Assembly: GCA_963576735.1 (NCBI GenBank) | Contig: OY755197.1 | Span: 12,501 to 76,500 of the forward strand | Direction of reading: 5' to 3' | DNA from: Bedellia somnulentella | Taxonomy: Eukaryota > Arthropoda > Insecta > Lepidoptera > Bedelliidae | DNA length: 64,000 bases | Part shown: one piece after another, positions 1 through 64,000 of the stretch | How the letters are laid out: each line of letters starts with the position of its first letter | Numbering within the stretch: position 1 is the stretch's first letter | Position numbers and translations under genes: made by a program | Notes under the pieces: model-generated | What the model was told of the DNA's origin: nothing | The model's database searches: none | What the model saw: the letters and a program-made list of their open reading frames with translations, nothing else

Positions 1-2325
1 AACCTAACCTAACCTAACCTAACCTAACCTAACCTAACCTAACCTAACCTAACCTAACCTAACCTAACCTAACCTAACCTAACCTAACCTAACCTAACCT
101 AACCTAACCTAACCTAACCTAACCTAACCTAACCTAACCTAACCTAACCTAACCTAACCTAACCTAACCTAACCTAACCTAACCTAACCTAACCTAACCT
201 AACCTAACCTAACCTAACCTAACCTAACCTAACCTAACCTAACCTAACCTAACCTAACCTAACCTAACCTAACCTAACCTAACCTAACCTAACCTAACCT
301 AACCTAACCTAACCTAACCTAACCTAACCTAACCTAACCTAACCTAACCTAACCTAACCTAACCTAACCTAACCTAACCTAACCTAACCTAACCTAACCT
401 AACCTAACCTAACCTAACCTAACCTAACCTAACCTAACCTAACCTAACCTAACCTAACCTAACCTAACCTAACCTAACCTAACCTAACCTAACCTAACCT
501 AACCTAACCTAACCTAACCTAACCTAACCTAACCTAACCTAACCTAACCTAACCTAACCTAACCTAACCTAACCTAACCTAACCTAACCTAACCTAACCT
601 AACCTAACCTAACCTAACCTAACCTAACCTAACCTAACCTAACCTAACCTAACCTAACCTAACCTAACCTAACCTAACCTAACCTAACCTAACCTAACCT
701 AACCTAACCTAACCTAACCTAACCTAACCTAACCTAACCTAACCTAACCTAACCTAACCTAACCTAACCTAACCTAACCTAACCTAACCTAACCTAACCT
801 AACCTAACCTAACCTAACCTAACCTAACCTAACCTAACCTAACCTAACCTAACCTAACCTAACCTAACCTAACCTAACCTAACCTAACCTAACCTAACCT
901 AACCTAACCTAACCTAACCTAACCTAACCTAACCTAACCTAACCTAACCTAACCTAACCTAACCTAACCTAACCTAACCTAACCTAACCTAACCTAACCT
1001 AACCTAACCTAACCTAACCTAACCTAACCTAACCTAACCTAACCTAACCTAACCTAACCTAACCTAACCTAACCTAACCTAACCTAACCTAACCTAACCT
1101 AACCTAACCTAACCTAACCTAACCTAACCTAACCTAACCTAACCTAACCTAACCTAACCTAACCTAACCTAACCTAACCTAACCTAACCTAACCTAACCT
1201 AACCTAACCTAACCTAACCTAACCTAACCTAACCTAACCTAACCTAACCTAACCTAACCTAACCTAACCTAACCTAACCTAACCTAACCTAACCTAACCT
1301 AACCTAACCTAACCTAACCTAACCTAACCTAACCTAACCTAACCTAACCTAACCTAACCTAACCTAACCTAACCTAACCTAACCTAACCTAACCTAACCT
1401 AACCTAACCTAACCTAACCTAACCTAACCTAACCTAACCTAACCTAACCTAACCTAACCTAACCTAACCTAACCTAACCTAACCTAACCTAACCTAACCT
1501 AACCTAACCTAACCTAACCTAACCTAACCTAACCTAACCTAACCTAACCTAACCTAACCTAACCTAACCTAACCTAACCTAACCTAACCTAACCTAACCT
1601 AACCTAACCTAACCTAACCTAACCTAACCTAACCTAACCTAACCTAACCTAACCTAACCTAACCTAACCTAACCTAACCTAACCTAACCTAACCTAACCT
1701 AACCTAACCTAACCTAACCTAACCTAACCTAACCTAACCTAACCTAACCTAACCTAACCTAACCTAACCTAACCTAACCTAACCTAACCTAACCTAACCT
1801 AACCTAACCTAACCTAACCTAACCTAACCTAACCTAACCTAACCTAACCTAACCTAACCTAACCTAACCTAACCTAACCTAACCTAACCTAACCTAACCT
1901 AACCTAACCTAACCTAACCTAACCTAACCTAACCTAACCTAACCTAACCTAACCTAACCTAACCTAACCTAACCTAACCTAACCTAACCTAACCTAACCT
2001 AACCTAACCTAACCTAACCTAACCTAACCTAACCTAACCTAACCTAACCTAACCTAACCTAACCTAACCTAACCTAACCTAACCTAACCTAACCTAACCT
2101 AACCTAACCTAACCTAACCTAACCTAACCTAACCTAACCTAACCTAACCTAACCTAACCTAACCTAACCTAACCTTAACCTAACCTAACCTAACCTAACC
2201 TAACCTAACCTAACCTAACCTAACCTAACCTAACCTAACCTAACCTAACCTAACCTAACCTAACCTAACCTAACCTAACCTAACCTAACCTAACCTAACC
2301 TAACCTAACCTAACCTAACCTAACC
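1..2325. repeat. Terminal telomere tract (AACCT)n / (TTAGG)n
   Basis: About 465 uninterrupted copies of the insect telomere pentamer, C-rich strand on top, which is the orientation of a left chromosome end. The only irregularity seen is one extra T at about 2175-2176 (AACCTTAACC), which shifts the register of the inner ~150 bp. The tract ends at AACC, followed directly by the poly(T) (poly(A) on the minus strand) of element E1. Confidence 0.98.
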
Positions 2326-2739
2326 TTTTTTTTTTTTTTTTTTTTTTCGTGGGGAAATCCTCATGGATCCGACGCCACCCGGTGGAGTGACGAAGGTATG
2401 TCGGACTCCTACCGACTAAAACCCCACGGTGACTCTTCACTGGTGCCTTATTGTAAGGTCCGTGGGCTTTCTAGACCATTGGCAATACGTACCACAGACC
2501 CTACGCACCTGACGCCGCAAGGCATCACTACTCAGGGGGACTTTTGTTAACCCCTTTTCTTTCTGTCTCTTTGCAGCAGACGCTCAGAGTCACTTGAGCG
2601 CCTGCCCGTCGCGGGCAGGTTGAGTCGACACACAAAGCCACCGATTTGCGTGCCACCTGCCTTTGGAGCCCCGTCTTCGGCGGTGAACGCTCACGGGGCT
2701 CCTTGGTCTTGATTAAGACCATTCAATGCCGCGGGCATA
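2326..2739 (-). promoter_or_regulatory. E1 3' UTR with closed terminal stem and poly(A)
   Basis: Poly(A) occupies 2326-2347. Directly inside it, CGTGGGG (2348-2354) can pair with CCCCACG (2422-2428), and within this lies a smaller hairpin GTCGG/CCGAC (2400-2404 with 2412-2416). The same architecture occurs at the 3' ends of E2 and E4 with compensatory changes. A 3' UTR stem-loop is known to matter for SART1 retrotransposition, so this is probably the reverse transcriptase recognition structure. The rest of the UTR up to the ORF2 stop shows no other feature I can name. Confidence 0.6.
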
Positions 2740-5700
2740 CTAGTGTCTTGCACCGCGGCGGCGGGTCCCACGTCTTGTAGGATCCGCTATCTCCCTTTCT
2801 CTTTCGGCGGCCTCTTTCGCAAGCATTACATGTTCACAGAAAGAGGCCACCGCCGCCCACGCTTCGGGGCTCTCCACCATGGCGGCCACTACGGCCGGCA
2901 GGGATAGATCCGGGCCAATGCTAGCCCGGAGTGCTGCCCTCTCCCCAGCCCAAGCTGGGCACTCTTCGAGAGTGTGTTTCGCCGAATCTTCGGGGCAATT
3001 CAGACAGTGGTGGCAACGAGCAGCCTGCTCTTTGCCCAGCCGCCACAGGTACTTACCGAAGCAACCATGCCCGGAAAGGACCTGTGTCAGCCGGAAGCTC
3101 AGAGATCCATGCTCTCGCTGCAACCACTGCGTGAAGACGGGGAGAATGGCCTCCACCGTCTTGTGCCCCGCGCTCGGCTGTCCCAGCCTGAGCGCCCATG
3201 CCTCGAGGGCAGCAGCCTCGACCTCCTGCTTGTAGGCCGCAGTTTCCCGTTGCGTGGGCCAGTGGCCCTGCGTCCGCCGATCTTCACGCCAGTGGAAAGT
3301 GGACGCGAGGACTTTCGCGTCCAAATCCCATGGCATGGAACCCGCCATTAGGCAGGCAGCCTCTCGGGATACCGTTCGGTATCCCCTTGACGCCCTGATG
3401 GACATGAGGCGCTGCGGCGCATGAAGAAGCGCCGCATTAGCCCCGTTCAGGGCGTCCGCCCAAACTGGGGAGCCGTACATTGCCATTGATCGTACGACCC
3501 CCATATAGAGCTGCCTGCTTGCGTTCCTGGGGCCCCCAAGGTTCGGCATGAGTCTGCTGAGAGCAGCAGCCGCAACCATTAACCGGGGCCCCAAACGCTC
3601 GAAGTGAGCGCGGAACGTCCAACGGCCGTCGAGCACTAATCCCAGGTATTTCAAAGTGGACTCGACGGCAATCCTCACGCCACCCACGACGATGGCGGAT
3701 TCCCCCACTGGCGGACGATTCCGAGGCCCATGAAACCACATGGCCTCGGACTTATTCAGGGCCACTTCAAGGCCCAGAAGCCTTATGCGGCGCACAACGT
3801 GCGCCACTCCCGCTGTTGCGCGGATGGCGGCCTCCCTGTATGTTTTCCCTCGAGCCGTCACTAGGGTGTCGTCTGCATAGCAGGTGAGTTGGACACCCCA
3901 GAGGTTGGCGCCGCGCAGAACCCAATCGTAGCCGATGTTCCACAGGAGCGGCCCTAAGACTGACCCCTGTGGCACACCGCATGACATAGCGCGGCTTTCC
4001 CACCCCTCCCGAACCGGGTAAGTGATAGAACGGTCCGAGAGGTACGACTCGAGGACCCTCAGTATATATGGAGGCACTACATGGTATTTGAGTGCCTCTT
4101 TGATACAGGGCCAGGGCATGGTATTAAAGGCGTTGGCGATGTCCAGTGACACCGCCAAAACCACCTCGCCCTGTGCGACCGCCTCATCCGCTATTGCGCG
4201 AACGCGCAACACCGCGTGTACCGTTGAACGGCATCGGCGGAATCCAAACTGCTGGTCCGATATGTTTGGACCTATTTCATCGAGGTGCTCGACGATTCGG
4301 GCAGATATCACCCTCTCAAAAAGTTTGCCCGCCTCGTCGAGCAGGACGATAGGCCGAAACGACGATGGTTCGACGGAGTCAGCGGGGCGCCCTTCCTTTC
4401 GTAGGAGGACGAGTTTGCCCACCTTCCAAGGCTCTGGGAATACCCCTTGTGTCAGGCACATGGAAAGCAGGCCCCGGAACCTCTCCTCCAGGAAGGGTTC
4501 CAACGCAATCACCCAGGCTCGCCCCGGGATACCATCTAGTCCCGGAGCCGTCTTCTTTGCTTTGAGCCGTTTGATCGCCACCGCCAACTCCGGTTCAGTC
4601 ACTTCAGGGACCAGCAGTTCTTCCTCCGCGGGCTGCCGCTCCGCAGCCATCACCGGGGGCATGTGTGCTGCTCTTGCCGGAAACAAGGCCGAGACCACAT
4701 CTTCCACCACGTGGGGCTGGAGACTCGTCGTCAGAGGGGGCGCCCAAGGGCGAAGCTGTTGCCGCACCACTTTGTACGGCCTGCCCCATGGGTCGTTGTT
4801 CAGAGTCTCCAGCGATTCCACCTTGGAGGCGATTTTGGCCCTGAGAACTGCAATCTTCAGGGCTTTTTTCGCCTCACGGTACCTGTTTACTACATCTTGT
4901 TCCTCGGCCTCGATCCGGCGTCGCCTTCTTCTATATCTTTTACACCGGCGGCCCACCTCCATACTAGCTCGTCGGAGTTGAGCTATTTCGGCGGACCACC
5001 AGTGTACTTGTTTCCTCGGAGCCATCGGTCCCGCCCGGGGCATGGACGCGTCGCAGATCTCTGTGAGGGCCTCACAAAACCAGTCCACCTCGGCACTGAT
5101 GTCGTTTGCCGTATCAGACGGCGCTGACCAGGACTGGACAATGGCTGCTTCAGCCATAATTTCTTGGTCCAGCCTGCTGAGGGCCCATTTTGGTCCCCCA
5201 TTCGCCGACAAGCCGCCTGATGAGGTGGCTGCACGTGACGCGGAGACCTCGAACCGGATATAGCGGTGATCCGAGTATGTCTCCACGTCAGTGATGACCC
5301 TCCAGCCCTTGATTAGGGCCCAGAGACCGGGAGTTGCGAAAGTCAGATCGACGATCGAACTCCCGTTATGCCGCACGCATGTGGGTGTCGAACCTATATT
5401 GGCAACAGTTAGCCCGGCAGCTGTCGCCCACTCGACTACAGCCCCGCCGAAAAGTTCAGTCGCCGGAGACCCCCAAGCCACAGATTTGGCGTTGAAATCC
5501 CCGGCCACTAGCACCTGGCGGGGGCGTCGTTGTAGGGCTGCTGCTTCCAGCTCTTGCAAGAAGACCTCGAAATTCGCGAAGGAATCGTTGGGGGAGAAGT
5601 AAATTGAGATGACTACTATCTCCCCGATCCGCGCCGCAACGAAACCCCTGCCGCGAGATACTTCCTCCAGCAGCAGCCCTGACGACCGGCTCACGGTTAT

Positions 5701-5865
5701 TGCCGCCACGCCATTCAGGTCCGACACCCAATTTACCCCAGTTGGGACAAAATATGGCTCCGAGACCACTCCAATGTTTATTAACCACTCCGCCATGCTT
5801 TGAAAGAACAGGTCTTGAGCAGTGGCGCAGTGGTTAAGATTCGCCTGGAGGAACCGTAGGGCCAT
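2740..5865 (-). CDS. E1 ORF2: endonuclease / reverse transcriptase
   Basis: This 1041-residue polyprotein carries out target-primed reverse transcription into telomere repeats. An APE-type endonuclease fills the first ~220 residues: NLNH at 9-12, SEPY at 35-38, GDFN at 122-125 and SDH at 198-200. A basic linker (~300-350) leads into the reverse transcriptase (~430-800), with GVPQGSVLGP near 630 and the catalytic YADD at 663-666. A cysteine/histidine finger typical of the R1 clade (CHHC...H...C) lies near the C terminus, followed by a basic tail. The ATG overlaps an in-frame TAA as TAATG just after the ORF1 stop, so translation is probably by reinitiation. All catalytic motifs are present and there is no internal stop. 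Confidence 0.95.
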   Translation of the reverse strand: MALRFLQANLNHCATAQDLFFQSMAEWLINIGVVSEPYFVPTGVNWVSDLNGVAAITVSRSSGLLLEEVSRGRGFVAARIGEIVVISIYFSPNDSFANFEVFLQELEAAALQRRPRQVLVAGDFNAKSVAWGSPATELFGGAVVEWATAAGLTVANIGSTPTCVRHNGSSIVDLTFATPGLWALIKGWRVITDVETYSDHRYIRFEVSASRAATSSGGLSANGGPKWALSRLDQEIMAEAAIVQSWSAPSDTANDISAEVDWFCEALTEICDASMPRAGPMAPRKQVHWWSAEIAQLRRASMEVGRRCKRYRRRRRRIEAEEQDVVNRYREAKKALKIAVLRAKIASKVESLETLNNDPWGRPYKVVRQQLRPWAPPLTTSLQPHVVEDVVSALFPARAAHMPPVMAAERQPAEEELLVPEVTEPELAVAIKRLKAKKTAPGLDGIPGRAWVIALEPFLEERFRGLLSMCLTQGVFPEPWKVGKLVLLRKEGRPADSVEPSSFRPIVLLDEAGKLFERVISARIVEHLDEIGPNISDQQFGFRRCRSTVHAVLRVRAIADEAVAQGEVVLAVSLDIANAFNTMPWPCIKEALKYHVVPPYILRVLESYLSDRSITYPVREGWESRAMSCGVPQGSVLGPLLWNIGYDWVLRGANLWGVQLTCYADDTLVTARGKTYREAAIRATAGVAHVVRRIRLLGLEVALNKSEAMWFHGPRNRPPVGESAIVVGGVRIAVESTLKYLGLVLDGRWTFRAHFERLGPRLMVAAAALSRLMPNLGGPRNASRQLYMGVVRSMAMYGSPVWADALNGANAALLHAPQRLMSIRASRGYRTVSREAACLMAGSMPWDLDAKVLASTFHWREDRRTQGHWPTQRETAAYKQEVEAAALEAWALRLGQPSAGHKTVEAILPVFTQWLQREHGSLSFRLTQVLSGHGCFGKYLWRLGKEQAARCHHCLNCPEDSAKHTLEECPAWAGERAALRASIGPDLSLPAVVAAMVESPEAWAAVASFCEHVMLAKEAAEREREIADPTRRGTRRRGARH

Positions 5866-5867
5866 TA

Positions 5868-7982
5868 TTAATTAATTACCATGGGTTCCTCCTCGGGCCT
5901 TGGATTAACCATGCCCTTCAATCCGATGCCGGCCTTTCCAATTTTAGGCCGCTTCTTTTTGCTTGCAGAACAAGACTTAGCCCCAACAACATGCTCTGCC
6001 GGTTTGTTAGCTATTTTGCAAACTGGGCAACTTGGCTTTGAACCGCATTCGCTCACTTTATGACCGGGCAAGCCACAGCGAAAGCAAAGGTTGCTGCGAT
6101 CAATGTCAGAAGTGCACTGGGCACGCACATGGCCGGGTTCAAGGCACTTGTAGCAACGCATCTCCCTCTTTGGGAGATGTTTGACCCGCGCTTCACCCCA
6201 ACCGACTTGAAGTTTCTTCAACTGGAGAAGTTTCTTTGCCGTAACAAGGGCACACCTCACGTGCACAGAACAATCACCTCTTAGTCCTTCGTTGATTTGG
6301 CCCACTTTTACGTCAGCTACCGAGCAGCTACCAGCACTAGCAACAGCAACAGCGACTTCTTCTTTAGTCACGGAGTCATCCAGGCCTAAGAGGCGAATAT
6401 CCTCCATTTTTGTTGGTCTGTAGACCTTGACAAGATCAGACTCGAAACACTCTTTAAGTTTGGAAGCCAGTACATCCGCTTTTTCAGAAGAACCTTCTCC
6501 GATTACTTCAAGCTTTTTAGCACCCGTGACTGCGGTTCTGATCCGCACGGGCCCGATTCCTAGGCCTGAAAGATTGAGCTTCTGTCTAGCTTCCGTCATA
6601 ACCTTTTTATAGGTTACGCCACTCTCTGAGGCTGTCTCGTCAATGTGAATTATCACAGCAGCTGACCGTGGCACCCGCAGTTTTTTGGCCGCTTTGGTTG
6701 CATTATTTGATGCAGTCGCTTTGGCCGGTGCTTTGGTGCTCGATGGCCCCTTTTTTCCTCGGCGCACCACCGTTGCCCATGAATCCTCTGCAGAGGGTTT
6801 AGATGGACCAGGTGTTGGCTGTGACACTGGTAAAAGAGGCTCTGGGACACGAACAACTGGGGTAGCGCTACTTTTGCCCTTGCCTTTGCCTTTATTCGTC
6901 GCTTTCGAGCCTTTTGACGCAGAAGCGGTAGTCGAATGTGACGTAGTCACTGCGTTAATAGGATTCAGTGCTCTGTCTGCAGCCAGAGGAGGTCTTAGAC
7001 GTTTCTCTGGTAAGAGACGACCTTCCAATGCTTCCAGTCTGGCATTCATCATGGTCCCTACTTGGACCATGATAGACCGAGCCAGATCATCAGTCGTTGG
7101 TACAGATGGGTTAGAATTAGACCGAGCGATGGTGAATTCAGCCCTCATCTCAGCCATTTCTCTCCTCATTACGTCCAGCTGACCGGCTAGGCTTTCCCTG
7201 TCCGCTTTTATGCGCAGGTTTTCTTCTTGAAGTCGTGTTAACTCTTCTTGTAGTTTCCTCACTTCATTAGAAGAAGAACATTCCTTCAGAAGCTCAGAGT
7301 TAGCCACTATATCTTCTGCCGCGTTCTTCAAGTCCCTGACGTAGGTACCTTTAAGGTTGCCGGATTTCTTTGCAATTTTAATTATTATTGCGGCCTTATC
7401 CTCCACCGTTTTCGCCAGCTCGGAAGCAGACTTTTTCCCCGCAGGGATTACAGGAGTCTGATCTTTAAATTTCCGAGCAGCATAACGATCTACTCTCGGA
7501 GAAAGATCTTCCTGTTCAGAGGATTCCTGCTGTTTACGCATGAACTGTCGGCGGGCTGCAGCGGCCTCAGCTCTTGCTTTCCCTACGCCAATATACTCTC
7601 CAGTAGTTGGCGGCCTACCTCGGCCCCTCTTTGCCGGAGCTTTACTTAAATGTTCGGATCTTTTCCCGTCATTCCTAGCATTGGTTTCATCATCTGAATC
7701 GGATGAAACCGACTCAGTTCCAGTAAAAGTCCTCTTCCTTTGAGAATCGGTAACAGAAATGGAACCGTCTCTGTCCACCGCCGAGTTGAATGAGCTATCA
7801 CTCATAAACTCAACGGCTGTATCGCTTAACTCAAGGTCATGGATAAGATCGCTATGGTCGTCGGTGTGGCAGTTTTTGCCCCCCCCAGAATACGTGGGGG
7901 CGCCTCCCGCCGAAGCGGAAGGGTGGGATTCCCCCTTTCGGGGACCCACCTGGGTAATTCTATTCAAAAGTGCCTGGTTCAT
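5868..7982 (-). CDS. E1 ORF1: Gag-like nucleic-acid-binding protein with three zinc knuckles
   Basis: This 704-residue protein probably packages the element RNA and directs it to telomeres. The N-terminal ~40 residues are rich in G, S and P and are encoded by a strongly structured RNA segment. A basic RGRGRPP stretch (AT-hook-like) lies near residue 120, and a Glu/Lys/Arg-rich, coiled-coil-prone region lies at ~225-290. Three cysteine knuckles span ~610-672: two CX2CX4HX4C and a third of the longer CX2C...AEH...C form diagnostic for the R1 clade. It ends in tandem TAA TAA, the second overlapping the ORF2 ATG. Confidence 0.92.
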   Translation of the reverse strand: MNQALLNRITQVGPRKGESHPSASAGGAPTYSGGGKNCHTDDHSDLIHDLELSDTAVEFMSDSSFNSAVDRDGSISVTDSQRKRTFTGTESVSSDSDDETNARNDGKRSEHLSKAPAKRGRGRPPTTGEYIGVGKARAEAAAARRQFMRKQQESSEQEDLSPRVDRYAARKFKDQTPVIPAGKKSASELAKTVEDKAAIIIKIAKKSGNLKGTYVRDLKNAAEDIVANSELLKECSSSNEVRKLQEELTRLQEENLRIKADRESLAGQLDVMRREMAEMRAEFTIARSNSNPSVPTTDDLARSIMVQVGTMMNARLEALEGRLLPEKRLRPPLAADRALNPINAVTTSHSTTASASKGSKATNKGKGKGKSSATPVVRVPEPLLPVSQPTPGPSKPSAEDSWATVVRRGKKGPSSTKAPAKATASNNATKAAKKLRVPRSAAVIIHIDETASESGVTYKKVMTEARQKLNLSGLGIGPVRIRTAVTGAKKLEVIGEGSSEKADVLASKLKECFESDLVKVYRPTKMEDIRLLGLDDSVTKEEVAVAVASAGSCSVADVKVGQINEGLRGDCSVHVRCALVTAKKLLQLKKLQVGWGEARVKHLPKREMRCYKCLEPGHVRAQCTSDIDRSNLCFRCGLPGHKVSECGSKPSCPVCKIANKPAEHVVGAKSCSASKKKRPKIGKAGIGLKGMVNPRPEEEPMVIN
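7878..7950 (-). promoter_or_regulatory. Structured RNA cluster inside the 5' end of E1 ORF1
   Basis: Successive stems can form within codons ~10-36 of ORF1. GCCCC/GGGGC closes the loop containing CCCAGAATACG. CCGC/GCGG closes a 4-nt loop (7907-7918). An outer stem GGTGGG/CCCACC (7922-7927 with 7945-7950) encloses TCCCC/GGGGA. The E3 sequence is nearly the same. E4 has different bases that preserve the pairing, which argues for an RNA function in addition to coding. Confidence 0.6.
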
Positions 7983-8387
7983 GTTTGGTTTTGGTAGGCT
8001 TTACCCTCGGCCTACCATCGAGCTATACCCCCCACCCCTGCGCTTGGCACTGGACTCCCTCCAGACATTCATCCCCTCGGCACGCTGACCTTGGGATTGG
8101 GGTAATTTTTTATAGAGGTTTTCTTCCTCGCAGCCCGGGCCTCAGTGGCCTGAGCCCCCGTTCCCACCGAAGTAGGCTTACGGTTTGGCCGGCAGTATCA
8201 TGAAGACACTGCCGCCCCACAAAGACAGAACCTGGCCGATCGGTGCGACACAGACGCCAGGTTCTAACACCCGCCCCAGCCGCCCAATGTGGGCAAACGC
8301 TGGGGCTAAGCCGTGCACATCAGAATGTGCCACGACTTCCCGTCCGCTTACTGCTCGCTCTGGAAGCAGAGGAGAGAAGCGGACTCT
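7983..8387 (-). promoter_or_regulatory. E1 5' UTR, multi-hairpin leader
   Basis: The leader contains several perfect or near-perfect stems: GGTAGG/CCTACC (7993-7998 with 8011-8016), GGCAGT/ACTGCC (8191-8196 with 8208-8213), ACCTGGC/GCCAGGT (8230-8236 with 8256-8262), GCCCCAGC/GCTGGGGC (8273-8280 with 8299-8306) and GTCCGCTT/AAGCGGAC (~8342-8384). All recur in the leaders of E3 and E4. The AT-rich stretch TTTTTTATAGAGG is also shared. No promoter can be pinpointed. Confidence 0.6.
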
Positions 8388-8468
8388 CGGTACATTAGCT
8401 TCACCCCGGACTGGATTGCCCGAGGCTACTGAGCCCCCACGCCACGACAAGGCTGCACCGTGTGGGGG
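8388..8468 (-). ncRNA. HDV-like self-cleaving ribozyme fold at the 5' terminus of E1
   Basis: The first 81 nt fit the nested double pseudoknot of HDV-like ribozymes, element by element. P1 is CCCCCAC/GTGGGGG (8468-8462 with 8440-8434), starting at the very first base. P2 is CGGTGCA/TGTACCG (8460-8454 with 8394-8388, one G-U pair). P3 is GCC/GGC with a 7-nt loop TTGTCGT (8453-8441). P4 is CCTCGGG...TCCGGGG (8425-8419 with 8410-8404). The J4/2 strand ends in CTAA (8398-8395), matching the CNRA pattern that holds the catalytic C. P1.1 is weak (TG/CA possible). HDV-like ribozymes are known at 5' ends of R2 and some other non-LTR elements, where they cut the RNA at the element boundary. Activity is inferred. 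Confidence 0.72.
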
Positions 8469-8477
8469 AACCTAACC
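8469..8477. repeat. Telomere remnant between E1 and E2
   Basis: Nine bases, AACCTAACC, separate the first base of E1 from the poly(A) of E2. This shows that both elements inserted into the same telomere tract at the same phase of the repeat. Confidence 0.9.
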
Positions 8478-8890
8478 TTTTTTTTTTTTTTTTTTTTTCG
8501 TGGGGAAATCCTCATGGATTCCCCGCCGCATGGGGGTGCGACGGGGATATGTCAGACTTCTACTGACTAAAACCCCACGGTGGCCCTTCTTGGTGTATAC
8601 AGTTTGGGGGTCCTTGAAGACTTTAACCAGAGGCAATATTCCTCGGACCCCCAGCACCTAACGCCTTGTGGCGTACCTCAATGGGGGGGTTTTTGGTACC
8701 CCCCTTTTTTACCATCACCAAGCAGCGGACGCTCAGGGCCACCTGAGCGTCCGCCCTTCTCGGGCAGGGTTGAGTAGCGCGCAGATAACCCCACTCTGCG
8801 CGCCTCCTGCCCGTGGAGCCCCACTTTCGGCGACGCACGCCATATGGGGGCTCCGTGGTCTAAGAAGACCCTACCAAAGGCCGCGGTGCA

Positions 8891-11800
8891 TCAAGGGTTC
8901 CTGGCACCGCGGCGACGACGGCCCCTTCTGGTGGGGTCCGCCAACTCCCTCTCTCGTTCGGCGGCCTCCTTTGCAAGCATGACTCGTTCGCAAAAGGAGG
9001 CCGCCGCCGCCCACGCATCGGGTCTCTCCACCATAGCCGCGACCACGGCCGGCAGAGAGAGATCCGGGCCGATGACCGCCCGGAGTGCTGCCCTCTCTTC
9101 ATCCCACGCTGGGCACACTTCTAATGTGTGTTGTGCCGTCTCCTCGGGGCAATTTAGGCAGTGGTGGCAACGAGCAGCCTGCTCCTTGCCCAGCCGCCAC
9201 AGGTACTTCCCGAAGCAACCATGCCCGGAAAGGACCTGTGTAAGCCGAAAGCTCAGAGATCCGTGCTCTCGCTGCAACCACTGCGTAAAGACGGGGAGGA
9301 TCGCCTCCACCGTCCTGTGCCCCGCACTCGGCTGACCCAGCCGCAGTGCCCAGGCCTCCAGGGCAGCTGACTCGACCTCCCGTTTGTAGGCCGCAGTCTC
9401 CCGATCCGTGGGCCAGTGGCCCTGTGTCCGCCGTTCTTCACGCCAGTGGAAGGTCGACGCGAGAACTTGCGCGTCTAACTCCCACGGCTTTGAACCCGCC
9501 ATTAGGCAGGCAGCCTCTCGGGATACCGTGCGGTATCCCCTTGACGCCCTGACAGCCATGAGTCGTTGCGGCGCATGAAGAAGCGCCGCGTTTGACCCTT
9601 TCAGGGCGTCAGCCCACACTGGGGAGCCGTACATAGCCATGGACCGTACGACTCCCATATAGAGCTGCCTGCACCCGTCCCTAGGGCCCCCAAGGTTCGG
9701 CAGGAGTCTGCAGAGTGCAGCTGCCGCAACCATCAACCGGGGCCCCAGACGCTCGAAGTGAGCGCGGAACGTCCAACGGCCGTCGAGTACTAATCCAAGG
9801 TATTTCAAACTTGACTCGACGGCAATCCTCTCGCCACCCACGACGATGGCGGATTCCCCAACCGGCGGACCGTTCCGAGGACCATGGAACCACATGGCCT
9901 CGGACTTATTCAGGGCCACTTCCAGACCCAACGACCTTATTCGACGCACCACGTGCGCCACTCCCGCAGTCCCGCGGATGGCGGCCTCTCTGTAGGTCTT
10001 GCCTCGAGCCGTCACTAGGGTGTCGTCTGCATAGCAGGTGAGTTGGACACCCCAGAGGTTGGCGCCGCGTAAGACCCAGTCGTAGCCGATGTTCCACAGA
10101 AGCGGGCCCAAGACTGAGCCCTGTGGAACACCGCAAGACATTTCGCGGCGACCCCAACCCTCCCGAAGCGGATACGTAATGTACCGGTCCGACAGGTACG
10201 ACCCGAGAATCCTCCTGATGTAGGGAGGCACGTCATGGTACTTCAGTGCCTCCTCAATGCAAGACCAGGGCATGGTGTTAAAGGCGTTTTTAATGTCGAT
10301 CGAGACCGCCAACACCACCTCGCCCTGGGAGACCGCCTCGTCCGCTATTGAGCGGACCCGCAGAACCGCATGAACGGTGGAACGACAGCGCCGGAAACCG
10401 TACTGGTGGTCCGAGAGGTTCGGACCAATTTCCTCGAGGTGATTGACGATGCGGGCCGAAACCACCCGCTCCAAGAGCTTGCCCGCCTCATCAAGCAAGA
10501 CGATTGGGCGGAATGCCGAAGGCTCTATGGAGTCGGCGGGGCGCCCCTCCTTTCTCAACAAGACGAGTTTGCCCGTCTTCCACGGCTCCGGAAATACGCC
10601 TTCCTCCAGGCACGCAGAAAACAGGCCCCGAAATTTCACTTCAAGGAAGGGCTTGAGCGCCACAACCCACGCCTGCCCCGGGATTCCATCTAGACCCGGG
10701 GCTGTTTTCTTAGCTTTAAGGCGCTCGATAGCCACCGCCAACTCTGGCTCCGTCACCTCGGGAACCAGCCGGTCGTCCACCGGACGTTGCCGCTCACATA
10801 TCATCACGGGGGGCTGATGCGCCCCCCTATTCGGGAACAATGCCGAGACGACATTCTCCACCACGTGGGGCTGGAGGCTCGTCGTGAGCGGGGGAGCCCA
10901 GGGGCGAAGTCTTTGCATCGCCACTCTATAAGGGCGCCCCCATGGATCCCTATTAAGAGCCTCCCGGAGTTCTTTCCTTGACTCTTCTTTGGCCCTGATG
11001 ATAGCAATTTTCAGGGCCTTTTTCGCCTCGCGAAATACCTCCACGCGGCGGAGTTCCTCGGCCTCGTCTCGGGGTCTTCTCCTCCTCTGTCTTTTGCACC
11101 GGCGGCGTGCCACGATGCTCGCCTGTCGTAGGCTAGCAATTTCGGCAGACCACCAGTGCACTTGGCGTCTCGGAGCCATAGGCCCCACTCGGGGCATAGA
11201 CGCATCGCAAATCTCTGTGAGAGCCTCACGAAACCAGTCCACCTCAGCACGGATGTCGATTGCTGTACCAGACGGTGCCACCCAGGACTGGACAATAGCT
11301 GCCTCGACCATAACTTCTTTATCCAACCTGCTGAGGGCCCACCTGGGTCCCCCATTTGTCGACTGACCGCCTGGTAAGGTGGCTGCACGGGACGTGGAGA
11401 GGTCGTAACGGATGTATCGGTGATCCGAAAACGACTCCACGTCTGTGATGACTCTCCAGCCCTTGATAAGGGCCCAGAGACCGGGAGTTGCGAAGGTCAG
11501 ATCGACAATCGAACTCCCGTTATGCCGAATGCATGTGGGTGTCGAACCCCTATTTACAATGGCCACACCCGTGGCCGTCGCCCACTCTAGCACGACCTCG
11601 CCAAAACAATTAGTGGCCGGAGATCCCCAAGCCACAGACTTGGCATTGAAGTCTCCGGCGACCAGGACCTGACGAGGAGAGCGTTGCAGGACTGCTGCTT
11701 CTATCTCCTGCATAAACACTTCAAAGTTGGCAAGGGTTTCGTTTGGGGAAAAGTATATAGAAAAAATCACTATTTCCCCGACACGAGCTGAGACGAAACC

Positions 11801-12019
11801 CCTGCCTCTTATCACCTCTTCCAGCAGCAGTCCTGATGACTGGCTGACGGTTATCGCCGCCACGCCATCCAGGTCCGACACCCAGTTTACCCCTGAAGGG
11901 ACAAAGTATGGCTCCGAGACCACTCCTATTTGTATCAACCACTCCGCCATGCTTTGGAAGAACAGAACCTGGGCAGTGGCGCAGTGGTTGAGATTCACTT
12001 GGAGTAACCTCATAGTCAT
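8891..12019 (-). CDS. E2 ORF2: endonuclease / reverse transcriptase
   Basis: This intact ORF of about 1042 residues has the same domain order as E1 ORF2: endonuclease motifs SEPY, GDFN and SDH, reverse transcriptase with GVPQGS and YADD, and a C-terminal CHHC...H...C finger. I place the start at the ATG at 12019-12017, because it overlaps the ORF1 stop as TGATG (TGA at 12021-12019); an extended start would use TTG. With no promoter or ORF1 upstream it is probably not expressed as a normal bicistronic RNA, yet the frame is undamaged. Confidence 0.92.
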   Translation of the reverse strand: MTMRLLQVNLNHCATAQVLFFQSMAEWLIQIGVVSEPYFVPSGVNWVSDLDGVAAITVSQSSGLLLEEVIRGRGFVSARVGEIVIFSIYFSPNETLANFEVFMQEIEAAVLQRSPRQVLVAGDFNAKSVAWGSPATNCFGEVVLEWATATGVAIVNRGSTPTCIRHNGSSIVDLTFATPGLWALIKGWRVITDVESFSDHRYIRYDLSTSRAATLPGGQSTNGGPRWALSRLDKEVMVEAAIVQSWVAPSGTAIDIRAEVDWFREALTEICDASMPRVGPMAPRRQVHWWSAEIASLRQASIVARRRCKRQRRRRPRDEAEELRRVEVFREAKKALKIAIIRAKEESRKELREALNRDPWGRPYRVAMQRLRPWAPPLTTSLQPHVVENVVSALFPNRGAHQPPVMICERQRPVDDRLVPEVTEPELAVAIERLKAKKTAPGLDGIPGQAWVVALKPFLEVKFRGLFSACLEEGVFPEPWKTGKLVLLRKEGRPADSIEPSAFRPIVLLDEAGKLLERVVSARIVNHLEEIGPNLSDHQYGFRRCRSTVHAVLRVRSIADEAVSQGEVVLAVSIDIKNAFNTMPWSCIEEALKYHDVPPYIRRILGSYLSDRYITYPLREGWGRREMSCGVPQGSVLGPLLWNIGYDWVLRGANLWGVQLTCYADDTLVTARGKTYREAAIRGTAGVAHVVRRIRSLGLEVALNKSEAMWFHGPRNGPPVGESAIVVGGERIAVESSLKYLGLVLDGRWTFRAHFERLGPRLMVAAAALCRLLPNLGGPRDGCRQLYMGVVRSMAMYGSPVWADALKGSNAALLHAPQRLMAVRASRGYRTVSREAACLMAGSKPWELDAQVLASTFHWREERRTQGHWPTDRETAAYKREVESAALEAWALRLGQPSAGHRTVEAILPVFTQWLQREHGSLSFRLTQVLSGHGCFGKYLWRLGKEQAARCHHCLNCPEETAQHTLEVCPAWDEERAALRAVIGPDLSLPAVVAAMVERPDAWAAAASFCERVMLAKEAAERERELADPTRRGRRRRGARNP

Positions 12020-12092
12020 CAATTAACGACGGCTACGGGTTCCCCTTCTTCCATTTGCTCCACACTAGTAGTTGCAGGTTGCTGTGTGGACG
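12019..12092 (-). pseudogene. E2 ORF1 remnant (last ~20 codons)
   Basis: Upstream of the E2 ORF2 start, the frame ending in the TGA at 12021-12019 reads as a C-terminal tail ending MEEGEPVAVVN. It resembles the ORF1 ends of E3 (MEQGEPEIISQ) and E1. The frame closes at ~12097, where E3 sequence begins, so the rest of ORF1 has been deleted. Confidence 0.7.
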
Positions 12093-12095
12093 CCT

Positions 12096-14904
12096 ACCAA
12101 AACATCCATGCCCTGTCAGTATCTGCGTAAGCCGGAAGCTGAGAGCTCCGTGTCCCCGCTGCAACCACTGCTCGAAGACGGGGAGAATTGCCTCCACCGT
12201 CCTATGCCCGGCGCTAGGCACAGCAAGCCTTAGCGCCCAAGCCTCGAGGGCGACTGCCTGCACCTCCAAGCGGTAGGCAGCCGTTTCCTTCTGCGTGGGC
12301 CAGTGGCCCTGAGCCCGCCGTTCCTTCCGCCAGTGGAACGTCGACGCGAGGACTTTCGCGTCTAGGTCCCACGGCATCGACCCCGCCATCAGGCAGGCAG
12401 CCTCGCGAGAGACTGTGCGGTAGCCTCTCGACACCCTAGTGGCCATGAGCCTTTGCGGCGCATGAAGCAGCGCCGCGTTTGGCCCATCAAGGGCGCCATA
12501 TCGGGGCGCCGTACATGGCCATCGACCGCACGACCCCCGCATATAGCTGCCTGCAACCTGACCTGGGGCCCCCCAGGTTTGGCAGCAGCTTACAAAGAGC
12601 CGCTGCTGCCACTATCAATCTCGGCCCCAGGCGCTCAAAGTGGGCGCGGAAGGTCCAACGGCCGTCGAGAATTAAACCCAGATAATGTAGCGTTGTCTCG
12701 ACGGCAATCCTCACCCCGCCCACTACTATGGCGGAGTCCACCGGCGGGCGATTCCGAGGCCCATGAAACCACATGGCCTCGGATTTATTCAGGGCCACTT
12801 CTAGGCCCAACAGTTTGATGCGGTGCACCACCTGGGCTACGCCAGCCGTAGCCCGAATGGCGGCCTCGCGAAACGTTTTCCCTCGAGCCGTAACCAGGGT
12901 GTCATCGGCGTAACACACTACCTGGACACCCCAGAGGTTGGCGCCGCGCAGAACCCAATCATACCCGATGTTCCACAGGAGCGGGCCCAAAACAGACCCC
13001 TGCGGAACACCGCACGTAACTTCGCGACGACACCACCCCTCCCGAACCGGATAAGTGATTTGCCGGTTCGAGAGGTACGACCCGAGAATTTCCCTCAAAT
13101 AGGGAGGCACTTGGTGATAGATAAGTGCCTCCCTTATGCACGAATAGGGCAAGGTGTTGAAGGCATTCTTTATGTCCAAAGAGGTTGCCAGCACCACCTC
13201 GCCCTGCGAGACCGCCTCGTCCGCTATATCACGGACGCATTGCACCGCATCGACCGCTGAGCGGCAGCCGCGGAAGCCGAATTGCTGGTCCGATAGGTTC
13301 GGACCAGTCTCCTCCAAATGCCCGACGATGCGGGAGGACACTATCCGCTCTAAGAGCTTTCCCACCTCGTCGAGCAAAACGATGGGCCGGAACGCCGAGG
13401 GCTCAAGTGAGTCGGCGGGGCGCCCCTCCTTGCGCAACAACACCAATTTCCCCGTTCTCCAAGGCTCTGGAAACACTTTTCTCTCCAGGCACAAGGAGAA
13501 CAGATTACACATCCTTTCGGCAAGGAAGGGCTTCAGCGCCACCACCCAGGCCTGCCCCGGGATACCATCCAAGCCCGGAGCCGTCTTTTTTGCCTGGAGG
13601 CGCTTGACGGCCACCGCCAACTCTGGCTCGGTGACCTCCGGCACCACCTCTTCAGCTTCCGCAGCCGCGACATACCCGCCCATGACAGGGGCTGGATGTT
13701 CCTCTCTTGTCGGAAACAAGGCCGAGACCACACTCTCTACAACGTTGGGCTGGAGACTACTCGTTAAGGGGGGTGCCCAGGGGCGAAGCCTCTGCCTCGC
13801 CAACCTATACGGCCGCCCCCATGGATCGTTGTCGAGCGTCTCCAGCAGTTCCTTCTTTGAGGCAATTTTGGCCCTAAATACAGAGTCTTTAAGGGCCCGT
13901 TTTGCCTCTCGTAATATGTCGTAGAGGCGGTTCTCTTCGGCCTCGTTCCGACGCGCACTTCTTCTGTGGCGGGTATACTGGCGCTTTGCCGCAATGCACG
14001 CTACGCGCAACTGCGCGACTTCAGCGTTCCACCAGTACACCCGCCGTCTCGGAGCCATAGGGCCCGCGCGGGGCATCGATGCGTCGCAGATCTCTGTGAG
14101 GGCATCACGAAACCACGTCACCTCGTCGTTTAGGTCGGCAGCCCGTCCTGGACCGGTCAGCCATGACTGAACAATGGCAGCCTCAGTCATGAGCTCCTTG
14201 TCCAGTTTTCCGAGGGCCCATCTTGGTCCCCCATTAAACGACGGACCGCGAGACGGGGCGGTCTGACGGGTCGTGGAGACATCGAATCGGATGTAACGAT
14301 GATCCGAAAATGTCTCCACATCCGTGATTACCCTCCAGCCCTTAATCAGGGCCCAGAGTTCGGGAGTAGCAAAAGTCAGATCGACGATTGAACTCCCGTT
14401 GCGACGCACGCACGTGGGTGTCGATCCTCTGTTGACGACAGCTAGACCTAGAGCCGTCGCCCACTCAACTACAGCGTCGCCGAATGCATTTGCATGTGTC
14501 GCCGGGGAACCCCAAGCAACTGACTTGGCATTAAAATCCCCGGCGATCAGCACCCGACGAGGGCGGCTACGGAGAACCACTGCTTCCACATCGCTCAGCA
14601 AGACTTCGAGGTCAGCAAGCGGACGGTTGGGGGAGAAGTATAAGGAGATTGTGACTTCCTCCCCCACTAACGCCGCAACAAATCCGTGACCTCGAGTCAC
14701 ATCCCTGAGCTGCAAGCCAGCAGCCCCCGAGATGACAATAGCCGCCACGCCGTCTAAGTCCGACACCCAATTGTCCCTTGCAGGGACAAAGTATGGCTCC
14801 GAGACTAATCCAACCTTAATTGACCACTGCGCCATACTCTGTAGAAAGAGATCCTGAGCGCAGGCACAGTGATTTATATTCGCCTGTAGGAATCTCATTG
14901 CCAT
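12096..14904 (-). pseudogene. E3 ORF2 (frameshifted, C-terminally truncated)
   Basis: An intact endonuclease and reverse transcriptase region (14904 to ~12490, ~800 codons, with SEPY, GDFN, SDH and YADD) is followed by a frameshift at about 12497. Compared with E1, about five bases are missing after the MYGAPIW codons. The second frame (12542-12033) continues the conserved C-terminal region until HGCFG, then runs into E2 sequence and loses the zinc finger. The start ATG (14904-14902) overlaps the ORF1 stop as TAATG. Confidence 0.88.
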
Positions 14905-17147
14905 TATTGGCTAATGATTTCGGGCTCCCCCTGTTCCATCGGCTCGTTGATTTGAGTCAACGAGCGTGCAGGCTTGCCTTTGGGCTTCACAGAACCAGTT
15001 CCATTTTTCTTGTTTGGCCGCTTACAAGATTTGGCGCCGATACGATGATCGGCCGGTTTCTTGTCAGCGGCGCACAGAGGGCAATGAGGTTTCTCCCCAC
15101 AGTCCCTTGCCTTGTGGCCACCATTACCGCAGCGATAACAAAGATCGCTGCGGTCTTCACTAGACGGGCAGGTAGCTCTGACGTGCCCTACCTCCAAGCA
15201 TTGGAAGCATCTTAACTCCTGACGGGGCAAGATCTTGACTCGGGCTAAGCTCCAGCCTATTTGTATTTCCCCCACTTTGCTCATCAATTTAAGCGTGTTT
15301 AGGGGGCAGCGAACCCAAACGGATCCAAGGCCCCTGGGTCCATCTCTGACCTCCCCAATTTTAATATTTTCAGGAGAACAGTTCCCTGTCGCCGCGATCG
15401 CTGATATGATCTCCTGAGGCGAAACCGTATCATCCAGTTTAGTCAGTCGGAGTTCTCCGACTTTAACTGGCCTGTTTACCTTCGCCTCAGGTGGTAGAAT
15501 TTCTCGTAATCTAGCAGCCAATATATCTGCCTTAGCTGCTGAGTCTGCCCCTGGGAGTTCTATCAATCTAGCTCCCGTAACCGCTTTTCGCATTCGCAGG
15601 GACCCGATTCCCATGCCACGTAGATCTAGTTTTTGGCGAGCTTCATACATCACTTCACCAAGATTTAGTCCTTTTTCTGATGCACCATTTTCTAACGAGA
15701 TGGTCACGGCCGCTGATCCAGGAACGCGGATTCTAGGAGCAGCTTGCTTTGGTTTGCCCTTCATTTTGACCTGGTTATTAGCCGGGGCAGGAGCTGGTAA
15801 TGATTTTTTACCCCTTTTTACAACCGTGGACCATGTTTCAGTTTCTTGAGCTGTAGATGGTCCTCCTGTCTCTTTGCTGGGTGACGAACCTAGATGGGGT
15901 AAAGCCATTTGAGGCGCGACATTACAAGCAGCGTTTGGCCCTGGTCTAGGTTGAACCAGTTTGCCAGAATTGGCAGCCGTCTTCTTGCCTTTACCTTTTC
16001 CCTTGTTTTTGACCAATTGGGGACCTGGAAGAGGTAAATTTGCTGGCTGTTTGTTCCTTTCAGTTCTGCTGCTTTGAGCTTTATTGTCAGCAGCTAACGG
16101 AGGACGTATACGCTTTTCGGGTAGCAAGCGTTCCTCTAGCGCTTCCAATCTAGCGTTCATCATGGTCCCAACTTGGACCATAATAGAGCGCGTCAAGTCT
16201 TCCGTTATAACTACCGGGCTTGAAGTTGAGCGGTTATTCGTGATTTCCGCTCGGATCTCCGCCAAATCATTGCGAAGGCTAACCAATTCCGCAGCCAAAG
16301 ACTCTTTATCTGTTTTGAGTCTTTGGTTTTCCTCCTTCTGGCGCGCCAACTCTTCCTGAAGTTTGATTACTTCGCTTGACGAAGAGCATTCCTTCAAGAG
16401 TTGAGAGTGCTGTCTTATGTCCTCGGCAGTTTTCTTTAGGGCCCTTACATAATCTCCCTTAAGGTTGCCAGACTTTTTGGCGACGTTTATAATAAGAGCC
16501 ACTCCCTCTTCAACTTCTTGAGCCAGCAAGGTAGCTGTCTTCTTCTCATCGGGAATTGATGAATCCCTTTTAAGAGCGAGGGCATTTTCCCTCCTTTCCT
16601 TTCTAGCAAAATATCTATCGATTTTTTGGGATAGATCTTCTTGCTCAGAAGTTCTCTGCTCGTCCCGCAAGAATTTTTGGCGAGCTGCAGCAGCCTCCGC
16701 TCTTGCTCTTCCAATGCCAATGTACTCACCCGTGGAAGGTGGTCTACCACGGCCTCTTTTTGGTGCATTGGTTTTGCCAGTCGCAGCAGCATCAGCGCTA
16801 GTGTCTGAGTCGGAAGTACTCAGGCCGCTTCCAGCTCGTCGTTTTCTCTGGAGCTCCAACAAGGAGTTGGTGCTTTCCAAAGACATGCGAGAGCACGGTC
16901 TCTCAACGTCGTCACTTTCCGTCTCTGATAGGCGTTTGCCTTGGTCTTGTTTTCCATACGCTAGTTCGATATCCGTTATAACATTGCAGTGGTCGTTTTG
17001 ACGCGGGCCCTTAGAAGAAGGACCTGCGAGGCAGTTTTTGCCCCCCCCAGAATACGTGGGGGCGCCTCCCGCAGAAGCGGAAGGGTGGGATTCCCCCTTT
17101 CGGGGACCCACCTGGGTAATTCTCTTCAAAATTGCCGTTTTATCCAT
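14904..17147 (-). CDS. E3 ORF1: Gag-like zinc-knuckle protein
   Basis: This intact 747-residue ORF1 protein is homologous to E1 ORF1, with a nearly identical N-terminal GPRKGESHPSASAGG segment, an AT-hook-like RGRGRPP stretch, a charged coiled-coil-prone middle and three C-terminal knuckles (CFQC, CYRC and CPLC...ADHRIGAKSC). The stop is the TAA of TAATG. The middle third diverges much more than the ends. In this damaged element the protein could only act in trans. Confidence 0.9.
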   Translation of the reverse strand: MDKTAILKRITQVGPRKGESHPSASAGGAPTYSGGGKNCLAGPSSKGPRQNDHCNVITDIELAYGKQDQGKRLSETESDDVERPCSRMSLESTNSLLELQRKRRAGSGLSTSDSDTSADAAATGKTNAPKRGRGRPPSTGEYIGIGRARAEAAAARQKFLRDEQRTSEQEDLSQKIDRYFARKERRENALALKRDSSIPDEKKTATLLAQEVEEGVALIINVAKKSGNLKGDYVRALKKTAEDIRQHSQLLKECSSSSEVIKLQEELARQKEENQRLKTDKESLAAELVSLRNDLAEIRAEITNNRSTSSPVVITEDLTRSIMVQVGTMMNARLEALEERLLPEKRIRPPLAADNKAQSSRTERNKQPANLPLPGPQLVKNKGKGKGKKTAANSGKLVQPRPGPNAACNVAPQMALPHLGSSPSKETGGPSTAQETETWSTVVKRGKKSLPAPAPANNQVKMKGKPKQAAPRIRVPGSAAVTISLENGASEKGLNLGEVMYEARQKLDLRGMGIGSLRMRKAVTGARLIELPGADSAAKADILAARLREILPPEAKVNRPVKVGELRLTKLDDTVSPQEIISAIAATGNCSPENIKIGEVRDGPRGLGSVWVRCPLNTLKLMSKVGEIQIGWSLARVKILPRQELRCFQCLEVGHVRATCPSSEDRSDLCYRCGNGGHKARDCGEKPHCPLCAADKKPADHRIGAKSCKRPNKKNGTGSVKPKGKPARSLTQINEPMEQGEPEIISQ

Positions 17148-17588
17148 TTTAGGTTGTTGGTAGGCTTTACCCTCGGCCTACCATCGAGCTGCGCTCGGCA
17201 CTGGACTCCCTCCAGACATTCATCCCCTCGGCACGCTGACCTTGGGATTGGGGTAATTTTTTATAGAGGTTTTCTTCCTCGCAGCCCAGACCTCAGTGGC
17301 CTGAGCCCCCGTTCCCACCGAAGTAGACTTACGGTTTGGCCGGCAGTATCATGGAGACACTGCCGCCCCACAAAGACAGAACCTGGCCGATCGGTGCGAC
17401 ACAGACGCCAGGTTCTAACACCCGCCCCAGCCGCCCAATGTGGACAAACGCTGGGGCTAAGCCGTGCACATCAGAATGTGCCACGACTTCCCATCCGCTT
17501 ACTGCTCACTCTGAAAGCAGAGGAGAGGAACGGACTCTCGGTACATTGGCTTCACCCCGGGCTGGGTTGCCCGAGGCTACTGAGCCCC
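17148..17588 (-). promoter_or_regulatory. E3 5' leader, missing the ribozyme 5' half
   Basis: The leader is nearly identical to that of E1 over its whole length, including the GGCAGT, ACCTGGC, GCCCCAGC and GTCCGC hairpins. The 3' half of the ribozyme (P1 3' strand, P4 with CCTCGGG/CCCGGGG and the P2 3' strand) is present, but the first ~33 nt are absent, so the HDV-like fold cannot form. Confidence 0.7.
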
Positions 17589-17622
17589 CTAACCTAACCT
17601 AACCTAACCTAACCTAACCTAA

Positions 17623-17624
<2 letters not shown>
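17589..17624. repeat. Telomere remnant between E3 and E4
   Basis: About seven AACCT units lie between the damaged 5' end of E3 and the poly(A) of E4. The exact left edge is ambiguous because the last C residues of E3 merge with the repeat. Confidence 0.92.
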
Positions 17625-17654
<30 letters not shown>

Positions 17655-18036
17655 CGAGGGGGAAATCTTCAGAAAGATACCTTGCCGCATGGGGTTTACA
17701 GCAGGGTTATGTGGGATTCTTACCCACTAAAACCCCCTCGGTAGCCGGCCTCAGCGCATGCAGGAGTCATCGGGATCTCACTGAACACACCAATGACCCC
17801 CTTGCGCGTCACCTAGTAGGGTACTTCCCGTGGAATTTCCATTATTACCGCTTGCCTAGCGGTTGAGCAATATTCGGCTACAGAATATTACCCACTGCCC
17901 TGGGTCACTTTGTAGAATTAGGTCCCCTTCCTTAGTTCTGTGATCCTGTTTGTTCCTTGTTAGGCGCCTCTTACACCAAGTGGGAAAGACTGTAGGCTTA
18001 TTCTTAAACCCAGCTCTACAGGGTACAGTGAGGGTA
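17625..18036 (-). promoter_or_regulatory. E4 3' UTR with closed terminal stem
   Basis: Next to the 30-nt poly(A), CGAGGGGG (17655-17662) pairs with CCCCCTCG (17733-17740), and GTGGG (17711-17715) pairs with CCCAC (17723-17727). Relative to E1, the T-A pair of the outer stem has become A-T and the inner stem has changed on both sides. The linker CTAAAA is conserved. The remaining UTR shows nothing recognisable. Confidence 0.6.
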
Positions 18037-21000
18037 TCAAGGACGGACATTACCACCGCCCCTGCGTCGTCGTTGCCTTCGAGTGGGATCAGCCCTCTCC
18101 CAATCCCGCTCATTTGCCTCTTTCTTGAGCATTACTGCTTCACAAAAAGAGACAACGGCGCTCCAATTTTCTCGACAAGCCAGCATAGCTTCGACTAATG
18201 CCGGTGGAGAAAGGTCATGCCCAATTTTTTGAGTAAGGTTGCTCCTCTCGTTTGCCCATGCTGGACAATCCTCCAGAGTATGTTGGGCGGAATCTATGGT
18301 TCCGTCACAGTGGTGACATTTAGCTGTTTCTTCACGTCCTATTCTGTGAAGGTACTCACCGAAACAGCCATGTCCAGTGAGCACCTGGGTAAGCCTATAG
18401 GTGACGCTACCACCGCCTCGATCCAACCAAGTGGTAAGACTTGGCAGAATTGCACTGACCGTGCGACGCCTCATTGATAGTGGTTCTTCTAACCTTTCCT
18501 GCCATGAGTCAATAGCTTGTCGACGCATTTGCTGCCGCAATCCTTCCATTTCTCTCCCAGTAGGGTTACCAACTGAAGAACGCAGTTCCTTGTACACATT
18601 TGCATCAACGTTTGCAAGTATATCAAAGGGAGGCATTCGTGCCAAGAGAGTTGCCGCGTCAAAGGACAAGGTTCGGTATCCTCGAGCAACCCGTATAGCT
18701 ATTTGGCGCTGAGCACTATTCAACTTCATTCGGTTTTGACGAGTAAGTTTATCAGACCACACTGGTGCCGCGTAGAGGGCTATGGATCGGATAACCCCTG
18801 CATAAAGTCGCCGAACTTCCTCCCTTGGGCCTCCAAGATTCGGTAATAGTCTGTGCATGGCACCAGATACTTTTTGAATCCGTGGAAGCAGTTTCTCGAA
18901 GTGTTCGGTAAATTTCCAACGGCTATCTATTAGGACTCCAAGGTATTTCATACAGTGGCCTACCTCTACATTTGCATCTCCGACTCTGATTGAGTAATTA
19001 GGAGGTTCCTGATTACTGGGAAGATTGTGAAACCAGATAGCTTCCGTTTTGTGAGGAGCCACTTTCAGCCCAATGCTTTCAATTTTGGAAACAACTCGAG
19101 CAACACTCAGTTCTGTAAGTCGGGCAGCCCTCTGAAAATTTTCGGCTTCAACTAATACAAGTGTGTCGTCGGCATAACAAACCAATTTTGAGCCTGATGG
19201 CAAGTTACTACGTAAGACGGTATCATAGGCGAGGTTCCACAATAGTGGACCAAGCACTGACCCTTGAGGAACACCACATTCTACTGCCTCAGTGTAAGAA
19301 TCTCCACTACGACCAACATAGGTTATAGATCTATTGCTCAGGTATGTATTCACAATATTTTGCAGGTACAAGGGCACGTTATGATAGATAAGTGCCTCTC
19401 GTATTGCTTCCCAGGGGAGCGTATTAAAAGCATTAATAATATCTAGGCTCACAGCCAACATTACGTTTCCCTCGGAGACTGTTTGTTCCGAAAGGAAGCG
19501 GACGCGGAGTATTGCATCCACGGTTGACCTTCCCTTTCGGAACCCAAATTGGGAATCCGATAAGTTGGGGCCAGTTACAGATAAATGCTCTGTAATACGA
19601 TCGCCAATGATCCGTTCAAAAAGCTTACCAGCCTCATCAAGTAGACAGATGGGTCGGTATGCCGAAGGAGATGATGTGACCCTACCTTCTTTATGTAGCA
19701 GAACAAGTTTTGCCTTTTTCCAGATCAAAGGAAATACTCCAAGGCGGAGGCAGCTAGTAAACAGTCGCTTCAGACGGTCTCCAAGGATGCTAAGAGCCAA
19801 TACCCAGGCACGGCCTGGAATCCCATCAGGACCTGGAGCAGTGTTTTTTGCTGCCAAGCGTTTAACGGACCAATTGAGTTCCTCCGTCGATATGTCCAAT
19901 TCGTCCGTCCATAAAGGCTGGTCCAGTTGGTCAATGACGGGGGAAGGGTTTGCATTGGCACGTGGAAACAAAGTATCCACTATTTGTACCGTAAAATCTG
20001 GTTCTAAGGTCTCTGTAAGTGGGGGTACCCACGGACGCAGTTTCCCCATTACCATCTTATACGGGCGTCCCCATGGATCTCTGTCCAGTTTTTCCAGAAG
20101 TTCCTTCCAGGCGTTGGCTTTAGCGTTCGCTATGGCGATTTGGAACGCCACTGTTGCCTCTCTGTACGAAGCATAAGCTATGGCCTTTTCTTCGGGAGTA
20201 GCTCGCCGCCTTCTACGGGCTCTCGTATACTGGCGTCTGCTAGACCAGCACACATTGCGAAGATGCGTAATTTCGTCCGTCCACCAATATTCTTTTTTGC
20301 GCTTCACAGGTTTACTCCGAGGCATTGAGCTATCACAAATATCGGTCATGGTGTCTCGGAACCAGATGGCCGTATTTTCAGGGTTCGCTTCTTCTAGCTC
20401 TTCAGCCCAGTCTGCAACGTTGGCAGCGGCTATCAGGAGATCCCGATTAAGCTGCTTGAGGGACCATCGTTGTGGCAGGTTATTTTGTGGCCGGACTCCA
20501 CCCGTGTGTGACTGAACTTTTACAACCATCTCGATATATTGGTGATCGGATAGTGTAACTTCACCATCCGCAACTCTCCACCCTGTTACAATTCGTGAAG
20601 CTGACGGACTTGCCCACGTCAAATCGACAATAGACTCGCCTTGCCATCGGATGCACGTCGGTACAGATCCTTGGTTTAAAAGTCCGAGGTTGAATTCCGA
20701 AGTCCATCCTAGAAGGGTGTCACTTTTCGGCTCACTCATGGTGTCCCCCCATATATGTGAACGAGCGTTGAAGTCGCCAAGAACCAAAATAAAGTTTGAA
20801 GTAATGCTTCGAACGCCCATCGATAACCCGTCCAAGTACCTTTCGTACTCGGCAAGGGTACAATTGGGTGATACATAGCAGCCAACTATTGCAAAATGAC
20901 CCCATGATACAGCAACCCATCCGTGTCCTTTTGTTAGGAGAGACATTGGTAAATTGTTAGAAATGCTACTCCAATATACAGCAACCAAGCCCGCACTGTC

Positions 21001-21147
21001 TCCAAACCAGCGGGGATGATTTGGTACAACATAGGGCTCTGACACTACAGCTACAGCCGCAGACTTGGCCGCTATGTTATGAGAGAGTAAATCTTGTGCC
21101 CCCCTGCAATGGTTAACATTGCATTGTATGATCTTTAATGAGGTCAT
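18037..21147 (-). CDS. E4 ORF2: endonuclease / reverse transcriptase
   Basis: This intact 1036-residue polyprotein has an N-terminal APE-type endonuclease (NVNHC near residue 10, SEPY at ~36, GDFN, SDHQYIE), a central reverse transcriptase (GVPQGSVLGP, YADD in VCYADDTLV) and a C-terminal CHHC...H...C finger before a basic Arg-rich tail. The start ATG overlaps the ORF1 stop as ATGA, a different coupling from the TAATG of E1 and E3. Confidence 0.95.
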   Translation of the reverse strand: MTSLKIIQCNVNHCRGAQDLLSHNIAAKSAAVAVVSEPYVVPNHPRWFGDSAGLVAVYWSSISNNLPMSLLTKGHGWVAVSWGHFAIVGCYVSPNCTLAEYERYLDGLSMGVRSITSNFILVLGDFNARSHIWGDTMSEPKSDTLLGWTSEFNLGLLNQGSVPTCIRWQGESIVDLTWASPSASRIVTGWRVADGEVTLSDHQYIEMVVKVQSHTGGVRPQNNLPQRWSLKQLNRDLLIAAANVADWAEELEEANPENTAIWFRDTMTDICDSSMPRSKPVKRKKEYWWTDEITHLRNVCWSSRRQYTRARRRRRATPEEKAIAYASYREATVAFQIAIANAKANAWKELLEKLDRDPWGRPYKMVMGKLRPWVPPLTETLEPDFTVQIVDTLFPRANANPSPVIDQLDQPLWTDELDISTEELNWSVKRLAAKNTAPGPDGIPGRAWVLALSILGDRLKRLFTSCLRLGVFPLIWKKAKLVLLHKEGRVTSSPSAYRPICLLDEAGKLFERIIGDRITEHLSVTGPNLSDSQFGFRKGRSTVDAILRVRFLSEQTVSEGNVMLAVSLDIINAFNTLPWEAIREALIYHNVPLYLQNIVNTYLSNRSITYVGRSGDSYTEAVECGVPQGSVLGPLLWNLAYDTVLRSNLPSGSKLVCYADDTLVLVEAENFQRAARLTELSVARVVSKIESIGLKVAPHKTEAIWFHNLPSNQEPPNYSIRVGDANVEVGHCMKYLGVLIDSRWKFTEHFEKLLPRIQKVSGAMHRLLPNLGGPREEVRRLYAGVIRSIALYAAPVWSDKLTRQNRMKLNSAQRQIAIRVARGYRTLSFDAATLLARMPPFDILANVDANVYKELRSSVGNPTGREMEGLRQQMRRQAIDSWQERLEEPLSMRRRTVSAILPSLTTWLDRGGGSVTYRLTQVLTGHGCFGEYLHRIGREETAKCHHCDGTIDSAQHTLEDCPAWANERSNLTQKIGHDLSPPALVEAMLACRENWSAVVSFCEAVMLKKEANERDWERADPTRRQRRRRGGGNVRP

Positions 21148-23105
21148 TGTTGCATTGCTGTTGGTCCCCCCTGAGTATCAATGCTTTCTGTGTCTGGCAC
21201 TGCAGGAACATTAACACTTTGAGTTAGATCGCCTTTTTTTTTGGTATTTTTTGGCAAACAGTTCTTACTTCCCAAACGGTGATCTGCAGGTCTGCCCAGA
21301 TCCATACAAAGTGGACATTTGGGGTTCAGAGTCGTGCATTCACGCACCTTGTGCCCCAAACCCCCGCATTTAAAGCACCGATCCCCGCGGTCGATTGTGC
21401 TGCCACATTGATTTCTCACGTGACCAAGTTCCAGGCACTTGTAGCACTGTAAAGGTCTAGCTGTTAATGCTTCTACGCGATCCGAAATCCAGCCTACCTG
21501 TAACTCTTTAGCAGCAACGAGATCGCTCACTACTTTCAGGGGACATTTTACCCAAATAGAACCAAGCCTATTCTTGGCGCTGTTTATTGCACCAACTTTG
21601 ACGTCATTTGGAGAGCAACCGCTATATTTGACTATGGCGGCCGATACATCCGCTGGGGTGATAGAATCGTCTAGATCTTTTATTCTTAGCTCTCCACATT
21701 TGATCGGACGAGATATGCGCACGTTGAGGTCTGAGAGAGCTTGTATCATCTGAGATGCCAGGGTATCAGCCTTGGTAGCACTGTCAGGACCTGGAACCTC
21801 CAGGAGAAGTCCTCCTGTTATGGTCCGCTTTTGGCGGATTGCTGGTATGCCTAAATCTGTCAAGTTGATCCTCGATTTGGCAGCAGACATTACTTCCCCA
21901 TACGTTGAGTTGCTACCCTCGGGTACCGTTATGGTTATGACGGCATTTTTTGGTGGCTTTGGAGGCCTTTTCTTTTTTCTTGAATTTGATGCAGCTTTTG
22001 CAACTTTTTTCTTTGACGCCGGCACTTGCTGTTTCGGTTTTGACGTTTTGTTTTTACGTCCAGCCACAGTTGCCCACGTTTCTGCAGTAGAAGTTTGTAG
22101 CTCGTGGCAAGGCCTCGACACCTCGGGCAAATCAGCGTTCAAAGGCTGTGGCGGTGGTTTCCGCTTCCTCGGTCTTTTTCCTTTTGCAGGGTTTTCTAGC
22201 GGCTCCGTTCGTGTATTTATGGAAGGCGTGTTTTTCCTCAAAGGTGGCCTGATAGCCCTTCCTGGGAACAATTCTTCCATAAAAGCAGCAAATTTATTGT
22301 TTATCAGAGCTTCTACTGTTTCCAGCTCTATTGGCTTCGGTGCCACCGATCTTGGTGCTGGTAGTGCGGGGGCTGAAGATGGACCCCTATTTACAAGAGT
22401 TCGTTTAGACATTTCAGCCATTTGTTTTTCTAGACCGGCTACTCTTGCTCGCAGTTCCTGGTTCTCTTTTATAAGACGTTCGTCGTTGCAGCTTTTCGAA
22501 GTTCGTTGAGTCAATTCAACTGCGGCCGCTTCAAAGAGCCTAGCTGCTGCTTTTAGGTCCCTCACGAAAGTGCCCTTAAGGTTCCTGGACTTGTCAGCAA
22601 CATGATCTACCTTTGTTACAGCCTCTAAAACCTGAGCGCTTATTTCGGCTGTAGGCTGCGACTTCAAATCTGCACTCCAATCAATCACCTGATCAATTGG
22701 AAGAGGTTCAGCAAACTCATCATTTGTTGTTTTTTTAGGAACCACTCTTCTCCTTTGCGCAGTGACTCCACCACTTTTGGACTCAGTTTTTCGTTTCCGC
22801 GATGCTGTGGACAATACTGAAACTGACGACGCAAAAGACACAGATGACTTCAAGGAACTATCGCTCAACTCTCCATCGTCCATATCCTCTCCATATACGC
22901 TCGACGCTGTTCCCGGACGACTGTCCAGAACAGCATAACGATTTAGCCGCCGATGGGCCTCTAAGTCTTTCAAACTTAGATGATGGGTGTTGCTCCCCCC
23001 AGAATACGAGGAGCAGCCCGCATCTTTCGATGCAGGGAGGGATTCTCCACCGGTTGAGCCGGTGGTACCCTCCTGGGGTAATTGTTTTCTTTTTTCACTC
23101 ATCAT
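21144..23105 (-). CDS. E4 ORF1: Gag-like zinc-knuckle protein
   Basis: This intact 653-residue ORF1 protein has an acidic/serine-rich N-terminal region, a basic middle and three C-terminal knuckles (CYKC...H...C, CFKC...H...C and CPLC...ADHRLGSKNC), the last being the R1-clade signature. The N-terminal codons overlap the same hairpin cluster as in E1. It ends in TGA overlapping the ORF2 ATG. Confidence 0.92.
   Translation of the reverse strand: MMSEKRKQLPQEGTTGSTGGESLPASKDAGCSSYSGGSNTHHLSLKDLEAHRRLNRYAVLDSRPGTASSVYGEDMDDGELSDSSLKSSVSFASSVSVLSTASRKRKTESKSGGVTAQRRRVVPKKTTNDEFAEPLPIDQVIDWSADLKSQPTAEISAQVLEAVTKVDHVADKSRNLKGTFVRDLKAAARLFEAAAVELTQRTSKSCNDERLIKENQELRARVAGLEKQMAEMSKRTLVNRGPSSAPALPAPRSVAPKPIELETVEALINNKFAAFMEELFPGRAIRPPLRKNTPSINTRTEPLENPAKGKRPRKRKPPPQPLNADLPEVSRPCHELQTSTAETWATVAGRKNKTSKPKQQVPASKKKVAKAASNSRKKKRPPKPPKNAVITITVPEGSNSTYGEVMSAAKSRINLTDLGIPAIRQKRTITGGLLLEVPGPDSATKADTLASQMIQALSDLNVRISRPIKCGELRIKDLDDSITPADVSAAIVKYSGCSPNDVKVGAINSAKNRLGSIWVKCPLKVVSDLVAAKELQVGWISDRVEALTARPLQCYKCLELGHVRNQCGSTIDRGDRCFKCGGLGHKVRECTTLNPKCPLCMDLGRPADHRLGSKNCLPKNTKKKGDLTQSVNVPAVPDTESIDTQGGPTAMQQ
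22991..23073 (-). promoter_or_regulatory. Structured RNA cluster inside the 5' end of E4 ORF1
   Basis: The stems are TGCTCC/GGAGCA (22991-22996 with 23010-23015) closing the conserved loop CCCCAGAATACGA, GCATC/GATGC (23020-23024 with 23029-23033), and an outer stem GGAGGG/CCCTCC (23036-23041 with 23068-23073) enclosing CCACCGG/CCGGTGG. Each occupies the same place as a stem in E1 but with changed pairs, for example GGTGGG/CCCACC becoming GGAGGG/CCCTCC. Confidence 0.62.
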
Positions 23106-23605
23106 GGTATTTTGGTAGGCAATTTTACCCTCGGCCTACCATCGAGCTTTTCCCTTTTCCCCCCCGCGCTAGGGACTGGAGACCCTCCAGCCATTCATCT
23201 TATCGGCACGCTGACCTTAAGATTAGGGTAATTTTTTATAGAGGTTTTCTTCCTCGCGGCTCAGACCTCAATGGACTGATCCCCCGTTCCCACAAAAGTA
23301 GGTTTACGGGTTGGCCGACAGTATCATGAGGATACTGCCGCCCCTTCATCACCAGCCGCCCACTATGGGGTCCGAAGCTGGGACCGAAACTACCACGAAA
23401 CAGAAACCTGGCCGCTTGATACAGGACAGACGCCAGGTTCTAACAACCGCCCCAGCCGCCCAATGTGGATCAAACGCTGGGGCTAAACTCAACTAAGTTA
23501 CCCGATGCGGGTAAGACTCGTCGAAAAGCCGAGCACATGAAGTGCAACGGCTTCACGTCCGCTTACTGCTGCCTCTGAAAGCAGAGGAGAGAAACGGACC
23601 CACCG
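23106..23605 (-). promoter_or_regulatory. E4 5' leader
   Basis: Despite divergent ORFs, this leader shares long near-identical blocks with E1 and E3: the GGTAGG/CCTACC hairpin, the TTTTTTATAGAGGTTTTCTT stretch, CAGTATC/GATACTG, ACCTGGC/GCCAGGT, GCCCCAGC/GCTGGGGC and the GTCCGCTT hairpin. It is ~100 bp longer than that of E1 because of insertions around 23340-23400 and 23490-23560. Confidence 0.6.
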
Positions 23606-23687
23606 CGATGCCATTAGCTTCACCCCGGACTGGATTGCCCGAGGCTACTGCGCCCCCACGCCACGACAAGGCTGCACCGTGTGGGGG
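23606..23687 (-). ncRNA. HDV-like self-cleaving ribozyme fold at the 5' terminus of E4
   Basis: The first ~45 nt match E1 almost exactly (P1 CCCCCAC/GTGGGGG, P3 GCC/GGC with a 7-nt loop, P2 5' strand CGGTGCA). P4 is CCTCGGG/TCCGGGG. J4/2 ends in CTAA at 23617-23614. The P2 3' strand is TGGCATCG (23613-23606), pairing with one bulged G and one G-U. The fold begins exactly at the element/telomere boundary. Confidence 0.68.
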
Positions 23688-23803
23688 AACCTAACCTAAC
23701 CTAACCTAACCTAACCTAACCTAACCTAACCTAACCTAACCTAACCTAACCTAACCTAACCTAACCTAACCTAACCTAACCTAACCTAACCTAACCTAAC
23801 CTA
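23688..23803. repeat. Innermost telomere repeat tract
   Basis: About 23 perfect AACCT units lie between the 5' end of E4 and subtelomeric DNA. This is the proximal edge of the telomere. The tract ends at CTA and changes directly into a LINE/copia chimera. Confidence 0.95.
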
Positions 23804-25174
23804 TTTCATGCACTACTAAGTCAAACGCCTTTTGCATGTCAAGAAATAAAACTAGTATTTTGTCCTTATTACATTTGAATTGAATACACGGAACACACGG
23901 CTCAGTGAAGTTAATTTCATAATTCATGCCTGTTGTCATTCTTTTCAATTCTTTCATATAATTTCTGTTTAAATGTGCCAATCTTTTATGCCAAATATTT
24001 GACAGACTTTCGTTTGATGATGTCAAGTAGGCAGTGTCAAGTGTCTGTTCTTTTAATTCATAGAGACCGCCAACTTTCGAACATGTTGCTACTTTTTGAT
24101 TATTCTTCTGAATTTCACAATCTTCTTTATTAATTTTCATCGTATAATTATTATCGTCAGCTAATTTACTTGCAGAAATCAAATTCAATGATAATTTAGG
24201 AACATGCCATACAATATTCAGTGTTAGCTTCCCAGCTCCAGACACATTCAGATCAGCTTTACCTTGACCTTTTACTGGCAACTCTTCACCATTTGCCACT
24301 TTTATTTTCTTATTTGTTTTCTGAGTTGTATAGTCAGATAACTTTTCCTTTTCGAATGCCATGTGATTTGAACATCCACTGTCGAGGTACCAAGCTTCTT
24401 ATTAAATACGGTATCTCCAGCATTCATGGTCACATTGGCTTTCTTAGCATTCTTTTTGGTACTTTTAGACGAGTTTGTACAGTCAGACGCTTTATGTCCA
24501 CTTAACTTGCATATCCAGCACTTCATGATAAAATTTGGCTTGCTTGGTTTCACGTTATTGTGCTTAACCACCAACGCTTGTTCATCCATATTGTTATGTT
24601 CCTTCTTTCTATGCGCTTCATGTATCAGCTTATTCTTAATGTTCTCCAAGCTAAGCTCTTGCCCACAGTTATCAACGCTCATAACCAACGGGTCATACGT
24701 CTCAGGTAAGCCACTCAACAGAATTGATATAATCCAGTCAGACTTAACTTCGGCTCCAATATCGGCCAACTACTGTGTCAGAAACATAATGCGAGAAATA
24801 TACTTCTCCATAGATTCGAAGTTGTCGAACTTGCATTGCCACAACTGTCGCTGTAATGTGATTCTTCTTCCCCAACCCTTGTTCTCAAAGGCACTAGCCA
24901 AATTGTTCCAAACCTCACGTGCAGTCTTAGCGTTGTATGCATAAGTAAAGCAACTAGGTTCCAAGAGCAGATTTATTGTGGTTCTCGCCTGTCGATCAAC
25001 ATCTGCCATCGTGTCATCGAGTTTGTCAGTTTCGATGACTTTCCACCAATTTTTATTTTCTAAATAATTTCGTACCTGGAGCTTCCAGTCAGCATATCCA
25101 TCTGATCCCTGGAGTTTCTTAATTCCAAATACGCCATGGCTTTGGCCAGAGCTCGACAAGTTTTCATCAACCAT
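23804..25174 (-). pseudogene. Truncated Ty1/copia element (gag, zinc knuckle, protease, pre-integrase)
   Basis: The minus strand reads in order: a gag N-terminal region (25174-24770: LQGSDGYADWK, YAYNAKTAREVWNNL), the rest of gag with a CWICKLSGHKASDC knuckle (24769-~24380), the protease region and the GAG-pre-integrase zinc motif HKRLAHLN...CVPC (24362-~23865). A frameshift and a stop split it into three frames. It lacks integrase core, RT and RNase H. Immediately at the telomere junction (23804-23865) the frame changes to VLFLDMQKAFDLVVHE, which looks like a LINE reverse transcriptase sliver rather than copia. No LTR is recognisable. Confidence 0.82.
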
Positions 25175-25444
25175 GATGAAAAATCAACCACAATACTTCA
25201 AAGGAAAAAACAAAAAACACAAACTTCGAAAATTGACATAAAAAATATTTAAAATAAACTCTTCGGGCAAAACCCATTACCTAAAGGAAACTCAGTGCTA
25301 TAGCATATATATGCACAACGGTTTATTTAGATTATTTATAATATTTTATATTACACATTTTGCCGCGACCATTTTATATCTATCAACATACATAGACAAC
25401 TATATATTATGATAGATTGTACCATAAAGGTCATACACCTACTC
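25175..25444. other. Unassigned AT-rich spacer
   Basis: AT-rich sequence between the copia start codon and the mariner fragment. It may contain copia leader or LTR remains, but I see no paired terminal repeat. Nothing else is recognisable. Confidence 0.4.
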
Positions 25445-25764
25445 CAATAGAACGCTGCTGCTAATTCCGCCGTAGATTGTGTATCATCAGCTTCCACAAT
25501 CGCCTTTAATTCGTCATTATCGACCAAAGTCTTCGGAAGACCACGAGGTTCATTTTTCAGGTCAAAATTTCCAGAACGGAAGCGAGCAAACCAATAACAG
25601 GCGGTGCGTTGGTTTGTAGTGTTAGCTCCGTAAACATCATTGATGTTGCGTGCCGCTTGTGCCGCGTTGCTGCCACGACGACGGTACTCATATTCCATAA
25701 TTACTCGAATTTTTAACGTATCCATGATGACGAAAAAGATTGAAATGCGATGAAAACGTAACAC
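25445..25764 (-). pseudogene. Mariner-type transposase fragment (N-terminal HTH domain)
   Basis: The encoded peptide has the mariner HTH region (RRRGSNAAQAARNIN, RTACYWFARFRSGNFDL, VDNDELKAIVEAD). It matches only the DNA-binding N terminus, and the DDD catalytic domain is absent. After ~25445 the frame runs into unrelated sequence. The element is a relic. Confidence 0.82.
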
Positions 25765-26524
25765 TAATCAATAGACAAATGACAACTTTTGGAAAAAGAA
25801 TTCCATGTTTTAAAAATAAAATTAATTTGAAATTAGAATTCTTAGTCAAACAAAAATTATTTTGATTTGAAATGGCCAGTACTGCAGAACGGCAATTTCA
25901 TAGGTAAAGACCTATTATTAAGATATCAAGCACTGTAAAAACTGTATGTGATAATGTACGTTAAAATAGATACAATATTTACCTGCCAGTAAAATACTGA
26001 GATTAATCAATGAAAACTCCATAACTCACAATTGCCGTAAGAAAACTATGTATGTTCTATGACTTCCGAAATTTCAATTAAAATTTCACATTAAAAGTTA
26101 AAGTACTAACGCATTCAATGGGAGATTAGTTTTACATTGTTACCTAGACGAGTGGTAAAAACATAATAATTTTAGTACGTCATGTTTACCTGTGTGTCTG
26201 TCTATAAATGCTATGAAAGTTAGACTTTTACATATTTTTATTTATATGAAAACAATAAGTATTTAATATATTCTAAATATTTGAGTGTCATACTTAACTA
26301 TATTAAAATTAGCTTCATCTCCAAGAAAACGTATTTAAAAAAAACAAGTTGAATAGAGAAAAGTGTCATTTATCATACACAGCTAGTGAAAACAGTAAAA
26401 AGTAAAAGTGCACGGAAATATTAGATCAAGTTAAATCAAAAATACAGATCAAGTATGAAATACTAACACGACGATATATACAAAAAATACTATTACAGAA
26501 TGAAAATTAGCTATGAATTAGAAT
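25765..26524. other. AT-rich spacer, no feature recognised
   Basis: Strongly AT-rich sequence with short runs of A and T. I see no ORF with family resemblance, no RNA gene and no paired repeats. Confidence 0.4.
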
Positions 26525-26775
26525 GCCGTGTAGTGTCGGCTTAGAATAGCACTACCCCATTTCTTTCGGTGGGTGTACGTAGGAGGCGACTAACGGTATT
26601 GGGGCTTTTAAAGGATTTTCGGGCGATGCGGTTGGAGACCCATCACCAACAACCTTTATTTTACCATCTTTTCCCCACTCAGTTTTCCAAAAGTGGCTGA
26701 GAAATTTCTAATTACTTGGCTCTGGCTACCTCTTCTAGGGATTTATAGCCGTGAGTATATGTATGTATGTATGTC
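26525..26775 (+). repeat. CGGCTTAG SINE-like repeat, full copy
   Basis: A ~245-bp interspersed repeat beginning GTGTAGTGTCGGCTTAG and ending GCCGTGAGTATATG followed by (TATG)n. It occurs about 18 times in this window, with 10-bp target duplications at three copies. A B-box-like GGTTGGAGACC lies inside, but no convincing upstream A box was found, so its polymerase III status is open. Confidence 0.85.
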
Positions 26776-27230
26776 AGTACATGCAGTATTTCCGAAGCAG
26801 CGATATCTAGAAGTTCAACCCCGTTTTCAAATGTTTAGATTTCGCGCGCTTTTTAATTTTACGTCACAACCCGTGAGCCGGTCCATCATTGCCACTGCGC
26901 CATCACTGCGCGAAGTCGGTCCGTGGGAATGGTGCGATTTCTTCTTGATTTATGCCTTTTACATGATTGTTTACAATAAAGTAACATAAATAATAGGCAC
27001 TTTTGCCGACCCCTTATAATATATTAAATACTTCCTGCCCGATAGCTGAAGTAACAACTTTAAACCACTTATAGAAATTGAGAATAAATAAATGGCATAG
27101 AGGATTATTGTTGCCAATGTATGTTTTATATTATCTGTATTCTATCAGCACAGAATAGCACTACCTCGTTTCTTCACGAGGCTAATAACATTTGAATGTT
27201 TGTGTTAATAAAAACCTCATGTACATTTAA
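26776..27230. other. Spacer with no recognised gene
   Basis: Mixed-composition unique sequence. A short CGGCTTAG-like scrap (CAGAATAGCACTACC) lies near 27150. Nothing else is supported. Confidence 0.35.
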
Positions 27231-27238
27231 TACTAATA

Positions 27239-28013
27239 TACTAGCTGACTGGACAGACTTGTTACTGTCAAATTTGCTTATGACAAAGCTTAAGGCATTT
27301 TTTCCGATACTCTTAGTTCAATCAGGCGTGAATATTGTAGTAAGTAAGTAACATATTTATTTGGTATTAGAAACAAAATTATATCAATGATACCAAAAAG
27401 GTCTTGGCTCAGCATCAAATGTACCCAGCGCAAGTCACGCAGGACACAAACGCTGAGTTCGCTGGTTTTCAGCCAACACCTCAAACTTATATCTACTACA
27501 TACTAACTAATACCTAAAGCAAAAAAATATATATATCAAATAATAAGAAACAAATACTGTATCAGAGAAAAAAGGAAAGAAACCTACTCTATATATGGTT
27601 ATTGCTTATTTCCTAATTTATTTGAAACAAACATACATAATAAAAAATTAAACAACTGTACATTGGTAAAATGTTCGAGGAAATTTAAACTTTATAGATA
27701 TGTATAAAATATACTTAAGGAATACATTAGGAATATAAACATATACGTATAAGTACGAGAGTGGTAATAAAACAGACAAGTGCGCATGTCAGTATAATAT
27801 TATAGGTAGATATGTGTATACAATGATATATTTAGAAAGAGGTTGACCAATGAGGGAGGGGCAGGAGGAAGATTATACGGGCTCAAAAGCAAAGTGTCGC
27901 TTCAATTCACGCTTAAAGCTATTCAGTATAACTTAGCAGTGGTTTATTTCAAAATTTTCCGAAATTGTAACATAGGATACTTTTTATCCCGGAAGTCTGT
28001 CGGGTCAGCTAGT
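27239..28013. mobile_element. Unclassified element with ~20-bp inverted ends and 8-bp target duplication
   Basis: The ends read ACTAGCTGACTGGACAGACTT (left) and the reverse complement of ACTAGCTGACCCGACAGACTT (right). They are flanked by the direct repeat TACTAATA (27231-27238 and 28014-28021). No transposase is encoded. A related end sequence occurs at 41874. The 8-bp duplication would suit hAT, but the termini are not a clear match, so the class is open. Confidence 0.6.
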
Positions 28014-28021
28014 TACTAATA

Positions 28022-28205
28022 AATAAAGGAAAGGTTTTTTCTTTTGCATTTTTTCCCCGCTGGTGTCGAAATTTTTCTTTCCTGTAATAATTAGTAAGGG
28101 TAATAAAAGATGACTTTATCATTCAACCTTTTCCACTCGAAAAGTAGCAATCGAATTCCTGATTGTAAAGCTTTGGCAACTTTTTTTGAGATTTATAGTC
28201 GATAT
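28022..28205. repeat. Spacer containing a SINE scrap
   Basis: Positions ~28054-28080 (CCCCGCTGGTGTCGAAATTT) match the tRNA-related repeat at 35938-36025 in opposite orientation. The rest is unassigned. Confidence 0.4.
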
Positions 28206-28557
28206 TATACATACATACGTACATAAATATACTCACGGCTATAAATCCCTAGAAGGGGTAGCCAGATCTAAGGAATTAGAAATACCTCAGCCACATTTGG
28301 AAAATTGAGTGGGGAAAGGATATAGTTTTATTATAAAGTGGCCGTGTAGAGACGGCTTAGAATTACACTACCCTATTTCTTCCGATGGGTATAAGTAAGA
28401 TGTCACTAACGGTATTTGGGGGCTTTTAAGGGATATTTTGTTTTAAGTAACTTTATTTTATCATCTTTTCTCTACTTAACTTCCAAAAGTGGCTGAGGAA
28501 TTTCTAATTCCCCAGCTCTGGTTACCCCTTCTAGGCATTAATAGCCGTGATATGTAT
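28206..28557. repeat. Two CGGCTTAG repeats joined 5' end to 5' end
   Basis: A 3' half on the minus strand (28206-28338) meets an almost complete plus-strand copy (28341-28557), giving an inverted pair whose (TATG)n tails face outward. Both copies are degenerate. Confidence 0.75.
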
Positions 28558-28962
28558 TATGTAGTTGTAACACTGAGGCACACTATTTATACTATTTATT
28601 TATACACACAGTAGTTATTTGCTATTTTGTACCACAAAATTACAAAAACTCCATGCGTACGTAAGCATGAGCGACGAATGGATGGGGTTGTGACGTCACA
28701 AAGCTACTTTCCCGCGCCAATGGCAATTAAATCCTTCGGGCTAAAATACGCACTTTGAACCTAAATATTTCAGCCATTTTTTACACAATGAAAACACACA
28801 GATTTTCTCCTTATTTTTTGTAGAATTATTTGGCCTATAAAATAAAAAAAGGTTTGTCAGGTCCATTGGCAGGATACTTTTGCATTAGCTGAATCAGGTT
28901 TTAGACAGGTTTTTCAATGGCTCCAAATTAATGAACTATCCTTAAATGTAATCAAAACAAAT
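28558..28962. other. Spacer with no recognised gene
   Basis: AT-rich sequence with a tandem TATTTATAC motif near 28590. Nothing else is recognised. Confidence 0.35.
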
Positions 28963-29308
28963 ACCGTGATAGCTTAATGGGTAGAACACCAGTTATCTTG
29001 CAAAGGACTAGTGTTAAAATCCCGGGTCGGGCCTACACCAATTTGTCCTTTCTAAAGTCATATGTGTGGTTAATTTATCATGGTTGTTAACGGTGAGGGA
29101 AAACATCGTGAGGAAACCCACATGGCTAAGTTGTACTTAGTCATGTGACAGTATATTCGTACAAAACGGCGATAGGCCTGCCCCCTATCACGTGAGTACA
29201 CTGCCTAAGCAAAACGAAGGTACCTACTATACTTTGGACACTAGGTGGTGCTGCCACGTTGTCATCTCTGCAAACAATAAACGGTATGAACGTTTATGTT
29301 ATGTTATT
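28963..29308 (+). repeat. tRNA-derived SINE, diverged copy
   Basis: The 5' end resembles a tRNA promoter: A box TAGCTTAATGGG and a B-box relic. It is followed by the GGGTCGGGCCTACACC block and a unique body, ending in AACGTTTATG(TTATG)n. It is the same family as the copy at 38213-38577. Confidence 0.8.
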
Positions 29309-29683
29309 AGGACAAACACATAGACAGACATGACGAACTAAAGAATTTCACCAAAGAACCCATAAAGAGTAATTATCCGTTTTACGTTTTGGTACTTAAA
29401 CTTTATGTGCGAAATGTTGATTGCATCTTTGAATGTCAAAGAATTAAATTGTTTAATTTTATTGTTAAATTATTTTTAGTTTTAAGTTAGTTGTAAGGTG
29501 CTTTTGTCTAATGTTGTATGATATGTTCTTCAATAATAAATTACTTTATAATATGAAAAAAAAAAGAATTAAAACAGCATTGTTCCAGCAAAAGTTCGTT
29601 ATAAAGTGTTTAATATTTAGAATCAGTGTTTGTTCAGTGGACATTATATCAAGTAAATGTTCTATCTTTCAAATTCAAATATA
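29309..29683. other. Unassigned AT-rich sequence ending in an A-run
   Basis: Contains AATAATAAATTAC followed by an A-run at ~29557-29567, which looks like a retroposed 3' end. The source is not recognised. Confidence 0.35.
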
Positions 29684-29945
29684 AGATAAGATAAGGTAAG
29701 ACATTTATTACAAGAAAAACACATTACATTAGAATTTACAATGATTCACGCACTAGGCATTGCCTGTATCGCATGAATCTAGGGAACACATTTAAAATAC
29801 ACAACAAATAATACAAGTCTTAATTAAGAGAGAAAAAGAAACAAAAAAAACTGGTTTAAATAAAAATAAAACTAACTAAATTGTGCATATTGCGAAGTGT
29901 TTAGTTACGAGTGTATGTGTGTGTGTGTATTGGATATGTATGTGA
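29684..29945 (-). repeat. Probable LINE 3' UTR fragment
   Basis: The minus-strand end carries an AAGATAAGATAAGG-type tail like the (GATAAA)n tails of the adjacent Jockey-type elements. No coding part is left. A (TG)n microsatellite lies near 29910. Confidence 0.4.
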
Positions 29946-29949
29946 GAAT

Positions 29950-31079
29950 GAAAAAAGTAAAAAAAAAGTCGAAAAGTTTATTTTTCAAAATAAAGTTAAA
30001 TACTAACATTTTTTGAACGTCAAAGTTTTAAATTAATCGTTAATCCGTTGCTTCGGAAGGTGTTCGTAAAGAGAAGAAGCAACAAAGAAACTCTTTACAT
30101 TCACATTTTTCATTTTTTCAAAATATGGTTTGTACAATTTCAGTTTATAAACATGTTTTTACTTTACAAAAGATTTTCTATGCGACCAAACCAAACGCTA
30201 GTTTGACATAATTAAAAAAAATTGTCCATCACAAAAACCAATCACATAACGTGAGAAGAAAAATCCTCACCAGACAATTATTCCTAGGAATAACGAGGGA
30301 AGATTTAAAGCTTTACGGACATGGTCATGTGCGCGTTGGGTCCTTGTCGTTTAAAAAATCTTGAACACTGTAGTAAGATTTCTTTAAAAGCATGGCTTTA
30401 ATTGCCTTTTTAAAAGATGCCACAGGCAATTCCAATATGTCAGAAGGGAGTTTATTGAACATTTTCAGGGATAGTCCCATAAGGGAGTTACTTACTTTAT
30501 TAAGTCTCCACTTCGGTACGTTAAGTTTCTCCTTATTCCGAGTGTTAACAGTATGCCTATCACTAACTTTACTAAATTGGCCTATATTCTTTTTGGCATA
30601 CATTAAATTCTCAAATATGTATTGGCAAGGGACAGTTAAAATGCCAATATCTTTAAATTTTTCGCGCAACGAATACCTCGACCTTAACATGTAAATAGAT
30701 CGGATAGCTCGCTTTTGTAAGACAAAAACTTTATGAACATCAGCCGCTTTACCCCATAATAAAATACCGTACGACATAATACTATGAAAATAACTGAAAT
30801 AAACAATGCGAGCTGTTTCTATGTCTGCTATTTCTCTAATCTTACGCACGGCATACGCCGCTGAGCTCAGCCTTTTAGAAAGTGTTAGTATATGGGGTCC
30901 CCATTGCAACTTAGAATCGATTATTATCCCTAGGAATTTTGTCTCTTTCACTAATTCAACTTTTTCACTGTCAATAACAATATTGGCGTCAACTTGCCTA
31001 ACATTCGGTAAAGTAAATTTAATACATTTAGTTTTTTTGGCATTCAGAACCAGGTTATTTACAGTAAACCAATGCAATA
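29950..31079 (-). pseudogene. Jockey-type LINE, 3' part (ORF2 C-terminal region and 3' UTR)
   Basis: An open frame at 31077-30325 encodes the C-terminal side of a LINE reverse transcriptase (NNLVLNAKKTKC, FLGIIIDSKLQWGPH, VQDFLNDKDPTRT end). It is followed by a 3' UTR sharing ATTTTTTGAACGTCA with the next element. Its 5' continuation is at 32785-33225, because another LINE (31080-32784) sits in the middle. The CAATA target duplication at 31075-31079 and 32785-32789 marks the insertion. Confidence 0.85.
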
Positions 31080-32784
31080 AAAAGATAAAAGATAAAAAAG
31101 ATAAAAAATATTTATTTCAAAATAAAAAGAATTGTTCTCTATTTTTTGAACGTCACAAACTTACGTATAAGTTAAATCTTACTCTACTATTTTTTGAACG
31201 TCACAAACTTACGTATAAGTTAAATCTTACTCTACTGACTCTACTTCGGATTCGGAAGGTGTATTGTTGCGAGAAGAACCCGTAAGAAACTCAGCAACAC
31301 ACATCTTTTCTTAGTCAAATTACAATATTGGTGTATGTCTGGAAATATCCTGAATAGAGCCCTGGTGACACCAAGCAGTTTCATCTATCATATAATCATT
31401 TAAACTGTAATAAGCTTTTAAATGAAGACTGCGTTTTATAATTACTTTGAATTTCTTTTCTGTTAGATTCAAAATGTCATCAGGTATTTTATTATAAAAT
31501 TTTACACATAACCCCATAAAAGATGTATTTATTTTTGACAATCTGTACTTTTGAATTGAAATTTTATTATTATCTCTAAGACTTCTAGTATGTCTGTCAC
31601 AGTTTTTGGAAAATGCTTTCAAATTTTTTCTCACATACATGATGTTTTCATAAATATATTGACATGGCAGTGTCATTATATTTATGGTTTTAAACAATTC
31701 TCTAAGGGAATCTCGTGAACCTAAATTATAAATAGCTCTTATTGCTCTTTTCTGTAAAATGAATATTGACCCAACATCAGCAGCTCTGCCCCAGAGTAAA
31801 ATGCCATAAGACATGATGCTATGAAAATAACTATAGTAAACTAAACGAGCGGTCTGTACATCAGTTAAATGTCTTATCTTTCTAACGGCATAGGCAGCAC
31901 TGCTTAGCCTGCCAGCTAGCGCGCTAATGTGGGGTCCCCATTGGAGCTTTGAGTCCAGATGTATCCCTAAGAAAACTGCGCTATCCGTAAATGGTAATTT
32001 TTCATTATTTAATGTAATTTCATTATCAACACTTTTAACATTTGGTAATGCAAATTTAATACATTTGGTTTTTTTGGCATTTAGTACAAGATTATTTGAA
32101 GCAAACCATGTTTGAATTTGGGAAACTGCATTATTTACATCGTCAATATTTTCCGAATTCCTTTTAACGTCAAAAATTAAAGAAGTATCATCAGCAAATA
32201 ATACTATTTCAGACCTTTTCTCGACAATGAACGGCAAATCATTAATATATACTAGAAACAAAAATGGGCCTAATATAGATCCCTGTGGAACACCCATTTT
32301 TACATGAGCTCCAGATGATTTTATTTTATCGATTTGCACTTTTTGTATTCGATCTGAGAAGTAGGATTTTATTAATTTAAGTGCGTCACCTTCGATGCCA
32401 TAATGTCCCAATTTTATGAATAAAATATTATGATCTGCACAATCAAAAGCTTTTGTAAGATCGCAGAACAAACCGATTGCATCATTCTTAAGTTCCCACG
32501 AACCAAAAATATGTTTAATTAGGGCAACGCCTGCGTCAGTGGTAGAGCGGCCTTTCGTGAAACCAAATTGTTTAGGGTGAAACAAATTGTTGGAACTAAA
32601 ATGCAAGAGCAGTTGATAAAGCATAAGTTTTTCAAATATTTTACTCATAACCGGTAGTATAGATATAGGCCTATAACCTTCAGGATTATTTTTATCACCT
32701 CCAGATTTTAGTAAAGGTACAATTTTACTATGTTTCATGAGATCTGGGAAGATACCATTACTTATACATTCATTATATATTTTA
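31080..32784 (-). mobile_element. Nested Jockey-type LINE, 5'-truncated
   Basis: The open frame at 32738-31320 (472 codons) encodes a reverse transcriptase: SILPVMSKIFEKL, GFTKGRSTTDAG, FCDLTKAFDCADH, GVPQGSILGP and the catalytic FADD. It is 5'-truncated within the RT. The 3' UTR contains a tandem ~48-bp duplication around 31138-31235 (ATTTTTTGAACGTCACAAAC twice) and ends in (GATAAA)n. It is inserted into a related element with a 5-bp CAATA duplication. Confidence 0.85.
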
Positions 32785-33225
32785 CAATACCAGTGAGATA
32801 GCTTTATTTACGTCGTCAAGAGATGTAGAGGATCTCGCTACATTAAATATTAAAGATGTGTCATCTGCAAACATAACTATCTCAGAATACTTTTGTACCA
32901 TACATGGTAAATCATTAATATAAATCAGAAACAGTAATGGGCCAAGTATAGAACCTTGAGGAACGCCCATCTCTATTTCCGATCCTTTCGACGTGGTTCC
33001 ATTAATATCTACCTTTAAAGTTCTTTTATCAAGATATGATGCCATTAATTTCAGTGCTTGCTCGTCAAAACCGTAATATTTAAGTTTAGTCAACGCTATT
33101 TCCTTTTTTACACAATCAAAAGCTTTTGTGAGGTCACAAAATATACCTAACGCATCCCGGGAGTTTTCCCATGAATTAAAAATATGTTTCATTAGTGAAA
33201 CTCCTGCATCTACTACATTATTAGC
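32785..33225 (-). pseudogene. Jockey-type LINE, middle part of the element interrupted by the nested copy
   Basis: This fragment encodes the RT core (DAGVSLMKHIFNSWE, FCDLTKAFDCV, GVPQGSILGPLL, MFADDTSLI) and breaks in the DDVNKAIS region, exactly where the 31077-30325 frame resumes with HWFTVNNLV. The endonuclease and N-terminal RT are missing. Confidence 0.85.
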
Positions 33226-33235
33226 TACTGCATTA

Positions 33236-33602
33236 ATGTGTGGGGAGGTGCAGCTAAAACACATATTTTGCCCTTGGAAAGAGCCCAAAGAGCAATCTTA
33301 AAGATCTGCTTTTTTAAACCGAGACTCTTTTCCACGACAGAACTATATAGACAAAGTGGGGTTCTGACCGTACGTCAATTATTTATACAGTCATTGGTCA
33401 TGACACAACATAAAAGTGTTCCTTTCACCATGAACGCACAGCCTACTTCTAGACGACTACAAAATTTACGTACGACTATTTTCATGACTGCTTTTGCTCA
33501 TAGATTTCATTGCTTTCTTGGTCCTTTTTTGTATAATAAATTTGATCAAATACTAAAACTTCACGCCAGAAACCAATATGAATGTAAAGTATCCTTATTT
33601 AA
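33236..33602 (+). pseudogene. LINE reverse transcriptase C-terminal fragment, plus strand
   Basis: The frame reads WGGAAKTHILPLERAQRAIL...LTVRQLFIQSLV, typical of the C-terminal region after the RT in insect LINEs, and ends at FNPRRAW at the edge of the next element. It abuts the minus-strand Jockey fragment back to back and is truncated at the 5' side. Confidence 0.75.
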
Positions 33603-34201
33603 CCCTCGGCGTGCCTGGTAGAAAAAAGTTACATGGCGTGCCTGGTGGGTCGGTGAGACCCTAAATTTAAATATTTTTTTCTCCTACAAATTGATATCAA
33701 TGTAGTATATTTTTTGATTTTATAATAAAATTAAACATGTTTTTTAGGGTTTTAAATAAAATACGTGTTCGAATTAATAATATTTTCAAAAGAATTTTAA
33801 ATTAAATTTTACCTTGATTTTAAACGTAGAATTAAACATCTTATGTTCATAAACATGCAAAATCAACTAAAACTAAAGAAATCACAATCAGACTTTAGGG
33901 AACATAATGCACATAGGTTATCTTATATTCTAAGCTAAAATAATTAGTCTTCTTCATTTCCGACATCATTTTCAGGAACATAGCAATTTCCACACTGGAA
34001 AATTGCATGATGTAGGCACACTTTGGGCACATCCTTTCACTACTGGAGCAGGCCCCGGACTGAGGTAGCGGGCGGAGGGCGACAATCAGTTCACTACGGT
34101 CAGCTACTGAGAGCGGTTGCGCGCGAATTTCAAATTACAATGAATTATAACGGTTTAACGGCTGCGGTGGGTCTCACAGACCCAACCAGGCATGCCGAGG
34201 G
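33603..34201 (-). mobile_element. piggyBac-type non-autonomous element
   Basis: Flanked by TTAA at 33599-33602 and 34202-34205. The termini are CCCTCGGCGTGCC and GGCATGCCGAGGG (12 of 13 pairs), with a second inverted motif GGGTCGGTGAGACCC / GGGTCTCACAGACCC further in. At about 34050-33945 the minus strand reads VCLHHAIFQCGNC, resembling the cysteine-rich C-terminal domain of piggyBac transposases, then a stop. The rest of the transposase is deleted, so this ~600-bp copy is non-autonomous. Confidence 0.85.
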
Positions 34202-34205
34202 TTAA

Positions 34206-34270
34206 CTATTTACAGAAATTGACATATAGCGAAACTGAAGAAACCCTTACTCCAATGACTTAATTTTTGA

Positions 34271-34301
<31 letters not shown>

Positions 34302-34738
34302 TATTAATTACTAAATTTGTTTTATTCTATCAATGTTTTCAATAAATTGTATTTATGTATTTATTTATGACTTACAGTTACCAAATTAAATTTAAATATA
34401 CCTATATAAATAATCCTTCAATATTTAATGAATACATTTCAACATTACACTCAATACATCACATACATACTCTCACAAACACACAATCACACAAATACGC
34501 TTACAACTAGTTTTAGGTTTAGATTATTATAACTTTAGGATAGTGGATATTATAATTTTAAGATTTTAGATTTGTAATTGTAAAGACGAAGTATTTGCAA
34601 AAACAAACTGAGGAGAAAACCCCGCGATACAGGTCCTCCTAGTGCGGGTGTTATCTCCCACAATGTGTTAGATCAGATTATTATTTTTTTGTGTAAAATA
34701 TAGAACTGTAATTTTCATTGTGTTAAATAAATAAAATA
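34206..34738. repeat. Microsatellites and a probable LINE 3' end
   Basis: A (TA)n run lies at ~34275-34303. At ~34430-34735 the sequence looks like a plus-strand LINE 3' UTR (CCTCCTAGTGCGGGTG, AATAAATAAAATATT), ending in a (TTA)n tract at 34737-34771. There is no ORF. Confidence 0.45.
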
Positions 34739-35140
34739 TTATATTATTATTATTATATTATTATTATTATCTACAGTAGACCTACCTTTAAAACCATATT
34801 GCTCGTCATGGAATATATTATTTTTATTGAAATATGAAAGCATTTGGTTGGACATGATTTTCTCGAAAACCTTACTGAGAACTGGTAAAATAGAAATAGG
34901 CCTATAGTTGGTAAAGTCCTGACTATCTCCTGATTTATGTAGTGGGATGAGCCTACTTAACTTCATACAGTCTGGAAATTCTCCTATATCTATACATTTA
35001 TTAAAAAGTATCGTTAAATGGGGAGCGATTATATTTATTATTCTGTTTATGACGAAAACTGACATTCCTGTTATGTCTTCGGTTTTTTTAAGATTAATGG
35101 TTTTAAAATTTTTAATTATATCATTACTGAATGTATGTGT
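34739..35140 (-). pseudogene. LINE reverse transcriptase N-terminal fragment
   Basis: The minus-strand frame reads KLSRLIPLHKSGDSQDFTNYRPISILPVLSKVFEKI and QYGFKGRSTVD, the first RT blocks of a Jockey/CR1-like LINE. It is cut off by the (TTA)n tract. A GT-rich microsatellite borders the 5' side. Confidence 0.8.
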
Positions 35141-35590
35141 GACTGTGTGTATGTGCAAGGATGAATATTTGTGGGTGAGTAAGTGTATGAATGTGTGTGT
35201 GAGAGACAACTACGAGACAACTTTAAGCAAAGCCTCTGTATCAGCGTATGAAATATTCATATGTTTTTTAAATAACTCTTTTTTAAATAAAGAAAGGTTA
35301 TTTTTAAAAAATAAGTTCTACTTATATCTTTTTAACATCAAAAAATTAAAATTATAGACTTTCTCGTTGTTGTTGCCCAAAACATCCTTCGCCATAAAAC
35401 AACTTCGGTATCTTTCATCGCTATACGATAAAAAAATATACAATATAACCGTTTTGACTCTCACTCTCTTCACGTCCTTACCCTCACTCTCCCGCATTGA
35501 AAGGATTTTGAAACAAAAGGTGTTTTTGTATCTACAAATTTTGATTTCTCTGTAGTGTCGGTTTACATATATTTTACTGAGTTTGTCCCC
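35141..35590. other. AT-rich spacer
   Basis: May contain degraded LINE sequence upstream of the RT fragment. No reading frame or repeat can be assigned. Confidence 0.3.
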
Positions 35591-35829
35591 TGTAGTGTCT
35601 GTTTAGAAAAGCACTACCCGATTTCCTACCGTGGGTTCTCGTAAGACGCGGCTAAGGGCATTGGGGCTTTTAAATGATTTTGGGCGATGCGGTTTTAGAC
35701 CAATTACCAAGAACCTTTGTTTTATAATTTTATCCCCACACAACTTCCAAAAGTTGCTGAGGAGTATCTTATTCCGAAGTTCTGGCTACCCTTTCCAGGG
35801 ATTTATAGCTGTGAGTATAAGTAAGTAAG
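35591..35829 (+). repeat. CGGCTTAG SINE-like repeat, diverged full copy
   Basis: Starts TGTAGTGTCTGTTTAG and ends AGCTGTGAGTATAAGTAAGTAAG. About 240 bp, with more substitutions than the other copies. Confidence 0.8.
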
Positions 35830-35937
35830 AATTTCGTTTCTATACGTGGTACTTAATTGCATTCTTCAAAGTAACCCACAGATAAAATTGCACCTTGTAT
35901 TAATAATAAATAAAAAATAAATAAAGAAAAGAAAAAT

Positions 35938-36025
35938 TTCGACACCGGCGGGGACCGAACCCGCGACCTCGGGTATACGCGCCCGTCGGTCGCTCTGTTC
36001 TCAATTGAGCTACATTGACACTGTA
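35938..36025 (-). repeat. tRNA-like SINE head or tRNA pseudogene
   Basis: The minus strand carries an A-box-like TAGCTCAATTGAG and a B-box-like GGGTTCGGTCCCC in tRNA order and spacing, followed by GCCGGTGTCGAAATTTTTC. A scrap of the same sequence lies at 28054-28080, so it is repeated. It is more likely a tRNA-derived SINE than a working tRNA, since a clean cloverleaf is not apparent. Confidence 0.6.
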
Positions 36026-36230
36026 GCTTTATTTATTAGTAATAATCCCCACATGAGGTTCTAATGAACATAAACATTTAAAAGTTCTATTTTGTCACCG
36101 GTGTTAGCGATAGATTCTCCCACAAGTCTTAGAACCTTGCAGTCTTCCGGTACTGCCACATGAGGCATTCATGAACAGAAAATTCAAATTTTGCACCTTG
36201 TATCTTATGAAAACAAAATAGTTCAACTTA

Positions 36231-36478
36231 GTCGCCCTATAGTGTCGGCTTAGAATAGCAATACCCCGATTCTACCGATGGGTGTACGTAAGAGGCGACT
36301 AACGGTATTAGGGCTTTTAAGGGATTTTTGGGCGATGCGGTTGGAGACCCATCACCAACAACCTTTATTTTTACCATCATTTCCCCACACACATTTCCAA
36401 AAGTGGCTGAGGAATTTCTAATTCTTTAGCTCTGGCTACCCCTTCTAGGGATTTACAGCCGTGAGTATATGTATGTAT
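36231..36478 (+). repeat. CGGCTTAG SINE-like repeat with 10-bp target duplication
   Basis: A full copy flanked by GTTCAACTTA at 36221-36230 and 36479-36488. The direct repeat shows that it moved as a discrete unit of about 248 bp. Confidence 0.9.
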
Positions 36479-36741
36479 GTTCAACTTAACATGTAAAACC
36501 GGGTAATATTAGTTTCCAAGCTACAGGTCAGATATGATCACATCCATTCTATTATCGTCTCCACACTGACCCTTTTTGTCTCTTTGTTCATCGTTTTCTT
36601 CCATTGTCGATTCTTTCATTACTTCTTTTTGTTAGTTTTCAATATGTTATGATGTCACACCCAAAACTTATAAATTTGTATAGCTTTAATAAGAGTGTCA
36701 ATCTAAAACGAAATTTGTGCAGAACAACACGTTTTTTAGGC

Positions 36742-39700
36742 ATGAATTACTTTTCGGTATTACCGTGGATTTTAGTCCAAATAAGTTTATTAAATTTAGT
36801 AAAAAATCATATACTAGCGCCAGGAAAATGTATAGCACCTCGGTCGGTCTGGTATTTCACTGAATATCGGGTAAGTATTTATTCTATCTGCTATTGTAAA
36901 TATACATACAAGAAGCATGAAAGTAGAGTGAATAAAAGGGAAGCTGAAGACTAAATATCCAACAAAAGTTTAACAAGAGCTTTAAATTAACTATGCAGTT
37001 AAAAATAAAGCAAAATAGGTGTTAAAGTAGTTGTAAAATAAAGAAAGACAACGTTATAAATAAATTGCACTCATTTTCTCTTTAAGATCTGTATAGCAAG
37101 CACGAGCGTTATTTTATCGACACGATAACGGTTAGAATGAGATGGCAGTATACGATACTAAGTAAGTGCGTAAGAGATCGCTGCTTTATCCCACGCGATA
37201 ACTAGTTTTAACACGGCTCGTGCTTGTCCTTCTGAACTCAACATAAATATCCAGTTTATCAGGTGTTAGAAGTCCGCCCTAGATATTATGTCACTTGTGC
37301 CCGGCTAGTACGAGCGGTGTTTAAACTAGTTATCGCTTGGAATAAAGCAGCCATCTCTTACGCACTTACTTAGTATCGTATACTGCCATCTCATTCTAAC
37401 CGTTATCGTGTCGATAAAATAGCACTCGTGCTTGCCCTTTTGAAGGTTTTAGCTTATATTTCATCATGTTTGACATCATTTAATTAGGCCGGCTAAGTCG
37501 AAGTCGGTTTCCTAGGTAGAGACGGACCACTTAGGACCCCGTAGGACATTTGGTAATGACTTTTTTAATTGTTAGATTTTTTGCATAGCCATTTCATTAC
37601 AGTTTTACGAACACAAAAACAAATCTTGCCATGTACCTTTAACACATCGACTTTTCCAATCAGACTACTACCAGTTTTTTTCGTAGTTGATTCTTCTACC
37701 GTGATAGCTGATAGCTGCTGTCGGCTTAGAATAGCACTACCCTATTTCATCCGGTGGATACACCCACTGAATGAATGGCAGTCCGATTTTGTTGGGGATT
37801 TATGGATCCGAATCAAGATAAATGATCGCACCTGGATCAATGTTTGTATAGTTCATCTTCCAGAATATTTATCTATTATAATCTACAAACAATTTATAAA
37901 TAAATGTAATAATAGCTAGCTGCGTAGTGCCGGCTCAAAATAGCACTAACCCAATTCTTCCGGTGGGTGTACGTATGAGGCGACTAACGGTATTGGGGGC
38001 TTTTAAGGGATTTTTGGGCGATGCGGTTGGAGACCCATCACAAACAACCTTTATTTCACCATCTTTTTCCCACACAACTTTCCAAAAGTGGCTGAGGAAT
38101 TTCTAATTCCTTAGCTCTGGCTACCCCTTCTAGGGATTTATAGCCGTTAGTATATGTATGTATGTTGATCCTTCTATAAAACATATTTATTTTATTTTAT
38201 TTAATAATAGCAACCGTGATAGCCTAGTGGGTAGAACACTCGGTTATCGTGATAACGACTAGGGTTCAAATCCTGGGTCGGGCCTACACCAATTTGTCTT
38301 TTCTAAAGACATATGTGTGGTTAATTTATCATGGTTGTTAACGGTGAGGGAAAACATCATGAGGAAACCCACATGGCTGAGTTGTACTTAGTCATGTGAC
38401 AGTGTATTCGTACAAAACGGCGATAGGCCTGCCCCCTATCACGTGAGTACACTGTCCATGCAAAACGTGGGTACTCTGAACACCAGGTGACAAAGTCACG
38501 TGATGTTCAGAAGTATTAGTACCTCTGCCAACCCCTTCGTGGATATTCGGCTCGAACGTTTATGTTATGTTATGTTATTTATTTAATACTGATTGCCAAC
38601 AAAAAAAGTACAAAATCTTAGAAAGTACTTAAATTTAAAGGTCACAACAACAAAATACACCAATCATAGGCGAATCACATCATTCATTTTGGAAATCGAA
38701 ATAATTTAAAACATTGCTAACATTATGCAGTACATATAACTTATAAAACAATAGTTAAGACGAAATTAAATTAACTGATAATTTATATTCTTAAAACTAA
38801 ATTCAACTAATAATTAACTATGCTAATTATGGTGATTACATAAAAAAATATACCTATATAAATGTCTTCTTCTCCAATAACAATATATATAAAATCTAAG
38901 AAAACCATTGTGGAAAGCAATAAATCTATTGAGTATTGAAATCCAATAAAGATGTTGAACTAAAAAAATATAATACCATCAAACGATCAAATTAAATGAC
39001 AGTATAATAACAAAATTACCAAATTAATAAAATACAATCTGGCCCCATATTAGGTATTTAAAACCTTAAATTTTTGCTTGAAAACTGCCAAACTGTCACC
39101 AAATATGTTAATTTCACAGTGTTTTATTTGTTATTAAGCAAATTTTTAGGTTGAGTTGAAGTTGAGTAAAACGCTATAAAGAATTTATAACAATCTAAAA
39201 AAGAATCCATACCGCGATGTAGGTTGTAACTACTGGTGCCGTCTAGTATGTAATATGTAAATTTGTAAGGATTTGGTTTTGGTCACGGGCGCGATGGCTT
39301 ATTTCATGTAAAATTTCGGTGTTTCTCTTCCGATTTCTATGATATTTTTTATATTAAATAGCCAATTATGTCAACTTTTGAAATTAGTTTTGAGTGAGAG
39401 TATTATAAACGTAATAGTAAACAAATATAATCAGAATACTCCGAACTGCTAAGCTATCAGGAGTTATTTTTAATTATAATTTTTTTAATTTATTTATTCG
39501 CTGTCAACAGCAAACACAACAAACATGGCACAGAACATACAATTGTTTTACAAAGCCAATGACAGGTGATCACAATTACCGGTTCGAAACAAAAGAGGAA
39601 CGAAATTAAGGCGGTTGCCCGCAAAAATACAACAAGTACATTAGAAAAATGAAAAATAATAATATTATAAATAACGTTTAAAAAATACAAGGAAAGAAAG

Positions 39701-42700
39701 AGAAAAAATATTATGAAGAAAACCAAAAAAACGTGTTATTAAGACAACCATAAAAGATAGACATATGCTGTCGAAGGATATTTTTTAGACAATTTTATGA
39801 CAAATATTTCCGTTATACATGATTTTAATGTAACAACCATTAAGGCTGTACACGCGACGGAAGCTTAAAAATCGGAGTAACTTCTCCCGTTTTTCCAAAA
39901 TTTCCCAAAATTCCTTTTCGTAATCTCCTGGTTAGAATACAAGTGATCACTTTTTCAATTAAAATTTATTTTCACACTAGCTCTTGACGATCATTAGTAA
40001 TACTTATATTACATACATACATATACTCACGGCTATAAATCCCTTAACGGGGTAGCCAGAGCTTTGGAATAAGAAATTCCTCAGCCACTTTTGGAAGTTG
40101 CGTAGGGAAAAGATGGTGAAATAAAGGTTGTTAAAGCTAATATCTCATCTATAAATTGTTTTAGTTGCTCGGAGTGAAACTCGCATGGATATTGACGAAG
40201 CCCCGTCTCGCGAGATGTGTCTACATCGACGTGTCCAAAGGCCCATACAAAAATCACTTTAATTTCGAAATGGTTTATAGAATATTCAACACGTCTCATA
40301 CGGAATGGAAGTTCAAGTTTGTATAAAACATATTGTATAATTATTGTGTAAGCTACCGTGATAAGCCTACCCCTAATCACGTGAGTACACTGTCAATCAA
40401 AACGTGGGTACTCTAAACACCAGGAGACAATATCACGTGATGTTCAGAAGTATTGAGCTCCTCTGCCAACCCCTTCGGGGATATACGGCGTGAGCATTTA
40501 AGATTTTTCATTAAAAACTATATATTTCTGGCCGCTTGTCCTGTTGCGCAAATGAAAATTAAAACTCACATATATTTTTTCAGACAAAAAGGAATCCTCA
40601 AAGTTACTAACAATTCTGGTTATTTCTATGGAAGACTTCAGTTTCCTTATAGTAAGTAACGATTATTTATATTGTTTTAAAATTGACGTTACATAACCTT
40701 ATAGTCATTGGACAACGTATTCAATATAACAATACGTAACGACGCTTTTTGACCTGCCTTAATAAACATACATATACTCACGGCTATCCCTAGTAGAGGT
40801 AGCCAGGGCTTTGGAATGGGAAATTCCTCAGCCACTTTTGGAAATTGAGTTCGGGAAAATATGGTTATAATAAATAATTATTGGTGACGGGTCTCCAACC
40901 ACATCACCCAAAAATTTATTCAAAAGCCCCTCTACTCGCCTCTTATGATCTCCCAACTATAGGAATGCGTAGTACTGCTCTAAGCCGACACTACACAGTT
41001 GCCTAATCAAAGTGCCTCAGAAATATTGGCAGAGCATAAACACTCGGGTGTCTACTTGCCTAAGCTGTAAATCACTGGAAGTAGAAAGAGCTGCAGAATA
41101 AAAACATGCTCAGCCACTTTTGAAAGATGAGTAGACGTTTTGAAAATAAATAAGGCATTTATTTAAAAAAAAGTAGGTTTCGATGAGTTAGTTTCGGTGT
41201 TTACCACAGTAGGTTTCCCTGTGACGCCACAAATAAAGGTTGTTGATGGTAGGTCTATATCGCCTATAAATTTCTTAGTCACCTTTTACGAACAGCTGCG
41301 GGATGAAATTGGGTAGTGCTATTCTAAGCTAACATTACACAGCTTCTAATAAATATTTATTATTCTTATGTATGGAAGCGAATGTTGGGTGTGGCAGAAG
41401 AAGCATGAGAGCAGAGTGAATGCAGTAGAGATGAGGTCCCTCGGAAAAATTTGTAATGTTAGATTATGTTACCGAGTGAGAAATAGTGTTAGTCGTGAAA
41501 AGTGTGGTGCGAAAGATGATATTGTAAGAAAGATAGAAAAAGGAATGTTGAGATGGTTTGGGCACATAGAGAGGAGGGATGATAGAAAATTGGTAAAAGG
41601 GATAGAGCTATAGAGCTAGTGTGGATGGACGACCACGGAGAACACACTTGGACCAAATTGAGAGTGTGCTCATAAATGCTGGCGTCCGAAGTATGAAGAA
41701 TAAAAGAGCATATATGAAAAGATTGATGGATGTAAACGAAGCAGCAAGAAGAAAGGTTTGTCAGGATCGTACGAAGTGGCGATCAATACTCTCTGCCTAC
41801 CCCAATGGGAAATAATGGCGACTCGTTAACTTGATCTGTGTTATACCTCCAAATATATTTATTTATTCATTACTAGCTGACCCGACAGACTTCGTACTAT
41901 AAATTTGCTTATGCCAAACTCTAGGCGTTTTTTTCGGTATACTCAAATATTAATTAAACATGAATATTTTATTAGTCAAAATATTCCGGGATAAAAGGTA
42001 TCCTACATTATAATATGGGTCATTATCTACCGTTTTGCCAAATTTCATTCATATGCATTATGTACTTGAGGAGCCTTTTTGCCTCAAACACACAAACATC
42101 CAAACATCTAAAATTTCACACTTATTAATAGGTTTATTTGTTTTGTCCACAGATGAAATGTCATTTTACATAGTGGCGGAATCTTCGAACTGCCTGTGCA
42201 CGTATACTTGCCAGCAGTACTTGCTGTTCCACCGATATGACGTCCATTCATTCCACAGTAACAATAGATGGTGCGGCTTCTATTTCTTCTTTAGGGTAAT
42301 ACATACATATACTAACGGCCATAAATGCCGCAAAAGCCAGAGCTTCAGAGGTAGACACTCCTCAGCCACTATTGGAAACTTTTGTGGGGAAAAATGGTAG
42401 TAATAATTGTAGGTGATGGATCTCCAACCAGATCGCCCGAAAATCACTTAAAAAGCCTCTTACGACAACCGACAGGTAGAAATGGGCTAGTTCTATTCTA
42501 AGCTGACACTACACAGCATGCATACATTTCAATTATGTGTCAGTGAAAATGACGAGAAAATACTCAATTCTCAATTATTTATTACCTTCGAAAATGTGTA
42601 TAACAGTTCTTATTTACAAAAACATTCATGATTCTGTATTAAAGATCCGGTGGGGCATAGCAATTTCTGATATCTAAGTTATTTTACAATTAAAATTAAT

Positions 42701-45700
42701 TTGGAAGATATGGAATCAAAAAAATAATAATTGGCCTTTTTTTAATAAATACTTTTTTCTTTTTTTTCCAGTGCAGATACAGACTTCTGAGAATCAATGT
42801 CGATATAGATTTCTATGCTCACACCACATATTATTATTCGTGCCCTAAAATAAGGGAAGATGATGATCACCCGCCGGCGGAACCGGAAGACTGCAAAGTT
42901 CCAAGACTTGTCGGAGAATTTATCGTGAACACCGGTGACAAAATAGGTACATACTTACATATACTCGGGGCTATGAATCCTTAGATGGGGTACCCAGAGC
43001 TTAGGAATCAGAAATTCTTCAGCCAGTTTTGAAGGCTAAGTGGGAAAAAGATGGTGAAATAAAGGGTATCCAACCTCATCGCCCATGAATCCCTTAAAAG
43101 CCCCAAAACCGTTAGTCGCCTTTTACGTTCACCAACCGAAAGAAATGGGGTAGCGCTATTCTAAGCCGACACTACACAGCAAAAATAGGTACTACATACA
43201 TACATACATATACTCACGGCTATATTTCCCTAGAAGGGGTAGCCAGAGCTAAGAAATTATAAATTCCTCAGCCACTTTTGGAATTTGAGTGGGGAAAAGA
43301 TGGTAAAAATATAGGTTTTTGGTGATGGGTCTCCAACCGCATCGCCCAAAAATCCAATAAAAATCCCCAATACCCTTAGTCGCCTCTTACGACACCCGTG
43401 GGTAAAAAGGGGTAGCGACATTCTAAGCCGGCACTACACGGCAGTCTAAGCCGGCACTACACGGCAGTAAAAATAGGTACTACCCGGCAGCAAAAATAGG
43501 TACTGTAAAATAATATTAATATCATTTTTCTACCTACGTTATGTGATCTTGCAACTAGACTTAGAAAACTAGTTTATTAACCGACTTCAAAAAAGGAGGT
43601 TCTCAGTTCGATTGTTTGTATGTATGTATGTTTGTATGTATATATGTATAATTGTCCGCGATTATCTCGAGTTTGGCTTAAGCTATTTGGATGCGGTTTT
43701 CAGGACAGTATTTGTTACATTTAGGAGAAGGTTTTAGTGCCTTAACTGACCAAAAAAAGAAAGGAGGTTCTGTGTTTGACCTGTATGTATGTCTGTTGGT
43801 CCGCGATTATCTCACGTTTGGCTTAAGCTATTTGGATGCGGTTTTCAGAAAAGTATTCGTTACATTTAGGAAAAGGTTTTAGTGCCTTAACCGACCAAAA
43901 AAAGAAAGGAGGTTCTGTGTTTGACCTGTGTGTATGTCTGTTGGTCCGCGATTATCTCACGTTTGGCATAAGCTATTTGGATGCGGTTTTCAGAAAAGTA
44001 TTCGTTACATTTAGGAGAAGGTTTTAGTGCCTTAACCGACCAAAAAAAGAAAGGAGGTTCTGTGTTTGACCTGTATGTATGTCTGTTGGTCCGCGATTAT
44101 CTGACGTTTGGCTTAAGCTATTTGGATGCGGTTTTCAGAAAAATATTCGTTACATTTAGGAGAAGTTTTTAATGCCTTAACCGACCAAAAAAAGAAAGGA
44201 GGTTGTGTGTTTGACCTGTATGTATGTCTGTTGGTCCGCGATTATCTCACGTTTGGCTTAAGCTATTTGGATGCGGTTTTGAGAAAAGTATTCGTTACAT
44301 TTAGGAGAAGGTTTTAGTGCCTTGACGGACCAAAAAAGAAAGGAGGCCCTGTGTTTGACCTGTATGTATGTGTGTTGGTCCGCGATTATCTCACGTTTGG
44401 CTTAAGCTATTTGGATGCGGTTTTCAGAAAAGTATTCGTTACATTTAGAAGATGGGTTAAAAGTTCTTTAACCGACTCGAAAAAAAGGAGGTTTCTTAGT
44501 TTGAAATATAAGTATGTATGTAAAGTTATCAATACAAGACAGAAATTTATCAATATGTGTTAATAAAGTTTTTTTATTAGTAATAAACAGAGTTACTAAG
44601 TTATTGAACAAAAAAGTATATAAAAAAATGAATAAATTACTCTTAATTATATTAAAGAAAAAAATATATATTGCAACATCATGTTTTTCATCCTGGTCAT
44701 TTCAATCAAGGCACTTTTGTCTTGGGGAATTTCGCACTTTCAGAATGGTCTTAACCATTTAAGTAATTTCTTTGAATCTATATCACTTAAAGCCATCTCA
44801 TCAAGGGATTTTACTCGACTCAACGCTATATATATATAATAGTGTTTCTTCGCATTTGTGATAGGTGAACTTCTCTTTGCTCATCTGTTTCGGCAGCAAG
44901 AGCAGCACGCTGACGATCTCTCTCATTCTGAAGGGCAAGCACGAGTTATCGACACGATAACGGTTAGAATGAGATGGCAGTATACGATACTAAGTAAGTG
45001 CGTAAAAGATGGCTGCTTTATCCCACGCGATAACTAATCTAAATATGGCTCGTGCTTGCACTGCTGAAGTCTTTGTTTTTTTTCGATGGGTGTTTCGTTC
45101 TCCCTTACGCGAATTTTCCTTAAAGCATCCTTTGCTTTTCTATCTAGGCCCGCAGGTAAACAAAATAGTAACAAGTAAGCTAAAGTCATAATAACAAATA
45201 TTATAACTACCTGTTAAAAAAACTATAAAATAAACGGACAGTAAAACTTATCTCTCAAAAACTATCACTAATTCACTAAAAAAACTCAGAGTGATTTAAG
45301 AACTTATCACTAAAAAGTATAAAATAAAAAAGAAAAACAAAAACTTCAAATTAAAAACTAAACAGAAAAATTAAATATTATTATTTTTTATTTAAAAAAG
45401 AACCGCCTTCAAAAATCCAACATACATACATACATACATATTCTCACGCCGTTAGTTCCCATTGGGGTAGGCAGAGACTATCGATCGCCACTTTGTACGA
45501 TCCTGGCAAACCTCTCTGGCTTCGTTTACATCCATCAATCTTTTCATACATGCTCTTTTATTCTTCATACTGCGGACACCTGCCTTTTTGAGCACATTTT
45601 CTATTTGATCCAAATGTGTCCTCCGAGGTCGTCCTCTACTAACATTACCTTCCACATTGGCTCTATATATCTCTTTCACCAATTTACTGTCATCCATCCT

Positions 45701-48700
45701 CTCAAAAATCCAACTGAAAAGTATAAAATAATTTTTATTTATTTTATTATGTACAACTCTATTCAACTTCTTCTTTTTGAAGTCGGTGCCAAACAGACAA
45801 ATCCAAAATGAAAATTGCTACATAGAGAAACCCATACGAATAATAAATCAATCGATAGTGCCTCAACAACAATAGGTAACACAATTGCGCTCAAAAATCA
45901 AGAAATTTCTTCCGCTCGCAACGACGTCGCTTTATAAAGGATGGAATTGGGGGACAGTGAGCGGTGCTTAGCCTGGTGTGCATGCGTCGCACTCCGCAGA
46001 GAAATTATCATAATATACATGTCACCGTAAAACTGTAAATACTAGTAAATTATAATTTGAGATAGATAGCGAGATAGTAAACTAACGTTAGGTTAGGTAT
46101 GTAAGATTATTAGATTTCAAACTAACGGAATTAACAATTCGACAGAGACATGCATGCACCGAGTTGGCACAACCAATACTTCTAACACTTTGTAAAAAAA
46201 CGATCGAGAATCTAAATCACTACATAGTATAAAACAAAGTCGCTTTCTCTCTCCCTGTCTGGGATATAAGGACATCCTTATGTATACTTTAATCTGTAAA
46301 ACTACGAAATGAATTTTAATGAGATTTTTTTTATTAATTGATTAAAAAGGAAGGTTTATAAGGATGACATACGCTGATGGGGTGGAGAACTCACTCAACT
46401 TGGGTGGGCCACTAATATTCGTTCTTCTTTGTCATGAAAATTGGTTTGGCACCGACTTCAAAAAGAAGAAGTTGAATAGAGTTGTACATAATAAAATAAA
46501 TAAAAAATATTTTATACTTTTCAGTTGGATTTTTGAAGGCGGTTCTTTTTTAAATAAAAAATAATAATATTTATTTTTTCTGTTTAGTTTTATACACCAG
46601 ATATGACACGGGGCGCGTATTGTGACCAGTAAGTTGTAAATTGTATATGTCTGTGTGTAGTGTCGGCTATGCCGTGAAGTGTCGGCTTAAAAAAAGCACT
46701 ACCCCGTTTCTACCGATGGTTGTACGTAAGAGGCGACTAGAGATGCGGTTGGAGACCCATCACCAACAACCTTTACTTTACCATCTTTTACCCACTCAAC
46801 TATCCAAAAGTAGTGTTGCCCAAATTCAGTCTTGGTCTTGCAGTCTTGGTCTTGTTCTTGCGTTTTTGCAAGACCAAGACCAAGAACAAGACCGCGTATT
46901 TTTAGCAAGACCAAGACCAAGACTGACCGTGCAAGACTTGAGCAAGAACAAGACATAGTCTGCAAGACTCTTGCGTCTTAGCGCTATTTCACTGAGTAGT
47001 TAGGTGTAACAGTTCGGTGTATAGGTAGGTACGCTTAGGAATTCTATGAGACGCAAAAAACTGTATAAAAGAATATGAAAAACTGGACCTATGCGCATTA
47101 CGACTAATACCATAAACATAGCGAATAAAAAAATATTAAAATCAAACTGAGTGCATGCATAGTTATGTTTAAACCATCGGCACTTTGATAATGCGGCATC
47201 AAAGGTTTTGTACTTACTTCTCAAAGAAATTTGCCGCTTTTCAGAAGTACATGGTTATGATACACGCGCCGGCGGCGGCTTCTTTTGAAATCTAAAACAA
47301 TCGTTGGCGCCACGCCGAAATCATAACATTTGACACTATTTGATTGCCGCCATAGGGCGTAGGTATACTCATGCAAAATTATTTCGAATTTTTTTACACG
47401 CTTTATATTATTGTTTGATTTGCGGCGGCATCCTTATCATAGAGCCGGCACGTGGCGAGGCGGCGCGGTAGAAAGCAAGGAAACGTACTATAAATAAAGG
47501 AATTATTTTAATTCCAGTTGGAAATCAATTGAGCTGTGCTTCGAGTCTAACTTAATAATTGTTTTTACTAATTCTCGTTGTTTTCTAAAAACGTATCACG
47601 TGTACAATTTAATATAAGTGACGAAGATTCAAATCATTCTAGTCCGAGTAACGAGAGTTTGAGTCACAGATCTAAAAGACCCAAAAGCAAATTTGAGGAA
47701 TTTTTCGAAATAATTCATGCAGCCCAAACTGCCTTCTGTAAATTGTGCCAACATAAAAAGATTGAAATAAAAATGAAAAACAGAAACACTTCAGGCTTAA
47801 GGAAAGACCCAAAAGCAAATTTGAGGAATTTTTCGAAATAATTCATGCAGCCCAAACTGCCTTCTGTAAATTGTGCCAACATAAAAAGATTGAAATAAAA
47901 ATGAAAAACAGAAACACTTCAGGCTTAAGGAAACATCTAATATCTTTCCACAAAAAGGAATCAGAAATATTTCTTCCTGTTAAACCAAAACTCAGTGGAG
48001 ATATCACAAGCTTTTTACTAACCGCTGGAAGAAGTGGACAGGTAAGAATATTTATTTAACAGTTAAAAGATTTTCAACTCCGCGTAGCTATTCATGCGAT
48101 ACTTTCAAAAACGCCATTAACTTACGTAAGTCCACTGATAGAAGGATTTTTTTGGGAGTAATAAATCATATATATACTCACGGCTATAAATCCCAAGAAG
48201 GGGTAGCCAGAGCTAAGGAATTAAAAATTCCTCAGCCACTTTTGGAAATTTGATTGGGGAAAAGATGGTAAAATAAAGGTTGTTGGTGATGGGTCTCCAA
48301 CCGCATCGCCCAAAAATCCCTTAAAAGCCCCAATACCGTTAGTCGCCTCTTACGTACACCCACCGGAAGAAATGGGGTAGTGTTATTCTAAGCCGACACT
48401 ACACAGCAAATAATAAATCAATTTATTACAAACTTTTTAAGGTATCTTTTTGGATGGAAGAAATATTTTTTTACTGTTACCAACACTTTTTAGGATTAAT
48501 TAAATCGCTTTTTTATTAAACAGTTACTTCCATGGAAAACGACATATAGATCAGTTGATTTTTCGAATTTCTTATCAAATCTTCAGTTATTTATTAATCT
48601 GCTTGATCTTTACTATGGCTATATTCATTCAAGCTCACAATGTTCCAATTCTAATACGTTTTTCTAGGATTTAAAGTAAACTTTAATAAATAGTAATAGA

Positions 48701-51700
48701 CTAATAGGTAATTGCAAGACTTGCAAGACTCTTGCTGCAAGACCAAGACCAAGACCAAGACTGGGAGCGCAAGACCAAGACCAAGACCAAGACCAGGTGT
48801 ATTGGCGCAAGACCAAGACCAAGACTGGCTAAGTCTCGTCTTGTTCTTGCGTTTGGGCAACACTATCCAAAAGTGGCTGAGAAATTTCTAATTCCGCCTG
48901 CTGAGCGTAGGACAACACTAGCCAGTTACCGCTGTCAGCGAGACCAAAGCAAACGCTTGTTTAACATAAACATAACATAAACATAAACGTTCACGCCGAA
49001 TATCTTAGAAGGGGTTGGCAGAGGTACTAATACTTCTGAACATCACGTGACTTTGTCACCTGGTGTTCAGAGTACCCACGTTTTGCATGGACAGTGTAGT
49101 CATTGTACAGTGTACATTTGTTTAACATGATGTAACTATACTAAATTGTCCATCACATAAAACAATAAAGTACACAGAACTCATAGAATAAGTTTAACTG
49201 CATAGCTACTAAGAGCGACCTTTTAACTAGATATAGCGTGGTATAAAACCGCCATCTCTTTCGTACTTTCTTAGTATTGAAGTGTGTGGTGTTGGTGGTC
49301 AGGTTGGTATTGGCGGTATATCAAATCAAAGACATGTTTGATTGTTGGCGGTCGTTTATTGAATGACGTAAAGTATTAAAAAGTACTACAACTATAACTT
49401 ACTGACTAAGCATATCGCGACGGACATAACATGTGTAACCTAATTAAGTCGTATTGCTATGTCGCAACACTACATCTCCCCCGAAAAGATAAGGGTACAC
49501 ACCCTTCCTTAAGAAAAAAATGTTTACACATAATAAACATAAAACATAACTAAACATTTTTAAAATCTAACAAATTATAACTGTAAATAAGTTTTAAACT
49601 AATCATAAAACAATTTCGTATTATTTTTATGTACTAATAATTCTTTATTTTTCTTAGATATTAAAACATTAGGTGACATATCCTTTAACACTTTATAAGG
49701 TCCTTCATAAACATTGTCAAGCTTATTACCTATTTGGTTTTTCAACAATATTAAATCACCTATATTATATTTCACACTATTACAATTCTTATCGTACTGA
49801 AGCTTTCTACTAATTTTACTCTGTAACAAATTCTGCTTAGCATCTGCTTGTGCTTTTTGTAATCTGTATTTTAGCTCTTTAGGGTAATCGTCATGATTAT
49901 AGAGAGGATCGATTCCCTTTGATAAATTACTTGGTAAATTACACATTTTCCCAAATACAAGTTCGTATGGAGTGTATTTCGTCTCTGAGTGAACACTTGT
50001 GTTAAAAGAAAAACACCAAAATGGAACCCAGTCACTCCAATCGGCCTTATTATTTTCGCACTGAATTCGTAAATACGCGCCTAGATGTTTGTGTGTATTT
50101 TCTATAGCACCTAACGTCTCGTGGTGGTATGCGGTGGAAATATGTTTTTCTATACCTAATAATCTACACGTTTCAACCATTACGGATGACGTAAACTCGG
50201 TTCCTCTATCCGAAATGATGGTTTTTGGCACACCGTAGCGAAGGACAAAATAAGTAACGAACGCTTTCGTCACCGTTTCCGTATCCTTACGAGGCAAAGG
50301 ATAAGCTTCGACGTATTTGCTTAAATCGCACTGTAGAGTGAGAATATACTTATTATCATAGTTATCTATATCTAATGGACCCATAATATCTAAACTAATT
50401 CTTTCGAAAGCCGTACTGGCGGTAGAAGTTATTGTCATAGGCTCTTTAATATGTCTATTCGTGTGTTTTTGAATCTGACAACTTTTACATTTCTTTACGA
50501 AGTTAATGACGTCATTTGTTATTCCTGGCCAAAAATAATATTTTTTAATATTATTTATCATGCGGTTTATACCTGCATGTCCACTAGTGGGTAAAATATG
50601 AAAATCATTTAATATAGTTATTATTTCATCTTTATCAGTTATTCTTGTAACTTCTTTTGTAATAAGAAACTTTAGCGACATGGTTTTATACTTATCTATA
50701 CTGCGCAGTAAACTTTGTATATATTTATCGACACTCTTATTCTTTATAATGAGTAAGTCGTTAATATTTAATTGTTTGCACAACTTTTCTAAATCCCTCA
50801 CTAACACTTCTTGAGTAGATAATGATCGGGTATTAAGAAATATCGCTGACTGCGATGGAACATACGTGCAATAACTAGCGTCGCTTATAACATTATTTGA
50901 CTGTCTAAGACATTTATTATTATAATTGTCTGAAAATCTCAACTCAATGATATATTTGGGCCGTTTGAGTACTTCTACTGCTGTAGGTTGATCAGGCCTA
51001 CGGGCGGTCGAAGACTCGGTCGGTCGGTCTGTGTGAGTTCCTTGACTGTCTAACTTCTTCTTCTGGGCTCTAGTTAGTACTGAAACTACTTGCTCGTGCA
51101 TTTCCTTTAAATCTTTCGACGTAACCGGGAGACGACTTAACGCATCTGCAGCTGCATTATGACGGCCTGGCACGTATTCTACCTCAAAATCGTATTCTTC
51201 TAAATATAAACGGAACTTTGTTAATCGACTAGATGGGTCGTTTAATCCGAACAAATAAACAAGGGGCCTGTGGTCAGTAAATATTTTGAACTTGCGGCCA
51301 TATAAATAGGGTCGAAAATGGCGTACAGCCCAAACGATAGCTAATAATTCTAACTCAATAACTGGGTATCTGGTCTCGGCTGGTTTAAGGCTTCGACTTG
51401 CATACGCTATCACTTTACCATTGCTATTGGACAAAATTCCACCTAGGCCTAATTTTGATGCGTCGGTTTGTAGTCTAAAAATATTATTTTCTGAAAAGTC
51501 TGGGTAATCTAGTACTGGAGGGTTGGTAAGGGCTAATTTTAAATTCTGGAATGCAGTTTCGCACTCAGGACTCCACTCAAAACTGACACCTTTTTTACAC
51601 AAAGCATGTAACGGATATACTATATCAGCAAATCGCGGAATAAATCGCCGGTAATAATTAGCAAAAGCGACGAATCGTTTTACATCGTCAGCGCACGCGG

Positions 51701-54700
51701 GTCTTGGGTAGTGACGCGTGACCTCGATTTTGCTTGGGTCGGGAAAAATACCTTCTGGTGTTATTTTATGTCCTAAATAAACTATCTCTTTCCTCAAGAA
51801 TTCGCATTTCATGGGGTTAAGTTTTAAGTTAACGTCTCTTAATCGATTTAACACACACGTAAGATTTTTATTATGGTGTTCCATAGATTTTCCTATTACT
51901 ACACAATCGTCTAAGTAAATAAAACATTTTTCAAAGTTTAGGCCTGCCATTGCTATGGTCATGAGCCTGGAGAAAACACTAGCACTGGTCTTGAGACCCA
52001 TGGGACAGCGTTTCATCTGATACTGTTTTCCTGCTGTAAATGCTGTACATTTGCGTGAATTACTATCCAAAGAAAGTTGATACATCTTATTTAAGCTAAA
52101 TGATGTATATTTACGCGATTTTGGATCTAAAGATAATTGATAATAAGATTGGGAAAGGTCTAATTTCGAAAAATAAATACTTCCGGACAATGAGTCAAGT
52201 ATTTCGGTGATATTTGGAAGTGGAAATTTGTCATCCTGAATTTTATTATTTAGCTGTCGATAATCGATGACCAATCTCCATTTTTTCTCGTTTGATTTAT
52301 CAGCTTTCTTTGGGACTAATAGAATTGGGCTTGACCACTCTGACACGGTCTCCTCTATGATGTCGTTTTTCAGCATCTCTTGGATTTGTTTCTCAATTTC
52401 ACCTTTCAAAGCTTGTGGAACTCGATAAGGCTTTACATACGCGGGACTCACGTTATCTTTTAAAATTATATTATGTTGCATTAGATTTGTAACTGATAAC
52501 TTATCACCAGGCAAGTGGAAAACATCGGCATATTTGGCACATATTTTCTCAATTTCTAACTTTTCTTCTCTATTTAAGTAATTCAAATCAAGTAGTTCTA
52601 ATAAATTTTTGACGCGGTTTACTGATTTATTTTCGGCATTAAATTGGCAAACATCAAAATTATTGATTGATTGCGTTGGAATATTATATAAATTAATATC
52701 GACTTCCTTTTCGGTCGTATTTAAAATTCTTATGGGAATGCTACCATTACAAGGTTTTGAAATCATTCCGGCAACAAAAACACCTTCTTTTATTTCCTGT
52801 GCTAATATGACGGTATCGTAAGTAGAGCTACAAGGAATATATTTAATTATCTCGCAACGCGGCGGTATCATGTGAATGTATTCACTCTGGCTACTGCCTA
52901 TTTTTATGCTCACGGTTTTGTCATTTGAGAATAGCTTTAAAGACGATGTTTTATAGTCTATAATTGCGTTGAATCGTCTAAAAAAATTCTCTCCTAATAT
53001 TCCATTTGCTGAGCATGACATATTCTTAAAAACATAAAACTTCTCTCTAAAAGTAATATTATCATACGTTAAATCTAAATAAATGTAACCTTCGGAATAT
53101 AATTGACCACTAACACCTTTAATCGTAATTTTATCATAGTATAATTCATTCATTAAATCAAAGTGCTGAGTTAACCACTCATATTTTAATACGCAAATAC
53201 TTGCACCACTATCTACTAATAAACTTATTTTCTTATCTATACCTAAGTTGCTTACGCTGAGAGACACGACGCTACTCATATTATAATTTAAAATAAAGTG
53301 CTCATTCATTGAAGGGACGAAAAAACTCGCTATTCGGTGCAAATTGAGTGCACTCCGGTGTGTCTGTCGAATTGCGCTGTGCTTGCAATACGTGTGCGCT
53401 ATTTTGCATGTACCGGGGTGTTGAACCACGATAGCGGCCTCGCGTGGTGCCTCTAGTAGGCTTACCACGACCATGGTTTGGTGAAAATGATGGATACGAT
53501 GAGCCATTATTATTATTGTACTGTGGCTTATTATCGCGGCTATTTTTCGAATACCGATTCGAACTAAAATAAACTCTTGAACGTCCTCTATTATATGCGT
53601 AACCTCTATTGAAGTTTTGCCTAATTTTCATTACGGGCTGTTCATCGGTGGGCGATAAAGAATTTTCGTCGATCGCGGTCCTAATGGCCTCTGGAAGAGA
53701 GTCGAACGTTCGCGCGGCTATGATGGTACTTAAACGCTGATTAGACAATCCGTCGGCAAAACGTTTTATCGCGATTTTTTCGTTAATGTGCCGTAAAATA
53801 TCATATTTATTATCATCTCCGTCGGCTTGAGCTATGGTTAAGTTAACAAACAATTGTTCTAAATCATAACCAAACTTCTCGATGGACATACGTCCTTGTT
53901 TAATTTCGTGAAGTTGTGATTGTATAGCAACTGCAGACTTTTTCTGAATTAAATGAGTTCTCATATCATTAATTAAACTATCTACTGTCGCGTACTTCGA
54001 TTTTAATCTTAACTTAGCGCTAGCGGAAAGTCTTGTTTTAAGTACAAATTCTATTAATTGTTTATTCGCGTGTTCATTGATCATAGAACTGTAAAGTTGT
54101 ATAGAATCAATTAATTGAGAAGTGATTTGCTCCTGGCCGGTCATTACGGGCAACAGGGCTATAGCTGTTTTTATATCAAAGTTATCCGCCATTTTTAAAC
54201 TTTCTGAACTGTCCTGATAATCTTCAAAAGTCTTATTCTTTTCTACCATAAATACTAAACTTAAAATAAAACTGTAAATAGAATGGATATTTTCTATGTA
54301 CTTATGAATTACTTGGACTGTCTCTCCTACTAACTCAGAGTTCTCTATTTTAATTTTAATTTCGGACGAAATAGGCTCCAAACGACTGTACGCTATTTGA
54401 GCTTCTTTAAATTTATTTTGAGCTGTTTGAGAATTTTGTCTTCTAATGGGACCAATCTTGACAAGGTATTCTCTAATATTAACTAATTTCTCATATACAA
54501 TTTCTAGCTCAGTTAAGGACATTACAAATTAATTAACGAAACTGAATGTAAGAGGTCTTGACGTAATTTTAGGAACGGGCTTACTTTATATATCTGATGT
54601 GAAAGACGGCTCGACGTGGCCTTTCATCGGGCGGCGGCGGGGTCGGCGCGTGGCATCGAGCTGCAGCGGGCGGCGGCGGCGCGGCGCTCTGCTGCTGGGC

Positions 54701-56306
54701 GGGCCGGGCTACTCCCTGGACTCCTCTTGATGTGTGCTCTTCATGATTATCTTCTTTTATGGCTGCTGACTTGATAAGGATTCTTCTTAATAATTGTTTT
54801 TAGATTCACTGTGCTTCTTTATAATTCCGGAACACACTGTTTCTTATGGATACGCTGGTTTCATGATTTGGTCGCTGGGGTCATCTTTTTTATTTTAGGT
54901 AGCCGAAATCTTTTTTAGTGTTTAAAAGCTGGTCTTCATTTTAGTGCAGGTTGCCGGGGTCTTCATTGGTTTATTTTCAGATCGGCTACGGGGTCTTCTT
55001 TGGGTTCTTAGTGCAGGGTCGCCATGAAGTGTGTGGTGTTGGTGGTCAGGTTGGTATTGGCGGTATATCAAATCAAAGACATGTTTGATTGTTGGCGGTC
55101 GTTTATTGAATGACGTAAAGTATTAAAAAGTACTACAACTATAACTTACTGACTAAGCATATCGCGACGGACATAACATGTGTAACCTAATTAAGTCGTA
55201 TTGCTATGTCGCAACACTACAGTATCGTATATACGCTCGTGCCCTAGTCTTACTTCTGGTATGCATAAAGAGCTCGGTACCCCTTTAAGCCTATTTAACC
55301 TAGTGTTTAACTGCCCTTGGAACAACTACCCATCACATATAATATATTGGAATTACCTGTGGCATCTTTTAAAAAGGCAATTTAAGCAATTCTTTTAAAG
55401 AAATCTCACTACAGTGTTCAAGATTTTTTAGACGACAAGGACCCAACGCGCAGATGACCTTATAAGGTATAAATCTTTCGTCTGTATTCCGAGGAATAAT
55501 GGTCTGGTGAGAATTTTTCTTCTGTGATTGTGATGTGATTGGTTTTTTATGATGCACAATTTACTTAAATTATTTATTTATTTATTTTGGACAAACAACA
55601 GACACAGACTAAATACATTATTTCTAATTAAATCACATGGTGAAATCAGTCTGTATCCAGAACTGTTCATCACAGAATATTTACATTTCTATTATTATAA
55701 TAAACCGGAACATAACATATCTTATCATAATAAACATATTTTTAAAACTTATATGAAACTGAACTTTTTATAAAATATATAATCAGCATTTAAACATTAT
55801 AAAGCTTATAACTAATACATCTATTAAATGGGATTGTGTTTATACAAGTTTGTGTGTGTGTGTGTGTGTGTGTGAGTGTGTGTGTTTGTATGTGTGATTA
55901 TACCAAACTGGCGTTTGGTTTTGTCGCATAAAAAAATGTGAATGCAAAGTTTCTTCCTTGCTTCTTCTCTTTACAAAAACCTTCAAAAGGAACGGACTAA
56001 TAAGTAAACATAAAAAAAAAATACGTTCAAAATTTTTTTGTTTTCTTCTTGATTTTTAGTTATAAACTTTTAGACTTTTTTATATATAATTTACAATAAA
56101 CTTACGAATATCACTTATTTTCAGCAAACAAGGTGCAAGGACTATACTCAAAAATTCTGAAGCACCTTTACAACGAAACGAAGTCTACAACAGTTACCAC
56201 CAAAACCACATCTACAACTACGACCACGGAGAAAACAGAAGGAACGACGACTCCTCCGCCGTACTACAAGCCGGGAGAACCGGGCGATAACGAGTTTACC
56301 GGGTAA
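36742..56306 (+). CDS. Putative secreted Cys-rich protein with Thr-rich tail; six exons
   Basis: I assemble exons 36742-36870, 40165-40316, 40584-40651, 42153-42295, 42772-42946 and 56125-56306. They total 849 bp (282 residues) and all splice phases agree. Exon 1 starts with a signal-peptide-like MNYFSVLPWILVQISLL and ends at a consensus GTAAGT donor. Exon 2 uses donor GTTTGT, the weakest call; exon 3 uses GTAAGT, exon 4 GTAATA and exon 5 GTACAT. Acceptors follow pyrimidine-rich tracts. Exons 1-5 carry nine cysteines outside the signal, including CLCTYTC. Exon 6 is Thr-rich (mucin-like), with TTTPPPYYKPGEPG and then a stop. I recognise no known family. Intron 5 is ~13 kb and full of mobile elements. 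It could be a pseudogene, but no exon has a stop or frameshift. Confidence 0.5.
37096..37437. repeat. Inverted pair of ~130-bp MITEs (long palindrome)
   Basis: Two copies of one short element with terminal GCAAGCACGAG / CTCGTGCTTG, at 37096-37226 (plus) and ~37301-37437 (minus), are separated by ~75 bp. Internal motifs such as ATGGCAGTATACGATACTAAG recur inverted. Transcribed through intron 1 it would form a hairpin with arms of about 125 bp. Confidence 0.82.
37716..37770 (+). repeat. CGGCTTAG repeat, 5' fragment
   Basis: Only the first ~55 bp (CTGTCGGCTTAGAATAGC to CCGGTGGATAC), joined directly to a LINE endonuclease fragment. Confidence 0.7.
37771..37912 (+). pseudogene. LINE endonuclease fragment
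   Basis: The peptide FVGDLWIRIKINDRTWINVCIVHLP matches the central endonuclease region of Jockey-like LINE proteins (DLWVxI...VYLPP). It is ~45 codons long and truncated on both sides, between two CGGCTTAG repeats. Confidence 0.6.
37919..38165 (+). repeat. CGGCTTAG SINE-like repeat, full copy
   Basis: Begins TGCGTAGTGCCGGCTC and ends TATAGCCGTTAGTATATG(TATG)n. It lies in intron 1 of the putative host gene. Confidence 0.85.
38207..38577 (+). repeat. tRNA-derived SINE, best full-length copy, 11-bp target duplication
   Basis: Perfect A box TAGCCTAGTGGG and B box GGTTCAAATCC at tRNA spacing, then the block GGGTCGGGCCTACACCAA, a ~250-bp body, and a tail CTCTGCCAACCCC...GAACGTTTATG(TTATG)n. Flanked by TTTATTTAATA at 38196-38206 and 38578-38588. 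Confidence 0.92.
38589..40010. other. AT-rich intronic spacer, no feature recognised
   Basis: Long AT-rich sequence within intron 1. An ORF-poor segment at 39490-39640 could be a LINE 3' UTR in reverse orientation, but I cannot support it. No RNA gene or repeat pair seen. Confidence 0.35.
40011..40131 (-). repeat. CGGCTTAG repeat, 3' half
   Basis: ACATACATACATATACTCACGGC to AAATAAAGGTTGTT, the 3' half of the repeat inverted, ending ~35 bp before putative exon 2 (40165). Confidence 0.8.
40355..40500 (+). repeat. tRNA-SINE copy with internal deletion
   Basis: ACCGTGATA joined to the 3' body (GCCTACCCCTAATCACGTGAGTAC) and tail (CTCTGCCAACCCCTTCGGGG). About 200 bp of the head and middle are missing. 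It lies in the short intron between exons 2 and 3. Confidence 0.78.
40767..40998 (-). repeat. CGGCTTAG SINE-like repeat, near-complete copy
   Basis: Inverted copy from CATACATATACTCACGGC to GCCGACACTACACAG, in intron 3. Confidence 0.8.
41100..41343 (-). repeat. CGGCTTAG repeat, strongly degraded
   Basis: Recognisable as CAGCCACTTTTGAAAG near 41110 and GGGTAGTGCTATTCTAAGC...CACAGC at the far end, with rearranged middle sequence. Confidence 0.6.
41360..41826 (+). pseudogene. RTE-type LINE, C-terminal fragment
   Basis: Two frames (41368-41613 and 41621-41815) encode the end of an RTE-like endonuclease-reverse transcriptase: YGSECWVWQKKHESRVNAVEMR, WFGHIERRDD, GRPRRTHLDQIESVL, CQDRTKWRSILSAYPNGK. 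A small frameshift separates them. The end (CTCTGCCTACCCCAATGGGA) matches the two shorter copies at 45421 and 57240. Confidence 0.85.
41874..42060 (+). repeat. Repeat end related to the 27239-28013 element
   Basis: TACTAGCTGACCCGACAGACTTCG matches both inverted ends of that element, and TTCCGGGATAAAAGGTATCC matches its inner right end. This single-ended copy lacks the inverted partner. Confidence 0.6.
42299..42518 (-). repeat. CGGCTTAG repeat directly after the exon 4 splice donor
   Basis: Inverted copy that starts (TACATACATATACTAACGGCC) within three bases of the predicted donor at 42296 and ends at CTGACACTACACAGC. Confidence 0.82.
42951..43468 (-). repeat. Two CGGCTTAG repeats in tandem beside the exon 5 donor
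   Basis: Copies at 42951-43180 and 43193-43444, both inverted. Direct repeats of AAAATAGGTAC flank them, at 42940-42950, 43182-43192, 43470-43480 and 43493-43503. The first overlaps the predicted exon 5 / intron 5 junction ATAG|GTAC. A short extra duplication of the 5' end (CTAAGCCGGCACTACACGGCAG) follows the second copy. Confidence 0.85.
43581..44500 (+). repeat. 145-bp tandem repeat array, about six units
   Basis: GTCCGCGATTATCT recurs every 145 bp, six times (~43655, 43800, 43945, 44090, 44235, 44380). Each unit includes CCGACCAAAAAAAGAAAGGAGG and (TATG)n. The units are nearly identical. Degenerate units (CCGACTTCAAAAAAGGAGG, CCGACTCGAAAAAAAGGAGG) flank the array. The open frames seen in each unit are a by-product of the repeat and change phase every unit. 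Confidence 0.9.
44501..44934. other. Intronic spacer
   Basis: AT-rich sequence in intron 5 with no feature I can name. Confidence 0.35.
44935..45059 (+). repeat. MITE, GCAAGCACGAG family
   Basis: A 125-bp copy with ends GCAAGCACGAG and CTCGTGCTTGC, same family as the palindrome at 37096-37437 and the copy split by the gypsy element. Confidence 0.82.
45345..46600. repeat. Inverted-arm repeat with a LINE insertion in one arm
   Basis: The left arm (~45345-45795) and right arm (~46443-46600) are reverse complements (GGCACCGACTTCAAAAAG, TTTTGAAGGCGGTTC). They are separated by ~650 bp of sequence without a recognised gene. The left arm is interrupted by an RTE LINE 3' fragment. The class is unknown. 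Confidence 0.65.
45421..45701 (-). mobile_element. 5'-truncated RTE-type LINE copy with 12-bp target duplication
   Basis: A 281-bp copy of the 3' end only (minus strand: GRPRRTHLDQIENVL, KNKRACMKRLMDVNEA, then CTACCCCAATGGGAAC and (TATG)n). It is flanked by TCAAAAATCCAA at 45409-45420 and 45702-45713. It is much less diverged than the copy at 41360, so a recently active LINE is implied. Confidence 0.9.
46673..46810 (+). repeat. CGGCTTAG repeat, 5' part, split by the hAT element
   Basis: Runs from GCCGTGAAGTGTCGGCTT to CTATCCAAAAG. The repeat resumes at 48866 (TCCAAAAGTGGCTGAG) beyond the hAT insertion. An internal stretch (ACGGTATTGGGGC...) is missing. Confidence 0.85.
47590..48058 (+). pseudogene. 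hAT transposase BED zinc-finger exon with internal duplication
   Basis: The reading frame KSKFEEFFEIIHAAQTAFCKLCQHKK...NTSGLRKHLISFHKK has the CX2C...HX4H spacing of a BED finger. A 128-bp segment (47678-47805) is repeated exactly in tandem (47806-47933). Since 128 is not a multiple of three, the first finger runs out of frame. A GT follows at GGACAG|GTAAGA, so this may be a 5' exon. Confidence 0.8.
48169..48410 (-). repeat. CGGCTTAG repeat with 10-bp target duplication inside the hAT element
   Basis: Inverted, full-length and little diverged. Flanked by TAATAAATCA at 48159-48168 and 48411-48420. Confidence 0.92.
48866..48895 (+). repeat. CGGCTTAG repeat, remainder after hAT insertion
   Basis: TCCAAAAGTGGCTGAGAAATTT, direct continuation of the part at 46673-46810, ending at AATTCCG. 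Confidence 0.75.
48963..49101 (-). repeat. tRNA-SINE, 3' half
   Basis: The inverted 3' part of the tRNA-SINE: (AACATA)n tail, ACGTTCACGCCGAATATC, GGCAGAGGTACTAATAC, to GTACCCACGTTTTGCATGGACAGTGTA. Confidence 0.8.
49211..49277 (-). repeat. GCAAGCACGAG MITE, half split off by gypsy
   Basis: Diverged MITE sequence (AACTAGATATAGCG, CCGCCATCTCTTTCG, CTTAGTAT) up to the gypsy LTR. The other end (GTATCGTATATACGCTCGTGCCC) continues at 55222-55248. Confidence 0.7.
49278..49474 (-). repeat. gypsy LTR (3' LTR of the element)
   Basis: 197 bp; read on the minus strand it starts TGTAGTGTTGCGACATAGC and ends in CACACTTCA. Confidence 0.95.
49599..53507 (-). CDS. gypsy Pol: protease, reverse transcriptase, RNase H, integrase
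   Basis: A 1302-codon open frame, overlapping gag by ~206 bp in the +1 frame relative to gag, so expression by ribosomal frameshift is likely and the first ~70 codons may not be used. In order: aspartic protease LLVDSGAS, reverse transcriptase with FIYLDD, RNase H (QTDASKLGLGG, FTDHRPL), integrase zinc domain (HAGINR...CKSCQ) and a DDE core (SLDIMGPLD, ISDRGTEF, IENTHK). A 20-residue segment between RT motifs is repeated (YQLSLDPKSRK then YQLSLDSNSRK). No stop interrupts it. Confidence 0.93.
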   Translation of the reverse strand: MAHRIHHFHQTMVVVSLLEAPREAAIVVQHPGTCKIAHTYCKHSAIRQTHRSALNLHRIASFFVPSMNEHFILNYNMSSVVSLSVSNLGIDKKISLLVDSGASICVLKYEWLTQHFDLMNELYYDKITIKGVSGQLYSEGYIYLDLTYDNITFREKFYVFKNMSCSANGILGENFFRRFNAIIDYKTSSLKLFSNDKTVSIKIGSSQSEYIHMIPPRCEIIKYIPCSSTYDTVILAQEIKEGVFVAGMISKPCNGSIPIRILNTTEKEVDINLYNIPTQSINNFDVCQFNAENKSVNRVKNLLELLDLNYLNREEKLEIEKICAKYADVFHLPGDKLSVTNLMQHNIILKDNVSPAYVKPYRVPQALKGEIEKQIQEMLKNDIIEETVSEWSSPILLVPKKADKSNEKKWRLVIDYRQLNNKIQDDKFPLPNITEILDSLSGSIYFSKLDLSQSYYQLSLDPKSRKYTSFSLNKMYQLSLDSNSRKCTAFTAGKQYQMKRCPMGLKTSASVFSRLMTIAMAGLNFEKCFIYLDDCVVIGKSMEHHNKNLTCVLNRLRDVNLKLNPMKCEFLRKEIVYLGHKITPEGIFPDPSKIEVTRHYPRPACADDVKRFVAFANYYRRFIPRFADIVYPLHALCKKGVSFEWSPECETAFQNLKLALTNPPVLDYPDFSENNIFRLQTDASKLGLGGILSNSNGKVIAYASRSLKPAETRYPVIELELLAIVWAVRHFRPYLYGRKFKIFTDHRPLVYLFGLNDPSSRLTKFRLYLEEYDFEVEYVPGRHNAAADALSRLPVTSKDLKEMHEQVVSVLTRAQKKKLDSQGTHTDRPTESSTARRPDQPTAVEVLKRPKYIIELRFSDNYNNKCLRQSNNVISDASYCTYVPSQSAIFLNTRSLSTQEVLVRDLEKLCKQLNINDLLIIKNKSVDKYIQSLLRSIDKYKTMSLKFLITKEVTRITDKDEIITILNDFHILPTSGHAGINRMINNIKKYYFWPGITNDVINFVKKCKSCQIQKHTNRHIKEPMTITSTASTAFERISLDIMGPLDIDNYDNKYILTLQCDLSKYVEAYPLPRKDTETVTKAFVTYFVLRYGVPKTIISDRGTEFTSSVMVETCRLLGIEKHISTAYHHETLGAIENTHKHLGAYLRIQCENNKADWSDWVPFWCFSFNTSVHSETKYTPYELVFGKMCNLPSNLSKGIDPLYNHDDYPKELKYRLQKAQADAKQNLLQSKISRKLQYDKNCNSVKYNIGDLILLKNQIGNKLDNVYEGPYKVLKDMSPNVLISKKNKELLVHKNNTKLFYD
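53302..54522 (-). CDS. gypsy Gag
   Basis: A 406-residue structural protein. The C-terminal third is basic and Arg/Gly/Asn-rich (GRGKPTRGTTRGRYRG) and lacks a CCHC knuckle, so RNA binding probably uses the RG region. Lack of a knuckle is seen in some insect gypsy lineages. The start is the ATG at 54522, about 500 bp inside the 5' LTR. Confidence 0.88.
   Translation of the reverse strand: MSLTELEIVYEKLVNIREYLVKIGPIRRQNSQTAQNKFKEAQIAYSRLEPISSEIKIKIENSELVGETVQVIHKYIENIHSIYSFILSLVFMVEKNKTFEDYQDSSESLKMADNFDIKTAIALLPVMTGQEQITSQLIDSIQLYSSMINEHANKQLIEFVLKTRLSASAKLRLKSKYATVDSLINDMRTHLIQKKSAVAIQSQLHEIKQGRMSIEKFGYDLEQLFVNLTIAQADGDDNKYDILRHINEKIAIKRFADGLSNQRLSTIIAARTFDSLPEAIRTAIDENSLSPTDEQPVMKIRQNFNRGYAYNRGRSRVYFSSNRYSKNSRDNKPQYNNNNGSSYPSFSPNHGRGKPTRGTTRGRYRGSTPRYMQNSAHVLQAQRNSTDTPECTQFAPNSEFFRPFNE
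54523..55024 (-). promoter_or_regulatory. gypsy untranslated leader
   Basis: Contains a very GC-rich block (54640-54720, CGGCGG-rich), in contrast to the AT-rich ORFs, and the primer-site-like TGGCGACC next to the LTR. The role of the GC block is unknown; packaging is possible. Confidence 0.6.
55025..55221 (-). repeat. gypsy LTR (5' LTR of the element)
   Basis: 197 bp; by eye identical to the LTR at 49278-49474. It is the promoter side for the minus-strand transcript. Confidence 0.95.
55250..56050 (+). pseudogene. Jockey-type LINE, 3' end, plus strand
   Basis: Translates in part as LELPVASFKKAI*AILLKKSHYSVQDFLDDKDPTR, the C terminus of the same family as 31077-30325, with a stop codon. The 3' UTR is also shared (GGCGTTTGGTTTTGTCGCATA, CTTGCTTCTTCTCTTTAC). 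The middle carries unrelated AT-rich sequence and a (TG)n microsatellite at ~55850-55886. Confidence 0.7.
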
Positions 56307-56584
56307 ACACCGTGGAAACAAGTTTTCTTTCTGAATATCAGTGATGACTATGAATTTTACAGAGTTAGAGCGATTTTGTAGAACTACCCTCTGTATTTGA
56401 ACGGGTAATTTTCCGCAAGTCGACGTCTTCTGTGCGCCTGTTTTGCGTTAGAACTACCCTCACTTTTAATTGTGAACTTATTTAGTCATTACGTTACTTT
56501 TTTTGTTTGGTAATAATATGTACAAATGCAAAAGCTGTCAAAATGTAGTTTAAAAGCAAGCAAAAGTTACGTACATAACTTTTA
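56307..56584. other. Region downstream of the putative host gene
   Basis: Should contain the 3' UTR of the gene ending at 56306. I see no clear AATAAA signal and nothing else. Confidence 0.3.
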
Positions 56585-56802
56585 ATATATATACTTACGG
56601 CTGTAAATCCCTCAAGGGGGTAGCCCGAGCTTTGGAATGAGAAAATCCTTACCTACTTTTAAACATTGTGCGGGGATAAGATTGTAAAATGGATTGAAAA
56701 GGATTTTGGCAACGCCCAAAAATGGCTTAAAAAGCCTCAATACCCTTAGTCGCCTCCTAGAAAAATAGAGTTGTGCTATTCTTAGTTGATACAACACAGT
56801 TA
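56585..56802 (-). repeat. CGGCTTAG repeat, diverged full copy
   Basis: Inverted, from ATATATACTTACGGCTG to GTGCTATTCTTAGTTGATACAACACAG. Confidence 0.75.
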
Positions 56803-56819
56803 ACTGCTATCTATGTATT

Positions 56820-57130
56820 GAGGATATCTGAAAGTTTTTGTCTTAGCAAACGCCGCAAGAATAGCCACTGGACGGTAATTTCGGACATCTGAACTTATTT
56901 ACCTTTCGGTACAGGCACTACTCGCGTGGTTTTCCACATATCCGGAAACGATTCTTCCGCAAGGAATAAATTAAATAGAAATAGGAGCGGCTCCTCTAGC
57001 ACCGCGCGACAGTCCTTTACCACAAACGCAGGTATCCCGTCCGCTCCGGCCGAGGACTTGGCTGGCAGCCGCGCCAGCGCCGCGCGCACCTCGTCGCGGG
57101 ACAGCGCGTCGGTGGAGTATCTGAGTACAC
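56820..57130 (-). pseudogene. LINE reverse transcriptase fragment
   Basis: The minus-strand frame reads VRAALARLPAKSSAGADGIPAFVVKDC and FPDMWKTTRVVPVPKGK, the first RT block of a LINE. It then breaks with a stop and frameshift into VRNYRPVAILA-like sequence. Higher GC than its surroundings. This family differs from the Jockey copies at 30-33 kb. Confidence 0.78.
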
Positions 57131-57239
57131 TGAACTAAAAAATAGAAAAGTTAGTTATGTATGTAAATAACTAAGAGTCTCATAGTAAGTCACACAAAAC
57201 TGTAGTGTAAGCGCTTCTTGGCCCTCTGTTTTGACATTA

Positions 57240-57506
57240 CAGTAAATTGGTGAAAGAGATATATAGAGCCAATGTGGAAGGTAATGTTAGTAGAGGACAA
57301 CCTCGGAGGACACATTTGGATCAAATAGAAAATGTGCTCAAAAAGGCAGGTGTTCGCAGTATGAAGAATAAAAGAGCATGTATGAAAAGATTGATGGATG
57401 TAAACGAAGCCAGAAAGGTGTGCCAGGATCGTACAAAGTGGCGATCGATAGTCTCTGCCTACCCCAATGGGAACTAACGGCGTGAGAATATGTATGTATG
57501 TATGTA
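57240..57506 (+). mobile_element. 5'-truncated RTE-type LINE copy with 13-bp target duplication
   Basis: A near-identical sister of the copy at 45421-45701 (KLVKEIYRANVEGNVSRG, RRTHLDQIENVLKKAG), ending in CCCCAATGGGAACTAACGG and (TATG)n. Flanked by TGTTTTGACATTA at 57227-57239 and 57507-57519. Confidence 0.92.
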
Positions 57507-57671
57507 TGTTTTGACATTATGTTATGTATGTTAGTGTTAACTTTGATTTTGAAAATATTTTCGATATTGCTTAGTTATTATTTCTATCTTTTGTAATTAT
57601 TTAAGTCATAGATTAAGTTAATACTGTCTAAATAATTCATTCCCATATGATGCAATAAATATAACTTACGA

Positions 57672-57738
57672 AAGTGGCTGAGGAATTTCTAATTCCTTAG
57701 CACTGGCTATCCCTTCTAGGGACTAATAGTCGTGAGAT
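57672..57738 (+). repeat. CGGCTTAG repeat, 3' fragment
   Basis: AAAGTGGCTGAGGAATTTC to GACTAATAGTCGTGAGATA, truncated at the 5' side. Confidence 0.75.
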
Positions 57739-57794
57739 ATTTTTTTATTTCAATACAGGCACAGTAACAGAATACAGACTATACAATATAATAC

Positions 57795-58102
57795 TGTTAG
57801 GGTTAATAATAACGATTATTGTCGGGTACTTGTGTGTTTGAGCGAGACGCTGCGTTGTCTCTGATGAGTCAGTCTGAATACACTTGTACGGTTCAGTAGA
57901 ACCGACATTGCATTGTCAGCAGTTTTACAATTAAATGTTTTATGTAAATTACGCCATTAATATCAGTTTGCGTTAAGACAGCAACCCGCGCACTCTCATT
58001 TATCATAGTAGCATAAGCAGAGTAACTAAATATACGTAATAATCATAGCAAGAATTCTATCATTTATTAGCATTAATTAAGTGTAAGGTTCTACACCCTA
58101 CA
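57795..58102 (+). repeat. Putative BEL/Pao 5' LTR
   Basis: Starts TGTTAGGGTT and ends ACCCTACA, 308 bp, with ATTATTGGTCCTTCG directly after, a primer-site-like sequence seen downstream of other BEL LTRs as far as I recall. The second LTR is outside the window, so the boundaries are provisional. Confidence 0.55.
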
Positions 58103-58311
58103 ATTATTGGTCCTTCGCTTGGACCTTTCGCGAGTGAACAATTCGTGTGAGGTTTGAACTATCAGTGCCTATTGGAACATTTATATAATTGAAGCAACAA
58201 TTCGTGTACTGGTGTGAGCAGCAGCAATACATAAGTTTATCAGCATTCAGCATTCATCAGCAGCATTCAAGTAAGATCGTTTTAATTATTCAAATTATAG
58301 CAGCATTCATC

Positions 58312-59474
58312 ATGTCGGTCAAAGACCTACTTATCAATCAGAAGGAAATTTCAGAAGCAATAGATAAAATAGCAATAAATTATCGCAAGGATGGTTCCGA
58401 GCGAAAAACTATTGACTATTATAAAAGAAAGTTCAGGTTATTAGGGTAATATTGGGAAAGTTACACGAGTACTCATCTCGAGTTAGAGGGTATCGATCGT
58501 AATTTATCTTATTTTTCTAATGCTGAGTATGAAACAGCGTTTGAAAAATATTCAGCATTCAAATCATTGTTGGAACAGCATTATCAGAATCTTTTGGAAC
58601 GGCTTCCAAAAGAGTTAGCACAGCCGGTAGCAGTAGCTGAAATGGCAGGACCTTCGGGTGAGCCATCGAAAATAAAAAGAACCACAGAACAAAAGGGTTC
58701 CGAACGTGATTCGAGCTCTTTACAAGAGCAACTTAATCAAGATTTATCAAAGCAACAGCAACAGGAGCAACCAGGGCGATCAGGTACTGCCTCCTATCAT
58801 CATCAGTCCAGAGGAACCTTTAGCAACAGCGATGAGCTTCTTCGCAAGCAAGCGACCAATTTTAAAGCTTTTCAAAGAACAGTAACTAGCATTGACCTAA
58901 GTTTAATAACAGAGAAATGGGAATTGGAGGACACTCTTCAAAGTCTTAAAGCTAGATGGGCGGAAATCGACTCCCTTCACTGGGCAATCGATAACTGTTT
59001 AGATGAGGAGGATTTAGTTTACGAACAGGTGTTTAGCAAGCATGAAAAAACTTTTGATTTAATTAAAAAGCAAATAAACTCCTAATTATGGTCCGCATTA
59101 AATCAGGAAAAAACAATGCCACATTTAGAAATACCAATTTTTTCAGATGTTTTTAGTCATTGGACTTCTTTTAAAGATCTTTTTTTACGAAATGACACAT
59201 AAGAGTGTTTCGCTACCCAATTCCGTTAAATTACATTTTTTAAAAACTAAACTATCTGGGGAGGCTAAAAAGCTTATTCAGCACCAACTTATTAATTCAG
59301 AAAATTATGAGCAATGTTGGGAGATACTCAATAATAGATATAATAATCAAAGAAAAATGTTTACATCATACGCTAATATAATAACTGGGTTTGTTCCGAT
59401 GCAATCTCAATCTCTAGGTGCTATAAAAAAGATGCATGATAATATTTTAGAGGGTTTGCATGATATTAAAAATT
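58312..59474 (+). pseudogene. BEL/Pao gag, broken
   Basis: The start is the ATG at 58312 (MSVKDLLINQKEISEAI). The coding frame meets TAA at 58447 but continues open to 59083 with Gln-rich and coiled-coil-prone segments. After a frameshift near 59200 it continues as a DUF1759-like region (VKLHFLKTKLSGEAKKLI, CWEILNNRYNNQR), until an insertion at 59475. Confidence 0.82.
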
Positions 59475-60587
59475 GGGTGTTATTTAAACGGTTAGCAAAG
59501 TATTGGCATATTTGTGAGCAGAAATATTTAATTGGTAAGCTAAAATTGATAGTTGGACAGCAACTTGTGTTCAGCAAATATTAATAAATCAGTCTGCAAT
59601 ATATATCATTCTGAACAGCAGTAATTTTTTTTGTACAGCTTTGTATATATTAAAGCTACAATGAGTGACCTGTAGTTAAATAAATTTTGGTAAACACTCA
59701 GAGAATAAGCAAAAAAATCTGTTTAGTGCCGCTAAAAGTAGTCTAGCAAATAATAAATAAATATCATACTTAAAAAGCACTAAATGGGCGCATCACTTAC
59801 TGATGATTCATTTATTTATTCTCTCTCAGTAAGTATGTTACTTTTAGTATTTTAGCAGAGATATTTTGATGGAATAATAAAGAAGCCGTTTTAGTTTTAT
59901 AATTATTATATTCAAGAAATAATTACTTTTTTTTATTTATTGTATAATTAATGCTCGTTTTGCCTTTGAAGGCCGGCCACGTTTCCTCATTTCCCCTATG
60001 GGAATATTCTTTGCTTCAAGTGGAGGCACCACATGCTTTAAGCGGATCGCTAAGCCAATCACGTGTTTACATATGTAGAAATTAAATAATCTGGACAGTC
60101 ACATTTTCCCTCTCTTCATTCCTTTGTTTCAATTGGCAGTGAGACAAGCCACTTACTGAAATTTTGTTTCTTGAAATCATTAAAATTTTCCCACTGTGCG
60201 TCGAAAACTTCATAATTAGTAGCTATTTTAAAACAGATTTTTCAATAAATACGCAAAACAATTATTTAAGTTGCCATCCAAATTTAAAATATGCTATACA
60301 GTCAAATAAGTTGCGTGTAGAAATGATTTCTCTGCTGACCTAATGTACAATCTTGCTGCCCAAGTAATTATTCTGCGGAGTGACTGTTTATTTTGCAGAT
60401 ACAAAATAAAACTCGCTACCAGTTTGTGTTTTAATTACAGACCATTGTCATGATTATTTGCAGAACACGAATTGCAGCCTGATTTTAATTATTGCTAACA
60501 AAATCTTTGTATGCTAACCACATGATTTATCAGCGGTTATTTCTTGCAAACCTAATTTTTAAATGGCATACACAGTAATTAGTTCTC
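59475..60587. mobile_element. Unclassified 1.1-kb insertion in BEL gag
   Basis: Splits the gag codons GLHDIKN|LGIDISSW. The flanks are TTAAAAATT at 59466-59474 and 60588-60596, a probable 9-bp target duplication. Removing the insert and one repeat (1122 bp) keeps the frame. I see no transposase and no clear terminal inverted repeats. Contains a short palindrome-like TTTATTTATTCTC region near 59810. Confidence 0.6.
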
Positions 60588-61743
60588 TTAAAAATTTAGG
60601 TATCGATATAAGCTCGTGGGACCCGCTTATTGTACAAAATATGTCCCAAAAATTAGATTCAGTAACATACAGCAATTATATGGAATCATTAAATAACTGT
60701 CGGGAATTGCCGTCTTTAAAGGATTTTTTAAACTTTTTAAAAAGTAAATTTATAACCATAGAGTCTTCAAAAAGGAAACCGGAAAAATCCTCAAATATGT
60801 TCAACATACAAAATCGAATCAGCCAGCAGTTTCGCAATAAAAAACAATATTATAATTATTTCAACGGTTCAAATGCATCAAAACAGCCGCCGCCGGCTAA
60901 ATCGTTACAAGTTTCTGGCTTCAAATGTCAATGTTGCAATCAAGAACATCGTATTTACTTTTGCAAAAAATTCCATGAATTATCACCCGATATGAAGTTA
61001 CATACAGTAACAAAATCGCAACTTTGCATTAAATGCCTTTTCGATCATAAAGGTAACAAGTGCATCTCAGCAAAAAGGTGCCGTATTTGTTCTGGTGAAC
61101 ATAACACCGTTTTGCACGAGGCCTGCATAAAACCGATGAGTTTTCCTAACGGAGCAAGCAGGGCTACTAAAGGATTCGAAAAAGTTTCGGGTCGCTCACA
61201 CGTGTCGATGAAAAACGTTTCGGAAATATTATTAGCAACAGCCCAAGTATATGTATCGAAATCAGACGGGTCACAGATTGTTTTACGAGCCCTTATAGAT
61301 CAGGGTTCCCAGATTTCTCTCATAACCGAGCACGCAGCTCAGCAACTAGCTTTAAAGAGGCGAATGTGTAGGGGTAGCATTCATGAAGTAGGAGAAAAAG
61401 AAAGTAGTTGTAAGGGTATCATTAATATTTTATGTTCTTCAATTTATAATAATTTTAGTTGTAATACTGACGTAATCATAATTAAAAATTTAATTAAGAA
61501 CTTACCGAATGAGTCGTTTAGTAAACCATCATGGGATTATATCAGGAATATCCCATTAGCAGATCCAGAGTTTTACGAAAGTAAACGTGTCGATATTTTG
61601 TTTGGGGCAGATGTTTATGCAAAAATTATGTTAGGAGACATTGTAAGGGGTGAAAAGGAATCACAGCCGTTGGCGCAGCATACATATCTCGGCTGGATAT
61701 TGTGTGGAAACGTTATCAAATCATTTCATTGTAATGTTATCAT
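60588..61743 (+). pseudogene. BEL/Pao gag end, zinc fingers and protease
   Basis: The open frame continues the DUF1759-like region (SSWDPLIVQNMSQKLD), then cysteine fingers (CQCCNQEHRIYFCKKF, CIKCLFDHKGNKC, CRICSGEHNTVLH), then a retropepsin-like protease with LIDQGSQ in place of the usual DSGA/DTGA, and the downstream DUF1758-like VDILFGADVYAKIML and LGWILCG. It stops in the SINE-like insertion at 61744. Confidence 0.85.
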
Positions 61744-61995
61744 GCTTGCTGTGTAGTGTCGGCTTAGAATAGCACTACCCCATTTCTTCCGGTGGGTGTA
61801 CGTAAGAGGCGACTAACGGTATTGGGGCTTTATAGGGATTTTTGGGCGATGCGGTTGGAGACCCATCACCAACAACCTTTACTTTACCATCTTTTCCCCA
61901 CGCAACTTTCCAAAAGTGCCTGAGGAATTTCTAATTCCTTAGCTCTGGCTACCCCTTTTAGGGATTTACAGCCGTGAGTATATGTATGTATGTAT
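61744..61995 (+). repeat. CGGCTTAG repeat with 10-bp target duplication in BEL pol
   Basis: Flanked by ATGTTATCAT at 61734-61743 and 61996-62005. Insert plus duplication is 262 bp, which accounts exactly for the frame change between protease and RT. Very close to the consensus of the other copies, so young. Confidence 0.93.
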
Positions 61996-62005
61996 ATGTT
62001 ATCAT

Positions 62006-64000
62006 AAACAACATGGATGATATCAAGCAATTTTGGGAAATAGAAGATATTTCGGAGCAATCGAGTATGTCAGCAGAAGATGAAGAGTGCCTTTTATTTT
62101 ACCAAAATACTACTCAGCGGTTAAGTGCCGGTCGCTATTATGTTAGAATTCCATTTATCGAAAATTATCAGAAAAAATTGGGCACATCAAAGGAAAAGGC
62201 CATAGCACAGTTTCGGAATTTAGAACATAAATTTTCAAAAAACGATAACTATGCCCGTAGTCACAAAAAATTTATCAACGAATATCGTGATTTAGGATAC
62301 ATGAAACCTTGTGTCAGCAGTTGTTCTGAATATTATTTACCGCATCACGCCGTCCAGCGATTACAATCATCCACTACCAAATTAAGAGTAGTGTTCAACG
62401 CTTCAGCGAAAACGACTACAGGGTTAAGTTTAAATGACGTCATGAAACGCGGCCCTAATCTCCGAAAAGATTTACAAACTCTTATTTTAAACTGGAGACA
62501 ATATCGATATGTGTTTTCAGCTGATGCCATAAAAATGTATCGGCAAATTTTATTACATGAAGATGATCAAAATTACCAAAAAATCGTATGGAGAGACTCA
62601 ATTCAGCAAAAAATACAATCATACCAACTCACAACAATTACATATGGAACGAAATCTGCACCATTTTTAGCAATGAGAACCCTTAATCAATTAGCATTAG
62701 ATGAACAAGCTAACTTTCCAAAAGCAGCAAATGTGTTGAGTAATAGGCCTGCCCCCTATCACGTGAGTACACTGTCCATGCAAAACGTGGGTACTCTGAG
62801 CACCAGGTGACAAAGTCACGTGATGTTCAGAAGTATTAGTACCTCTGCCAACCCCTTCGGGGATATTCGGCGTGAACGTTTATGTTATGTTATGTTATGT
62901 GTTGAGTAAGCATTTTTATATGGATGACCTGGTTTCGGGGGTAAATAGTATAGAAGAAGGGAGATTATTAGTGTTAGAATTAAATCAATTATTAAAATCT
63001 GGTGGTTTTACGTTACGGAAATGGTCGTTAAATGAATCAAAGATATTAGAATGTTTAGATTAGGAATGCCAGGTGGAACAGAGCATATTTAATTTTAAAA
63101 CTGAGAATAATAATGCAAAAATGTTAGGTTTAAGCTGGGATTCATCTCAAGATATATTTACATTTAGTTATCAGCCCCCACACAAGCAAATAAATATTAC
63201 AAAAAGAATTTTGTTAGCAGAAATATCGCGGATATTTGATCCTTTGGGTTGGTTAGCTCCCGTCACCACCAAACTAAAGCTTCTCTTTCAGTCTATTTGG
63301 TCATTAAAAATAGATTGGGATGATTTTTTACCCAATCAGCTTAATCAAGAGTGGATCAAGTTACAAAATGATTTAATTAACATAAATAATTGCACAGTAC
63401 CAAGATGGATACAGAGCAGATAGATAGATTATATTCAATTACATGGGTACTGTGATGCGTCGACGAAAGCATATGCATGTGTAATTTATGCAAAAATTAA
63501 TTGTAAAATAACTTTAATAGCATCCAAAACTAGATTAGTACCAAGAAGTAAAGATATATCTTTGCCAAAGTTAGAGCTGAGTTCCGCACTTCTTTTAGCA
63601 AACCTCATGTCGAAAGTAACTAAATGTTATGAGGAGCACAAATTGCAAATATACGGATGGACAGATTCCATGGTGACATTGGGTTGGTTACAGGGTAATC
63701 CGTTACGATGGAAAACGTTCGTCGCGAATAGAGTCAATAAAATAGCAAAAATCATCTCACCACAAGAGTGGCGTTATATTAAATCAAATGATAATCCCGC
63801 GGACTGCGCGAGTCAGGGAATTAAAGCATCAGCATTATTAGAGCATCCTTTGTGGTGGCAAGGACCCCCACAACTAATTTCATTTGAGTCTAGTAAAGAA
63901 AATAATTCAAAATTTGAGACAAATCTTGAAATAAAACAATGAACTGGTGTTATACAATCTTATTTAGAAAATTCAGTAATTGATAACCTTTTAGAACGTT
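62006..64000 (+). pseudogene. BEL/Pao reverse transcriptase and RNase H, broken
   Basis: The RT begins with LSAGRYYVRIPF, YYLPHHAV and LRVVFNASAKT, then FSADAIKMYRQI. The catalytic YMDD lies after the SINE insertion (62928-62939). DPLGWLAPVTTKLK and the RNase H-like WTDSMVTLGWL with DNPADCASQG follow. The frame is stable except for the insertion and stops at 63061, 63421 and 63940. Confidence 0.88.
62744..62896 (+). repeat. 5'-truncated tRNA-SINE with 13-bp target duplication in BEL RT
   Basis: TAGGCCTGCCCCCTATCACG to (TTATG)n, flanked by ATGTGTTGAGTAA at 62731-62743 and 62897-62909. It cuts the RT four codons before the YMDD. Confidence 0.93.

Follow-up and report, generated by a model that had tools for sequence, protein, structure and literature searches.

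A candidate HDV-like self-cleaving ribozyme at the exact 5' end of SART-type telomeric retrotransposons

The intact telomeric retrotransposons analysed here most probably start with an HDV-like self-cleaving ribozyme, which would release SART RNA that is co-transcribed with telomere repeats or within a tandem array. The first 81 nt of the element E1 fit the HDV order P1-P2-P3-L3-P1'-P4-J4/2-P2'. The fold starts at the first base of the element, so that the two boundaries coincide, and its core is conserved.

The window, meaning the whole 64,000-nt stretch of DNA that was analysed (C29:12501-76500), lies within a 549-Mb insect genome. The contig stretch preceding it consists of telomere repeat and N, which places the window at a chromosome end. 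It opens with 2.3 kb of (CCTAA)n, behind which lie the non-LTR elements E1 to E4, every one on the minus strand. PF14529 and PF00078 are found in ORF2 of these elements, and those with an ORF1 show a CCHC knuckle in it. The elements and their parts are listed below, a slash in junction sequences marking the element boundary.

2348 to 8468, minus strand: E1, full-length SART-type element (poly(A) at 2326-2347; 5' junction GGTT/CCCCC)
2740 to 5871, minus strand: ORF2 of E1, endonuclease (PF14529) and reverse transcriptase (PF00078)
5868 to 8000, minus strand: ORF1 of E1, with a CCHC zinc knuckle
8469 to 8498, minus strand: upstream context of E1, with the E2 poly(A), then GGTTAGGTT, then E1, in a head-to-tail array
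17539 to 17589, minus strand: E3 remnant with an incomplete ribozyme (50.2 bits; the element starts inside P1')
17625 to 17654, minus strand: 3'-end poly(A) of E4
17655 to 23687, minus strand: E4, a second SART-type lineage, its ORF2 48% identical to that of E1

The minus-strand junctions read GGTT/element/(A)n/GG, and the insertion site is therefore TT^AGG in the TTAGG sense. This is the specificity described for SART elements, TRAS elements having the opposite one (PMC7265360). As judged from their sequences, E1 and E4 are SART-type elements by insertion specificity, ORF1, an ORF2 with endonuclease and reverse transcriptase, and the poly(A) tail. TRAS membership was rejected, as these elements run in the TTAGG sense and a TRAS element would need the CCTAA sense. 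The named protein matches of the reverse transcriptase are mostly Lepidoptera reverse transcriptases, and the best protein match of the elements, from Plutella xylostella, is 60% identical, which makes a lepidopteran host probable. A pattern search for relatives of E1 ORF2 in viral and prokaryote contigs returned 4 and 16 stretches, respectively, none of which encodes a relative. The 5' end of E3 lies near 17587, cut off within P1', leaving no complete ribozyme. E2, the 3' part of an element, adjoins E3 near 12009-12095 with no telomere repeats between them (window 8499-17589); the two look like a composite or rearranged pair. The window also holds a tandem array of a 145-bp unit at 43654-44452 (5.5 copies at 95%).

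A DNA search of the genome gave 898 candidate copies, the best 40 of which were scored; as these 40 were the ones that match an intact 5' end best, they are uninformative on the frequency of 5'-truncated or damaged copies. We fetched 38 of them, the other two being E1 itself and a copy on C8 (in L019). Model R1 was built from the E1 ribozyme. The parts of the proposed fold are as follows.

8388 to 8468, minus strand: candidate HDV-like ribozyme of E1 (nt 1 is 8468 and nt 81 is 8388)
23606 to 23687, minus strand: candidate HDV-like ribozyme of E4 (P2 with one bulged G)
8462 to 8468, minus strand: P1 5' strand CCCCCAC (nt 1-7, pairing with nt 29-35; proposed cleavage before 8468)
8434 to 8440, minus strand: P1 3' strand GUGGGGG
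8454 to 8460, minus strand: P2 5' strand (nt 9-15, pairing with nt 75-81)
8388 to 8394, minus strand: P2 3' strand UGUACCG
8441 to 8453, minus strand: P3 (3 bp) and L3 (nt 16-18 pairing with nt 26-28; 7-nt loop UUGUCGU)
8404 to 8425, minus strand: P4 hairpin (nt 44-50 pairing with nt 59-65)
8395 to 8403, minus strand: J4/2, ending in GCUAA (proposed catalytic C at 8398, nt 71)
8438 to 8441, minus strand: CGTG, a possible overlapping DPE core-promoter motif (+28 to +31)

The initial annotation had described P1 (7 bp), P2 (7 bp), P3 (3 bp with a 7-nt loop), P4 (7 bp) and a J4/2 strand ending in CTAA in E1 and E4, and all of these are present. Its finer observations, a P4 pair that is G-U in E1 and G-C in E3 and a P2 of E4 that keeps pairing around a bulge (one bulged G), were confirmed in the sequence. 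P1 is paired and invariant in all seven alignment rows and in 38 of 38 further copies, and in E1 a single unpaired A separates the 5' strands of P1 and P2. The loop L3, with a U and a UCG as in R2 and HDV, is UUGUCGU in every fetched copy (38/38) and in 7/7 rows of alignment A2. Positions 70-74 in J4/2 read GC[U/C]AA with the same constancy (36 copies with UAA and 2 with CAA; 7/7 rows of A2). Together with the E1 and E4 cores, which are identical at 73 of 74 positions (nt 1-74), the invariance of P1, L3 and GC[U/C]AA in the 38 copies supports the ribozyme reading. Two features of the core are counted against it. The first pair is C1-G35 in 38/38 fetched copies and 7/7 rows of A2, with no G at nt 1; HDV-like ribozymes usually carry a G at this position, which is not strictly defining. 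P1.1 consists of one Watson-Crick pair, G21-C36, beside U20.G37 in E4 and U20.U37 in E1 and all 38 fetched copies, and this putative pairing is weak. The CUAA of J4/2 (8395-8398) could pair with UUAG in the telomere repeats directly preceding the element (8469-8477), so flanking telomere RNA might compete with ribozyme folding.

A descriptor of the fold that requires an HDV-type L3, scanned over both strands, matches the window only at 8388-8468 and 23607-23687, the 5' ends of E1 and E4, and this bears out the fold that had been proposed for them. It matched twice in 100 Markov shuffles of the whole window. When any L3 was allowed, a third match appeared in the window at 41899-41986 and 25 shuffles gave 17 matches, which makes this form weak over the whole window. 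The first 100 nt were also subjected to 3,421,025 dinucleotide shuffles; anchored at nt 1, the HDV-type-L3 form fitted none of these and the any-L3 form fitted 13. These chance figures are somewhat flattering, because the descriptor was composed with the sequence in view. The restriction of matches to the two intact 5' ends and the 0/3,421,025 count support the ribozyme reading. A chance fold was rejected on the descriptor scan with HDV-type L3 and on the same anchored shuffles. Stability gives no support, the nested fold being not unusual for its composition (z -0.99).

At the gathering cut-offs, no Rfam family matches within the window. In an E-value search the best of 4227 families for E1 was RF02682 (HDV-F-prausnitzii), aligned over its whole model to exactly 8388-8468 (15.4 bits, cut-off 44, E 0.75). 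The leading families for E4 were RF00094 (14.9 bits, cut-off 50, E 4.2) and RF02682 (12.7 bits, E 3.2). That HDV models lead the 4227 families for both elements supports the ribozyme reading; the low scores, about one third of the cut-offs or below, are counted against it. Two of three further copies matched RF02682, and the third, in L066, had no HDV match at E up to 5.

The helices are kept among copies. Over 7 distinct rows, pairing holds in 97.6% of 168 cells against 39.5-50.9% for slid partners, a control that favours a structure derived from the very same sequences. P1 and P3 are invariant over the seven rows; the invariance of P1 is more than a ribozyme alone demands and is counted against it. 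The P2 pair at columns 13-78 is A-U, G-U or G-C in these rows, and 21 of the 38 fetched copies have G-U at the variable P2 pair, the other 17 having A-U. Broken pairs occur and are counted against the ribozyme: the outermost P2 pair is broken in three of seven rows and in 1/38 fetched copies, one P4 pair is broken in the variant copy C1a, and one P4 base is altered in L074 (1/38). Only one of the 24 pairs changes on both sides in the seven distinct rows, and the covariation is no better than after shuffling of the columns, 371 of 500 shuffles attaining the same score. The copies are too alike for covariation to serve as proof, and the helices are compatible with, and unproven by, covariation; its thinness is likewise counted against the ribozyme.

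Conservation at the 5' end reaches well beyond the fold. Between E1 and E4, ORF2 proteins are 48% identical with 25% identity at 268 four-fold sites, which is saturation, and ORF1 is 36% identical, yet in the remainder of the 5' UTR 83% of 375 aligned positions are identical. The whole 5' UTR of the six elements compared is 82-97% identical over aligned positions. The likeness between E1 and E4 would reflect either strong constraint or exchange between lineages, exchange seeming the likelier, and the ribozyme-bearing 5' UTR may be an exchangeable cassette common to lineages whose proteins are 48% identical. Since the rest of the 5' UTR is conserved too, conservation is neither special to the ribozyme nor proof of it, a point counted against the ribozyme reading. 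UTR-wide conservation would also suit a structured 5' end that does not cleave and serves the RNP or second-strand step, as a binding site or as homology finishing the insertion, and the short 5' duplications described below show that the terminus takes part in joining during template jumps. Binding, however, does not predict the joint occurrence of the HDV order, the UCG of L3 and the C-N-A-A of J4/2, and we regard such a non-cleaving role as highly improbable.

The 5' junctions show where the elements begin. Among the 38 fetched copies, 32 have the exact junction GGTT/CCCCC, 3 have 9-11 C, and 3 have the first 8-12 nt duplicated. An extra G was found at the junction in 0/38 copies, a weak sign of an uncapped end. 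Upstream poly(A) lies at most 60 nt away in 31 of the 38. A pattern joining telomere repeat and ribozyme core gave 996 matches in the genome, in which a single site may count several times, against 5 for the reversed control. The first 100 matches listed were collapsed by hand to 53 sites, some of which overlap the fetched copies. Among the matches listed, 41 of the 53 sites have telomeric or array surroundings (27 joined exactly, 7 with a T or C added or missing, 6 with part of the 5' end duplicated and 1 other) and 12 lie inside chromosomes. The core string CAGCCTTGTCGTGG is found in 52 of the 53 listed sites, half its letters having been demanded by the pattern itself. In prokaryote and viral contigs a telomere-junction pattern returned 7 and 3 stretches, respectively, and in 0 of these 10 does a P1-P3-L3 core lie close to the match.

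Partial 5' duplications stand at the junctions in L053, L054 and L072 and, in the genome scan (G000), at C5:20221250-20260634 and C1:111325-111381, where a P4'-J4/2 fragment stands before nt 1 at C1:111325. They look like template jumps of the reverse transcriptase from an RNA ending at nt 1. Base 9 of the duplicated piece in L054 is a T, as in C1c, a copy of another subfamily, as if two RNAs of different subfamilies, both ending at nt 1, had been joined end to start. Such ends would arise just as well from transcription that starts at nt 1, and the junctions therefore inform us where the RNA ends and not how it was made.

Ribozyme cores inside chromosomes were noted (G000) at C1:6154098, C2:14969015, C2:16970081, C2:16970904, C3:6127666, C5:784786, C5:8391524, C7:3240471, C7:8192234, C7:14462125, C7:16469826 and C8:6306694. 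The script classed C2:14969015 as having an extra T or C, yet it shows a duplication. Several of these cores follow a GGTTATGTATAAAACGAG-like sequence cut at differing points, and the set perhaps represents a dispersed ribozyme-bearing family. An array of SART 5' ends on the minus strand at G000 C5:20221250-20260634, some 0.73 Mb short of the right end of the contig, has the look of a telomere array that is interstitial and inverted.

Variant copies bear on the extent of the module. C1c retains nt 1-82 at 95%; 17 nt then replace nt 83-200 (118 nt), after which the common UTR resumes, so its kept block stops one base beyond P2'. C1a is a 631-nt copy (L011:1467-2097, minus strand) with a poly(A) and no ORF of 300 codons. 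It retains about 130 nt of the ribozyme 5' end and the SART 3' end, and the sole similarity of its middle to these elements is one 27-nt match; it resembles a non-autonomous telomeric element of the SIDE type. The 32 exact junctions, the absence of an extra G, the mixed-subfamily duplication in L054, the module edge in C1c and the retention of the 5' end in C1a support the ribozyme reading. Two copies are counted against it. One on C2 (L035:4075-4108) has the exact GGTT/CCCCC junction, P3 and 6 of 7 P1 pairs and lacks P4, J4/2 and P2', which may have been lost by later deletion. The other, C1x, is a 10.5-kb TT^AGG insert (L011:8442 to L012:9004) whose ORF2 is 58% identical to that of E4. A 5-kb stretch precedes the first long ORF of C1x, and its 5' end is of another kind; no 7-bp P1 partner was found in its first 1.1 kb. 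Its 5' part may be foreign to the element.

The same 5' ends could be set by RNA polymerase II starting at nt 1 from an internal, DPE-bearing promoter, the HDV-like fold being incidental or decayed. In Bombyx, the core promoter of SART1 contains a DPE, CGTG, at about +28 to +32, and TRAS1 has the variant CGTT (PMC4748587), and here CGTG occupies +28 to +31 in all 38 fetched copies. P1 and L3 are conserved in sequence beyond the need of pairing, and the L035 copy keeps nt 1-34 without the remaining ribozyme. A promoter acting alone leaves unexplained the HDV fit, the GC[U/C]AA at nt 70-74 and the C1c edge at nt 82. Capped RNA might moreover leave an extra G, which none of the 38 junctions has (a weak argument), and the CGTG strings are themselves the L3/P3' and P3'/P1' segments of the ribozyme. 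We consider this explanation unlikely. Compatible with the ribozyme reading is a dual element in which a promoter overlaps the ribozyme, as in Pr77 of L1Tc, which is described as both promoter and ribozyme (PMC4035085). A CGTG DPE lies within the 77 nt of Pr77 (PMC4748587) and CGTG overlaps the core here too, with sequence conservation that exceeds the need of pairing alone; the CGTG in L3/P3', on the other hand, already belongs to the HDV-like core. A dual element is a real possibility, if not the expected one, and an overlapping internal promoter may act besides the ribozyme. The initial annotation had proposed that a ribozyme at the exact element boundary releases the element from a read-through UUAGG transcript, giving a promoter-independent 5' end. 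Release at the boundary remains the best-supported reading of the sequences; promoter independence is questionable, in view of the SART1 DPE (PMC4748587) and the CGTG in 38/38 copies.

For the ribozyme reading we infer co-transcription, cleavage and the catalytic role of C71. RNA polymerase already at work on a telomeric or upstream-element transcript of UUAGG sense would run on into the element, and the nascent RNA would take up the double pseudoknot of P1-P4. Cytosine 71, in J4/2, would then help to break the bond before nt 1; the element RNA left by this cut would have a precise 5'-OH end and would serve target-primed insertion at TT^AGG. The upstream poly(A) within 60 nt of 31/38 fetched copies would also fit a role as unit cutter in head-to-tail SART arrays, one read-through transcript being cleaved at every element start. 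Each cut would then also give the upstream element RNA a defined 3' end, ...poly(A)-(GGUUA)n-GGUU, and base pairing of this tail with the CCTAA strand at the target would be possible. We hold this extension to be rather doubtful.

The 5' end is a strong candidate for an HDV-like ribozyme, placed at the boundary of telomeric insertions that probably number in the hundreds in this one genome, and offers a direct handle on how telomere-repeat retrotransposons obtain their RNA. A 5'-OH versus a cap at nt 1 offers a clean contrast between the co-transcript and the internal-promoter view of SART transcription. If true, arrays punctuated by ribozymes and a non-autonomous telomeric element with a ribozyme would carry over to telomeres what is known of R2.

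Ribozymes of this kind reportedly figure in the abstract of Ruminski et al. 2011, which is said to describe HDV-like ribozymes in telomere-specific SART; the SART elements of that study were reportedly from Tribolium. In the passage of PMC11620745 that lists retrotransposons with 5' HDV-like ribozymes, telomere-specific SART is named, citing Ruminski et al. 2011, and the element class, the 5' position and the ribozyme family are the same as here. As our elements have SART specificity and SART ribozymes have already been credited (PMC11620745), the suggestion that such a ribozyme was new for TRAS/SART elements fails. On sequence grounds, the E1 and E4 5' ends are well supported as a further example of SART HDV-like ribozymes and are no new invention.

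Among the Rfam models, HDV-F-prausnitzii (RF02682) and the HDV ribozyme (RF00094) align over their full length to the first 81-85 nt of the elements, with only 12.7-15.6 bits against cut-offs of 44 and 50. The R2 ribozyme is similar in standing at the 5' end of a site-specific non-LTR element and in its release from a host co-transcript (PMC3774820), as proposed here. The L3 of our elements, U-UG-UCG-U, with P3 comes near the R2 motif CCUCCUCGUGG (PMC5035012), and pairing of an L3 G with an L3 U has been described for the R2 ribozyme (PMC3774820). The two differ in P1.1 and in the place of cleavage: in R2 the commonest cut lies 28 nt upstream, in rDNA (PMC3774820), whereas here P1 and the element share their first base and P1 contains no base of the telomere. 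Pr77 of L1Tc/ingi, with L1TcRz, is alike in having about 80 nt at the exact 5' end, an HDV-like fold and a CGTG inside (PMC4035085, PMC4748587). Promoter and ribozyme activity have been reported for Pr77, whereas ours is a candidate from sequence, and host and target are unrelated. SIDEs consist of the R2 ribozyme joined to R2 or R1 3' ends (PMC3414825). C1a is like them in combining a ribozyme end with an element 3' end and in having no ORF of 300 codons, and unlike them in that it would depend on telomeric SART machinery rather than rDNA and has a middle that hardly resembles these elements, as seen in the one copy examined.
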